A DNA stretch of 64,000 nt from assembly GCA_025716815.1 (NCBI GenBank), contig JAIXMN010000014.1, positions 248,001 to 312,000 on the forward strand, in the 5' to 3' direction. The notes under the pieces are model-generated. The model worked only from the letters and a program-made list of their open reading frames with translations, was not told the DNA's origin and made no database searches. The stretch's first letter is position 1. Every line of letters starts with the position of its first letter. The stretch comes from Dichotomocladium elegans. Lineage: Eukaryota > Mucoromycota > Mucoromycetes > Mucorales > Lichtheimiaceae. Shown piece after piece: positions 1-64,000 of this stretch. The position numbers and the translations under genes are program-made.

Positions 1-1
1 T

Positions 2-253
2 ACTTCATCTGAGTCAAGCCGTGGCATTGTCAAAAAGATGTTCGGCGGCGTGTTCTCTAGGCGGAGTAAACAGGCCTTGCCACCACCACCTGCTTCTGCT
101 TCTGCAGCTGCTGCTATTGCCACAGCACCGTTAACGTCTCTTGACAAGGACGAAGACCTGACGGGCTATGAAGAGGCTGATGATGTGTCCTTTGATGCCA
201 CTCTGGACGCCATCACCGATGAAATTGATATGGACAGTATTCCTTTCATCTGA
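2..253 (+). CDS. 3' end of an unidentified gene (partial)
   Basis: The frame is open from the left edge of the window to a TGA at 251-253, so only the last 83 codons are seen and the start lies outside. The visible part is low complexity: a Ser/Arg/Lys-rich stretch, a run of Pro and Ala, then an acidic tail (motifs DKDEDL, EEADD) ending in SIPFI. No domain is recognisable and no function can be given. A (CA)n/(TA)n microsatellite at about 340-382 follows in the 3' region. The gene converges on the small minus-strand ORF at 481-768. Confidence 0.45.
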   Translation, partial: TSSESSRGIVKKMFGGVFSRRSKQALPPPPASASAAAAIATAPLTSLDKDEDLTGYEEADDVSFDATLDAITDEIDMDSIPFI

Positions 254-480
254 TTTTCTTCTCACTCTTCCTATTCCTTTCTTTCGCGCAATCCCTTCCC
301 ACCCCTTCTCGAACCCCACATAAGCGTGGCACACAATTACACACACTCACACTCACACACATATATATATATATATATATTTACATGCCGGACTAGCATA
401 TTGTATCACTAGAAAGAAAGACAAAATAACCGATAAAAAGCATTCTTCTGATATATCATCCCAAACAAAACGTCTCCTAT

Positions 481-768
481 TTACTCGTCAAAGATGGTAT
501 TGAAAGTAGGGCTGAAGACATCGCTCGACGTGACGTATTCAGAGGCAGGAACATGGACTTTGGAGGAGACCTTGGACTGAGTTTCCAAAATGGATTGGTT
601 CTCGTTATTGTAGAGTGCATGGATCGGGTTCGATGAGTCTTCTTCCTCCATCCTGGTGGAGTTGATGCGGTGTTGTTGGAAAGGGGTCGACGGGATCACG
701 GTGTAATAGCATCGGCGAGGAACGATCCTCTGCTGATGGGCCAATACTGGACGAAGAGAACGGTGCAT
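481..768 (-). CDS. Small hypothetical protein, possibly mitochondrial
   Basis: A single-exon ORF of 95 residues. The first 40 residues are rich in Arg, His, Gln and hydroxylated residues and almost free of acidic residues (starts MHRSLRP; RRCYY near residue 18), which resembles a mitochondrial presequence. An acidic segment (MEEEDSS) follows, then a Ser/Val-rich tail ending in FDE. I recognise no family. Support is the ORF itself and its convergent placement against the gene ending at 253. An unknown small mitochondrial protein is the best guess; it could also be the last exon of a longer gene. Confidence 0.35.
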   Translation of the reverse strand: MHRSLRPVLAHQQRIVPRRCYYTVIPSTPFQQHRINSTRMEEEDSSNPIHALYNNENQSILETQSKVSSKVHVPASEYVTSSDVFSPTFNTIFDE

Positions 769-1243
769 TATGTGTTGATAAAAAAGAAAGCGTAATGTGA
801 GAAAATGGAAAGTGGAGGTTTATCTTCTTTCGATGCCGGCTTTGGGTTTAAAAAAAAGATTCAAGAGGTGGAGTTTATAGCGAGAGCGCGCGCGCGCGTT
901 TTGTATTATGGCGTAAATCTGTAACTGTTCTTTCAAAGCATGATGCAGAAGAGTTATAAGATATAACACCACAAAATCGTTGAAAGCGTGGCGCGCGCAC
1001 GTGCGTGGGTATGCGTGTACGAATAAGTAAAAAGATCAATGGTTCGAGACATTTGGATGTTTCCATGGATTTCATAGACAATAAATAATGAAAAAAAGGA
1101 GAGGGTTGGAGAGAAAGAGAGACGCAAAGGCGTAAACCCTATGCAGCTGCAGCAAAAGACGAAACAAAACAACAAAAGAGGGCGAGGAGCGATATTAATT
1201 GCTGGGTTATTACATGTAAGGAGATTTCAAACCAGGTCAGGGA
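769..1243. other. Stretch without recognised gene
   Basis: The overlapping short ORFs here are low-complexity (GC/CG runs near 886-898 and 990-1005, GA-rich near 1100-1130). It probably holds the 5' region of the 481-768 ORF and the 3' UTR of the gene ending at 1244. Confidence 0.4.
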
Positions 1244-2319
1244 TTAGACCACGTCGGATCCTTCGAATTCAATCGGTGGTGTACGTGTCGATTGCGATAA
1301 TGGGTCGATAAGTTTCAGTTCGTCCTTGATAGCGTTGCGTGCAAGTCCATCGAGCTCCTTGGTGACCATTGCAAATATTTTCTATGGAATGCGGTGAATG
1401 GATCGGCTTCCCTCCTTCAAAAGTTGCAGATCCTATTTACCTTCACCTTGCTGTCGCACTTGAGTACCAGCTCAAAATACGCCTGAGTGCATCCTTCGGA
1501 TCCCGACAAGAGCTTTTGATACGCCTCGAGCAAAATATCCGTCAAGGTATAAAACGTTTCAAAATAGTCCAACTCAAAAGGCTGATCATAATACCGTAAT
1601 CGTCAAGTTTTCGTTTTCCCCTTCCTAATTTTTTTTTTGCACTTACTACATGTGGCACCGTCAAATGGGTATATTCAGCACCATCCACGTACATCCCGTC
1701 TTCCTTCCGACTTGCTTTTCGAAAGATGTTTTTCTTCAATTCCCCTTTTTTGTGAGTCTAGAGATCTCTCCTTATGGCCACGTGTATATATATATATATA
1801 TCTCTTTCTGTGTGTGTGTGTGTGTGTTTTCTTTACCACTTTTTGCTTCGAACGTTCATCCGTATGGCACTCAAACTCGGTTAGCAATTGTGCAAATGCT
1901 TTGACGTAGTCTGCTGCATTATTAATTTCAAGAATGGTGCCTATCGAAGTGCCGAGAATGTAGAAATTGCAGGTCCTAGCAAATACAATCTACTGTTGGT
2001 CATCGCCACACTCGTAAACGATGCAAGAAAAAAAAAAAGAGAAGAGGTGTCTCATTAGAGCTTGCCTGCGCTGCATTCTGTGATTCGTGTAGCAGGCATT
2101 GAGATCATTGCGTGTAAGAAGAATGGTGTTGAACCAGTGCGTGCTGCCTTCATGTGCTCGCCGAAGGTATTTGATAGTAGCGGTCCTTTTGGACACCAGC
2201 TCGGTGAGATATTCGGACAGGCTTGGCTGGTGGAGATGTTGCAGCTGTTGCTGATGTTGCGAGCTGCCGGTTGGGGAAGCAAGAGTCGTAGGATGGTAAA
2301 TTCCGGAGCTCACAGACAT
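1244..2319 (-). CDS. Conserved fungal protein of unknown function (5 exons)
   Basis: The model is complement(1244..1381, 1441..1581, 1647..1733, 1837..1975, 2066..2319), 252 residues; all phases agree. The N-terminus is Gln/His-rich and low complexity (residues 15-35), then comes a well-structured region (LTELVSKRTATIKYLRRAHEG near residues 40-60, WFNTILLTRNDL after it). The C-terminus is helical and ends in an acidic segment. The style is that of a conserved intracellular protein, but I cannot name the family. Intron 1 has a GC donor (GCAAGC on the minus strand at 2065 and below) instead of GT. An upstream in-frame Met at 2346 would add nine residues; I prefer 2319. The gene shares a divergent intergenic region with the one starting at 2915. 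Confidence 0.6.
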
Positions 2320-2914
2320 GATGAAGCTGGATGGAATGATGAGCACGCGAGAGAGAGAGAGAGAGAGAGAAAAAAAAAAGAGAAGGAGAGTGGATCCGCG
2401 ATGCTTCTATTGTTACACTGAACATATGGTGGCCCTCCCCCCTTTTTTCCATCCTTTCTTCTTTGATCCTCTCCCTTCAGGGCATCTATATTTTGGAAGG
2501 TAAAAAGTGTATGTGCAACCTGGACCATTACACGGTTTTCTTTAGCGTGGTCAGACCTGTTCCTGAATCGTGTCCCGAAAGCCCGTGGCTGCATTGTTTA
2601 TGGAGTGTGGCCGATGCATGATCTTTTGATGCCTTACGCCGAGCAAGGCCAAGATATCCTTACCATCGTTCTTCCAGAGGAAGCTTTTCTTTTTTTTTCT
2701 CCTAAATAAGTACTTTTTCTGACTTCTCGTCCAACGCATTATGAGTCCTTTGTGTTTCTGCGAGTTGCCAAGGGACAAGTGGTGCTTCGTCGTTTTTTTC
2801 CCTTTTACTTGAACCTTAATTGCCCTCACTTGCAACAGGTAAATAAAAAGTTCCTCTACTCGCGGTCCTCTTTCTTTTCTTCTATCATTCACCACAGACT
2901 TACCTCTCACCACA
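2320..2914. promoter_or_regulatory. Divergent intergenic region with a (GA)n tract
   Basis: This 0.6-kb region separates the starts of two divergent genes (minus start 2319, plus start 2915) and so probably holds both promoters. A (GA)n run followed by poly-A lies at about 2349-2385. I see no clear TATA box. Short ORFs here are read from simple sequence. Confidence 0.35.
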
Positions 2915-4041
2915 ATGACCGACCAAGACGCCGATACTCAGATCGAGACCTCCTCGAATGCCCTCATAAAGAGTAAATGATACCACCGCAACCACTATAC
3001 AGCACGGATTGCGGTCTCGCTAATCTTGACATGCGCCGGTCCTCATTGTTAGACATCATCGAAGACTTGTTTTCATATAGCTCTGTACGCTGGAAGCGGA
3101 TACTGGAGTACTATTACTTTGAAGACGCTGTCCTTACGTCACCTATTATGAGCACCGAAGGAATTGCAAATATTCAATAGTAAGCAAACGAGCATAGGCT
3201 GTAGTTTTTGACTATGCCTTTCTTTTACCTGACCGGGGACGACAAAATATCAAGTGTCTATACAGTTTGGCAAGCGTTGAATCGACAAGCACCCATCATT
3301 AATAACATTGTTTTTGACGGGTAAAGCGAGTCAAATATGCACAACCACACGCGGGTTCTCCATTCCTTTCTCTTTCTCTGGATGAGGAGTATATATAATA
3401 AACAAGGGAAGAGGCGTTCATCCTTAACGTCATCTCTCTGTTCTATAGCCGCACCGCAGTCATTCATCTGACGCAGAACTTCTCACCGTGTCTGTTCCCT
3501 GCCATAGTCAAGCTGCAAGTCCCAGCAATCACCACGTTGTATTTCCGCGAGACAGAGCGGGATAGTGGGCTGCTCAAAATTTATCGACAGGAAGACAGTT
3601 GGACGTTAGAAGGTGGACAAGATTGGGAGGTTGGAAGGGGAATACACGATGGACAAGCAGCTCAACAATGGGGAAATATCTTTCGATCCAGGTCTCATCC
3701 AATCAGTACCGTTGGTCTCCTTTTGGTATAATCATATCCTCCGAGTGATCATGGGAAAAATCGTTACTGCCACAGGTGATCTTCTCGACGCCGCCCTTCG
3801 TCATGCTCACCGAATGACGATGCGTGGCAGGGAAATACAGCTCCGAAGTAGGGACCTCGCCATTGAGAACATGGAGAAACTGGACGAGTACAGGGCAAGC
3901 CTTCATGAAAATTACCTGGAAGGTATCCGAGATTGGCGAGAGACGTATATCGACGAGGAAGATGATAGGGAACAAGATGTTGGTGACTTTCGATATCAGC
4001 CCATTAAAGAAAGTCGCAATGATACTCTGTATTATGATTAG
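2915..4041 (+). CDS. SigF-like NTF2-like domain protein
   Basis: The model is 2915..2972, 3053..3179, 3255..3320, 3449..3612, 3692..4041, giving 254 residues with consistent phases. After about 20 residues a fold typical of fungal NTF2/SigF-like proteins can be followed: an early helix, then LEYYYFEDAVLTSP, then WQALNRQAPIINNIVFDG, then beta strands RTAVIHLTQNFSP and TTLYFRE, and the segment SWTLEGLIQSVP. The C-terminal third is a charged helix (RHAHRMTMRG, EEDDRE). Proteins of this type are uncharacterised; the NTF2 fold usually binds small hydrophobic molecules or acts as a scaffold, so no reaction is claimed. The family call rests on pattern recognition alone. Confidence 0.55.
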
Positions 4042-4602
4042 CCCTCCCTCCACATACGCCCGCCATAACCTTGGTGATATATCCGTCCTTACTCGTCTAC
4101 ACATTTGATCTCCCCCCCCCTGTTTCCTGTAACCGCTCCTAATCCTTAAGAATCTTATTCTACTGTCACCTAGTCGCATCACCAGGTCGTTACTGGTGCT
4201 GAAAAAAAAGAATACCACCCGATAGTTCTTCGCCCAGGTCTTTGAACGATCGACTATCAATCCTTTTAGAACGGGTACAGCAGCCCATAACGTTATGCAA
4301 ATGCCCGGTCTGTTCGAGATCAGCTTTAGCGTACAGTATCGACGTGCTCGCAATATAGCTTTGTGACGGTTCATTGAAGGATGTACTCAGCTTTTCAGTT
4401 GCACATTCGATAGAAAGTCGTATGTTGTCACTTTTTGTTATTATTTAATATTCCCCCAAGAACCTTTTGCACCATCTGAAAAATTGTTAGTGACCCAGGA
4501 TTTTCCTCGTCCCGTGACTTGGATTGATATCTCCCGGTTCCACTCCTCAGGCATCCTTTTCTTCCTTGTCTTTCCTTTCGTCCGTTTGTTAGACAGGCTC
4601 GG
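4042..4602. other. Intergenic, no recognised gene
   Basis: The minus ORFs crossing this interval are antisense shadows or unsupported. It probably contains the 3' UTR of the 2915-4041 gene and the promoter of the next one. Confidence 0.4.
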
Positions 4603-5322
4603 ATGCGTATGGATGATAGGACCAGTCCTACTGTTGCTGCTTCCATGCTAAACGGCATCCAGACGAATTGCATTAAGCAATGGATTACCATCCACGTTCA
4701 CCTTCACCAGTGCTGGCTACAGGTGTATGGTCTCCTGTTTTGGATCGTATCTGCCCTTCTCTCCCTGTGGGAATCGCCTCGTTCGGTCGGCTACCACCCA
4801 TATCAAGACAACGGCAGCCGCATCATCAACATTGCTGCCGAGCTATTTCCTGTCCATGACCCATCGGCCATCATTGAGCCGACGGCCATCTATCGTCACT
4901 CAGCCCCAATTGTCGCTATGCCTGTCCAGGAATTGGACCATTCTATGCCACTAACAGCAGCAGCAGAGGAAAAAGAAGAACAAGACAAACGCTATGAATG
5001 CAGCCACGCTGTGGAGAAACACGGCAGGGCGATTACGCGTGCACTCAAAAAACATGTTCAGACGATAAAGCAGAAGCACCAGTCATTGAGTGGCATCATC
5101 AAACGCTCCTTGCTCCGTCCGTCTCGGCAACAGCCATCATCAACAATACAACAGCATTTCTTTTCACTACCAGGGAGAAAACCTAGTCGTCGTGCCAGTT
5201 TTCCTCCTGCTCATGCTCCTTCTCCTTCTCCTCCTCCTCCTCTCTCGCCGTTGTCCCTGTTATCAAAACCGTTTCGCCAAAAGGCCATTCGTGATATTTT
5301 TAAACGGAAGAAGCACGATTGA
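4603..5322 (+). CDS. Hypothetical protein with one predicted membrane segment
   Basis: A single-exon ORF of 239 residues. One hydrophobic stretch (VYGLLFWIVSALLSLW, about residues 41-56) could span a membrane. A Lys/Glu-rich helical part follows (EEKEEQDKR; ALKKHVQTIKQKHQ), then a basic Ser/Pro-rich tail (SPSPPPPLSPLS) ending in KRKKHD. This resembles a tail-exposed membrane adaptor with a disordered basic cytoplasmic region, but no family is recognised. Met 4609 is an alternative start. Length, orderly composition and absence of microsatellite bias favour a real gene over a chance ORF. Confidence 0.45.
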   Translation: MRMDDRTSPTVAASMLNGIQTNCIKQWITIHVHLHQCWLQVYGLLFWIVSALLSLWESPRSVGYHPYQDNGSRIINIAAELFPVHDPSAIIEPTAIYRHSAPIVAMPVQELDHSMPLTAAAEEKEEQDKRYECSHAVEKHGRAITRALKKHVQTIKQKHQSLSGIIKRSLLRPSRQQPSSTIQQHFFSLPGRKPSRRASFPPAHAPSPSPPPPLSPLSLLSKPFRQKAIRDIFKRKKHD

Positions 5323-5941
5323 TACAATATCTCTATAGAACATACACTCATCCCCAACTGCACTAAAACATTGATCTGACTAGCCGAAATCTCCTACCTC
5401 CGCACAAGAGGAGGTGGGCAACCGATCGACGTGTTTCTTTGTTGCATTGAGCATGTGGAAATTTGTCGCGTCTTCTGAATGGATAACATGTTTTCGTAGG
5501 ATCAAGTATACGGCATAGGCTTCGTCATAATGAATACCCATTTTGTACATCTCAAATGCAACTAAAGCACTCTATTTCGCTTGGTATGTTTTTGGTAGCA
5601 TGATAGAAAGGTGTGGATACAGAAGCCGATGCTCAAATCTGTCTGCGAGCGTGACCGAATGAAAATTAGGAAATGCGGTACCTTATTTTTTTTTCTCTCT
5701 CCCCATTGTCCCACCCCACCCCCACCATCCCCCATACCCAACTCTCCCACCAGCCCTCTCGCTCATTCTTTTTCTCTCCTTTCCACACCCCAATACGGCC
5801 TCACTCGAGCTCCATTCTCCCATACATAAACACTCTCTTCCTTTCCTTTTAGACTCAAGTGCCCGAACTTCCCCACAAAGACCCTTGTCTCTCTCTTTCT
5901 TACGCAACCCGTCTGCCCTTGAAATACATCTACATCCGCCC
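5323..5941. other. Intergenic and 5' region of EFR3
   Basis: No gene is recognised. The pyrimidine-rich tract from about 5690 to 5850 (CT and CCC runs) is typical of a fungal promoter or 5' leader and precedes the EFR3 start at 5942. Confidence 0.4.
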
Positions 5942-8900
5942 ATGCATCTGTAAGCGAATCTCGTCATCAAACTTCCCCGCTTCATCCTCACCAGCTTTTG
6001 TTTTAAAAAATAATCAAACCTATAGCTCCTCCAAACACGCGACACTCATCAACAACTGCTATCCTGAGAAGGAGGGTGACTCGACCCCGCGATCCTCCGA
6101 GCTCAGCTACCTCACCTTTTATGCCTCTTCTCGACCTGTCAAACTCACCAAAGTCGGCGTTTTCCTGGAGAAAAAGGTCGAGCGTGATGTTTTAAAGAAT
6201 AGAAAGCAGTAAGTTCTGCTTCTTTCAGATAGCCTTGCATTGCCACTGCCACCGCCCTCTTCGCTCATATTTTTTTCCTTGTGCGTTTTCAGCAACAACA
6301 AAGTCTCGCTTCATGTTATAAAGGCTCTTGTACAAACTTGCCACCGAGACTTGAATCTTTTCTCCAAGTACGTAGTCAAGATCCTCAACCTCGTTCTCAG
6401 CACGCACGAACTTGACTTGATGGATCAAACATGTGATACGGTAAATCAGAGGAGTCAAAATAGAAAGGTTCCATCATTGTTGACAAAGCGAGACCTTCCC
6501 CTCCCCTCCTCTCTTTCTGTGTGTGTATAGTTCATTGTCTTTTGCAACTACCATGACGGATCGACGCTGGGCGTTGATGCCGAATTCACGGCTGACTTTG
6601 AGTCTCTCATCAAGAAATTCGCCAGCCTCTGTGATAATAACAACACTGATCCCACCGCTTGTTTAACGTATACTCAGAGAGAGAGACGCCCCGTTCAACG
6701 ATCATAGAACATGGACTAAAAATATGTCGTGTTTTAGTATGAAACATATAGGACACCGTGCTATCCTCGCCCTTTTTTCATCCGCTTCCTTGCAGAAATC
6801 AACCTTTAAAACCCAACTCGGTATCCTTTTCCCGCCTATCCTGACAACGCTCTCTATATCCAACACACCCGCCAACATTCTCGCTAAAAAGTAACGGGAG
6901 AAAACCATGGAGCGCCAAGAGAATCTTCTAATCGCTAACCTGTACATGCAATGATAGCAGTGCCGATGCGGTCGACGTCCATCAATCAAGCCTGAATAAC
7001 AGCGGACTTGAGAAAGGAAGCATAGACAACATCGCAGCAAAAAGTGCGACTATTCTCTTTAACCAGCTTAACGGTGGCTCTGTCAGAACGGCTCTTCATC
7101 CATTGTTTACGTGAGTGGTGGCCACCAAGAGCGTACGGATGTTAAATATTAATGAGGCTCGTGTTTTGGAAGGTACATGGACAACAAGAAGAAATGGTGG
7201 CCTCCCAATTTTGCTGTGTCTATGATGGAGCTTGTGCTGGATGCACTGCAAGTAAGATTGCAGCGTCAAATGCATGTCTTTAGGTTTCTTACCCACCTGA
7301 TCTTTTTCAGCCCCAAAATCGCTATCTTCTCGTGTCTGACATCCTTCAACAGCTCGAAGCAATCAAGACAGACAACGGCTCGTACGAAATCTCGGAAAAA
7401 AGCGCAGCACTGGTCTCTATTCTCGACACGATCCTGAATGCCAACGTGCCGATGGTTGGAATTTCTGTTCTGGAAGTCCTCAACTCGCTCTTCACGCACC
7501 TTATCAAGTCGTTGAATGGTCGCAACTATCGCCGAGAAGCCCCAGACCCGTCGAATGCGAATGCAACCTACGAATATGCAGTCCACCAAGGACTTGCGCA
7601 TAGTATCGGTGGATTGGCATCCCAGACGTACTATCAAAATCAACTCAACGACATCGTGGGTTATATCATTGCGAAACTTCGAGCAGGCACTCCCTTGGAT
7701 TATGTCGAGGATATGCCGATCCATCAGTATCGTAATGTAGCGCTGATTTGCCTGGAGATGATTATCGCTGCAAGCAAAGAGTCGCTAGATAACGATTCGT
7801 ATGATTCTGCTGCCAATGGAATTGCGCTGACGAGCTGGATACCCGCTCTTGGGCTCTTGACCGATAAGCACCTTGGTATTTCGGCGAGCGCAGGAACTAT
7901 TCTTCCAAATTGCTCACATTGTTTCGATAGACACGCGTCTTGATTTTGCTGCAACACTTACACGCTTCCTTGAGGTGACTACAAACGAAGCTGACCTGAT
8001 CTCCGAGTAGGTTTTGAATGCTGGATAGTGATGAATGCAAATTATTAAACCAATCAGGGACTCTTTATTTTCACACGCATACACACAGCCCTTATCCCAA
8101 GGTAATAGATCCCAAACGCTGAACCCATCAGTTTCCTTGCGGATGTGTGCGCGTGTATGGGAAAACTGATCCTTTTCTTTTTTGCTTAGCACCTGCTTAC
8201 GAACCATAGCGATGTGATGTTTGTGAACGCGGTTCATCAGGCAGTGCTTGACTGGGTTCAGATGCCTGCTTGTCATGTGCCTGACGTGGGAGCGATGTAC
8301 ACGCTGCTGTGTACGCTCACCCGTCGCTTTGGTGTGGATGGTACGATCCGTACGATGCCGGTAGTGTTCAGACTCCAGTCGCTTGTCAAACAGGGCGTGA
8401 TCAAGCAGACGTCTCGCCAGCGCGCGGTTGCTGCTGCGACGGTCGAGTGGTTTGGGATGATTGCGCACATGCACGCGATTGAGCCGCTCGTGGTGTACCT
8501 CAAGGGTCTGAAGGATGCGCGCATCAAGAACAAGGAGTATTCGCCTATCTTCATTCCCTCCTCTGCGCCGGGTGTGGTAGACGTCGTCGATTTTGATGAC
8601 CTCGAACCGCAGAACACGACGCCTATTGATAAATTCATCGATCGCCACATGGTCGTGGAAATCATCTCCAAGGATGGATCGCTGCGTGATGAGGACGATA
8701 CCCACGGGTTGGACCTTGAAAGTAAACTCTATGCTGAATGGGGCTCCGAAGCATTTGGTAAATAAAAGGAGATGTGTGATGGAGAACGGACGGACTGACA
8801 TGCAGACCTTTTTTTTTTCTTTAGCAAACCAGGAACGGTCGTTCCGTATCCGCTCCTCCCGCGATCTTGAGGAGATGAAGCCAAAGCTGGCGACTCCCTG

Positions 8901-9363
8901 GACACGACCCGAATTTGAGGTACGGAGGACCGGGTGATGAGGAGAGACGGATATATGCATACGCCCTGGTGGGGCTTTTTTTTGTGTGTCTGTGTACTTA
9001 GCTGTTTCTCTTTTTTTGGGGGGGGACGGTGTCCTTTTGTTAGTTATCCGAGCGGGCTCAAAAGAATACCATCAATGTCGAGAACCTCAAGGAAGCTCTA
9101 TGTAAGCAATGCTGATACCGGGTCGATTTACGATCGCAAGAGATGAAAAAGACTCAAGCGCGTTGAACATAAAACCCTCTTTTTTTCTAGCGTTCCAGAG
9201 GACAAAAGAGAGTAGCAGTGATGCTGAGAGCACCAGCGACTCGCTGCATCTGATGACCGGCCGCAGTCTCTCAAAGCGGCCCAAGGACACAAGAACAGAT
9301 ATCGATTCCATCTTGTCCTCGCTCAGTCTGGGTATTCACGCCCCGAAACCAAGGTATATATAA
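5942..9363 (+). CDS. EFR3: EFR3-like plasma-membrane PI4-kinase anchor (14 exons)
   Basis: The model is 5942..5949, 6026..6208, 6293..6440, 6531..6667, 6738..6890, 6958..7110, 7173..7251, 7311..7875, 7931..8006, 8089..8101, 8190..8757, 8825..8919, 9065..9101, 9191..9363, giving 795 residues. The N-terminus follows the EFR3 pattern: KHATLINNCYP, SELSYLTFYASSRPVKL, then helical ARM/HEAT-like repeats to the end of the long exons (HLLTNHSDVMFVNAVHQ near the middle). Efr3 is a peripheral plasma-membrane protein that, with Ypp1/TTC7, recruits the PI4-kinase Stt4 to make PI4P. The basic N-terminal patch and Cys 14 fit membrane attachment. The first exon codes only M-H-L and exon 10 is 13 nt. A Ser-rich tail (TDIDSILSSLSLG) lies at the C-terminus. 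An antisense 348-codon ORF over exon 11 is ignored. Confidence 0.88.
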
Positions 9364-9687
9364 AACAAACATGTTGGAAATGCCCAAGCACAATGTAACT
9401 GAGAAAGATCGATGATAGCACATCCTCTTCATTAGTCAATCCTCCTTACAAAAGCTGATTTTGTGAGACAGCAATAAATGGATGGCCTGTCGACATCTTT
9501 TCTCGTGCTCTCCATTTATATATATATATTTGTATATTAGACAGCTGTTTGAAGTTGCGCATATGACATGGATAAACCCGTGGTATGAATGCTATGATTT
9601 GTCAATTTTTTTTTTCTTTTTTTGGCTTGGGAAGTAAGGAAGGGGCGGGCGGGAGAGGAGTAGGAGGAGGAGGAGAAGGAGGAAATT

Positions 9688-12600
9688 CTAGAAATGATCG
9701 ACTTTAAATGTCCAGCCTCCGGTTTGGGTGTCATAGTCGACGAAATGTTCGCTCGTCTTGCTACGCAGCAGCTGGACAAAGGCCTTGAAACGCGGATGCT
9801 CGGGATCCTTGATCGGTTTCTTTGTTTCTCTGTCTATCTTGAAGCAGTTCTCCAGCCGGACCGTTGCAGGCACATTCAACCCCTTGCCTTCGGGCGCCTT
9901 GGTCATGTCGTCCGGGTAGACCACACATGAGCGTTCGCCAATGATGACGATCTTGCCCATGATGCCATAAATGTCCACGTCGGACAGATCCACCGGCTGA
10001 CTGAACCGCACCTCGCCATACCCTTTACGGCCCACAATGAAGTTGTCCACCGCCTTCAGATCCTCCTTGGTCATCTTCTCTAGCGCCTCGAGCGTCGGGG
10101 ACGAGTAGTAGCCTAGCTTGGTGCTGCTTTCGGATGCAGACATAGACGCTGCTGGTGCTGGTGCTGGTGCTGGCTCTTCAGGCCCTTGTGACTCTTGCTC
10201 ATTTTGTTTGTTCGTCAGGACCTCCAATTCAGGATCAAACAGGATCCGTGCACGGTTCATTGTCGGCGTCACCTTGCTCTTCACCTCCAACGTCTTGCCG
10301 TTCTGGTCGAGCACATGCCTCTTATTGCTCTGTCGGTCCGAGAACGCGCCCGTGCCGAGCACAGCATCGTCGCTGATGCCCTCAAGCGAGCTCATGCGCT
10401 TGCCGGTCGTCTTGGGTGTGGCGGCACTCGTTGTTGACGCAAAAGTGAAGCCTCGGAGCTTGATCTTCGACACGATGCGTGGCGAGATCGGATAGTGAGG
10501 CGCAGTCAGCTTTTTCACATGCGCGCTCGTTGCGCCGGCCGTGCCCTGGTCACCCTCCGCCTTCCCACCAGCAGCCGCGGTCTGGCTAACTGCACTGAAC
10601 AACGGGTTCGAGCCGTACGGACTCTTGTCGACCGTTGCAACGAGCGGCTGCTGCTGCTGGCCCATCGGAAGGTTCGATGTGCCGAAGGACGTTAGACCTC
10701 CAGTCGCAGGCAGTGTGAAACTGCCGCCAATGCCTCCCTGGGGCTGCTGCGTGCCAAAGGATCCAAAGCCACCGCCGAGACCAGTTGTTGTGCCAGCCTG
10801 ATTGTTTCCAAAGAGACTCGTCGTTGTCGTGGCCGGTTTAGCTCCAAACAACCCGGTACCACCACCAAAGCCTGTCGTTGCCGCCTGACCAACGCCGAAA
10901 CCGCCCGTCGTCGACGGCTGCGTGTTACCAAAGAGCGACCCGGTTGTCGTCGTCGCTGTCGTCCCGGCCGGTTTTGCTCCAAAAAGACTATTGGCTGGTT
11001 GAGACGTCTGTGCTGTTCCAAAACCTCCGGTGGTCGCTCCAAATCCGAAGCCAGTGGTAGGCTGACTGGTTGGCGCAGTAAAAGAGAATGACGTTGCAGG
11101 CTTCGATGCAGCCGTTGCGCCAAATCCACCGAATCCAGTTGCCGGTGCACTCGTTGCTGGCTTCTGTCCAAAGGTGAAGCCTGTCTGCTGCTGCTGATTA
11201 TTCGTCTGCCCGAAGCCAGGCGTCGCGTTTGCTTGTCCAAAGGCCGGCGTAGCAGCAGGAGCACCAAAGCCTGTCGTGGCAGTCTGTGTAGAGCCTACGA
11301 GCAGGAAGAGGGAGGGAAAGTATTAGTTTTCTATATTCCCTTCCCAGTGATCTCTCACTCACCAAAAAGAGGTTTCGATGCTGCCCCGAAACCAGAGCCG
11401 AAAGCCCCTGTGGAACCCGTCGCTCCGAAAGCATTTGTTGTTGCCGGAGCAGCACCGAATGCAGGTGCTGCTGATGTCGTGTTCTGTCCAAAGGCATTAC
11501 CGAAGCCTACTGAACCCTGAGTTTGACCAAAAGGTTTCGCTGCTGCTGCTCCTGCCTGTTGGCCAAAGCCCCCAATCGCAGGCTGGCCAAATCCGGTGGA
11601 AGGCGCGGCACTGCCAAAGGCACCACCCACTGCCGCCTGGGGTTGACCGAAGGCGCCAACAGCGGGAGCGGCGGCCCCACTGGTTTTTCTATTCTGCGCA
11701 TAATCCTGTAACCGCAATTCTTCAACAGAACGATTCTTGTATTGAGGCATCGCCGTAATCGTCTGGAAAAAGTTGTTTGTGCCTGAAGCGAGATCCCGAT
11801 CTTGTGTGGGCGCGAAGTCGGCCAATGCTGTGCCCTGGTTTCCTCCTGCGGCTTGGCCAAAGGCACTTCCTGCGGAACCAAAGGCACCTGTAGTAGTAGT
11901 GTTGTTCGATGCCCCAAACGCTGTCGAGGGCTGTGCGCCAAACGCGCCGGTCGTGGCTGGCGTGGCCGCCGCACCAAAGGCACTCGGTGTCGCGGTTGTG
12001 CCGCCAAAGGCACTAGGGCGGCTTTGACCGAAGATGCCACCGCCTGCAGCATTGTTGGCAGCCGCACCGAATCCGGTATTGGGGGCTAAGAATTAAGGTC
12101 TCAGTGAGAATGTCATTCCTCCCCTCATCGCTACTTCTTCTGTCTTTGCAACCTACTTGATCCGAATCCTCCACCGAAGCCAGTCGTCGGTTGTTGCTGC
12201 TGTGTAGCTTCAGGATGGCTTTAAGAAAACGGATCTTCAATTTAATCCCTACACCCCTAGTTCCTCTTTTTTTTACCTCCTCCAAAAGCACTTGAGCCGC
12301 CTCCAAAGGCTGATGTTCCGGTCTGTCCAAACGCGGAGCCTGTAGAAGATGCACCAAATCCTCCTGCAGGAATAAGAGAATTCCATTAGTTCGCTGCTGC
12401 TGCCATCATCAACACCACCGCCAAGATGCAATCTATCCTATTTTTTTTTTCTTTTATTTACCTGTTGTGCCCGAGCCAAATGCAGGAGTCTGACTCGCTT
12501 GGCCAAATGCACCCGTGCCTGTTGCTCCAAATGGTGTAGCTGCGGGAGTTGATCCAAAGCCTTTTTTTCAAAAAAAAAAAAGAAGGAACGCATCGATTGA

Positions 12601-12796
12601 TCGGCTTAGGATTGCATTGGGAAATAATGTAATTCTCTGTCTTTTTATTTTTTTAATCCCTACCTCCAAAAGCAGATTGCTGAGGTTGTTGTTGTTGGGA
12701 TTGCTGAGGTTGGCCAAATATCGACTGTGGCTGTTGCTGTTGCTGCTGAGGTTGGCCGAAAGCGCTGCCACCACCGAATGCGCTATTACCAAACAT
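9688..12796 (-). CDS. NUP98: Nucleoporin Nup98-type GLFG protein with GLEBS motif
   Basis: The model is complement(9688..11294, 11363..12085, 12157..12207, 12277..12363, 12462..12560, 12664..12796), 899 residues. It starts with MFGNSAFGGG and continues with dozens of FG/GLFG repeats in Gln/Ala/Thr-rich spacers, as in the permeability barrier of the nuclear pore. Inside the repeats sits a GLEBS motif (TITAMPQYKNRSVEELRL, then DYAQNRK), the docking site for Gle2/Rae1 in mRNA export. The last 150 residues are the Nup98 autoproteolytic fold (YYSSPTLEALEKM, GYGEVRFSQPVDLSD, GWTFKVDHF). The stop codon comes directly after HF, the residues preceding the usual HF|S self-cleavage point, so there is no Nup96 part and nothing to cleave. 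The yeast homologues Nup100 and Nup116 are likewise separate from Nup96. Confidence 0.92.
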
Positions 12797-15700
12797 GAAA
12801 AAGAAATATTGAAGTCGACTGAACTGACAAAAGAAACGCGTCGCAGTCTTTGTAAAAAAAAATATATCCTGTCGGCTGACGAAATTGTCGACCCCATCTT
12901 AAAAAGGAAAACCGGCCTCAGCACATCGCCACTCTTGCCGTTGTCCTGACTACCATGAGATGGGGATATCAGATATGCCAAATACAAAACAAAAAAAAAG
13001 GGAAGAAGGCATGTGTAAGGCCTTTTACTGCATTTTAAACCAAATGATGATGGCATGGCAATGAACCCACATGTATTTATATTAAATGGCTGGGTACAAA
13101 GAAAAAAAAACCTATTAATTTAAATTCTTTCAACACACGGAATCGTGTGACATGGTACTTTTGAAGGGCCTGTGTCGAAAACAGTGAAGAGCTGTTGTTT
13201 GCTCATGGTCGTACGGGCGATCCTGTGATCAATGAATATATATCCGGATACTTTGCTTTTTTGCGTGTTTTTTTTTTCATCATGACTTAATTGTATGAGT
13301 CTGCCACTTGTTCTTTAGACACCGTTTTTCACCCACTTTTCTATCAATATGCTCAACTCTGAGTATTTACACACTCCTCCCCCCTATTTTGCATATGTCA
13401 AGTTCTGTAATGACTAATTTGTAGCAAAAGTCGATTATGTTTATGAATGGAAACATCGTATTCTATATATTACAAGGGTAGAAAAGGAACTTGGGTTTTT
13501 TGTCGCTCAGTACGTCTATATAGATCCAGGCAGCTAATAAAATTTCGTACGTACGTATTGCGACAGATTTACGTGATGTTGTTGCCATTATTCTTGGGAC
13601 TTGATGTTCTATACTGAGGCATCTATTCTGGATACTGTAACTTTTGTGAGCGTTTCCTTGTGGCGGTTTTACGACGATCCGTTGGTACGATAGCGATGAA
13701 GATCAAGATACAGTAAACCAATGGAACGCTTTGTTGTATGTACTGTACGCAAGCGAGCTCCCATGTTGCCTTGGAGCTTTTTTTAGGGACGAGGGTTTAT
13801 TCCACACGTAACAGTTTTGAGTACGTATGCGTATTAAACAGTCGGTCGAAAGAGGGTAGCGTGTTGTTGTTGTTGCTGCTGCTAGACAATCGCTCCTCTC
13901 TTTATAGCGGAAATGCGCAAAAAGTCTTGAACACAGGCTAGTTCCATGCCTTAAAAATTTGCCTTTGGGAAAATACGTACTTTGGTTTCCCCTAACTTAT
14001 TAGCGATCGATACGGATGCCGCAAAAATGCATTCCTTGCTGCAGTAATTACGCCGACATTGGCCAAGTCCTTTGCGTACGTCATATTATTAATGAAAACA
14101 GGGGAGATTCAGTGAGTTGCGGTTGTCATGATGGCTGGGTACCTTTCCGTCAACCAGCAACGTGACCATGGTGTACTGTGTAGCGCGATTGATAGTATCC
14201 ACAGCAGCAGTTAGCGGGATAGTGTAGAAAGGCGAACATAACGGGGAGTTCAACCGACTATCATCATCTACCCGGTTCTCTCTCTCTACACGAGATGACC
14301 CATCAACAATAACATTTGGCCCGAACCCTCCAAAAAAAAAATCATGGAAGACTTTGCATATTATCCTTTGCATTCTCCTATTTATTGCTGCCTTTCGTCG
14401 TCGCACATTAAAATGTCTTCTTCACTTTTATGTGACTTATGGAGAGGTGATGGTCCGTACCTACCTTGCAGAGCTATTATGCCTATCCTAATACAGTCGC
14501 TGCCAGGTATTGTGATCTTCCACGAGATCATATCACTCCGTATAACGAATGGACAGGACAAGTACCAATGAAGTGTGACGCGGTGTAGGAACGGAGATGG
14601 GCACGGGGCAAGACGAGAGAACAGGCGGTAAGGCTCGGACTGGGAAGGACTTGTAGTGATGGTGCTGGTAACGGAGTTAGGAGGAAAAATCAGGTGATTA
14701 CTCTAGGATACAAGACTAATACTACGAACTAGAAATGTGCCTGACAGGAAGAGATCGAGACAAGACAAGACAAAGGACATGACAAGAACTACACTACGGG
14801 GGTGGGTGTTTTGGCAATTGCCGACACACAGCATGCGTCAAGTCGGATAACTACCAGAATCGAGACAAAACCGAGGGGCAAGGACAGGTACGCATCAATA
14901 GCACAGAGGTAGACAGAGAATGGATGTCTAGGATAACTATGTGACGAGGATAATTTGCTGATGATTGGTCATAACAATCACGACGGTGGTTATACTAGGT
15001 AGTATAGAGGGACGGATGGGGTGTATGCGGTTTAATAATGGTAGCCGGAGATTGTACAATCGAAAAAGGGGGGGGTATCGTACAGCAAAGGACGGACGCT
15101 CTTGGTGTGTTTGTGTAGGTGCTTCTAGGAATACAGTGAGACCAACTAAATCTGGATTGTTGTATTGGTAATCTGCACTAGTAATCCAATGGCTAGAGTA
15201 TAGAATAGATGTATAGTCTTTTGTTGATAGAAGATAAGAAATATAGGATGCCGTTTATTCATATGGATTCCAGAGATATGCAGCCATAATGTTGCTGTCA
15301 GCAATCTTTGTCAAAAGAGTCACATCGCGTGGATCAGAAGACTTGCCGCGACAGTATAAAGATCAAGATATAAAAAGATCTTTCTTCTAGGTCAGCATAC
15401 ATACCTGACTCGTGGACATCATGATCTCGCATGATCCCATTTTTGACCAAGTCATGAAGACGCTTGAAGACAAGGGAACGTGCTCTGACCCGTTCAACAA
15501 ATTGAACCGCAGTTTGATGGGGTTGGATCACCACCACCTTTCGACTCGCGAGTAAGCCCATGTTCAACCTATCCATTAAGCTGTATGTGCAGTACACCGA
15601 CCAGCTGGTTTGTGGGCACACCGACCTAAATCGGCAAAGTCCCCAATGAGCATGACAGCATAAGTTCAAATGCCGACTTTGCCCCTTTCTCAAACGCTTC

Positions 15701-16053
15701 TTCGACACACGCGCGCATACCCTGCGCTGTTGTGCTCCGCTCCATCCTATATCAAAGCCTCTGGCCAACGCAACAGTCGGCTGATCTCTCCAAACCGTAT
15801 AGGAGCAGGGCCGAGAAATTTTGTTCTCTCTTTTTTTTTTTCTAGATACGGTCTCCTCCCCCCTCCCAGACCTTGTATGAGGGCTTAAAAAAAGTCAAGG
15901 GCGCTTGAATGCCCGATCCACGTGTTGATTGGACAGAGGGGGCACGAGGATGAATAGAATAGAAAAAAAACACCCAACGAAAAGCTGCGCCCTTCATCTC
16001 TCTTTTTTTTTTTCGTCTTCCACACCTTCACACATTAGAAATCGTCTTTCATC
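12797..16053. other. 3.2-kb gene-poor stretch
   Basis: No gene is recognised between Nup98 and tropomyosin. Two ORFs deserve mention: complement 14089-14406 (105 codons, VDGSSRVERENRVDDDSRL) and complement 15334-15768 (144 codons, VVVIQPHQTAVQFVERVRAR). Both could be exons of unknown or decayed genes; neither has a clear partner exon. Positions 14560-15250 are strongly purine-rich on the plus strand and nearly free of ORFs. A long pyrimidine tract at 15830-16010 is probably the tropomyosin promoter. Confidence 0.35.
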
Positions 16054-16617
16054 ATGGAAAAAGTCAGAGAGGCAAGTCGAGGGAAAAAGCGAGAATGAAA
16101 ATTAGAATGCCGTTGAATCGATAAAAGGCTGACCTGAACGGGTTTTCCCTCCCCGTTCCCCTTACTCCCAGAGACTCGCTGCCCTCCGCGCTGAAGCTGA
16201 CGCGGCCAACCTCACGGCTGATGAGCTCGAGGCCAAGGTGAAGAGCCTTGAGGCTGAGCACACCTCGAAGGACCACGAATTGCTGTCCTATAAGATCAGA
16301 GTCAAGAACCTCGAGGAACAGCTTGAGAAGACCGAGAACAATCTGCACGAGATGTCGGCAAAGTAAGTTCTGCCTGAAAGACTGTAAAAGTGGTGTGCGA
16401 TTGTGAAGTCCATATTCTTATACATGAAAAAAAAAACCACAACCTTTTACCTAGTTTCAATAAGGCCGATGCTAAGGCCGAGGAGAACGAACGCAAGGTT
16501 GCTGCTCTCGAGAACGAGCTCATCGAAAAGGAACAGCAACACGAGAAGTTGGAGGAGGAGTACAAGGCGGCCAAGGCTGATTTGGATGAACTTGCCCGCC
16601 AGTTCGATGAACTCTAA
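16054..16617 (+). CDS. TPM1: Tropomyosin, short form
   Basis: The model is 16054..16071, 16172..16362, 16455..16617, 123 residues. It starts MEKVRE like yeast and animal tropomyosins (MEKIKE/MEAIKK) and is one continuous coiled coil with heptads of Leu/Ala at a/d positions (LEAKVKSLEAEH, VKNLEEQLEKTENNL). The end (NERKVAALENELIEKEQQ, then KADLDELARQFDEL) closely follows the fungal tropomyosin C-terminus. Tropomyosin winds along actin cables and stabilises formin-made filaments. Fungal family members are usually 161 or 199 residues, so this one is about one actin-binding repeat shorter. Intron 1 has a GC donor (GCAAGT at 16072). A further exon inside the 100- and 92-bp introns looks impossible. 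Confidence 0.85.
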
Positions 16618-17686
16618 AGCAGGAACAGCCCCCCCTTCCTCTCTCCCGTACCGAGAAAAACGATACCTGCCTGTATTTTATGCTTAACTCTTCGCTGTTC
16701 TCACATGCTCATGCATCCTCGAACGCGATCATAAAACACTTTTTCCTTTGGTATAAAGGTCGTTTTTCGTCTATCGTAGTATCATATGAATGCAAGGTTC
16801 TGTTCGCTAAGGGAAAGACAGGGAATTGGACACAGGACTCTCCTTCCCTCTAAGAATAATCGCGGCATAAGGGATGGTAAAAACATGGTTGATCAATTAG
16901 CAAGGAACAGAAAGATGGTGAGATTTTGCCCTAGCGGTGCAAAAGGTAGCCGCACTGAATGGAATAGCAGGAAGGATAAGAACCGCTAGCAAATTAAGCG
17001 CCTATCAATACTGTAGAGGAAGTCACCTATAATCGAGATTGCTCTGAATGGCAAAACCGTTATGCTACATGCAGGTAGAATTTATAAACATTGTGACAAG
17101 GAATGGATCTTTTGATTCAGTCAAGAAGAGTAAGATTTCGACTGCGCAATCTTTTTGAGATCCAGTGCTTCGGGAGGTTTCGAGCACACTGTTGCTGTTA
17201 ATGTCGGCCGCTGTACGAACCCGATACTAAGCCTTCATATGTAACGGAATTGAAATGCGTCATTAAAAAGAAGGAGGAAGGCTCGCTGATACCATCACCT
17301 CTCGAATTACAAGAGTCCCCTTAGTGGGCATCTATACGTATCTCACCGCATCCAGATGCGCCTGTCTGGTGCAAAAGTAAAGCGCTGCTCCACGGGGTTA
17401 CCCAGATAAAATATTAGCGTAGGCTGTTATTTTTTACTACGGCCCGGGGTTAGCGGATGGCAGAGACTTGGTGATTTGTAAGACGGCCGAACCGTGGAGG
17501 AGGAGGAGGAGGACGGGGATCGGGTTAGTGGTGGTGAGTCGCGAGAAGCGAGGTTTCTCCCCTCTCTAATTCCCCCGCCCAATGAAAAAAGAAATCCCCC
17601 CATGTAATAAAGAGGATAGTATTTCTTTTTCGGAATCCTCTGTCTCTGATGGGGTTATTTGTTCTTCTTTCATTTTTATATAATCC
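16618..17686. other. Intergenic, no recognised gene
   Basis: About 1.07 kb. The first 150 bases are the 3' region of tropomyosin. I see no motif or ORF worth calling in the middle. The last 200 bases are the upstream region of the PKA gene, with GGA runs near 17500. Confidence 0.4.
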
Positions 17687-19427
<1,741 letters not shown>

Positions 19428-20200
19428 TACACACACACACACACACACCAGCCCCTCGGGGCGAGAGCGGTTTCTTTCTAGCCTTAACCCATCCTTTGCT
19501 CGTTTAAGGAACATAAAGAACATAGACTGGGTCAATATCGTACAATCGTTCTCGTCGGGTCGCATGAACTTTTTTTTTTCTCCCTCGTCCGACTGGGGAA
19601 AATATGCCCTGTTTTAGTCTATTTCCTACCCCCCTTCACCCCCGGTTATAGCCTGACTCCGCCATTTTTCATTGGTGGATGCTCGTGCTTTGTACAAACA
19701 AACCCCATCTCACTAGGTTATGTGCGTTTGCTGCAAGACCTAATGAAACATTGGCGCGATCGCAATGGACGCATCGATCTTTTTGACACATCGCGTCTTT
19801 CCCAATAGAACCGTCGGATGGTTAAAGACTGGACGGCAAAATATACCGTACCACGCTTGATTGTTGAGGCTGCGGACGGACGGACGGACTCTATCGATCT
19901 TCGGATGCTCCGCCGCCATCCCGACGGTTTCCGCTGGCTGCCGCACATCTTTGTCAATCCCATCGTCCCACATCTTGGGATACGCCAGTCCTTTTTACTT
20001 AGCGTCTGCATCCCTGCATATGAAAAAAGAGCGCTCTGTCCGTTTTGGGTATTTGGTATCTTCTTTTTTTTTTTATATTGGGATAAAAACAACGGTTACT
20101 ACGTCAAAATGTGCCTTAATGCGCGTTCATGTGTGGTGGGGGAAGGGGCTCGGATGCTGATACGTGTGGAAAGTAGAGAAAGAGACGATGCTAATCATAT
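19428..20200. other. Convergent intergenic region
   Basis: Shared 3' flank of the PKA and threonine aldolase genes, which converge here. A (CA)n run at 19431-19449 directly follows the PKA stop. No gene is recognised. Confidence 0.4.
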
Positions 20201-21688
20201 CTAATTCTTGGTATGGGCCGCGCGGAAAGAGGGATAGGCCGCCTTGAGGTCCACATTGACGGTCGATGCCTTGGTGGATTCCGACACCATGGTCTGCTGG
20301 TTGAGAAGAGGACAGCCATGGTCTCTGACAACAGTGGTTGCGACATCAATGAATGTCTGGATGGCGTGGGGTGGGATTTGGTAGTGCAGCACGATGCGGG
20401 AGACGGTGGCGCCCGGGCTCGCATTGATCTTGATATGGTACTTTGCGAGTGCCTCGGCAAGAATGTCAATGGTGAAACCCAGTGGAGAAACATCAATGAA
20501 GAGCATATTAGTGTGACATGGCAGAACGAGGCGAATCCCAAGCGCCTGGAGCTGCTTGGCCAGGTGAGCCGCGAGAGCGTGTGTCTCTGGTAAAGTGGGC
20601 ACGACTTTGTCAATGCAGTGCCGGGCCGCAGCAGCCTAGAACATTCGTAGGGATGGGGATCTTGAGTGTTACGAATGGCAATTTAAGGAACGGGGGTTGC
20701 GCGCGGGTGTACGAGCAAGTGGGGGGGGCGCGGTGGATAGAAGGTTTAGGAATCCAAATACTTTACCAACATGCCGGCCTGGCGCCAGCCACCACCCATG
20801 AGTTTACGCAGATGGCGAGAGCGTCGGATGCGAGAGCTGCTGGAAGCCAGAATAGAACCGATGGGGGCGCCAGCACCCTTTGAAAGGCAAATAGACACCG
20901 TGTCAAAAAGCTTGCCATATTCGCGCATGGGGACGCCCGTAGCAGCGCAAGCGTTCCAAAGGCGAGCACCATCAAGATGCATCAGCAGCCCGAGCTCGTC
21001 TGCAACAGCTCGAATTCGCTTTATTTCTTCGAGAGGCATCACCATGCCGTTCAGAGTATTCTCGAGTGAGATCACTACAAAAGAAAAACCAATCATCCAT
21101 TCATCTGCATGCTCTGCAAACAAAGAAAAGCAAGTGTGTCTATGCACATATACACACCTCTGGTAATAGCGCCGCACAACTCGTCGACATTAACGTTGGC
21201 CCTGACCTCCTCAGCGGTCAGATAGATACCATTCTTTGGCATCACTGGTACCACGTTAGCCTGCGAGTGATAGGCAATGCCGCCACATTCATACTGAAAG
21301 ACGTGGGCTCGAGCATCGGTGAGGACCGAGTGAGGAGGCTGGGTGAGAAGGACACGCAGGCCGAGTTGATTTGTCATGCATCCGCTCACACAAAAGAGTG
21401 CAGCCTCTTGGCCAAGCTGGTCAGCCATGTATGCCTCCAAGCTTTGAACGTCAGCGTCTGCCTGTCAAGTGGGTGGTACGATGAGCGATGTGACACGCTG
21501 ATGGGACCTAGACTTGCCTGCATCACATCGTCGCCCCGAGAAGCCATCTTCATGACTTCGAACATATCATCGGTGGGGACAGTGGCCGTGTCACTGGTCA
21601 AGTCGTAGTGCAATTGCTGATGGGATGTGGCAGGAGACATGGGAGAAGAGGAGAAAGAGGAAGGCTGCTGGCAGTTGGTTCTTGGCAA
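20201..21688 (-). CDS. GLY1: L-threonine aldolase
   Basis: The model is complement(20201..20635, 20767..21074, 21158..21461, 21518..21688), 405 residues. PLP-dependent fold-type I aldolase cleaving L-threonine/L-allo-threonine to glycine and acetaldehyde; in yeast Gly1 is a main glycine source. Visible motifs: DLTSDTATVPTDDMFEVM at the N-terminus, MASRGDDVMQ, LHLDGARLWNACAA (Asp that contacts the pyridine nitrogen) and SICLSKGAGAPIGS, whose Lys forms the Schiff base. The C-terminal domain runs from AAAARHCIDKV to the end. Length suits the family (about 360-390). Two start codons are possible; the second (MSPATSHQQ) drops 16 Ser-rich residues. Intron 1 has a GC donor (GCAAGT). Confidence 0.92.
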
Positions 21689-23457
21689 TAAAAAATGTCT
21701 TTTTAAAGCGTATCTTTATTTTTTTTTTCTCACGATTCCCGAAGTCTCGGACAAATCAGAGAGAGGCGGGTCTGTTTTCGGTCCTCATCCGGAGCGGGTT
21801 TGGGGGAAGGAGAGGCGGAAAAGACGGTGGCAAAGCATCGCCTTCTTTTATTCCTTGGTTTCCTCGCTTGTTCATACGGTCAGAGCTTCCATTGCGTTTT
21901 TCGCCCTAGAGACTTGCACAGAATACAATCTAGCAGCAGGGAAGGAAGCGCAAGACCGTTAAACAATCCCATGTATCGGACAGGAGGACGGGGAATCAGC
22001 AGGCCAACAAATAGATAGGGCGGGAAAATAACTTGGACCGACATGCACAAGCCACCATCATCCTGGCTGTTTCATGGGATCCTCTCTGCCTCGCTTACCT
22101 AGCTCAGGCACATCCATTCAGCAGCCAGTGCCAGATTTGAATCTTCTATTGTTTCTTGGCTGAAAAACAATCTTAGCTTCCTTGATCTACAGCACTCGAC
22201 CTTTTCCCTTTTTTCTTCTGCGAGAAGAATCTGTGAATGGGCAAATATCTTTTGGTTCATGTGGTTCGTAGTTGACTTTGTTCTGGTGTTCTGCAGAGGA
22301 TTTTCGTTCTGACCTGGATATCCATCTTCGCATGGCGCATCCGTGTCTGTGTATAGATGTGTATGCATGTATGTGTGCGCACATATGAAAGTGTCCAGAC
22401 AAGAACAGAGAGGGGACATTTTCCGATAAGGAGTTCGCTGTGTGTTTATATTTCATGCTTGTCTGTTCCTCGCAGTATCAGTTTGAAACATTTCTGATAT
22501 CTTGGGTCACACAAGCACCCATCAGAATTGACATGACCAGGACATTTTTAGTAAAAACTGTCTTTTTAAAGCATCTGGAAGAACCTAAACTCCCTTTGCG
22601 TCGTTTCTACTTTTTTTTGGGGGGGGAGGGACGAGACCGTAGAGCGAAGCCATTGTGTTTAGGGTATTCAATGGAATGTTCCTCTTGAAGAAAGACAGTG
22701 GGATATTTCTTGGTGGTCAATCGCTCTTTTTTTTTTAACTATTCAGGAAGAGAACAAGATTATCTGAAAACGTGCTAAAAATGGCAGTCACCCTGGGAAA
22801 GTGTGCGCCTCCATCATTTGTTCTAATCCAATCGTCTGGGCCGATTGGGAGAGGGCGGGGCATGTGCGACATGCCCCTCTCGTCGTAAAATATATGGGTA
22901 CCTTTATCGCCAATGAATTGCTCCACACACGAAAGATTCAGACGATACAAAGGACTTCATGCTAGGTACATAAGCACCCAGTCGTAGACAAACATTATAA
23001 TGAAGAAACTAAGGGACCCCCCAACATTAACCACTGTTGCTATTCGACTACGCTAACGTGACATCCTTATGCCGACGGAAGTTATCCGAACATATGGAGC
23101 GAGCGACGGAGGGGGAGTTCTACCAGACCCCATTGTTTAGGAAACTGGTTCAAAATGGATGGTCTCTTATTCTCGATTATTATGTATTTTTCTAAATTGT
23201 GTACAAGGAGTAACAATATCAAAGAGAACAAACATCCCTGCTTATCAGGACGAAAGAGAGATCAGTTGTTGAATCCCTTATTTGGTCAAACATCAAAGAT
23301 CTTGGTCGGACTTTTTTTATTGGGGAGAGGGGAAGGCAGAAAGAGATAGTATGTAAATGCATAATGAACGTCCCCTTTGGTTCCTCTTTCTTTCGTACTT
23401 CTCTCTCTTTTTATTTCCTGCACTCCATATAAACAATTCGTCTTGATGACCACAAAC
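21689..23457. other. 1.77-kb stretch without recognised gene
   Basis: This lies between the divergent starts of the threonine aldolase and PQ-loop genes, so promoters for both sit at its ends. The short ORFs are unsupported. Homopolymer T and G runs occur at 21720-21730, 22610-22627 and 22727-22737. Confidence 0.4.
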
Positions 23458-24688
23458 ATGCTTCAATCCTGTCCAGCAGTTGTAGACGGCATCTCGTACA
23501 TACCGTGGATTCATGTATAGTTCACTTGCTCGTTTTACCTCGACTACCCACCAACGTGCTCACCTATGCATACCTCTATATCTACAGAGACTTTTTGGTG
23601 AATGCGTCTACGGCTGGCAGGAATGTTTTAGTCTCTGTCTTGGCTATCTATCCATTTTATGCTGGCTAAATGCACAGATGCCGTAGGTCTCCATTTCATC
23701 CCTCCCTTCTTGTTTCTAATCTCCTCTTCATGCATTTCTATAGCCAGGTCATCAAGAACTATCGACGGCAGGACGCTGATTCGCTCAGTTTCACCTTTCT
23801 TACTGTGTGGCTATCTGGTACGTGTGGGCGCAAAATGGGCGAGTTCCAAACAAGCATTGATATCTTCCATTTTCAATAGGTGATGTGGCCAATTTTGTCG
23901 GTTGTATCTATACTGGCCAGCTCACTTTTCAAGTCTATCTGTCCATTTATTTCATCTTCATCGACACAGTGCTCTGCATGCAGTGGATCTATTATGTCAA
24001 ATACCCCAACAACCGTATACGTCGATGGTTAAATCCGGATATTTGTATCTACGATGATGCGGACGATCTGCTGCAAGAGAACACCAAGGAGCGGCTTCTT
24101 CCCAACGCTGTTGGCGCAGAAGACAAGATGTGCACCAATCACATTGCTCGGTACGGTTCTACGGCATCCTCGAGTCGGACGCTTCTTTTCGTGGGTCTCG
24201 TGGTGACCTTGTCCCGCATGTCACCTGCACCTGCTATTGCTACGCCCCATACGCTATCGACCGCAGCGATGACGGTGACGACGACGACAACATCACACGA
24301 TGTGGCGTCATGGGACGTCATCGTCAACAATGACCGACTCTGGATGGGACGGTTCTTTGCGTGGATGTGCACCTGTCTTTACCTGAGTTCCCGAGTGCCC
24401 CAGATTTACCTCAACTACGCCCGCCGGTCTGTCGAGGGCCTCTCGATGGCACTGTTCATGTGCGCCGCTGCCGGCAATTTCACATACACCCTCGGCGTTT
24501 TCACAAACCCGCACCAGACTCGCCAGTCGCTTCTCGAGGCTGTTCCGTACATTCTAGGCAGCGCTGGCACGCTTGTTTTCGATCTTACCATCTACATACA
24601 ATACCGCATTTACAATCGCGATACCCAAAAGAAAAACCTCACCTCCTCTTCCTCCTCCACTAAGCTCCATCCTACCGTCATCCCTTAA
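23458..24688 (+). CDS. PQ-loop repeat transporter (Ypq/SLC66A1-like)
   Basis: The model is 23458..23514, 23588..23682, 23744..23817, 23880..24688, 344 residues. Two PQ-loop motifs are visible: the first split by an intron (MPQVIKNYRRQDADSLS), the second SSRVPQIYLNYARRSVEGLS. Around them lie about seven hydrophobic segments, e.g. FQVYLSIYFIFIDTVLCMQW and LLFVGLVVTLSRM, with a long Thr/Ser-rich loop between the two halves. This is the layout of yeast Ypq1-3 and human PQLC2, vacuolar/lysosomal exporters of basic amino acids. The C-terminus is Ser-rich. Substrate specificity is inferred from the family only; other PQ-loop members such as cystinosin are less similar in the spacing of the two motifs. 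Confidence 0.85.
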
Positions 24689-25015
24689 ATAGACTCCCCC
24701 TCCCTAACCTCTTTCCTTTTAAATTGCTCCCGCCATTTACCTTGTACATAGCCCCGTCTCTTATTAAACTCCTACATATCACACAGCCCGGTTGCATGAA
24801 GAATATATAGTATTTTTAATAAAGTGGATATAAAGTAACAAAACCTCAAGGGCAAGACCTCGTAGGTGACAAACGAAGCGATGAAAAATAAATAGATAAA
24901 AAGGCTGCTGCTATATCATAAGATGTATTCCTTTTGGGGGTAGGAGGGTCGGCGATGGGATTTGGGGGTAGGGTTGCATGTATGTGTGTGTGTGTGTGGA
25001 TGTTTTTACTCTCTT

Positions 25016-26607
25016 CTACCTTCTCAAGTTACCACGACTCTGCTGATGGTAAAGCTGCTCCAGCTCGCTTTCAAGTGCCTTGATCTGCGCATGCTGGTCT
25101 TCCAAATCCTTGTTCAGACGATCGCGTTCGGCGACAAGTTGCTGCTCCCATTGACGGAACCGGTTCTCTTCGGACTTGACCTGCTCGGTGAACTGCTTTC
25201 GCAGCTGATCCTCCTTCTCCCGATGTTTGGGGTTTTCATACTTGGATACCCTAAACAAACGATTAGTCTACCGAGTAAACAAGAACCTCAAGCATCTCTC
25301 ACGCGAGTACACTTACTTTGGCTCGCCAAACTTCCGGGACGCCATCTGCTGCTGACGGTAGTTCTCATAATGAACTTCCTCCGTGGTCGCGATAAGATCA
25401 AGCATGTGGGTGCGGATAAGCAGGTTGCGGAGCTTCTTAAAATCGCAATGCTGCTCGTTCTCTACCTCGGCAACGCCCCAGGAGTACTCACGCCCGAGGA
25501 CCTGGCGTCCGTCACGGGTGCGTACTACCTGCGTTGACCCGATGATCGAGAAAGGATTGGCCGACATGATGTCTCTGTTGCGCTTGGTCACTTCCTCATC
25601 GTCGCTCTCAATGGGGCACGAGTAAACGCGGATGTTTTGGGCATCGATGGTCTCCAGAATCTGGGAAAGGGGCGGAGTTAGTCTCGGTCCAAAAAAAAAA
25701 AAGTCGATCTTCCTTTATTTACACGTTGCTTGAACTGAGCCAAATCCTTCGGAGTCAATGTATCTGCCTTGGCAATGACCGGGATCAAGTTAACGCGAGA
25801 GCCCAGCCGCTTCATGATCTCGATATCCAAGGGTTTCAAGCTAAAGAAGAGAAAGGTGCGGAGGGAGGTCACGTCAAGGATTTTCTTTTTATACGGACGG
25901 CCGTTTTTTTTTTCTTCTTTAAAAAGTACATACCCATGGCCATTGGGTCGAATAAAGTACAAGCAGACATGGACGCGCATGTCGATTATGCCCTGGCGAG
26001 TGGGCTGCTGCTCCTGGCGCATATAATTCTCGTGCTGGTCATCAATGAACTCGACCACAGGAAGCCAGCTATCGTAGTTGTTGACGTAGTCGCCGAACCC
26101 GGGCGTGTCAATCACGCTCAATTTGACTCTGAACATCTGCTCCTCGAGTTCTATATGTACCAGACAAGGATGAGGATATAGGCTGTTCCATGCATATCTC
26201 TTTTAACCTTGTCTTTACCAGCTTTTGTAATCTCAATCTCAACAGTTCGGTCGAGTTGCTTTTCGTGCCGCTTGGCAGGGTTTTTATAATCCTTGATAGC
26301 AGTCGTGAATAGCGTGTTGATGAACGTCGTCTTGCCCAAGCCCGATTCACCTGGCAAAGGGGAAAGAAAGAAAAGTTCATCAAGGGTTTGTCTGTATACG
26401 GACTGTCTGCACACACACACATATAAACTCGGCATCCCGCAACATATGGTGCAAACGCCATTATTGCTCGGTCGAGTAAAAGGTGCGTGGCTACTTACCG
26501 CACACCATGACAGTAAAGTTCGAACCACGATTGGTGATGATCTTGTGGCGTTGATTGGGCAAATGAGCAACGCCGATGCCCGACGAGGAAACGGTAACAG
26601 GAGCCAT
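25016..26607 (-). CDS. CDC11: Septin, Cdc11/AspA class
   Basis: The model is complement(25016..25250, 25317..25660, 25723..25840, 25934..26150, 26219..26350, 26499..26607), 384 residues. A GTP-binding septin: P-loop GESGLGKTTF, G3 DTPGFGDYVNN, G4 AKADTLTP, and the septin unique element region YSWGVAEVENEQHCDFKK. The N-terminal GIGVAHLPNQRHKI and ITKAELEEQMF match the Cdc11/AspA group, which sits at the ends of hetero-octameric rods in budding yeast. A C-terminal coiled coil (RQWEQQLVAERDRLNKDLED) completes it. Septin filaments mark sites of septation, budding or branching on the plasma membrane. Intron 4 contains poly-A/T tracts. Family and domain call are secure; the Cdc11 subgroup is by motif resemblance. 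Confidence 0.93.
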
Positions 26608-27472
26608 TGTTCAAAGGACGGAAAGGATTTATTTCTTTGGGAAGATAGGGCCGAAAAGGAAAGGTGGAAGCAAGAGGAACCAAAGGGAAAAGAGAACGAA
26701 AGGGACGGGTTCTCCCCGCCCTCCAGTGACGAACAAAAAGGGACAAGGAACGAATGGACCTGTGTAACCTTATAAACAGAAAAAGTAAATCAACAACGTT
26801 GTCCATTTGATATTTCCAAGATACGCGAGTCCTTCCTCTTTTGACTACGACCGATAGATCCCATATCAAACTGCCTTTTACACCAGCTTTCTCCCGAACG
26901 GCGTATATCGCCTCACTGCTCCATCCTCGCTTATTTTGCATTTGCCAATTCCCGATATTCTCGAGTATCACAATGGCGCACTAATTGTTTGTGCCCTGGT
27001 TTGTTCACGGGCATCCACCAGCCCAAGCCAAATCCCTATTGGCTCTTTTCTTTATTTTTGAAATGGAATCACTACTTGCTCCTCAGCTTGAAAACTTTCC
27101 AGGAATACTCTGCCATCCGGATATATTCCTCTTTCTCTCACTATAATAAACTATGGTTTCATTCCATCACATACCAACGATTCTTGACGCTGCACCTCGA
27201 TAGCTAGTATGGCTACCTATTGATTCATCTAAGCAGTTGCACGAATGAATCTAGCCAGTGCATCCGTACACGGTATAGACAAATTGTATATAAATAGCTA
27301 TCCTATAAAGCATTGAAGATCCATCGGAATCGTCGAACTTTTGCTTTCATGCCCGAGATCCAATATACTTCATTCAAGTCCATTCATGACGGATGGGCTT
27401 TTCACGTTTAAATTAATCATTCCCTTCAGAATTGAAGGATGATAAATTTCTTGATAATTCAATATGAATCCT
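26608..27472. other. Intergenic, no recognised gene
   Basis: Upstream region of the septin gene and 3' region of the TFB2 gene. Only short unsupported ORFs are present. Confidence 0.4.
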
Positions 27473-29570
27473 TTAACCTCTATTACTTTGCAATCGCCGC
27501 TTTACGAAGCCCTTTACAGAGTCGTGACCCCTAAGACCATAAATCAGTACCTGCCCGCTTATCACCATACTTCCAGAGAGACATACTCATGTGTGATGAC
27601 CATCGTGCGCTTCCTTGGGTTGGACCAGAGTAATACATCGAGGTCTTTAGCATGTTTCTCTGCTGCATCAAAGTCGGCTTGCATGTTAAACTCATGGTAG
27701 AGATATGCTATATATTCTGTATAAGAATCCGTAATTGGCGCAGACACAATGGTTTTCTTACCGGATGTAGATTTTAAGCGGCACCGCTCCATCTCCCACA
27801 ATCGAATTTGATCAACAACTGTCAGTGGCAGAATCGGTTTCTAGGGATCGTTATTAGCATATAGTCATTTACACGTCAAGGCTATATACCCTCTTTTGCA
27901 TTTGTGGATGTGCATGGCTTTGCATATACGATATGATCTATTCTTCGCGATTCAGTTAAGCTTGCCTATATTACCCTTCTAGAATTATGTACCTGATCAG
28001 CAGTAATACCCTTCAATAGCGCATTCCGCACACTGTCTCTCGTGATGACACCCGCAACCATATTTCGAAACCTTGACTGAAGTTGTACAAATAGGTTTAA
28101 GACCGCAATTTGAAGCGGTGATTCTGTAATGTAAAGTTAACTCTAGTTTGCTGCTGCTACTTCTTTATCACCCTACCTGTATATGCATAGACTCTATAGT
28201 TTGTTTCTAGGATGACAAACCCTTGCTCGCCTTCGACTTCCTGTTTTGTGTTTATTCCGTTCTTTATGGATGCAGCAGCAGCAAGTGCTGCGTTTCCAGA
28301 TGTCAGCGTGGTAGCAAGTCGAGTAGGGTAATAGCGGCGGGATCCTCGCTAATTGGGCTTGTGTCAGCATCGTATATCGTATAATACGAATGAAAACAAG
28401 GAAAATAAACTTACCTTCCTTTGATATACAATGCCATAATCGCGCAGGTCCTCGAGCATCTCCTGCTGCGTCTGAGTCAAGGTCTCAACAGAATAGTCCT
28501 GCACAGTACATATCAGTAAACTCAAAAAGCAACACAGACAGATAAGCATCCTACCTCACCCAGTTCAAGCGACCCCAATTGAAACAGGAAATTCAGGACC
28601 TCGACCAGGTCCATTTGGAGCACCTAGTTCAAAAACTGGTCAAGCGCCAATCTCTTTGTTTGTCTTACTCAATCATCTTACCTCTGCCATGTCCAGATAC
28701 TGTAATAAGAAAGCCCATACTTGGGTATTTACGTCCTGAAGGAGAAACTGGAATCCCTTATTGGTGATCTGCAGAGTAGACGAGTCCTCCGTACTATATT
28801 GCGGTCAATTCCGTACTCATACACATCGTATCCAGGCACGAAGATACCTGCCTTGGTTGCATTAGCTGACTCCGCTGCAACAAGTTCAGCACACCTCGAC
28901 TAGGCTTGTCCGTCAACGACGTGCCCACCATGTAATGTAAAATCGATTCCCATCTCTGGGTCGCATACTGATCCAGGAAGTCAATGTCGACAGGGTGCTT
29001 GTCTTGGGTCGAGCAAGGAAGCCCAAAGGATTGCTGTGTTCCTCTAGACAGAAGACGCGCGAGACAGATCAGCAACTGCAGATTCACAGCCTTCAAACAA
29101 GTCGTTACCCTCCAGTCAGGGCGCATTTGAATTCTTGCCGAAATGTCTCGTTCATGACCAATTTGTTGTCTTTTTTTTCAATGATGCGCAGTCGCGATAG
29201 CTTGAGTAGCGCCTCGGAGAGCTTTCTGAAGAAGGACGCATGCTGAATATGCCTATATATCTGGTCTCAAGTTGTGTATTTCAGCCAAAGTACCTTTCAC
29301 CGTCCTTGTTAACCCAGTCGTTGACATCCTGCGCAAGTATGTCAGTTTCGACGTACAGAAAAGACATCACGATCTGTCTTCCCATGCTTGGTAATAATCT
29401 TATAACTTTTTCATGAGCTGAGAATCGCGCATGGTGTAGAGCCGGATCTCGCGCCCTTACCGAAAAATCGCTAAGCATGTCGCTGGTTTCTGGAATAGCC
29501 GCATAAATGTCCGGGCTGGAAGATTCTCTAGGTATTCATAAATATTCGTTTTGAAGTTGTCGACCGACAT
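27473..29570 (-). CDS. TFB2: TFIIH core subunit Tfb2 (p52)
   Basis: The model is complement(27473..27530, 27587..27840, 27890..27937, 27993..28123, 28177..28348, 28415..28498, 28555..28623, 28682..28768, 28848..29043, 29109..29225, 29294..29398, 29461..29570), 476 residues, all phases consistent. Typical segments: [85 protein letters not shown] and the C-terminal [14 protein letters not shown] with a final [14 protein letters not shown]. Human p52 has 462 residues and yeast Tfb2 513. Tfb2 anchors and stimulates the XPB/Ssl2 helicase in TFIIH, for transcription initiation and nucleotide excision repair, through its C-terminal domain bound to Tfb5. Very intron-dense, with introns of about 50-70 bp. 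Confidence 0.92.
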
Positions 29571-29589
29571 GGCAAAGCGTTCTAAAGCA

Positions 29590-29943
29590 AGAAAGAAGAG
29601 GATCGGAATCACCCCCGCCCCCCGAAAATTTACGTGCCTTGCTTGATTTGTTGACAGCGAACTTTGCCGAGAAATATGGATTCACTAGTTTGACCCACGA
29701 ACGCATTTCCTCACCTGTCGTGCTATTTCAATGTATAAAGTCGTATACCGTAACACGCAATGGGATTAAATGTAACATAGAACGGTAGATACCAGATAAT
29801 GGATCCAAGGGACAGGAATACCGGGCTTCCAAGGTTTGGAAGGTACTAAGTACTGAAGCGAAGGTCGGTTCATCCATCCGATGTTCTACAGCATGTGCAT
29901 CGTATATGTTTCCAGTTATTGATGTTTCCCCCACCCCCACCAT
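29590..29943 (-). pseudogene. Possible gene fragment upstream of TFB2
   Basis: On the minus strand two peptide stretches look coding: MDEPTFASVLSTFQTLEARY with CPLDPLSG after it (about 29795-29885), and, after a possible intron, SWVKLVNPYFSAKFAVNKSS (about 29620-29690). I do not recognise the protein. No complete reading frame could be built, and the next sequence upstream is gene-free DNA leading to the small palindrome. It may be a relic or exons of an unrecognised small gene. Confidence is low. Confidence 0.25.
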
Positions 29944-30537
29944 TATATAAACAAATGCGGCTGCATTAGTTATTCGCTCCGCACTATATTTCTTATGGGA
30001 TCAGAGACAGATTGGAAACCTTAGGGCAGAGTATAGAACATGGATTCGTTATGTCTTTTACTACAAGACACGTGAGTTATGTGTCGAATTGACTACATTA
30101 AAGACATAAACCAGGCGTTCCGGTGTGAGATATCACACTTAGCCATGCGGAATCCTCCGCTCTACCTGCACCTGTTATTAAGTTTTCTGTCCCAGTCTTC
30201 TCAATGTATCACCTGTGTGTGAAATTGATGTAAGAGTACAAACAATTGATTCGAGGTTCTACAGTATGCTCATTCTACGGGAAAACTATTATACCTTTAC
30301 AGTGCTTAGCCCATATGACCTAAAATCGCACATGGAAATAGGACGCGCTTTCATGTTCTAGGATCGCACCGTTCCTAAAGATCTTGAGATATTGGAGTTA
30401 CCATATATCTCTTCCGGGCCTATCCGTACGCATGGCATGGTTTAACAAAAACAGAACCCTTGAAATGTGGTGATATTTCAGATGGGGAAATTCCCGCAGT
30501 ACAAATAAGTGGATGTTATGGGATCCATATATTTACA
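29944..30537. other. Intergenic up to the small palindrome
   Basis: About 0.6 kb of AT-rich sequence with no recognised gene. It is the left flank of the small palindrome and differs completely from the sequence flanking that palindrome on the right. Confidence 0.4.
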
Positions 30538-30961
30538 TATATATATATGGAATGAATAAAAACATAGGCATCACTTTCATTATTTAGAATTGGTCTTGTA
30601 GCCTCTCGTGGTGTCCCTGATCTGGATGTCGTTGTCAGTATATAAATCTACGATGAAAGGATAGGAACCAAAGCAGGTCCACATAAAAGATCCCGTGTAG
30701 CTTCTAAACTATCCCTGCCGTACGTATTTTTCAATAATAGAGTCCTTGCCAAGATATTTCCGCCTTTTCTCTTCCGCTACGTTTTCTTTTCTACAGTAAT
30801 TTAGTGCAAACAGCCATGTTTACATTTTTACCACCTTGTCAATTGTCCTAGTCCATGTCGTTGTTCTTGTGCGAAATGTAGAGAAAAAATCCTACATGTA
30901 TGCTGGTACAGTTAAAGCTACAAGTGAAGCATATCCTATGGATAAATGAGGAAACATGATA

Positions 30962-31458
30962 TCATTCCTCATCGTTGCTAGCTGGACGCCAAATTGGTCG
31001 ACACCATGAACTGTACGAAGGATGTTTGCTAAATGAAGACGTATGACCGCGGATATCTTTTTTATGATGTGTCTTATCGGAATCGGAATATAGCTCTTCG
31101 GTGTTTAAGCATATTTCCTGAGGAAAGGATATGGTCAGTACTGGATGATCAATATCAATCCACATAGAGTATGGCTTTTACCTTCATGATGAGAAGACCG
31201 CGAATCAATTCCTCGAGACATTGACCAAACGTACTCATTTTGATTGGCACTGAAAATTCTGTGACTCGCTGCAAAACGTAAAGGCCACTCGCCTCGAGCC
31301 ACATACAGTAAACATCGACTTGAAAAGCTGAAATGCGGACGTGAATAACTCAGTTTCAGCGTTTGGGAATGTGCTTACCCATGATTTGGAACAGACAAAT
31401 TTTGATATCTTTGACTTGCGGTCCTTTAAATTTCTTGACCATTTCATTAAGCTGGCTT
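30962..31458 (-). pseudogene. 3' part of the broken gene, copy that keeps the loop exon
   Basis: On the minus strand, the loop exon (31458-31379) ends ATCATGG at a GTAAGC donor. An intron ends CATTTCAG, then come exons mirroring 31509-31654 (FQVDVYCMWLEASGLYV, then QRVTEFSVPIKM) and 31719-31874 (ICLNTEELYSDSDKTHH), ending NDEE-stop at 30962. This is the natural gene order from the loop onward. The 5' exons are missing: where they should begin, the sequence turns back into the second arm. Family not named; see the 5' part at 39982-41546. Confidence 0.7.
31378..31458. repeat. Central loop of small palindrome, shared with the large one
   Basis: These 81 bases reappear, reverse-complemented and with one base difference (GCGGTCC here against GGGGTCC in the matching strand), as the loop of the large palindrome at 41465-41546. 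It is part of a coding exon (peptide MVKKFKG then VKDIKICLFQIM) of the gene broken between the two palindromes. Confidence 0.95.
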
Positions 31459-31874
31459 TAAGCACATTCCCAAACGCTGAAACTGAGTTATTCACGTCCG
31501 CATTTCAGCTTTTCAAGTCGATGTTTACTGTATGTGGCTCGAGGCGAGTGGCCTTTACGTTTTGCAGCGAGTCACAGAATTTTCAGTGCCAATCAAAATG
31601 AGTACGTTTGGTCAATGTCTCGAGGAATTGATTCGCGGTCTTCTCATCATGAAGGTAAAAGCCATACTCTATGTGGATTGATATTGATCATCCAGTACTG
31701 ACCATATCCTTTCCTCAGGAAATATGCTTAGACACCGAAGAGCTATATTCCGATTCCGATAAGACACATCATAAAAAAGATATCCGCGGTCATACGTCTT
31801 CATTTAGCAAACATCCTTCGTACAGTTCATGGTGTCGACCAATTTGGCGTCCAGCTAGCAACGATGAGGAATGA
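31459..31874 (+). pseudogene. 3' part of the broken gene, second copy without loop exon
   Basis: Mirror copy of the 3' exons on the plus strand: 31509..31654 and 31719..31874, phases 1 then 0, stop TGA at 31872. Here the loop lies in antisense orientation upstream, so no 5' exon can be joined and the copy is headless. It differs from the minus copy by an Asp for Asn in the last exon (CLDTEELY). Confidence 0.7.
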
Positions 31875-32298
31875 TATCATGTTTCCTCATTTATCCATAG
31901 GATATACTTCACTTGTAGCTTTAACTGTACCAGCATACATGTAGGATTTTCTCTACATTTCGCACAAGAACAACGACATGGACTAGGACAATTGACAAGG
32001 TGGTAAAAATGTAAACATGGCTGTTTGCACTAAATTACTGTAGAAAAGAAAACGTAGCGGAAGAGAAAAGGCGGAAATATCTTGGCAAGGACTCTATTAT
32101 TGAAAAATACGTACGGCAGGGATAGTTTAGAAGCTACACGGGATCTTTTATGTGGACCTGCTCTGGTTCCTATCCTTTCATCGTAGATTTATATACTGAC
32201 AACGACATCCAGATCAGGGACAACACGAGAGGCTACAAGACCAATTCTAAATAATGAAAGTGATGCCTATGTTTTTATTCATTCCATATATATATATA

Positions 32299-33160
32299 TA
32301 CACCATTTTTCAAAATCAAAGTCGCACCCTGCCAGTTTTGAAGTCGCAGGATCGCAAAAATACAAATCGCATTTTTGTCCGGAAATCTTTACGCGTGATG
32401 ACAAAGCAAAAGTCGCATACATACACGGAAAGATGTCGCAAATCCATCTCATCCTTATGACTCTTTCTCTTTATAAACTTTTACATTTTGAAATGAGCAA
32501 TCTATTATTTTACAACGATGGCCAAGGTCATGTCGCTGATGAGGAAATGTACTCACTTCAATCCGTTTGTTCTTACACTGAATATCTGTGTAGCATATCG
32601 TGCAAAGATAACTCTGAGTTTACTCTCACACACATTCCCAAGCGAAAGGATACATACATTCGGATGAAAGAAGCGGGGATCAAGGGCAGTTACACAGCAT
32701 ACACTGATCAAGGCAAGGTCAGATGTTTCAAACTGGTGTTTGAGGAGGTATTGAGTGCATCAGCTGCAGCAAAACAGCTAGGACTCCATGTTCGTTCAGC
32801 ACAGCGATGGGCATTACAGTAAGAAAAGGATCCTGACAGCATTTTAAGAAACGTAGAAGCAGAGGGCCGATCGTGTATTCTCAATGAAGAGCATTTATTG
32901 TTCTAGAATGCAATTGTCGCTAAAAAATAGCCGTACTCAAAAGCATCCTATATCGAGAAGAGTAAGTTTATTCTTGGAAAGAACAAAGAACTATCGGAGT
33001 GTGCTTGTCTCTGTCTCAATGAGCCATTTAGCCTGGGGATTGTACCTCCGAAGCTGGTTATCAAATGGAATAATGAAGTAATGGCTTTCAGGAGACTCCT
33101 GTGTTCTCATTGTAATATTCAGAGAAATTATTCATTATGTACCTACACTTTCTGAACGTA
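32299..33160 (+). pseudogene. Relic of a transposase with helix-turn-helix domain
   Basis: ORF 32433-32822 (129 codons) ends in a helix-turn-helix pattern: FEEVLSASAAAKQLGLHVRS, then AQRWALQ. This is the DNA-binding start of Tc1/IS630-type transposases. After the stop, another frame continues in family style (YEKDPDSILRNVEAEGRS then CILNEEHLLFLE), and later stops interrupt every frame before any catalytic DDE segment can be read. Just upstream (32318-32425) the motif GTCGCA/TCGCA recurs five times. The piece is therefore a decayed N-terminal part of a transposase. The exact superfamily is inferred from the HTH pattern only. Confidence 0.55.
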
Positions 33161-33355
33161 TGGATAAGGATGACAGCAGTGTCGTGTTTTGTTGTGTTGT
33201 AAGAGACTGAGAGAGTACGAAAAGAAGTACAATCTTCCTACACTACACAAGTGCCGGATATGTATCGAATTATTCTTGAGATGGTCTCTTGGAATTACTT
33301 GTTGGAATTGTTTGGGATTTCATTGTTGATTTCAGACCGCCCTCACGTCGATACA

Positions 33356-33525
33356 GTGGCCGCCCCTTATAGTGATACCCTCGGTTCCAGGAAATCGCAT
33401 CACTATAATGAATTATCACTATAATGAATTGGAATAAGCCCTACCTGGCAATTTTGTCCTTCATAAAGTGTATCGCTATAACGAATTATCATTATAATGA
33501 ATATCACTATAACGAGCGTCCACTG
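33356..33525. mobile_element. 170-bp MITE, pogo/Tc1-mariner-like, TA target duplication
   Basis: The ends are CAGTGGCCGCCCCTTATAGTG and its near inverted repeat ending CACTATAACGAGCGTCCACTG, about 22-26 bp with a few mismatches, flanked by TA on both sides (33354-33355, 33526-33527). Inside, the sub-repeat TCACTATAATGAATTA recurs several times in both senses. No coding capacity. TA duplications and CAGTGG ends are those of pogo/Tigger-type non-autonomous elements. It sits 240 bp upstream of the Fanzor-like gene. Confidence 0.8.
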
Positions 33526-33769
33526 TAAAACCTCATTAAAGAACCCAGTGGGAAAAAGAAAAACACTGTGGAGATGGATCATTGCTGACACTATAAATAG
33601 TGATGCTCAAGCAAGCTGTCCCTTTCCATTATCCACATACTAAACTAGAGCCCATTCAGCCTACAGAAATAACACAGCACCACATTTACGGTTGAAAGGT
33701 AATACGGCCGCTTTCATACTCGGCTCTGCGATACTAAGAAATAATATACCCTAGGTCTTCACCCACCAA

Positions 33770-35713
33770 ATGGCCCAACCCCACCGCCCCGTCATTCCCG
33801 AAGGCATGCGCACTGGCCACAGCATTGACCGCACTGGCCACAGCATTGACCGCACTGGCCGTATAATTGGGGTGAAATCGTCCATACGGGGCATCGGCTG
33901 GCGACAGCAGTACCGTGAACGTCTGTATCAGTTGGTTGACCTTGTCCACAACACCACAACACAGGCGTACGCATTCGCCAAATATATTTTCATCAACGAG
34001 GCAGCGCGCGATCCAACTTTTAACATCCAGGAAAACATCACGGAGAAGTTCTTTTCAGAAGTTTGGCTCTCCATGGTTAACAAAGCCGAACGCCGCACCC
34101 AAGGTGAAACAGCCCGCATCCGAGAACTAATTAACCGCCACAAGGATGAGTACCTTCGGATATCCGGATACGACAGGCCTGCGTTCCCTTATTCCCAGCA
34201 ATGTTCTTCTTACGAAGGCACCAAGATTTATACTGCTTACGTGAATAATGTCCACATGCGGTTCGGGCAACACCTTCGGCGTGTCATCAATGTCATCCTG
34301 AATCTTCGTCAGCGAAAAGCCGACCGCAAGCGAGAGTTAATCGCACAGGGCCTAAGCCCCGATCAAGTACGCCAGGACCTTTATGAAACCATCACCCGGC
34401 ATGCCACAGGATTCAAGCTAGCAATTGCCCGTCGAGGTGTTTTGAGGGAAGACATTAACGCCGAACCTGGATTTCTTCGGGAAGCATACGATATCCTACA
34501 ACCTGTCTTAAACGCTTACGCCCGAAACCACCAATTCCAACACCAGAGTATCTATTACGACGCCAAGGCCAATCCTGTTAAGCATTTCAACGCCTTCTTC
34601 CAGCTTGCACGCGTTTGTCAACAGAACGGAATACGCGGATTCAACTGTTTTCCACTTCGTCGCTCGTGGTCACCATGCTACATGGAGATCGATACGAAAA
34701 TCCTTTGCTACCATATCCTGGGCTGCAAAATGGAATCCCACACAAGCAATATGGAGTACTGGAGACGGGTTGTAAACCTGAAATCAAGAGCTTTCAAACC
34801 CCAAGAATCCGAGCTGCTCCAATTCCGTGGGACTATTCACACTGACGGCGTCGGTGTTACTGTGTTCAAGAAGACAAATGGCCTTCAATCGGGTTTCAGA
34901 CAGAGATTTGGCATCCAGAGCGAAGATATCGAATACGTCACCCCACAGATAGTCCGGAACGAAGACTATAGAGGACAATCGGTCACCATTGATCCTGGCA
35001 GAAGGGACCTGTTGTATTGCGTTCATGAGAACTCGTCACCCGACAACCACCAGACCTTCCGATATACAAAGCAGCTTCAAGATCATACACGGAAGACCAA
35101 ACGGTACCGCAGACTCCGAGAACGACTCAAGTTAGAGCGACCCGAGGTCGCGTTGGCTGAGCAGAATCTATCTCAATTTCAAAGTCATACGCTTTCCGTG
35201 CCCAACTACGACCGATACCTCGCCGCCAAGAATCGGGTCTCTGTAGTTCTCAAGTCTTTCTACGCGACAACCACTACGAACCACCCGAACCAACAATTTC
35301 TTTTTCGAAAACTTCGCCTGTCAGCGTTTTACAAGAAGCAGCAAGCAGATGAAAAGCTTCTCGACTCTTTGAATGCGAAGTTTGGCAGTAGATCCGTTTT
35401 CGTGATGGGAAATTGGTCTGCGCCGCATACAAGATATCACGAGCCTATCCGTGGTGTCGGCTTCCGGCGGCTGTTGAAGAAGAACAATTGCAATATTTAT
35501 TTGGTCGACGAGTACAAGACAAGCAAGTGCTGCCCTGTATGTGACAATGAAAGCCTTGCTACCTTTAAAATGGTTCCTAATCCACGCCCATATCGACGAC
35601 CCGACAATCCGCTCACGATCTGCCATGGCCTGCTACGGTATGAAGGACGGGCATGTTTTTATATTGCCCGCCTTCCATTAATCCAATCCAAATGCGATGT
35701 ACCTCCCTTTTGA
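33770..35713 (+). CDS. Fanzor-like (TnpB-related) nuclease, truncated at the palindrome edge
   Basis: One long ORF of 647 codons. The C-terminal half has the Fanzor/TnpB core: a RuvC-I strand TIDPGRRDLLYCVHE with its Asp, a RuvC-II region VFVMGNWSAPH (the frequent GDWS is GNWS here), and YLVDEYKTSKCCPVC, where Fanzor proteins place an alternative Glu and the first zinc-ribbon Cys pair. The second half of the ribbon reads CHGLLRYEGRAC, with Tyr where a Cys is expected. The ORF then runs into the arm of the large palindrome at 35656 and ends with about 19 foreign residues, so the final RuvC-III Asp is missing. Fanzors are eukaryotic RNA-guided DNA nucleases of transposons. The N-terminus has a tandem GHSIDRT repeat (24-bp unit at about 33815-33862). 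The copy is probably inactive. Confidence 0.8.
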   Translation: MAQPHRPVIPEGMRTGHSIDRTGHSIDRTGRIIGVKSSIRGIGWRQQYRERLYQLVDLVHNTTTQAYAFAKYIFINEAARDPTFNIQENITEKFFSEVWLSMVNKAERRTQGETARIRELINRHKDEYLRISGYDRPAFPYSQQCSSYEGTKIYTAYVNNVHMRFGQHLRRVINVILNLRQRKADRKRELIAQGLSPDQVRQDLYETITRHATGFKLAIARRGVLREDINAEPGFLREAYDILQPVLNAYARNHQFQHQSIYYDAKANPVKHFNAFFQLARVCQQNGIRGFNCFPLRRSWSPCYMEIDTKILCYHILGCKMESHTSNMEYWRRVVNLKSRAFKPQESELLQFRGTIHTDGVGVTVFKKTNGLQSGFRQRFGIQSEDIEYVTPQIVRNEDYRGQSVTIDPGRRDLLYCVHENSSPDNHQTFRYTKQLQDHTRKTKRYRRLRERLKLERPEVALAEQNLSQFQSHTLSVPNYDRYLAAKNRVSVVLKSFYATTTTNHPNQQFLFRKLRLSAFYKKQQADEKLLDSLNAKFGSRSVFVMGNWSAPHTRYHEPIRGVGFRRLLKKNNCNIYLVDEYKTSKCCPVCDNESLATFKMVPNPRPYRRPDNPLTICHGLLRYEGRACFYIARLPLIQSKCDVPPF

Positions 35714-37157
35714 TTGTACTAGCGAAAAAGTCGCGTGGTGCAATCATCCATCGGACCCCGCCAAACCCTTCTTCCCCACGTACTCGGCCCTCGTTGTCTT
35801 GTCTACCGCGTCCTCCCCTTCCCCCCCCCCACACACACACGTAAGAAAAATACGAAGAGGCATCTATGTGAACAACAGCTGTATTCCGTCATTCGTTATA
35901 CAGACCTCATTGCTTTCGCAATAATCTGCGCTTTATATCTCGTCCTCACTTCTTAAGACAACGCTAGCTCGGCCAGAATCGGGTTGACCTCTGCTATGTC
36001 TAACTCCGGCGCAATCCGAGGAAAGAATCCATGGTCAGCTGAGGGAGCACGGTCGTTCACTTTCAAAGACGTCAAAGCGGATTTCAGTCTACGAAAAATA
36101 AAAATCAAAGACCCTTATCGCTCGCTTTCCTGAAAAAGGAAATTTTTCGACGTGGTGATCATATGGCAGAGCCTTCGGATATGAGATAGAAGCGCTGGCT
36201 GCATCAATTGACGGACGTACCCTCTCGCTCGTTCTGTCTGTCTGTCTCTCCGCTGTCTATCTATGAATTGTGTGGAGGACATTGACTCTGTCAATTTCCT
36301 AGAAGTCCAAAGCCCCGACTACCATTAACTTCCAAATATTTACGCCCTGACCATGTTCCGGTGCCTGTGTTATAGTCTTGCTGATCAGACCCGGGCCTCG
36401 ACACATTAGGCCGGGGTGCCATAAAACCTGCTTATTATTAAGATTAAGTTCAGCATTGTTAGAGCATATCGCACAAATTTCCCGTTTGCAGTGTGCGGCT
36501 CATGTACGTGCGCATGAACTATAGCACTCCGAGAAAATATTCTGATATCGGGTAATACATGTCGATATTTTCAAGGAATACGATAGCGAGGACACACAGT
36601 ATTAGTTGAATGAAAAGGTCTCTGGTTCGCTCCACCACCCCCCCAAAAAAATGCAAGTGTTTGAACAGCAGAAAGTATCTCTTTTGACTTGCAGATATGT
36701 GCATGACAAATTCGCGATATATCCGGGCATTATCTTCGTTTTTTTATTGTTGTGCCTCAAAAGATCAAACTTCAAACCATGGCTATGCTCCCGTTTGATA
36801 AATTGTCTGCATTGGGGTATTCCAGGATCAATTATAGTACACAACTCTATGTTTGCATGTGCACTGTGCTTCATTCAAGCGAACAACATATGTGGTACAG
36901 AGTACTCGTCATCAGAACTCCTCGGATACCTTCCTCATTGCCTCGCGCATTCGCTTTTCCACATGGGTCCCGGGGGGGAGCGCTCCTGGAGCTTAGCTAC
37001 AAGTTTATCAGACACGTTTCCTTTCACTGTTCGTTTTTATGAGCAAAATCTCAAAATAATAAACTGGAAGGACGAACTACTAAGAGTTATATTCATCATT
37101 GGCCGCTTCAGAACAAGAAAGACACAAAAAAAAACCAATGAGGATTATTTCCAACCG

Positions 37158-38080
37158 CTATGAATAGATTAGACTTTCCAAAGGTCCGGAAAATCGCCCT
37201 CCACCCCCCATGACATCCTGGGAATGTACCATCCTATCACCCGATCCACTGAGTAAAGGCGGGAGGAAGGGGAAGCTAATTCTTCTTCCAGCATCTTGCG
37301 ATATTCTCCAACTAGCGCACCGATGACGCCAGCAGCGTCCTTTCCGCGGAAACATCCCCTCTTCCCGACATCCTCCTCATGGCTGATGAAATTATCTTCA
37401 AGTGTCCGCGCAAAACCATTTATCTCCTATTTGCAATATATGATAACCTCCGTCTCACCCCGTCGAGCCTATACTCTGACAAACGTTCAATGGGTCGCAT
37501 CTATATGTATCCTTTCCTCTGCGCACAATGGAATATATGTACTCACACCAGGCCTTCGTTTATTGCAGATAGGTCGGTAGTACGTATTTTCCGCGTCTCG
37601 TTACGGTAATAAAGCCGCAACCAGTGACAGTAGCCAAGGCGTTAGCCACGTACTGGAAAGATCATTTGCGTACAGTTATTACGCAATACAACAGACTGTA
37701 GTGGCCACAATAAGCCATCTGTTCCTTGCGCGGTAACAGTCTTATGCTGACTATTGTCTGTCCGTCTGACTTCAATATCTTTTTTATTCACTGCACATTG
37801 GGTTTATACCGTGGAGATGACCCACAGGTGTAATGCAGGATCTCCCTCCTTAACTTTCAAAGTTGTGAGCTCCTGGAACGAATACGGCTGCGTCAGAATC
37901 AACAAGAGAAAAAGACCCCACGGTCATCTTGCCATGTGTCCCACTTACCATTAAACTGAACGAGCTATACACGTTATCTTCTTTCGGCTCTCCATCGACA
38001 CAGCATCCAGGCAAAAGAACACGCCACGCGCTTATATAGAGGAGATAGGGCTCGATAGGTAAGGTGCCAAGTAGGAACAT
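37158..38080 (-). pseudogene. Degraded ORFs in left arm (mirrored at 44931-45842)
   Basis: On the minus strand here, equal to the plus strand of the right arm, a likely terminal exon (45595-45842 in the right arm) follows an acceptor CAAATAG and encodes GVIGALVGEYRKMLEEELAS, later YSVDRVIGWYIPRMSW, ending LWKV-stop. An upstream ORF (44931-45161) starts MFLLGTLPIEPYLLYIS. Fragments between them look like exons with short introns, but I could not join them into one frame. I recognise no family. It may be a decayed gene present in two mirror copies. Confidence 0.25.
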
Positions 38081-38445
38081 CGATATTTCACTGATGCTCT
38101 TTCTTTCTTACCCGGTCCTCAAACAGGCTGCCATCCGAATTCTGAAGGCTGTTTGGTTATGGTTCCAGTTTGTGCCTGTCAGAAACTTACAAAAAATATC
38201 AGATACAATTCCCTTCTATCCCGTTCGACGAATGAATTAATTAAAACATAAACCAAAAGTCAAAAAATAATTTTTACCCTTACCATTTCATTTACGGCGG
38301 GTGTCAATGAAAAGAGAAGACGGTGATAAAACCTGAATAAATGCAAAATTGCACCTCGCTCAAGCCGATTCTCGACCAACTTACTGTTTATACTGTGACC
38401 CACAACAGATCCGCTCAAGCCGACCATTGAAAAACAATCTCGAGT

Positions 38446-39200
38446 CATGGCAGAGGCAGCAGCAACACACGCTTTGCCGGCGTGAACAAGTGTCTAGCCC
38501 ATGTCGATGCCACAGTCTCTGTCTGTAGGCATCTGTTGAAGCTGCATAACCATCAGGGAATATAAACGCAAGAGAACGCATTGGTGGCCAGCACTCCCTC
38601 CACTCTAGGAAGAGACCTCACAGCTAGACCTGAGGACAAGCACAGAGAACTGCAACTGGGCCATGGCGTCTTCACATTCCGCACCAGCTTCCGCTCATTG
38701 TCGAACCGGAATGATCAAGGACATCTAGCCATATAAAAGAATCATTGGCATCGTTGGAGACATATATCCCAACACTGACGTACCTGCAATACAGAAAGCA
38801 TGCGCCTGAGTCTTGAATCGTGGCAGAGGCAGCAGCAACACACGCTTTGACGGCGTGAACAAGTGTCTAGCCCATGTCGATGCCACAGTCTCTGTCTGTA
38901 GGCATCTGTTGAAGCTGCATAACCATCAGGGAATATAAACGCAAGAGAACGCATTGGTGGCCAGCACTCCCTCCACTCTAGGAAGAGACCTCACAGCTAG
39001 ACCTGAGGACAAGCACAGAGAACTGCAACTGGGCCATGGCGTCTTCACATTCCGCACCAGCTTCCGTTCATTGTCGGACCGGGATGATCAAGGACACCTA
39101 GCCATATAAAAGAATCAGTGGCATCGTTGGAGACATATATCCCAACACCGACATACCTGCAATACAGAAAGCATGCGCCTGAGCCTTGAATCATGGAAGA
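38446..39200. repeat. 373-bp tandem duplication in left arm
   Basis: The block starting TGGCAGAGGCAGCAGCAAC at 38448 recurs at 38821 (two changes near its start), and a diverged third start (TGGAAGAGGCAACAGAAAC) follows at 39194, each 373 bp apart. The repeat contains the same short ORF twice (minus strand, RSLAFIFPDGYAASTDAYRQ). It is mirrored in the right arm at about 43811-44565. Confidence 0.85.
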
Positions 39201-39981
39201 GGCAACAGAAACGCACGCTTTGGGCGTCTCTATCTATGAGTGAGTGCGGGGCTGAAATTTTTACGAATTGCATTCAATTACGATTGCCCTTGTCCTTACA
39301 ACAGTGTCATATGCATGAATACCGTTCTATCCTAAAACCGGTATTCCAGGATTACGCGGGTCATCAGCTCTTCTAATGCCGTAATCACTATTATGAACGC
39401 CCTATATGGGGTTCATAATTATCTGAAGGACTCCTCTCAGTGCGTTGTTAACAGTCACAAGGGTAAATGATAAATATCTTCATCAACCTTGTAACTCGTC
39501 CATTGGCTAGGGAGGCCGCCTATATGCGATTTTCCCACATACACCCTCCCAAGCGACTGTTTCGAAAAGCATGTCTTATAGATAGGTCCGATGTCGACAG
39601 TTAATAAAAAACGCTTTTCCGAGTTTAGAAGAGCCATATTCTGTGTCTTCTCTTTCTTCTGAACACGATGGTCCAAAATATGTACACCTCTCTATTTAAA
39701 CAGTAAATCTTCGGTAGTATTGAACCAAAGAAAAAAATATCGGTGTCTCTAGTGGTAGCACAGAGAATGGGCGCCGCTCGAATTACTTGCATTGAACGAT
39801 TCGGCTTCTGAGCTATTTGTTATACAGTATAGCGCCATTAGTGTGCGGCTGTCTCGTGATGAAGATCAGAAATACCCAAACGAGGACATGGAAGGTGCCG
39901 CTCGATGCGAGGTTGAAAGCTGGCATGAGCAAAATACCATCTTGCTTTTAAGTCCGATTTCTGCTGCTCCCTTCTCTTTAG

Positions 39982-41546
39982 ACTGCGGTAATGATGGAAT
40001 ATGACACATGGTAAGAATAACAGATACTCCTGCATTTCACTTTGAACATTGATTTCAATTGCCTTATTGAAGGGATCCGGTGAAATGGCTGAAGGCTAAT
40101 TACCGTCACCAAAATGGCCTCCCTGAATTTTTCACCATTGCTAAAGTCGATCATGACCAAAGCGCCGCTGAGAATAGTTATAAGAATTGTGTCAACATTC
40201 TTCAGGACTCGGATGACCTTCTCGTTCAAGAGTGGGCTAGAGAAGTGATACGGAACAATTATATGGTAATGATCTAACATCAAATGACATATCTTCAATC
40301 ACAGCACTGACTCCATGATTGTCATTGTAGTGCCTCGCGTCACCCGATGTATCTTCGTTCTGGGCCGCACACTACACCATGAGAAATCTTGTCGATAACG
40401 TCGTCCGGGCTGGAAAACGAAAATGGACGGTAATTACCCAGGAATCATATAAACAAGATCAGTCGAAGTCAGCCGTAACAAAGCGCCAAGTACTTTCTCG
40501 ATCCACAACAGTGGACGAGCTTGAGAGCACCAATGTGACTGGGCTGTCATATCCGATTGGAACACATATCAAAATGTTAGCACTTGCCCAGATTGATCAC
40601 TTTGATCAGTTAGATGATAAAAGCAAGTATCACGTAATGTAAGTTAGCATATCTTAAGGCAGGATACCGCATGCCTTAATCCTCGCATTACTGTTCCAGT
40701 ATTGGAATGAATGGTGTGCTAGATCTGACCGACGAGTCAGAAGGGAGCCAGTTGGCCTCGCTGGACATAGCGCAGCGCGAGGAACTCAATAAGCTAAGAT
40801 GGGATATTCCGGCCAGTCCATGGATGATAGCACGCGATGTGGAGTTCTTCAATTATCTCAAAACTACAAAGGTAAAATCAAAAATTTTGGCGGTCATAAA
40901 TCAGACTTGCATACCATTCTCTTCCTAGGTGAAACGCAACTGGAAAGCTGCATTTGAGAAGACTGATGCTCGATTCCGAGACAGTGGGCACACAAGTGAC
41001 CGATCACGCATTTACCAGATCTGTCGACATTTGTACGTAATTTAAATCGAGAGCTGGGAATGAACCGGTAATTTTTTTTTCTCAACAGTCTGGAGCTGCA
41101 TTGCTTTGAGCCCCACCTTTTTTCGAAGGATATGGTGAAAAACATACTATCCGAGGCAGATTTCATCGTCAAAATCTGGGGCCGCCCCCTTGAGTTGCTT
41201 TTCCGCGGTTCTCCTCTGCTTACTCACTGGTAAGGAAAAGCGATTAATAACAAGAAGAGTAGATTCCAATTTTTATCGGTTAATGTGCACGCATCAGGGG
41301 TGATACGGTTTCAAGGAACACTGACAAGTTGCAACACAAGATGGATCTACGAATCATGTCCAACGAGTTTATTCACGACTATGATATTGGCAATGCTGAG
41401 TTTGCACGTTGCACTTCTGGGAAAAAATACTTTGTCGACAAAGCGAAGCTTGTTTCCAACGGTAAAAGCCAGCTTAATGAAATGGTCAAGAAATTTAAAG
41501 GACCCCAAGTCAAAGATATCAAAATTTGTCTGTTCCAAATCATGGG
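39982..41546 (+). pseudogene. 5' part of the broken lineage-specific gene, copy that keeps the loop exon
   Basis: Exons by splice motif and phase: 39982..40010, 40073..40265, 40331..40638, 40700..40871, 40929..41032, 41089..41229, 41298..41545. Readable segments include MMEYDTWDPVKWLKANYRHQ, GTHIKMLALAQIDHFDQL, MNGVLDLTDESEGSQLAS, FFNYLKTTK, LLFRGSPLLTHWGDTVSR and IHDYDIGNAEFARC. This matches, by memory of its layout, an expanded family of uncharacterised proteins in Mucorales; no function is known to me. The last exon runs through the loop to ATCATGG, where a GT donor and the 3' exons should follow. Instead the sequence turns back. Joined to the 3' exons of the small palindrome, the nine exons total 1,497 nt, a multiple of three, with every phase matching. 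The true start lies upstream and was not resolved (possibly near 39792). Confidence 0.65.
41465..41546. repeat. Central loop of large palindrome, shared with the small one
   Basis: 82 bases, identical except for one base to the reverse complement of 31378-31458. On the plus strand it reads in frame with the left-arm exons. The junction to the right arm shows a 2-base overlap (TA) between the natural continuation and the turned-back arm. Confidence 0.95.
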
Positions 41547-43030
41547 TACCGTTGGAAACAAGCTTCGCTTTGTCGACAAAGTATTTTTTCCCAGAAGTGC
41601 AACGTGCAAACTCAGCATTGCCAATATCATAGTCGTGAATAAACTCGTTGGACATGATTCGTAGATCCATCTTGTGTTGCAACTTGTCAGTGTTCCTTGA
41701 AACCGTATCACCCCTGATGCGTGCACATTAACCGATAAAAATTGGAATCTACTCTTCTTGTTATTAATCGCTTTTCCTTACCAGTGAGTAAGCAGAGGAG
41801 AACCGCGGAAAAGCAACTCAAGGGGGCGGCCCCAGATTTTGACGATGAAATCTGCCTCGGATAGTATGTTTTTCACCATATCCTTCGAAAAAAGGTGGGG
41901 CTCAAAGCAATGCAGCTCCAGACTGTTGAGAAAAAAAAATTACCGGTTCATTCCCAGCTCTCGATTTAAATTACGTACAAATGTCGACAGATCTGGTAAA
42001 TGCGTGATCGGTCACTTGTGTGCCCACTGTCTCGGAATCGAGCATCAGTCTTCTCAAATGCAGCTTTCCAGTTGCGTTTCACCTAGGAAGAGAATGGTAT
42101 GCAAGTCTGATTTATGACCGCCAAAATTTTTGATTTTACCTTTGTAGTTTTGAGATAATTGAAGAACTCCACATCGCGTGCTATCATCCATGGACTGGCC
42201 GGAATATCCCATCTTAGCTTATTGAGTTCCTCGCGCTGCGCTATGTCCAGCGAGGCCAACTGGCTCCCTTCTGACTCGTCGGTCAGATCTAGCACACCAT
42301 TCATTCCAATACTGGAACAGTAATGCGAGGATTAAGGCATGCGGTATCCTGCCTTAAGATATGCTAACTTACATTACGTGATACTTGCTTTTATCATCTA
42401 ACTGATCAAAGTGATCAATCTGGGCAAGTGCTAACATTTTGATATGTGTTCCAATCGGATATGACAGCCCAGTCACATTGGTGCTCTCAAGCTCGTCCAC
42501 TGTTGTGGATCGAGAAAGTACTTGGCGCTTTGTTACGGCTGACTTCGACTGATCTTGTTTATATGATTCCTGGGTAATTACCGTCCATTTTCGTTTTCCA
42601 GCCCGGACGACGTTATCGACAAGATTTCTCATGGTGTAGTGTGCGGCCCAGAACGAAGATACATCGGGTGACGCGAGGCACTACAATGACAATCATGGAG
42701 TCAGTGCTGTGATTGAAGATATGTCATTTGATGTTAGATCATTACCATATAATTGTTCCGTATCACTTCTCTAGCCCACTCTTGAACGAGAAGGTCATCC
42801 GAGTCCTGAAGAATGTTGACACAATTCTTATAACTATTCTCAGCGGCGCTTTGGTCATGATCGACTTTAGCAATGGTGAAAAATTCAGGGAGGCCATTTT
42901 GGTGACGGTAATTAGCCTTCAGCCATTTCACCGGATCCCTTCAATAAGGCAATTGAAATCAATGTTCAAAGTGAAATGCAGGAGTATCTGTTATTCTTAC
43001 CATGTGTCATATTCCATCATTACCGCAGTC
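41547..43030 (-). pseudogene. 5' part of the broken gene, mirror copy without loop exon
   Basis: Exact mirror of 39982-41464 on the minus strand. All exons read the same, but the loop is in the wrong orientation at its 3' side, so the chain continues into antisense sequence (reads THDLEQTNFDIFDLG). It is therefore tail-less. Confidence 0.65.
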
Positions 43031-46000
43031 TAAAGAGAAGGGAGCAGCAGAAATCGGACTTAAAAGCAAGATGGTATTTTGCTCATGCCAGCTTTCAACC
43101 TCGCATCGAGCGGCACCTTCCATGTCCTCGTTTGGGTATTTCTGATCTTCATCACGAGACAGCCGCACACTAATGGCGCTATACTGTATAACAAATAGCT
43201 CAGAAGCCGAATCGTTCAATGCAAGTAATTCGAGCGGCGCCCATTCTCTGTGCTACCACTAGAGACACCGATATTTTTTTCTTTGGTTCAATACTACCGA
43301 AGATTTACTGTTTAAATAGAGAGGTGTACATATTTTGGACCATCGTGTTCAGAAGAAAGAGAAGACACAGAATATGGCTCTTCTAAACTCGGAAAAGCGT
43401 TTTTTATTAACTGTCGACATCGGACCTATCTATAAGACATGCTTTTCGAAACAGTCGCTTGGGAGGGTGTATGTGGGAAAATCGCATATAGGCGGCCTCC
43501 CTAGCCAATGGACGAGTTACAAGGTTGATGAAGATATTTATCATTTACCCTTGTGACTGTTAACAACGCACTGAGAGGAGTCCTTCAGATAATTATGAAC
43601 CCCATATAGGGCGTTCATAATAGTGATTACGGCATTAGAAGAGCTGATGACCCGCGTAATCCTGGAATACCGGTTTTAGGATAGAACGGTATTCATGCAT
43701 ATGACACTGTTGTAAGGACAAGGGCAATCGTAATTGAATGCAATTCGTAAAAATTTCAGCCCCGCACTCACTCATAGATAGAGACGCCCAAAGCGTGCGT
43801 TTCTGTTGCCTCTTCCATGATTCAAGGCTCAGGCGCATGCTTTCTGTATTGCAGGTATGTCGGTGTTGGGATATATGTCTCCAACGATGCCACTGATTCT
43901 TTTATATGGCTAGGTGTCCTTGATCATCCCGGTCCGACAATGAACGGAAGCTGGTGCGGAATGTGAAGACGCCATGGCCCAGTTGCAGTTCTCTGTGCTT
44001 GTCCTCAGGTCTAGCTGTGAGGTCTCTTCCTAGAGTGGAGGGAGTGCTGGCCACCAATGCGTTCTCTTGCGTTTATATTCCCTGATGGTTATGCAGCTTC
44101 AACAGATGCCTACAGACAGAGACTGTGGCATCGACATGGGCTAGACACTTGTTCACGCCGTCAAAGCGTGTGTTGCTGCTGCCTCTGCCACGATTCAAGA
44201 CTCAGGCGCATGCTTTCTGTATTGCAGGTACGTCAGTGTTGGGATATATGTCTCCAACGATGCCAATGATTCTTTTATATGGCTAGATGTCCTTGATCAT
44301 TCCGGTTCGACAATGAGCGGAAGCTGGTGCGGAATGTGAAGACGCCATGGCCCAGTTGCAGTTCTCTGTGCTTGTCCTCAGGTCTAGCTGTGAGGTCTCT
44401 TCCTAGAGTGGAGGGAGTGCTGGCCACCAATGCGTTCTCTTGCGTTTATATTCCCTGATGGTTATGCAGCTTCAACAGATGCCTACAGACAGAGACTGTG
44501 GCATCGACATGGGCTAGACACTTGTTCACGCCGGCAAAGCGTGTGTTGCTGCTGCCTCTGCCATGACTCGAGATTGTTTTTCAATGGTCGGCTTGAGCGG
44601 ATCTGTTGTGGGTCACAGTATAAACAGTAAGTTGGTCGAGAATCGGCTTGAGCGAGGTGCAATTTTGCATTTATTCAGGTTTTATCACCGTCTTCTCTTT
44701 TCATTGACACCCGCCGTAAATGAAATGGTAAGGGTAAAAATTATTTTTTGACTTTTGGTTTATGTTTTAATTAATTCATTCGTCGAACGGGATAGAAGGG
44801 AATTGTATCTGATATTTTTTGTAAGTTTCTGACAGGCACAAACTGGAACCATAACCAAACAGCCTTCAGAATTCGGATGGCAGCCTGTTTGAGGACCGGG
44901 TAAGAAAGAAAGAGCATCAGTGAAATATCGATGTTCCTACTTGGCACCTTACCTATCGAGCCCTATCTCCTCTATATAAGCGCGTGGCGTGTTCTTTTGC
45001 CTGGATGCTGTGTCGATGGAGAGCCGAAAGAAGATAACGTGTATAGCTCGTTCAGTTTAATGGTAAGTGGGACACATGGCAAGATGACCGTGGGGTCTTT
45101 TTCTCTTGTTGATTCTGACGCAGCCGTATTCGTTCCAGGAGCTCACAACTTTGAAAGTTAAGGAGGGAGATCCTGCATTACACCTGTGGGTCATCTCCAC
45201 GGTATAAACCCAATGTGCAGTGAATAAAAAAGATATTGAAGTCAGACGGACAGACAATAGTCAGCATAAGACTGTTACCGCGCAAGGAACAGATGGCTTA
45301 TTGTGGCCACTACAGTCTGTTGTATTGCGTAATAACTGTACGCAAATGATCTTTCCAGTACGTGGCTAACGCCTTGGCTACTGTCACTGGTTGCGGCTTT
45401 ATTACCGTAACGAGACGCGGAAAATACGTACTACCGACCTATCTGCAATAAACGAAGGCCTGGTGTGAGTACATATATTCCATTGTGCGCAGAGGAAAGG
45501 ATACATATAGATGCGACCCATTGAACGTTTGTCAGAGTATAGGCTCGACGGGGTGAGACGGAGGTTATCATATATTGCAAATAGGAGATAAATGGTTTTG
45601 CGCGGACACTTGAAGATAATTTCATCAGCCATGAGGAGGATGTCGGGAAGAGGGGATGTTTCCGCGGAAAGGACGCTGCTGGCGTCATCGGTGCGCTAGT
45701 TGGAGAATATCGCAAGATGCTGGAAGAAGAATTAGCTTCCCCTTCCTCCCGCCTTTACTCAGTGGATCGGGTGATAGGATGGTACATTCCCAGGATGTCA
45801 TGGGGGGTGGAGGGCGATTTTCCGGACCTTTGGAAAGTCTAATCTATTCATAGCGGTTGGAAATAATCCTCATTGGTTTTTTTTTGTGTCTTTCTTGTTC
45901 TGAAGCGGCCAATGATGAATATAACTCTTAGTAGTTCGTCCTTCCAGTTTATTATTTTGAGATTTTGCTCATAAAAACGAACAGTGAAAGGAAACGTGTT

Positions 46001-47344
46001 TGATAAACTTGTAGCTAAGCTCCAGGAGCGCTCCCCCCGGGACCCATGTGGAAAAGCGAATGCGCGAGGCAATGAGGAAGGTATCCGAGGAGTTCTGATG
46101 ACGAGTACTCTGTACCACATATGTTGTTCGCTTGAATGAAGCACAGTGCACATGCAAACATAGAGTTGTGTACTATAATTGATCCTGGAATACCCCAATG
46201 CAGACAATTTATCAAACGGGAGCATAGCCATGGTTTGAAGTTTGATCTTTTGAGGCACAACAATAAAAAAACGAAGATAATGCCCGGATATATCGCGAAT
46301 TTGTCATGCACATATCTGCAAGTCAAAAGAGATACTTTCTGCTGTTCAAACACTTGCATTTTTTTGGGGGGGGTGGAGCGAACCAGAGACCTTTTCATTC
46401 AACTAATACTGTGTGTCCTCGCTATCGTATTCCTTGAAAATATCGACATGTATTACCCGATATCAGAATATTTTCTCGGAGTGCTATAGTTCATGCGCAC
46501 GTACATGAGCCGCACACTGCAAACGGGAAATTTGTGCGATATGCTCTAACAATGCTGAACTTAATCTTAATAATAAGCAGGTTTTATGGCACCCCGGCCT
46601 AATGTGTCGAGGCCCGGGTCTGATCAGCAAGACTATAACACAGGTACCGGAACATGGTCAGGGCGTAAATATTTGGAAGTTAATGGTAGTCGGGGCTTTG
46701 GACTTCTAGGAAATTGACAGAGTCAATGTCCTCCACACAATTCATAAATAGACAACGGAGAGACAGACAGACAGAACGAGCGAGAGGGTACGTCCGTCAA
46801 TTGATGCAGCCAGCGCTTCTATCTCATATCCGAAGGCTCTGCCATATGATCACCACGTCGAAAAATTTCCTTTTTCAGGAAAGCGAGCGATAAGGGTCTT
46901 TGATTTTATTTTTCGTAGACTGAAATCCGCTTTGACGTCTTTGAAAGTGAACGACCGTGCTCCCTCAGCTGACCATGGATTCTTTCCTCGGATTGCGCCG
47001 GAGTTAGACATAGCAGAGGTCAACCCGATTCTGGCCGAGCTAGCGTTGTCTTAAGAAGTGAGGACGAGATATAAAGCGCAGATTATTGCGAAAGCAATGA
47101 GGTCTGTATAACGAATGACGGAATACAGCTGTTGTTCACATAGATGCCTCTTCGTATTTTTCTTACGTATGTGTGTGGGGGGGGGGGAAGGGGAGGACGC
47201 GGTAGACAAGACAACGAGGGCCGAGTACGTGGGGAAGAAGGGTTTGGCGGGGTCCGATGGATGATTGCACCACGCGACTTTTTCGCTAGTACAATCAAAA
47301 GGGAGGTACATCGCATTTGGATTGGATTAATGGAAGGCGGGCAA

Positions 47345-47352
47345 TATAAAAA
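47345..47352 (+). promoter_or_regulatory. TATA-like box at the palindrome's right end
   Basis: TATAAAAA lies 12-19 bp before the ATG at 47364. It is the last sequence shared with the left arm (there at 35656-35663, reverse-complemented). If used for the 47364 ORF, the usual spacing would favour the downstream Met at 47427. Confidence 0.35.
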
Positions 47353-47363
47353 GCGCGACCAAA

Positions 47364-47774
47364 ATGATCCAATGGACTATACACAACCTTCACAACCAAA
47401 AATCCATTTCATCTACTTCTGCGCACATGTTCACAATCAAACGCTTTTCAGGTTCAACCTTGGAACCATCCACTGAGCCGATCATCCTCTATCCCGAATA
47501 CGTGTACCAAAGAGACCCAAGATCACATCTCACTGTGCCAATCATCCCAACCCGTTGCACGCCGCCATTAAAGCGTCTTAACAAACCAATGTCAATTCGT
47601 ATTCCATCCTACAACCACGATTTATTTGCGTCACCGGGCGATTCTCATAACGGATTTTCCGCCTGGTCTTATGAAAAGAACCCGGGCCTGATGAACACAA
47701 GCATTTCGCATTCCCAAGGCTCAACAGCACCAGTATCCTCCTCCTCCTCCTCTGCCTCCACTATGTCCCTTTGA
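47364..47774 (+). CDS. Hypothetical protein beside the large palindrome
   Basis: A single-exon ORF of 136 codons starting 12 bp beyond the palindrome. The middle is Pro/Ile-rich and ordered (PIILYPEYVYQRDPRSHLTV, then PIIPTRCTPPLKRLNKPMSI); the end is a Ser-rich tail (SSSSSSASTMSL). Met 47427 (MFTIKRFSG) is an equally good start. No family recognised. The natural continuity of the right arm into this gene suggests that the right arm, not the left, is the original chromosomal copy. Confidence 0.45.
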   Translation: MIQWTIHNLHNQKSISSTSAHMFTIKRFSGSTLEPSTEPIILYPEYVYQRDPRSHLTVPIIPTRCTPPLKRLNKPMSIRIPSYNHDLFASPGDSHNGFSAWSYEKNPGLMNTSISHSQGSTAPVSSSSSSASTMSL

Positions 47775-48048
47775 AAAAAAAAAAAAACCACCCATACCCA
47801 CACGTATACACAGGCGCACGTGAGGCTGTCGTCCATATTCGCATCTTGCATCCATATATTCCCCCCTCTGTTTTTGTATATATACTTTTTGTACGCCCTT
47901 GTTAGCCTTTTCCTCAGAAATATCATGTATCAAACCAGCGAGCAACTTGGCGGTTAATAATTATTCAGCTATAAGAAAGGAAAGAAAAGGGCTTGGTCTA
48001 TTAACGAGTTATGCGGAATACAAGGGAGCAGAATACAACAACTTCGAA

Positions 48049-48360
48049 TTATTCATTCTTGCGTGTAAAATACGGAGAATTGTTCATGAAGACCACGGTA
48101 TTATCCAGCATCCATTCACCGACATTGAGGTATTTGGTCACGTAGTTACGGATATCTTCGTTCTCAATGTTGGATACAGCAGGGCTAGGAAAAGAAGAAG
48201 AAAAAGAGCAGGTCATCCATTGTAAGCGGGATGGAGACATTAAACTTCTGAGTCATCCATTTCTTTATATTTACGAAAGGCCTGTGTTTCTTTTGATGCC
48301 AGCGAGCAGTGCAGATACAAGGACAGCATCCGCTGAGAGGTGAATTAGTCGGCCCCACAT
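48049..48360 (-). CDS. DUF1748 family small mitochondrial-type protein
   Basis: The model is complement(48049..48184, 48275..48360), 73 residues. It starts MWGRLIHLSADAVLVSALLA then GIKRNTGLS, and ends LNVGEWMLDNTVVFMNNSPY then FTRKNE-stop. The pattern (hydrophobic start with ADAVLVS-LAG-KRNTGL, then YLDVGEW and a final aromatic-basic end) and the length are those of the fungal DUF1748 family, small proteins with one membrane segment linked to mitochondria in yeast surveys. Molecular role unknown. The intron is 90 bp with a CT-rich acceptor. Family identification is from memory of the motif order. Confidence 0.75.
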
Positions 48361-48627
48361 GGGAAGTGGCGTGCTTAGAGAACAGCAAAGAAATCCTGGG
48401 CGAAAGCAGCGCCAAGCGGTAACAAGAATGATTTGTCTTCCTAAATCGTGAAATTTTATTTTGGTGGGAGAAGCCGAGATACTCCGCCACCGAACGGTTT
48501 CGGTTCTTGGCATTTGCATACGGGCAGTACACATGTCATGTTCGCTTGTTATGCATTTTTGATATAAAAGCTAGCTGAGATCTTCCCATTTTCCGGATAC
48601 CTTAAGCCCCATTGGTAGATAACTGAA

Positions 48628-49167
48628 ATGTCTGATTATCCAACGTTTTCAAACAACCATCGTGTCATGTCCATCCCCAGTCTCATAGTAACCGAGTCCA
48701 CTCCTCCCGCCACGCCCGAATATCACCACCAGCCATACTCTCCATGCACTACTGTGGCGAGTGGCACATCATTTCAATTACCAAGCATCGTTGTTCAGGA
48801 CGACCCACTCGCTGATACGTTAATTTCCTGGCGCTCTCCAGTAGATCAGACTGCTGACGGCAGCAGCAATAATTACCAACAGCCCTTCATGTTGCAGCAG
48901 CAACACCACCACCAGCAAGAAGAACCCTCTGATCCCATCGTCGAAGAACGACGCCGACGCAATAAAATCGCCTCAGCCAAATACCGCGCGAAGCGCAACC
49001 AAGAGAATGAGCGCTTGCGCAAGTGGATAGACGATCTGCGCCAGCAGAACGCGATCCTTATTAGGGCGTTGAACGACGTATATTCCCAAGAGAAGAGCAC
49101 TGGCAACGTGGAAAAGGATCCGTCACATAGGCCCACTGCAACCAATGGTTATGCGCCACATCTATAG
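48628..49167 (+). CDS. bZIP transcription factor
   Basis: A single-exon ORF of 179 residues. The N-terminal half is a Pro/Ser/Gln/His-rich activation-type region (PPATPEYHHQPYSP; LQQQHHHQQEE). The basic region EERRRRNKIASAKYRAKRNQ has the N-x7-R signature and is followed by a leucine-zipper-like helix (ENERLRKWIDDLRQQNAILI, RALNDVY). The basic region resembles the Cys-3/Met28/Atf4-like group, known in fungi for sulfur or amino-acid control, but targets cannot be inferred. The protein would act in the nucleus as a homo- or heterodimer. Confidence 0.85.
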   Translation: MSDYPTFSNNHRVMSIPSLIVTESTPPATPEYHHQPYSPCTTVASGTSFQLPSIVVQDDPLADTLISWRSPVDQTADGSSNNYQQPFMLQQQHHHQQEEPSDPIVEERRRRNKIASAKYRAKRNQENERLRKWIDDLRQQNAILIRALNDVYSQEKSTGNVEKDPSHRPTATNGYAPHL

Positions 49168-50486
49168 GACAAGTGTTATTTCTCGTATTTTTCCCCAACC
49201 AACCCCTCGGTTTTGACTTGGCTCCACCCCTCCATGTTACAAAAGTGTTTCCATACTTCAGCCCTTCCTTTCCTTTAATGTCACCCCAAACTCGATAGAA
49301 AATGAACATGTAGATAGATGCGCATGACAGCAGCTTCCCCCCCCTTGGTCTTTTGATTTATGTCCCTTCGCCGTATTTCATACATAATGTATATCCGTGT
49401 CCCCACCCCCAAAATAAATTCTATTTGTTCTTTGTCATGCATTTACTAGAAACTTGTGCTATGATTACAACCAAGACTACGCCACAGAACATACAATAGA
49501 TCATTCTACCGCAGCTGAGCACCCATATGATTTTTTTATGGGCTATGAATGACGCTGCAAAGCATTAAGTCTAATGAGCGCATGTACAAGGTCCGTATAC
49601 GTACACAGCATCATGCAGTATCACTCGGGGAATGGATTGAGAATAGGATAATAGGGAACCGTGAAATTTCTTAAAATGTCAAGAATCCGGAAGAACTACT
49701 TCCACTGTGTTTCTCCGTTTGTGCGCAAATTTATCTTTGTGTATTTTTGGCGAAATGGTACACCTATTGACTCGGTATGTGCTTTTTTTGGCAGAAAGAA
49801 GTAAACCATGTCACAAACGAACGGAGGGGAAAAGAGATGCAGGCTTTCACATGAGCTTAGAAAACTGAGCATCCTTATCATACTTCCCAACTAAATGGAC
49901 GGAAGAGAACCCGTGATCTCTAACACCGGGAAACTGTCGCCATCATTCCATCGGCCATGGCCAGATCGGGTTATCATTCCTGAGACAGTCATCAAATCCT
50001 CGAAGCGCATGAAATATCCGAATCCGTACAATGTTGTACAGAGTTGGCTAGGAAGTGGCTATGATAGGTCTCCACGCCCCACCCACCAAATCTGTACTCG
50101 GCGCAGATGAACAAAAGAACAACAGCCAAACATTCCACCACAGCGACTTAACGTGGCAAGGTCGAAACTTTAGCCAAGATTCTCGAGCAAGGTCCTGTAC
50201 GCGTGTCGCTCTGCCCCTTGGCCCGCGCACGTATTCCTCCCTCCTCTCGGCCTTCCCCCGCATTACTCCATCATTTCAAGAGAATATCATCTGCGTCTTC
50301 AAGTATCTCCTCACCGGCCTACCATGAATGACATCAACCATAGTCGTTTCTGCTTTACATGTGCAAGATAACCCTAATAAATTGGTTGGGCGAGTTAGCG
50401 CCGCTGCTCCGATACTGCCTAAAAATGGAAATCTTTTTGAGTTTTTTTTTTTTTTTTTGTCTCCACAAAAAAAAAAAAATAGGGCA
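49168..50486. other. 1.3-kb stretch without recognised gene
   Basis: Contains the 3' region of the bZIP gene and the upstream region of RRP36. ORFs such as 49895-50110 have no family features. Long poly-T and poly-A runs (about 50440-50480) lie immediately before the RRP36 start. Confidence 0.4.
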
Positions 50487-51820
50487 ATGGCACGACGATC
50501 TGAATCGGATCAGGAAGAACAATATAGCGATCAAAGCGAGGAAAGCGTCCAATACAGCGAAGAAGACCAAATGGAATTCTCGAGTGAAAATGAAGACGAA
50601 GCAAATGAATCAAGCGATCCTTCCGGCAGTGTGAGTGGTGAATGTGCCGATCTATGCGCAAGATCAGCTGTATCTTTTTCTATTTCTTACATATATATAT
50701 ATATAATCCAGGAATCTGAAGCTGAAGACGAAGAACCGGAAAAGAAACGATTAGAAAAAATGAAGCGAAGTTAGTTGGTTACCTGTGGAGATAGGAGAAA
50801 GAGCGAGAAATATGATGTTTTCTAACGCAAAAGACATTGCTCCAAATAGGTCTTGCACATGTCTCTTTTGAGCAGCTGGCCGAAGTACAGAGCAAGTTAA
50901 AGAACAACGGCGAAGACTCGTCAAGGAATATCCGGTCAGTATCCAAGGCACAAATTCTGGAAGATCTGAAGGGGGCCGCTGGAAAATTGAAGAAACCCAG
51001 CCGAGGGAAGCGACGCACAAAAGAGGACATGAAACGTGATAGCAAGCACAGGTAAGATTTTCAGTATGGGGAGGGGGTGGAATAAAGCGATTCAGGGTCA
51101 TGTCATTCACAGATGCCATTCAGCCCCATGGAAGTGTCTTCTAAAAAGGCAGTGTCGCGGTTCCGAGAGGTGGTTTCCAAGAGCACACCTGTACGTGGAT
51201 TATCAGCAGTAGGGGTGATCCGAGTGATGCTGCATACTGACAGAAAATGACATTATGCAGGAAGTGCGTGACCCCCGATTCGATAAACTCTCGGGAAAAT
51301 TCAACCAGGATCTGTTTGAAAAGTCCTATGCCTTCTTGAATGATTACAAGAAGACAGAGAAAGAAATGTTACGCGAGCGCTTGAAAAAAGAAAAGAACCC
51401 AGAGAAGCGTGAGCAATTGCAGAATTTACTTAGCAAATTGGTACGTTGTATGCCAAACCAAATATTGCTTGTACTAATTAATTGACAGATTTCCCGAGAG
51501 GCCAACATTGAGCAAGCTAAGCGAAAACAGGAATTGATACGTGAGCGCAAGAAGGCCGAAGCCGAGCTTGTGAGACAGGGCAAGAAGCCCTATTTCTTGA
51601 AACGATGTATGTTTATTAGTGGATGATGGCTTTTGTGTACAAAAGATAATCCTTACTCACATGCGCAATGTTTCCAGCGGACGAACGTAAGCTCGTGCTC
51701 ATGGACAAATACGAGAAGTTGGGCGAGAAGAATATGGACAAGATTCTTGCAAAGCGACGAAAGAAGAATGCTGCCAAAGACCACCGTCGTCTTCCTTTCA
51801 AGAGGCGCTCTGAGGAATGA
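50487..51820 (+). CDS. RRP36: rRNA biogenesis protein Rrp36
   Basis: The model is 50487..50630, 50712..50769, 50850..51051, 51124..51190, 51261..51440, 51489..51606, 51678..51820, 303 residues. The N-terminus is acidic and Ser-rich (SDQEEQYSDQSEESVQYSEE). The conserved core begins with LAHVSFEQLAEVQ, continues with SPMEVSSKKAVSRFREVV and VRDPRFDKLSGKFNQDLFEK, then YAFLNDYKKTEKEML, and ends in the basic helix KKPYFLKRSDERKLVLMDKY. Rrp36 is a nucleolar component of the 90S pre-ribosome needed for early cleavages of pre-rRNA at sites A0-A2. Exon 4 uses the acceptor at 51123, because the nearer AG at 51112 breaks the frame. Confidence 0.92.
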
Positions 51821-51910
51821 AATAAACGTCGTACAACACCGCCACCATCCTATATTTGAATAGCTTAAAGTAGTAATATGGTGATAGCGAGCAATGTTTT
51901 CTATTAGCGC

Positions 51911-51920
51911 ATATATAAAA
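51911..51920 (+). promoter_or_regulatory. TATA box of the chitinase gene
   Basis: ATATATAAAA lies about 95-105 bp before the chitinase ATG at 52015, followed by a CT-rich leader (51955-52005). Typical of a regulated fungal promoter. Confidence 0.5.
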
Positions 51921-52014
51921 AGCATCAACTTGTGGATCCAGTGGTTCAACATACTTTCTCGTTCTCTTCTCCACAAAGTTTTCTTCTTCCTCGCCCTATT
52001 CTTTCCTTTCGGCG

Positions 52015-53711
52015 ATGGTCCCTTCCCGTCTTTTTTCGTTTGCACTCCAAGCAATTGTGCTTGTGATTGTGCTTCTCAGCGGCTCCAGCAGCGCTGCGCC
52101 TCGCACCGACAAGGGCGTCATCGCCTATGTTTCCGATTGGGTAAAAGGGTTAAAAGGGATTGATGGGAGCCTGAAGAGGATATCGCAAGGTCTCATTCTT
52201 ATACGACTTTTACATAGGCACTTCCTTCCAAGATCCCATGGACTAAGCTCGACCATGTCATTTACGCCTTCGGAGAACCGGGTAAGAATGGACAACTTAC
52301 TGGATTTGATTCTGCCCAGCTTAAATCAGGCAAGTGAACCACGGCGTGTGTGTGGGGGGGGGAGGGGGGTGATGGAGAAATTAGCAGGAATAACCTTCGA
52401 TTCACCCTGCAGTTGTCAAGGAAGGACATGCTCACAACAAGAAGGTCAGCTTGTCCATTGGAGGGTAAGCTTCATAAAAGCCACCATCGCCGTCTTTTTT
52501 TTTTTTTTTACTGAATAGCAATATCTTTCTCTGTGTACGTACGTAGATGGACCGGCTCTCGCCATTTCAGTACGCTTGTGCGGACTTCTTCGACCCGCAA
52601 CACCTTTGCAAAAATCATAGTGAACACTGTGAAGAAATATGATCTTGATGGCATCAACCTGGACTGGGGTAAAAAAAAAAAAAAGCTCCTTTCGCTTGGC
52701 CAACCTTTGCCTATGTACTAACCCTCTATTCGATAGAATACCCCAATAGCCCCAACGGCGTTGCTTGCAATTCCATGTGAGTTTTTTTTTTTTTACCAGA
52801 GTGTACCGAGCACACACGATTGACACCTTTTTATAGTAACTCGAAGGACACCGCAAACCTTCTCAAGTTCGCACAAACACTCCGTCGCTCTTTGCCTTCC
52901 TCTGTTCTCCTCACTGCAGCCGTCAGCACCTCACCCTTCAATGGTCCCAACAAGGAGCCTCTAAGCTATCTCGGATCATCCTGGGCCAAGGCCATTGATG
53001 CTTTTTATATCATGGTAAATGAAATCCTCCCATCTTTTGACAATGACAAGTCTAAAAGAGCAGAAATAGGGCTATGATATGAATGGCTCTTGGAACACGC
53101 AAGCCGGCCCTAACGCGCCCTTGTACAGCAACCCTGCGGCCAAAGGCACTGATCCCGTCAGCGCGTCCTCGGCCATCAAGGCGTGGAAAGCGGCCGGCAT
53201 CCCCTCGAAGCAGCTTGTCCTTGGCGTACCGTTCTATGGCCATGTAGGCCGTACCAAGACGCCGATCACCAAAGACACCGGACTCTATGTCAAGCTCGCT
53301 GGCGGACAGATCAAGGGAGACAAGTACGACGAAAAGTCCAAGGACCCTTGCGCGAATGCTGTCGCGTCCTATTCGGGCATGTACCAGTGGCGGTCCATCG
53401 TCGCCAACGGCATCATCAAGAACAAGTCGGGCTGGAAAACCTACCAGGACAAAAAGAGCCAAACACCCTATGCCGCAAAGTCGACCACTTTCTTGAGCTA
53501 TGACGACCCCGCCTCGTTGAAAAAGAAGGTCGCGTACGCGAAACGCCAAGGCTTATCCGGAGTGATGATCTGGTCATTAGAAATGGTACGTAACGCAGAA
53601 AAAAAAAAAAAACCCAGCGCTCGCGCAGACGAGTGAGACTGACCATTTCAATTATCATAGGATGACAGCAAACATTCTCTTCTGAACGCGCTCCAGGGCA
53701 TGCGACATTAG
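52015..53711 (+). CDS. Secreted GH18 chitinase
   Basis: The model is 52015..52140, 52218..52329, 52413..52464, 52547..52668, 52737..52776, 52837..53014, 53070..53585, 53661..53711, 398 residues. A signal peptide (ALQAIVLVIVLLSGSSSAAP) precedes the mature GKVIAYVSDW-like start (here GVIAYVSDW). The TIM barrel shows KVSLSIGGWTGSRHFS (strand 3), the catalytic strand DGINLDWEYP with the proton-donor Glu, FYIMGYDMNGSW (substrate Asp/Tyr), LVLGVPFYGHVG and GVMIWSLEMDDS. It hydrolyses beta-1,4 GlcNAc bonds in chitin, for wall remodelling or nutrition. In DxxDxDxE the middle Asp is Asn (DGINLDWE). Intron 2 has a GC donor (GCAAGT at 52330). No chitin-binding module is seen. Confidence 0.92.
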
Positions 53712-54546
53712 ATAACTCATTCTTAATGTTGTGTGAGAAAAAAAAAGAGCCTGCAATATTAACATTGTACTAGTAAACATACTTTTTTTTTTTGGTATCA
53801 TCATTCAATCATGGCTGAGCTGCCTTCCCTGATTTCTTTCGCGATCTTCAACATCAATGTATCCATGTTTGGACGCGGGCAGATGTTTGTAATCCATTCC
53901 AATGGTATCTTTCCCACACACACACACACACCTACACACGTCCACACAAGAGTAGATTACACCTACAATCTTCTCTCCAGTCCCACCTTCACTGCGCAAT
54001 TGGTTATCCCAAAGGGTCGGGGAGGGGCAGCCGATCTATGCATATGGCCATTGTCGCTAAACGCAATTTTCACATGTGTTACCGGTGGCTAAAAAAGGAT
54101 AGCAAATAAGTTTCGTGCATCATTTCCTCACAAATTGGAATTCAATTGCATGAAATAAACAAAAGACATGATTTCCTATACGGATTTGCAATGATCATCT
54201 TCATAGGTTAAATCCCCGTCCTCAGCCTCTACGTACACTAGATGCTTCACGTACGTAACATTGCTACCAAGAACATTCTTTTCTCCTTATGTATGTAGTT
54301 CCCAGCACCTTGAAGTCCCACCCCCAATAGTAGTCTAAACCAAAGAGTCATTCATACGAAAAGGTGGTGGACTGCCTTCATATCGTGGGAAGAGATAGAT
54401 TCCAGTCAAGAGTCAACGTGGTAAACGTTTAGTCGTACAACTTTGTTTAAGGAAAAGAAAGGAAGGGTCGGTATAGGTGCGCAAATAAAAGGGTAGATGG
54501 GTGAGGGTAAATGCGTGATGAGCGTGCAAGCGCTCGTTAATAAGCT
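53712..54546. other. Convergent intergenic region
   Basis: 3' flanks of the chitinase and CRAL-TRIO genes. A (CA)n run lies near 53915-53940. The ORF 53811-54092 reads through it and has no family features. Confidence 0.4.
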
Positions 54547-56080
54547 TTATACACGATCGGTGATGTCAACCGGCACCCATGAGTCACTTCCAAAATCGAT
54601 GATGAGCCGGCCATCCTTGATGGTGAACAGCCCCTTGAGCTGCCAGGTGCTTACGCCACGCAAGTCGCTGTCTGCATTGATACGGGCGATGCGGTAGCGT
54701 CTGGCTAATGCAAGGCGACCTCCTTCAGAAGCATCATCTGCGGGCTTGTCCGTCTTGACCCACTCTTTGCTCTCCGAGATGTACTCTCTGATCATATGCG
54801 TGTAGTTTTGGACCGCAGCTGTCTGGGGAGGAACCATGGAGCCAGCCTTGGGCGCGTCCACCTTGAGCTTCTCATCCTTGGTCATTTTGCTTTCGTCACC
54901 CGAGATGATGCTCGGAAGACTCGATTCAGGGACATACTGGGAGAGTTCCTCGAGATTCTTTGTAAAGTGAATCTTGGTAGCCACCACAGGGTCCAGGAGC
55001 GGGGTGATCAAGTTCCACACTAACCAAGATAACTCGAGTCAGCACATTCCCCCCTTTTTTACTTTCCAAGGGTGAGTAATGCCATTACCGGTGGAGAAAA
55101 CCCATGGAGCCTTGTGGATGATGCACTGCCCGAGGGTCTCGGGATAATAAGCCTCCAGACAGGAAAGCAAAAATTTAACAAAGTCAAAGTCCTACGAGTT
55201 CATCCGTCATGAGAAATGAAACCTAAAACCATGTGACAGCAACTGCGTTACCATGTTGTTGAGTGCGAAACCGTCGAGGTTGAATACAATGCAGGCGGTT
55301 TCCATAGGCTGTGCAACAACAAGCCGCGAGCTCTCCATGACATAGAGAGTCATGAGCTTCACCACCTCGGGTGCCTGATCTTCCTTGTGATGGAACCGGG
55401 CGTTGATAAAGCTAAATTGACGCGTTCAATCTGCAACTCGCTTTTCTTTCCTTCTCCTTGCTTCCTTACCATACACCGCGATTGTCCTTGTCAGGGCCGC
55501 CCAGGTAAGCCTTGCCACTATTCAAATTCCAGATAAAAGAATCTCCCATACCGGGCTTGATCTTCTCCAGCTCATCGCGCAGGCCCGTCTCGCCGAGCGA
55601 AACGATCGCATCGACGCGCATGGCCAGGCGCCAGCGCAGCGTGTTGGCCAGCATATTGTATGCCGCATCAAGATCCCATTTGCGCGCGCGCAAAAAGCGC
55701 AGGACTACCGCGTCCGGATTGTCGGTGGCAACCATATTCCAAAAGGTGCTGCACAGCTCGGGGCCCGGAATCAGCGGCATCGCAACCTCCAGCGGCTCAG
55801 ACATCCAGCGGGGGTCCGTCGCAGCGTGAGTAAAGAGGTCGCCCTGGGGTTCGGCTTCCTTTTTGCCAAATCCAAAGAAGCCTCCAGACGACTTGGGCTG
55901 CTCTGTCGGTTTGGGAGAAGGCGGTCTGGAGTTGGGATCGCCAGATTGCTCGAACAATTCAAAGAGTCTCGACCACATCTTCTTGAGCATAACCGTCTGG
56001 TCATCTGTCAAGTAGCCAAGATGACCGGCCATCAGGGTAGCCTGGAGCGATTTGGCAGCATCAGCATCAGTAGGAGCCAT
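54547..56080 (-). CDS. Sec14-like CRAL-TRIO lipid-transfer protein
   Basis: The model is complement(54547..55019, 55089..55191, 55252..55411, 55470..56080), 448 residues. An N-terminal helical part (GHLGYLTDDQTVMLKKMWSR) and a Pro/Gly-rich linker precede the CRAL-TRIO-N helix (AVVLRFLRARKWDLDAAYNM, MLANTLRWR). The lipid-binding domain follows, with ACIVFNLDGFALNNMDFDFV and YYPETLGQCIIHKAPWVFST as in Sec14 homologues. The tail (about 110 residues) ends with a beta-rich piece, LKGLFTIKDGRLIIDFGSDS. Proteins of this layout (Sfh5/PDR16/YKL091-like) exchange phosphatidylinositol with another lipid; the ligand here is unknown. Divergence of the gene from its upstream neighbour leaves 0.75 kb without genes. 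Confidence 0.85.
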
Positions 56081-56837
56081 AGCGAAAGATAAAGACGGGG
56101 TTTGAGAAAGAAGAGAAGAACGCGAGCAGAGGAGCGGGCAGCGGAAGGAAAAAGCGGGATTGGGCTTTGACACGGACGAGGTGGAGCCCCAACGATTTTC
56201 AAAAAATAAAAATAAAGGGACCAACGGACTACAAAATACATGACGATCCAAGTAGAAGGGATGGGTTCGCAAAAAAAAAAGCACCATCCTGCAAGTACTG
56301 GTTTCTTCAAGAGGTGTCCAGGTACCAGAATAATCAAACTTCTTATTGCTTAGGCCTCTATCAATCGATCCATACCTCAAGTGTTTTACTCCCATAACGC
56401 TCTCTGTTGAGCCGCTCGCCCATGAACTCTAATCTTTTCTCCGAGCGCAAAAAGCTCCGTTTGGTTTCTAAGCTAAGCAGGAATCTGTTCCTGAAATTGG
56501 GCGGCAGCAGCACACAAATGCATTATTTGCTTTGCATTGGCTGCTGTACCCATTTGGACACGCTGCTAAACAGAGGATGGTCGACAGGCTTCTTCGGAAA
56601 ACATTGTCGCCCGCTGACAGTTGTGGAACATCGAAGCCGGTGCTTTTATTAAAATAGGCATAATACCACTGACCAGCATTGAATAAGCTTCACGTGCACG
56701 CCGATTTGTGTGGGGTTGTCAGCCATGACATATTCCATTCGTAGTCAAGCACCCGCCTTCCTTTACTCTATCATGTGATACAACATGGACCCCCCAACTA
56801 GATCTTCTAATCCATGCGCAGTCGCCTTTTTTATCTT
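56081..56837. other. Intergenic, no recognised gene
   Basis: Upstream region of the CRAL-TRIO gene and 3' region of the acetyl-CoA transporter gene. The ORF 56407-56652 has no family features and lacks support. Confidence 0.4.
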
Positions 56838-58932
56838 TTACCGGCTAATTCGCCATGACCGCTTTGAGAGGCTTTCTAGCTTATGCGTCATCGGACGTAT
56901 GTAGCCCACCAAAAAGAGCAGGCCAAAGAGCACGCACAGCGTGCCGGCCACATAATACCCATCACGTTCAATATTGCATTTTCCACCAAGCTCCTTGCAC
57001 AGTGCCGCGCCCGTTTCTTCAACGCAGGAGAAATCTATCATCCAACGTCAATCTATTTTCAGCCTCTAGTGTCTTCCCCTCACAAAAAAGCTTACCATTT
57101 CCATTCATGTCCGGAACAGAACATGTTGCAATAGTGAGGGTATCAACCGCTTCGAGGACAAAAAATTTGGGCCACGTACCACCAAAATTGCTAAATGTGT
57201 TGAGAAGCTAAATTCCACCATCAGCAAGAGCAGTGAAAGACTTGAATACTATCACATCATTTACCGTCATATAGGTACCGCCTATAAGGGGATCTGCAAT
57301 GCTAGTCATAAATGCAGAAATGCTGACAAACTGAACGGTTGACATGAAAGAGCTCAGAACTGTGGACCCCATGATCACAGCAAAATAAAACAAGCCGATG
57401 TCTTTTCCTTGGGGATAAAAGTACACGACTAGCATTCCAACCGCAGAGAATGCCAACCGACCATAGAATGCATACAGCCACTAGTATCAAAACACATCAA
57501 CAGTCAGTATTTTATTCCAGCTCGCAAGCTACATTGGGGAGGGATCAACTTACTGGTTTGAGAGGACGGGGCCCATTGGACCATTTGGCTGCATAATAGC
57601 CAAAAAAGATCTGGAGAGGGAAATCTAATAGCACCGAGAGCGCAAGATCTTCCTTTGAAAAGCCCTTTTCGAGTAGTTTAAGTGAAGTGACAGCCTCGTG
57701 GCAGATGAATCCAATCTTGGCTGTCAATAGGATGATGATAAAGGATTGCATATCTACGCATACCATGGCAAATCATTATTGAGCACACCTTCTTTTCGTC
57801 CCATATCCGGCACATCTATCTTACGTGGCATTTTACAGATCTTCCAAATGGTTGCATATACTCCTCGAATGCCGAGCTGATCCTCATCATTATGGGACGC
57901 ATTCTATAAGTTCATCAAATGAGTGAGTGTAGATCACGGAAGTAAAATAACATAAAGAGAGTCTCACCTCCTTCTTAACGAAGATCAACCATGCCGTTAC
58001 GACAAAGTACATGACAGCCCAAAATTTCATGTATGCACCGAGCTGCACAATCCCGACGTCCTTTGGCTCCGACCAAATATACTTATTGCTAAATTCAGGT
58101 GAGTTCAGTGCAAGAAAGACCGTGAACGACATGAAGTAGCCGGTATTGAGACCAATCGTCTGGGCCGTCGACGCATAGGAAAGACTGTCTTTGGATAACA
58201 GTGTCAACGCCCATCCGTCCACTGCGATATCTTGGGTGGCACAAAAGAAGATGGTCACAAGGAACGTGGCGGTAAGATAGTGGATGGGAATGTGTTCAGC
58301 AGCCATAACCTCGTCAATATTCTGGCCCAGCAAGAGAAATAAGAATCCCGTTAGGAGTTGGATCGGGATAATCCAGGACTTCCGTCGCCCGATGCTGGGC
58401 GAGTAGACTGCGTCCACGATGGGCGACCATAAAAACTTGAGTGAATACGGCCACGAAGACAGCGAGAACACCGCAATCTGCGAGTACGATAATTGTTCCT
58501 TCAGTAAAAATGGGATTGACCCAAAGGAAAGACCGACCGGCACGCCTTGGAGTAGATCTAGATGCCAAAAACGAAAAATTAGTACAGGTCCGGTAACAGA
58601 CATAGAGACGCGATCACTTTGATTTGCTTACAAAGTATAACCAGAAGCGTGAAGTTGCCGTAATCTTCTTGTCGTAAACTCTCTGGCGGCGCATGGTCGT
58701 CATCCTTCGTCTCGTGCTGAAGAAAAGTGTCAAGTTCCATTTCCTCACGTTCATCGTCTGGGAGGAGAGTCTCTTTGCGTCTGAGCGTCGTTCCGGAAAC
58801 AGTCTGATCCATGGCGGTGCTGTGGGCTGATTGTGACAAATTACTGGCTTCTTGATTGCTTGAGAGTTTATTTTTCACTAGGGGCACGATGGGTTCGTCG
58901 TCCAGTGTAGGATAAACATACGCGGCTGGCAT
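56838..58932 (-). CDS. Acetyl-CoA transporter, SLC33A1/AT-1 family
   Basis: The model is complement(56838..57034, 57096..57207, 57265..57480, 57554..57753, 57825..57903, 57968..58557, 58632..58932), 564 residues (human AT-1 has 549). After a 90-residue acidic cytoplasmic start, about eleven or twelve membrane segments follow. Family motifs: LQGVPVGLSFGSIPFLLKEQ, SWPYSLKFLWSPIVDAVYS, GRRKSWIIPIQ, TQDIAVDGWALTLLSKD, QTIGLNTGYFMSFTVFLA, and near the end GGTWPKFFVLEAVD. A Cys-rich loop (CVEETGAALCKELGGKC) precedes the last segment. It carries acetyl-CoA into the ER/Golgi lumen in exchange for CoA, for acetylation of glycans and proteins. The gene has seven exons with short introns. Confidence 0.92.
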
Positions 58933-60554
58933 TTATCGGTGAGGTGATGGTCAGAGCAATAAATGAAGCGTGAGAGGAGAGAGGGAAGGAGGGAAAGAGA
59001 CGGGATGCAAGAAAGAAAAAGATCAGCAGCGATGGTAAATGGCAATGACAGGAATTAACGCAGCTGCCCACGCCAGGGCCGCCACATTTCCATCCATCCA
59101 CGTCGTATTGACTAAATTAAGACACTCTGAGATTCCAAAACCGCACGACAAAAAGCGGAGGTGACACAGATCAAAATTTACACAGCCGCGTGAGAGGTAT
59201 ATCAAGAGATCTTATTGTGCTCAAAAATAGGCCCGAGCTTCAGCTCTCCAACAGGGGCGCCGGAAGCAGTCCTTGCGATGCATTTTAGCTATTGCTAGGC
59301 GCTTCCAAAACGAGTGGATGACGGTCGATTTACCTTTTGCGATTTGCGTCTTTTGCGGTGTTTTCAAATGGGCGCTATGGGTTCCCACATATTCTACCAA
59401 TTCATAATCTACTATTACGCAGCGCCTGCGTAGGCCAAAGCCATGGCTGTTGGTCATGGAAGCTCTTTCTACATATTGTACGTTGCAACGTGAAGCGGCA
59501 GTAACACCGATAACGGTGACCAGCTTTTACCATTGCATCCCGGTTTACCCAGCACATGGCCCCTTACAATCACACTTGTTCATTCATGCGCTGCCACCGT
59601 CTATAGCAGAGCAGAACGCAAGCATGCGATCAGAAGGACAATGTGAGTGCAAAGAATACAGATATCTGTATCATGCAATAGCCAGGTATAATTAAAGGAG
59701 ACATTTGTCTTTCAACGAAGATCTGGACCATTCTACCGTTGCTTTCACCCATGGGGGGGGTTGGTCACCGACGCGAGCCTTTTGCCGTTTATCAAATTTC
59801 CCAGGTGATAGAAAATCGCTGGTGACGGTCTAAGCTCCTGTGCTTTGTCCTCATTGTTTCATAGGAAGCTGGGGCTGATCACTTCGCGATAGAGCTTTTG
59901 GCATATGCGCCGTTCGTAACCCTCAGTGCACCCCCTTTTTTGGGTATGTCTGGGTTTCGCAGTCTAGCGTCTGAATTGGAATGAAGTGTGCCAAAACGCG
60001 GGAGATAATATGTCACAGGCCGTAGGTCGATCACGTTTAGGCTTTGGACACTGTTGCCGTTGTTCAATTTTACCATTTAGGAAAGGTGTAATCAACTGTG
60101 GGAAATGTGTCTCCCCTTTTCTGTTCGTTCTTGTTCTGGGTCAAGCAAAGAAAGGAACATGAAATTAAATAGTCGGTGCGCAATGCTGTCTAAGCGTACT
60201 CGTGTTCGATTTCCTTTGTCGCAATCAAAAACGTCAGTTCTGCATTGCTATAAGGAAAAGGCGAGGGAGTGTACATCTTTCTCTGCTGCTTCCCATTTTT
60301 TATCTCACTCACATTGGCTTTCACTCACCTTTTATTGACTCTTCTCAGTTCTTCCTATTGTACCCTTCGTGAACTTTTTCTCATGAGGCACAGCTAGAAT
60401 ATTGAATAGCGGAAAAGCTCAAATATATCTCACTCTCTCTACGTTGCATTGGAAAGATCGAAATGTCCTCTTCCTCCTCCTCTTTTCTGGCATTGAGATG
60501 CCGGGTATTAAAACAGAGCGTGGTATCAAGTAATGGCCTGCATGGAGAGCCTAG
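58933..60554. other. 1.6-kb stretch without recognised gene
   Basis: Upstream of the transporter and downstream of DRG1. Minus ORF 59221-59457 (78 codons) has no family features. A G run (59752-59761) and AT-rich segments occur. It probably holds promoter and 3' UTR only. Confidence 0.4.
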
Positions 60555-62524
60555 CTAACAGCCATGATAGAGAATCGCACATGGCTGTCGTAAAATGACG
60601 AAATAATAGTGTTTCCAGAACAACATGATTCGATTTCTGTTTGCGGAATTTTTACTGTTAATAATTGATGATAAACACGTACATCTTAGATCCTGCAAAT
60701 TAATAGAATACGAGGTAAGTCCAGGTATGATCATATGACGAACATCTGCATGAACCCACTTTTTGACGATCTGCACAACGTCTTCATCCTTCAAGACATG
60801 ATCCTTGCCGACCTTTTGAGGATTATGCTTGACAGAAGAGCCCCACACATAGGCACTTCATAAAAAATAACCGTATTTCAGTACCTAGTTATCCTACCGT
60901 ACGCATCTGCTTACCACTTGAATTGCTCCAGAATAGCTTTATGAATGCTGTTACAGAAGTCCTCGACAGTGGCTTTCTCACTCGTCAGTACAACTGGCTG
61001 AGTGTAGTCAGGTAACTGGCCTTTGGGTTTAGTGTACACGCGCACCAGATCGAGTTTCTATGGAGAAAACAAATAGCATCAGCGGCTTGTATTCCGAGAG
61101 GAACATGTGGACATTACTTACATTCCACATGGTCTCTAGTAACTCATCAAAATTCCACTCGTGATTTGCACAGATAGGAACTGCGTTAGGAATCTTATAG
61201 ATAAGGTCGAGCTCTTCGATCGAGATTTGATCGATTTTGTTGAGGACATAAATGCAAGGAATGTAAATGCTACAGTAACGTATCTCACATCAGTGAATAG
61301 GATCATGCGGATGTATGTTCCCCTCCCTTATCCCAGCCTATGATTTTACCGGTTGCCCTGATAAAAGAAAGTGAATAAATTATAAAAAACAGCCAAGTCC
61401 CACTCCAGCATACCTCCACAATATCAATGAGATCATCAATAGTCGCGTCCTCCTTGAAAGTGACATCGGCATTGTGAATTCTATATTCGCTTAGCACAGC
61501 CTTGACTTCTTCGGCGGTGATGTGTGTTAAAGGAACGGTGTTGGTGATAGTGATGCCGCCCTTTTCCTTTTTCTTGAAAATGATAGCTGGAGGTTTCTTG
61601 TTCAATCGGATACCGAAACCTTCCAATTCCTTCTCGATGATCCTCTTGTCCGTCATGGGCTTGAGGACGTCCAGTACAATGAAGATGAGCGAGCAAGTGC
61701 GAGCAACTATACCAAAAAGGCATATGAGCATATCAATCCTCCAACCAAAGCAAAATCTTCCTTACCAGCAATAACTTGTCGACCACGACCCTTGCCATCC
61801 TTTGCACCCTCAATAATACCGGGAAGATCAAGAATCTACAAACACGTCAGTTTTCTGCATTGAACGTCTGCCGCCATCATGATTCCTTTTTGACCTGGAT
61901 CTTGGCGCCCTTATGCTGGATCACGCCCGGTACAGTGGTCAAGGTTGTGAATTCGTACGCACCGACTTCTGAGTGGGTGCCGGTGAGTTTTGACATGAGG
62001 GTAGATTTGCCGACCGACGGGAAACCTAGGTAACCAGAAATGGATCAGAACCAACTTTCCTCTCTCCACTCCCCAACTTCACTTACCAACAAAACCAACA
62101 CGAGCGACACCCGTCTTGGCAACATCGAATCCAACTAAATAGTTTTTGCATTCATATGATTAAGTCGGGTGCTTTCCCCGCTGGACAGACGAACAAACAA
62201 AGAAAAAGAAACGAACCACCACCACCGCCTCCTCCTCCGGAGGAGGGCATCAGAAGGTCGCGCTTCAGCTTCGCAAGCTTGGCCTTCAGCTGACCCAAAT
62301 GGTACGAGGTGGCCTTGTTCTTCTGGGTCTTGGCCATTTCGGCCTAAACATGTGCATAGAAGCCCAAAATAAAAGACCGGTCAATAATTCGTGCGTGCAT
62401 GACAAGGATTGGCCAGGTACCTCACCTCGATTTCCTATATACAATCCGTTAGATACAAAGAATTCCATGCAATGGGTCTGTTTCTGTTCTTTGTTCCAAC
62501 CTTAATCTTGTCGACAACACTCAT
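60555..62524 (-). CDS. RBG1: Developmentally regulated GTPase DRG1/Rbg1
   Basis: The model is complement(60555..60855, 60915..61057, 61122..61269, 61350..61357, 61414..61706, 61766..61835, 61895..62025, 62087..62134, 62217..62343, 62426..62434, 62501..62524), 433 residues. OBG-type GTPase: [20 protein letters not shown], helix-turn-helix [16 protein letters not shown], Gly-rich stretch, G1 [11 protein letters not shown]2 [12 protein letters not shown]3 [19 protein letters not shown]4 NKID, and the TGS domain [14 protein letters not shown]. Rbg1, with its partner Tma46/DFRP, binds ribosomes and relieves elongation stalls. Two tiny exons (9 nt, 8 nt) are needed for the frame. The usual family end (VVQIVKK) is followed by about 65 further residues to the stop, possibly an unrecognised last intron. 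Confidence 0.9.
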
Positions 62525-62696
62525 TGTGGGGCTCGGATTCGCAGCGTAGTTTCTTGCCTAAAGCAACCAACTTTCAGGAAGAAAAAAAAATAATATATGG
62601 GATCGCTTCGAGGGCGGAGACTGAAAAGGTTTTTTTTTCTGTTTTAGTGTGGATACAAGTCCCCTAGTTTCCCGCCTTCCAGTGGTTCCCCAATGC

Positions 62697-62732
<36 letters not shown>

Positions 62733-62736
62733 CAGA
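62697..62736. repeat. (AGC)n trinucleotide repeat
   Basis: An almost pure AGC run of about ten units, then CAACAGCAG. It lies 5' of the DRG1 start and is not in a supported gene; the Cys-rich ORF on the minus strand is a consequence of the repeat. Confidence 0.9.
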
Positions 62737-62994
62737 AGCACCTGTCAGAAATGTTGATCCATGAATAAGACGGGGGGGGACAACGGCATGGATGCATTAG
62801 AATTCTTCGTCGTCTAAGCTGAGGATGTTTTCTTTTTGATTTGCATTGTTTGGCCTGATAAGAACCATCAGCATACCTCGAACTCCCACCACCCCAAAGA
62901 ATAAAGCTATACATCCATGACGTAATACTCCATTCCACTGTATATATATATTTATATATATATGCGTATCTCATGCATGAAGAAAGGTTTCCGC

Positions 62995-63870
62995 TCAGCC
63001 CGAACTCAAGCGAACTTCTAGCTTCTCCACTTCTGTAAGGCCTTCCACGATGGGATATTCGGTCACGACAGGCTGTGGGATTGGCCCGTTCACACCGCCC
63101 AGGGGATAATCCTTCGTCGAGTCTTGCAAGACCATGAACGGGACCGACTCGTACACACAATGCACGGTGGTTCCCTATCCCATGGCAACACAGAGTGAGA
63201 CCAAGGAACCAGCTGATGAATGACATGTGGATGGGTAATGACAAGGATACTTACAGGATAGTTGACCATGATACGATAGTGGTAAAGGCCCGTGGGGTCA
63301 TCGATCTTGAGAGGAAATGTCACCTGGCCCCAGTTGTCAACGTTGTATAGAGCTAAAATATACCCGGTTAATCCGTTATACAGGGCGGACGAGCGCGGGG
63401 AAGGAGGGGGGCGAGAGGTGGTGAACGAAAAACGTACTGATATTCTCGCCAGCGATGTATTGGTTGTGTTGTGTGCTGTTCAGGATACGGATGCGGGTGA
63501 TAATGTCCGGAGAGTGCGGAATATCGGGCTGCACTTCCCAGCGAATCTGCTGCAACGAGCCCGCCTCATAGGCCTGGCCTGGATAAGTAGGGTACGTGAT
63601 TTGGAAGCCTATAAAAGATGGCGTAAGCATTTGAAACGATGGAATGCGTGCGTGCGTGTGTTTGTGCGAGCGCGCATGCATCAAATACCAGTGGAGCGAG
63701 GGCTGTCCGCTTCCTCACGTACCAATGCAATAGTCGGGATTGACCCGTGGCGGATTGTAGCCAAACTGCATCATCGACTCGGCTACCTCAGCGCGAGGAA
63801 GGACGATAGCAGAATGAGCAAGCGAAAGGAATGTCGCAAGGTAACAGAAGGCTTGTACTAGCTTGAACAT
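62995..63870 (-). CDS. Secreted Kre9/Knh1-like Ig-fold cell-wall protein
   Basis: The model is complement(62995..63174, 63255..63352, 63438..63608, 63723..63870), 198 residues. The start at 63870 gives a clear signal peptide ([20 protein letters not shown], then AIVLPRAEV); an upstream in-frame Met (63939) adds a Ser-rich stretch that would spoil it. The mature part has the Kre9/Knh1 N-terminal pattern: [26 protein letters not shown], later [20 protein letters not shown]. Such proteins are surface glycoproteins linked to beta-1,6-glucan assembly in yeasts. In other fungi they are common secreted wall proteins. No GPI signal is visible: the end ([11 protein letters not shown]) is polar. The molecular function here is unknown. 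Confidence 0.75.
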
Positions 63871-64000
63871 CGTGCTTTTTTTCGTTGCGGATGATGGGCT
63901 GATACTTGGGTTGGATGCAGATGTACTTTGCGACAACACAGATGGCTTTTATATTGATTTCCTTTCAGCTATGTCATGCCTTCTCCTCCCCCCACCCCAT

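Follow-up and report, generated by a model that had tools for sequence, protein, structure and literature searches.

Here we describe two neighbouring palindromes that turn around one and the same 82-bp centre and that between them hold the two parts of a single spliced gene, and we propose, at a probability of roughly 0.55 for the account as a whole, that both arose in a balanced inverted exchange between two copies of the locus. They lie in the window, by which we mean the whole 64-kb stretch of DNA analysed (positions 248001-312000 of a 981,398-bp contig). Studies of inverted duplications generally start from a single product that has survived, so that fold-back, U-type exchange and hairpin closure are not easily separated. 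At this locus both reciprocal joins have seemingly been kept, balanced to one nucleotide and with one copy marked by a transposon, which makes the choice between mechanisms testable. The kind of DNA repair is already known; in this case both halves of the exchange seem to stand next to each other, and we found no description of two palindromes with one common spacer among the titles and abstract openings covered by literature searches.

Two palindromes around a common centre

Self-BLAST of the window returned a small palindrome (30534-32300, arms of ~842 bp), a large palindrome (35656-47352, arms of ~5.8 kb) and a match over 84 bases between 31376-31459 and 41465-41548, in opposite orientation and with one mismatch, confirming the original prediction that the two loops are the same sequence, inverted and different at one base. 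The left arm of the small palindrome, B (30534-31377, minus strand), natively continues the left flank and carries the 3' part of the gene on the minus strand; it is followed by the first loop copy (31378-31458, minus strand, 81-82 nt) and by an inverted copy of B (31459-32300, plus strand), which terminates in a TA tract at the left end of a Fanzor element. The large palindrome begins with an inverted copy of arm A (35656-41464, plus strand) that holds the 5' part of the gene on the plus strand, passes through the second loop copy (41465-41546, plus strand, 82 nt) and ends with A itself (41547-47352, minus strand), which natively continues into the right flank. Both loop copies correspond to the end of exon 7. 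Self-BLAST and exon searches of the assembly give a copy number of two for each arm, and a DNA search of the 39.4-Mb assembly found no loop beyond these two sites, a kind of result that does not prove rarity. Both flanks continue on the contig past the palindromes, with no terminal deletion or telomere capture beyond them.

With X denoting the border between B and the loop and Y that between the loop and A, the small palindrome turns back at J1 (31458-31459, the join XL-YL) with an overlap of 1 nt, T, and the large one at J3 (41546-41547, the join XR-YR) with an overlap of 2 nt, TA, in agreement with the 1-2 bases previously reported for the turn-back points. Both reciprocal joins are thus present; the cut ends at X and Y are each used once, for a net loss of 1 nucleotide, and the overlaps at J1, J3 and a third junction, J2 (1, 2 and 2 nt), are of end-joining size.

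The small arms differ by four substitutions and one 2-base indel in ~840 bp, plus 1 base at the ragged outer end, and the large arms by five substitutions and four indels, all within the outer 1356 of 5809 bp, the inner parts being identical over 4.45 kb. Where the arms have not been homogenised, substitution divergence is similar in the two palindromes (4/838 in the small, 5/1356 in the outer large arms), the second figure leaning high because its denominator was chosen after seeing where the differences end. The identity of the inner arms may reflect either gene conversion or assembly collapse, and the differences between arms fit alleles present at birth and later divergence alike.

A gene divided between the arms

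As had been claimed, the large arms hold the 5' exons and the small arms the 3' exons of one spliced gene. By eye, we predict exons 1-7 at 39991-40010, 40073-40265, 40331-40638, 40700-40871, 40929-41032, 41089-41229 and 41298-41545 on the plus strand, and exons 8-9 at 31327-31182 and 31117-30962 (ending at the stop) on the minus strand. The chain of nine exons has GT..AG borders and keeps one frame, as first described, over 1488 nt as against the 1497 nt then given, a difference of 9 nt. Exon 7 (41298-41545) includes the loop, and the donor GT does fall exactly at the loop/3' border (CATGG|GTAAGC). The predictions for exons 7 and 8 are backed by a paralog elsewhere in the genome (L044), in which the passage from exon 7 through the intron to exon 8 is unbroken; because the paralog shows this same exon-to-exon passage, A, loop and B were probably once contiguous, which lends support to the ancestral gene that had been postulated.

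An uninterrupted A-loop-B copy in the same genome, which the original prediction had suggested looking for, was not found by searches of the assembly with the loop, the A exons and the B exons; a DNA query with the whole A arm was silent as well, which has little weight given that it missed the arm itself. Searches of the 39.4-Mb assembly found neither A exons nor B exons outside the arms, and a search of the same assembly placed relatives of the A exons on contig C112 only, at 40-45% identity. Pfam searches with the exon pieces, one arm-B piece being in a frame other than the one finally chosen, gave sub-cut-off matches only. The 64-kb window yielded no Rfam family at gathering thresholds and no hit in a tRNA scan.

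The truncated Fanzor1 transposon and the third junction

Missing from the earlier description are the junction J2 and the truncated transposon that ends there, both of which are present between the palindromes. A Fanzor1-bearing element occupies 32301-35655 (plus strand) with the left 3355 bp of its ~3.97 kb, the right ~617 bp being absent, and at J2 (35655-35656) it is joined to arm A with an overlap of 2 nt, TT. Its Fanzor1 reading frame (33755-35655, stop to stop, plus strand) is 3'-truncated and runs on to 35713 inside the arm; the best solved relative is Parasitella parasitica Fanzor 1 (E 1.1e-121), with Spizellomyces Fanzor at E 1.8e-44, and Pfam matches of the frame lie below cut-off. 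As regards a Mariner-type transposase in the element, only a helix-turn-helix (HTH) match was seen, likewise sub-threshold (E 0.091). In its Fanzor1 protein, TA-rich insertion site and many copies the element resembles the Fanzor1-carrying Mariner-type transposons as outlined in excerpts of PMC3627910; unlike them, the window copy has lost its right end, and its membership of the Mariner superfamily is only putative.

The element is multicopy, with fixed ends and unrelated flanks. It meets the inverted B copy at its own left terminus, where TATA is found in all 17 other copies listed and where TATACACC is shared with 15 of those 17; each of the 17 extends rightward past the point at which the window copy stops. 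The element sits in one arm of the small palindrome only, and the left flank lacks it at the corresponding place, which, viewed by eye for the footprint of an excised element, is a TA tract. Therefore the two copies of B were unequal, or became so.

Other self-inverted repeats occur at four of 18 further element loci (L027, L029, L036, L041). We regard the element as a passenger. That transposons made the palindromes is unsupported, as none of those 18 loci has a small-type palindrome on its left, where the flanks (2611-4313 bp) are long enough to contain one. The right flanks (1670-3959 bp) are too short to show a large palindrome, and the C79 copy, whose flanks L025 and L026 lengthen to ~9.9 kb (right) and 9 kb (left), has no large palindrome; its one inverted pair, of 65 bp, lies well away on the left side.

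Origin of the rearrangement and its parallels

If B, loop and A, read along the chromosome, are written b, l and a, the original locus would have been left flank-b-l-a-right flank, with a single minus-strand gene of nine exons. Two copies of this locus would have met, one cut at Y (the l/a border) and the other at X (the b/l border), 82 bp apart, and the four ends may have been joined by end joining, inverted and reciprocally, XL-YL yielding b-l-b' and XR-YR yielding a'-l'-a. One copy would have borne the Fanzor1 transposon beside b, and the third junction would have linked the truncated element to the outer end of a'. This would give the original locus plus one complete 10.1-kb segment, b'-Fanzor-a'-l', placed within it in inverted orientation. 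Candidates for the second copy are a sister chromatid, a homolog, a tandem duplicate and an excised circle, which J2 would have closed, and the inner large arms were perhaps homogenised later by arm-to-arm gene conversion.

One reciprocal event is likely, and the order of its steps is inferred. The transposon in one small arm favours two non-identical copies over a single staggered, hairpin-closed break, and its restriction to one arm speaks for unequal partners rather than for sister chromatids. Against the circle and homolog versions, two cuts as close as 82 bp would be coincidental, save where pairing of the copies or one common lesion brought them about. Simple inversion of a tandem pair predicts loops of the same orientation, but they are opposite, and it survives only with a later loop flip.

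The original prediction had the two palindromes arise from one staggered break, whose ends were closed as hairpins and copied. Nicks on opposite strands, separated by 82 nt, would let each end fold over through its single-stranded loop, giving b-l-b' and a'-l'-a, and the products would then have to be fused in cis. In a cousin of this route, failed fork fusion, the loop would be the last unreplicated 82 bp between converging forks. We consider this pair of routes possible, if on the unlikely side. The 82-bp spacing of X and Y then needs no coincidence, and one loop per palindrome, opposite loop orientation and near-zero loss are all accounted for. However, the arms would be identical at birth, so that a transposon in one arm would need to have inserted afterwards and then to have been cut short by a deletion that also created J2, and the whole-arm palindromes would be dicentric or acentric, requiring immediate fusion into one chromosome. 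The private substitutions of the element (13 of 3355, 0.39%) do not fall below the ~0.2% by which each arm has diverged (half of the arm-pair figures), a weak hint that the element is not the younger. A common origin of the palindromes is supported. The specific route does not follow, since the same adjacencies would come from two copies of the locus, whether the second is a sister, a homolog, a tandem copy or an excised circle, if cuts 82 bp apart were rejoined inverted and in balance. If the hairpin or fork route were true, the locus would be a natural record of a reaction that usually loses one product.

It is improbable that replication template switching (MMBIR-like) produced the arrangement, by copying b-l, turning to b', passing through the Fanzor element, jumping to a' and l' and turning to a; all three junctions show micro-overlaps of 1-2 nt, in keeping with such a path, but it leaves the use of the same two turn-back points, within 1-2 bases, unexplained. 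An assembly or library artefact, through fold-back chimeric molecules or mis-joins, appears more doubtful still. Chimeric fold-back molecules are a known artefact, the palindromes are known here from assembly sequence, and identity over the inner 4.45 kb with all nine differences in the outer 1356 bp is the pattern that read collapse midway along a long palindrome would produce; yet random chimeras would not reuse one loop balanced to one base, the outer parts of the arms differ, and there is a third junction, at which a truncated element ends.

Two independent fold-backs at the same locus are very unlikely, as had been argued. Palindromes of this kind, taken singly, are documented to form by fold-back around a unique spacer (PMC3907307, PMC10622511, in excerpt), and the 2 nt at J3 is the commonest overlap in the excerpted account of 13 human fold-back junctions with spacer (7/13, range 2-8 bp, none fewer; PMC3907307), but the 1 nt at J1 falls below that range and below the 3-15 bp repeats of yeast palindrome centres cited in PMC10622511. 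Moreover, in a locus of ~6.7 kb the two events would have to agree on both loop ends to within 1-2 nt, at rough odds of ~(3/6700)^2. Priming of fold-back by strong inverted micro-repeats at the loop can be set aside, only 1 and 2 nt being present.

Parallels to the balanced exchange are partial. In Drosophila, staggered-break inversions with offset cuts leave inverted duplicated DNA at the breakpoints; those duplicates sit at two distant inversion breakpoints, whereas the palindromes here are 3.4 kb apart. U-type sister-chromatid exchange, as characterised in the excerpts of PMC3907307, likewise joins two copies symmetrically and inverted into b-b' and a'-a; its key feature there is the absence of a spacer, whereas at this locus the cuts are offset, both products contain the same 82-bp spacer and both lie within one chromosome. 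Fold-back inversions and hairpin-capped chromosomes, going by the same excerpts and those of PMC10622511, share the palindrome with unique spacer and the 2-nt overlap at one turn-back; unlike them, we observe 1 nt at the other turn-back, a spacer common to two palindromes and no terminal deletion. The inverted triplications attributed to ODIRA (PMC10766186, PMC10766183, in excerpt) are similar in that two palindromic junctions enclose an inverted segment while the flanks stay undisturbed, and in that the inverted intermediate is a circle returning to its own locus or the homolog. They differ in having three copies and junctions from two inverted repeats at separate sites (PMC10766186, PMC10766183); here each arm is present twice, and one common junction site has overlaps of 1-2 nt. 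The inserted segment at this locus also carries the third junction, Fanzor/A.

The rearrangement leaves the gene with no intact copy found in the assembly. The two long inverted repeats, if transcribed, would yield double-stranded RNA. RNA interference is active in mucoralean fungi; if this genome, which looks fungal, belongs to that group, such inverted-repeat RNA may feed into it.

Two palindromes dividing one gene

Self-comparison of the window (C29:248001-312000, from an assembly of 39.4 Mb in 122 contigs) yields inverted repeats at 30534-32300 and 35656-47352. Their centres match over 84 bases in opposite orientation with one mismatch, upholding the original prediction of a common, oppositely oriented loop differing at one base. 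Taking A and B as the 5' and 3' parts of a broken gene, with lower-case letters for chromosome orientation (l for the loop) and primes for inverted copies, the left flank is followed by b (30534-31377, chromosome orientation), l (31378-31458) and b' (31459-32300), then by a Fanzor1 transposon, M (32301-35655), and finally by a' (35656-41464), l' (41465-41546) and a (41547-47352), beyond which lies the right flank. The two palindromes had been recognized from the sequence; the transposon between them had not.

In the left large arm we predict, by eye, seven plus-strand exons, the last ending within the loop; two further exons follow in the left small arm on its minus strand, with a GT donor precisely at the loop/B border (CATGG/GTAAGC). 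The predicted chain (20+193+308+172+104+141+248+146+156) holds a single frame, with stop, over 1488 nt; thus the earlier model of nine exons in one frame with its donor at the loop/3' border stands, at 9 nt less than the 1497 nt proposed. A paralog on another contig (C112:219840-220440) serves as an independent check: by BLAST it matches 67 residues of exon 7, 11 of them encoded by the start of the loop (40% identity), and a 57-residue stretch consisting almost entirely of exon 8 (30% identity; joint E 1e-14). In a part aligned by eye only, the paralog exon stays open across the remaining loop counterpart up to a GT. Because this paralog keeps exon 7 through the loop counterpart to a GT and then exon 8, A, loop and B were once contiguous in this order and orientation, in keeping with the predicted ancestral A-loop-B locus. 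In a search of the 39.4-Mb assembly, A and B exons were confined to the palindrome arms, save for weaker A-exon matches at two C112 places, and no intact copy of the broken gene was found; the uninterrupted A-loop-B copy to which the prediction had looked in the same genome did not appear. Two relatives of the gene lie ~17 kb apart on C112, at the paralog locus L044 and at C112:236864-237272.

The truncated Fanzor1 element

M encodes a Fanzor1 protein (Parasitella parasitica Fanzor 1, E 1.1e-121; further matches to Spizellomyces punctatus Fanzor, 1.8e-44, and Guillardia theta Fanzor1, 7.9e-5). Judging by the Fanzor match, the genome may belong to a mucoralean fungus. The family is high-copy in this 39-Mb genome, with at least 22 other near-full-length matches, each spanning no less than positions 41-3355 of M without a break between matches, at 93-98% identity, a lower bound from scoring 40 of 1210 candidates. 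The left terminus of M is the element's own end (TATA there in 17/17 other copies listed, TATACACC in 15/17), and all 17 run on beyond the point where M stops, sharing a further 615-618 bp in 8/9 copies compared with L024, an element copy elsewhere, and 579 bp in the ninth. Since other copies share its left end and continue past its right stop, M is a ~3.97-kb element reduced to its left 3355 bp. It meets arm A at 35655/35656 (joint J2) with a 2-nt overlap, TT. The small arm stops where the element starts, within a TA tract, and the left flank at the corresponding place is without the element, so the only new joints needed are J2 and the turn-backs of the small (J1) and large (J3) palindromes, plus one element insertion; both outer arm borders appear to continue into native flank.

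The window copy carries a 21-bp insertion absent from most of the 17 other copies, which fits a 21-bp tandem repeat at 33809-33860. Its private substitutions number 13 in 3355 bp (0.39%; 2-19 in the 17 other copies). Transversions make up 10/13 of these, the highest share among the other copies being 5/9.

No palindrome resembling the small one was found on the left side of 18 other element loci, and the copy on contig C79 shows no large palindrome within ~9.9 kb to its right; elsewhere the right flanks retrieved do not reach far enough to reveal one. Apart from its own 100% match, the window's 6.5-kb left flank hits only paralog-like stretches, the longer of them at 67-68% identity, so the assembly is haploid or collapsed at this locus.

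Junctions and origin of the locus

In gene orientation, border Y (l/a) reads ...CGGTA/AAAGCC... and border X (b/l) reads ...CATGGG/TAAGCAC.... The small-palindrome joint from reverse-complemented loop to B reads GGCTTTAAGCAC, overlapping by 1 nt, and the large-palindrome joint from loop to reverse-complemented A reads CATGGGTACCG, overlapping by 2 nt (TA), as anticipated at 1-2 bases. The left ends of the two cuts (XL, YL) are joined to each other, as are the right ends (XR, YR), each of the four being used once with a net loss of one nucleotide, which is what balanced reciprocal rejoining leaves. Both cut points (41464/41465 and 31377/31378) fall within the same pentamer, GGTAA, which contains a TA, and the adjoining transposon sits at TA-rich sites; the shared pentamer and this resemblance may each be chance.

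In its present form the locus corresponds to the original one opened at Y, into which a whole b'-M-a'-l' segment (3355+842+82+5809, ~10.1 kb) has gone in inverted orientation. This segment amounts to the ring b-l-a-M opened at X. It could have been supplied by a real ring (a circle that was excised and closed at J2), by a homolog, by a sister chromatid or, given a later loop flip, by a tandem copy. We rank such an exchange between two copies first, weighing the readings on a loop that is common to both palindromes and balanced.

Second comes the single lesion originally proposed, a staggered break with hairpin closure, which also yields J1 and J3 and best explains the 82-bp offset. It gives, however, two whole-arm palindromes that require fusion, and equal arms, so that the element must arrive later and then be cut by a further deletion. 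Moreover, the private substitutions of M are at least as frequent as half the divergence between arms (4/838 in the small arms, 5/1356 in the large). This speaks weakly against the insertion being the younger event, and the comparison would lose its value if some of the private changes had already been present in an unsampled source copy. The two-copy exchange is placed ahead for these reasons. Two independent events would need to coincide at both points with a precision of one or two bases.

Palindromes with spacers, U-type exchange, hairpin-capped intermediates and inverted circles re-entering their own locus are described in the literature (PMC10766186, PMC10766183, PMC10622511, PMC3907307, PMC3627910); a limited literature search found no description of two palindromes with one common spacer on the same chromosome, which does not prove absence. 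Short overlaps alone carry little weight, because the 2 nt of J3 is an ordinary value among human fold-back junctions (7/13 in PMC3907307); the common loop is the stronger argument.

Arm divergence and neighboring features

All nine large-arm differences lie within the outer 1356 of 5809 bp, a clustering with a chance of (1356/5809)^9, or ~2e-6, for a border chosen after the fact. Gene conversion spreading from the center would produce the inner identity, as would read collapse by the assembler. At each of the five large-arm substitutions (35838-37011 versus 46000-47169), G or C in the left arm corresponds to A or T in the right, possibly by chance, and the small arms have no clear gradient of differences.

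Both large arms contain a 373-bp tandem repeat of 2.1 copies (38445-39222 and 43789-44563). Furthermore, the stretch at 39305-39658 is 69-74% identical to a dispersed repeat (38 places among the matches listed), which lies at a number of places near a contig start and is possibly subtelomeric. Immediately right of the large palindrome is a reading frame with a bZIP domain (48619-49164; bZIP_2, E 8.8e-07).
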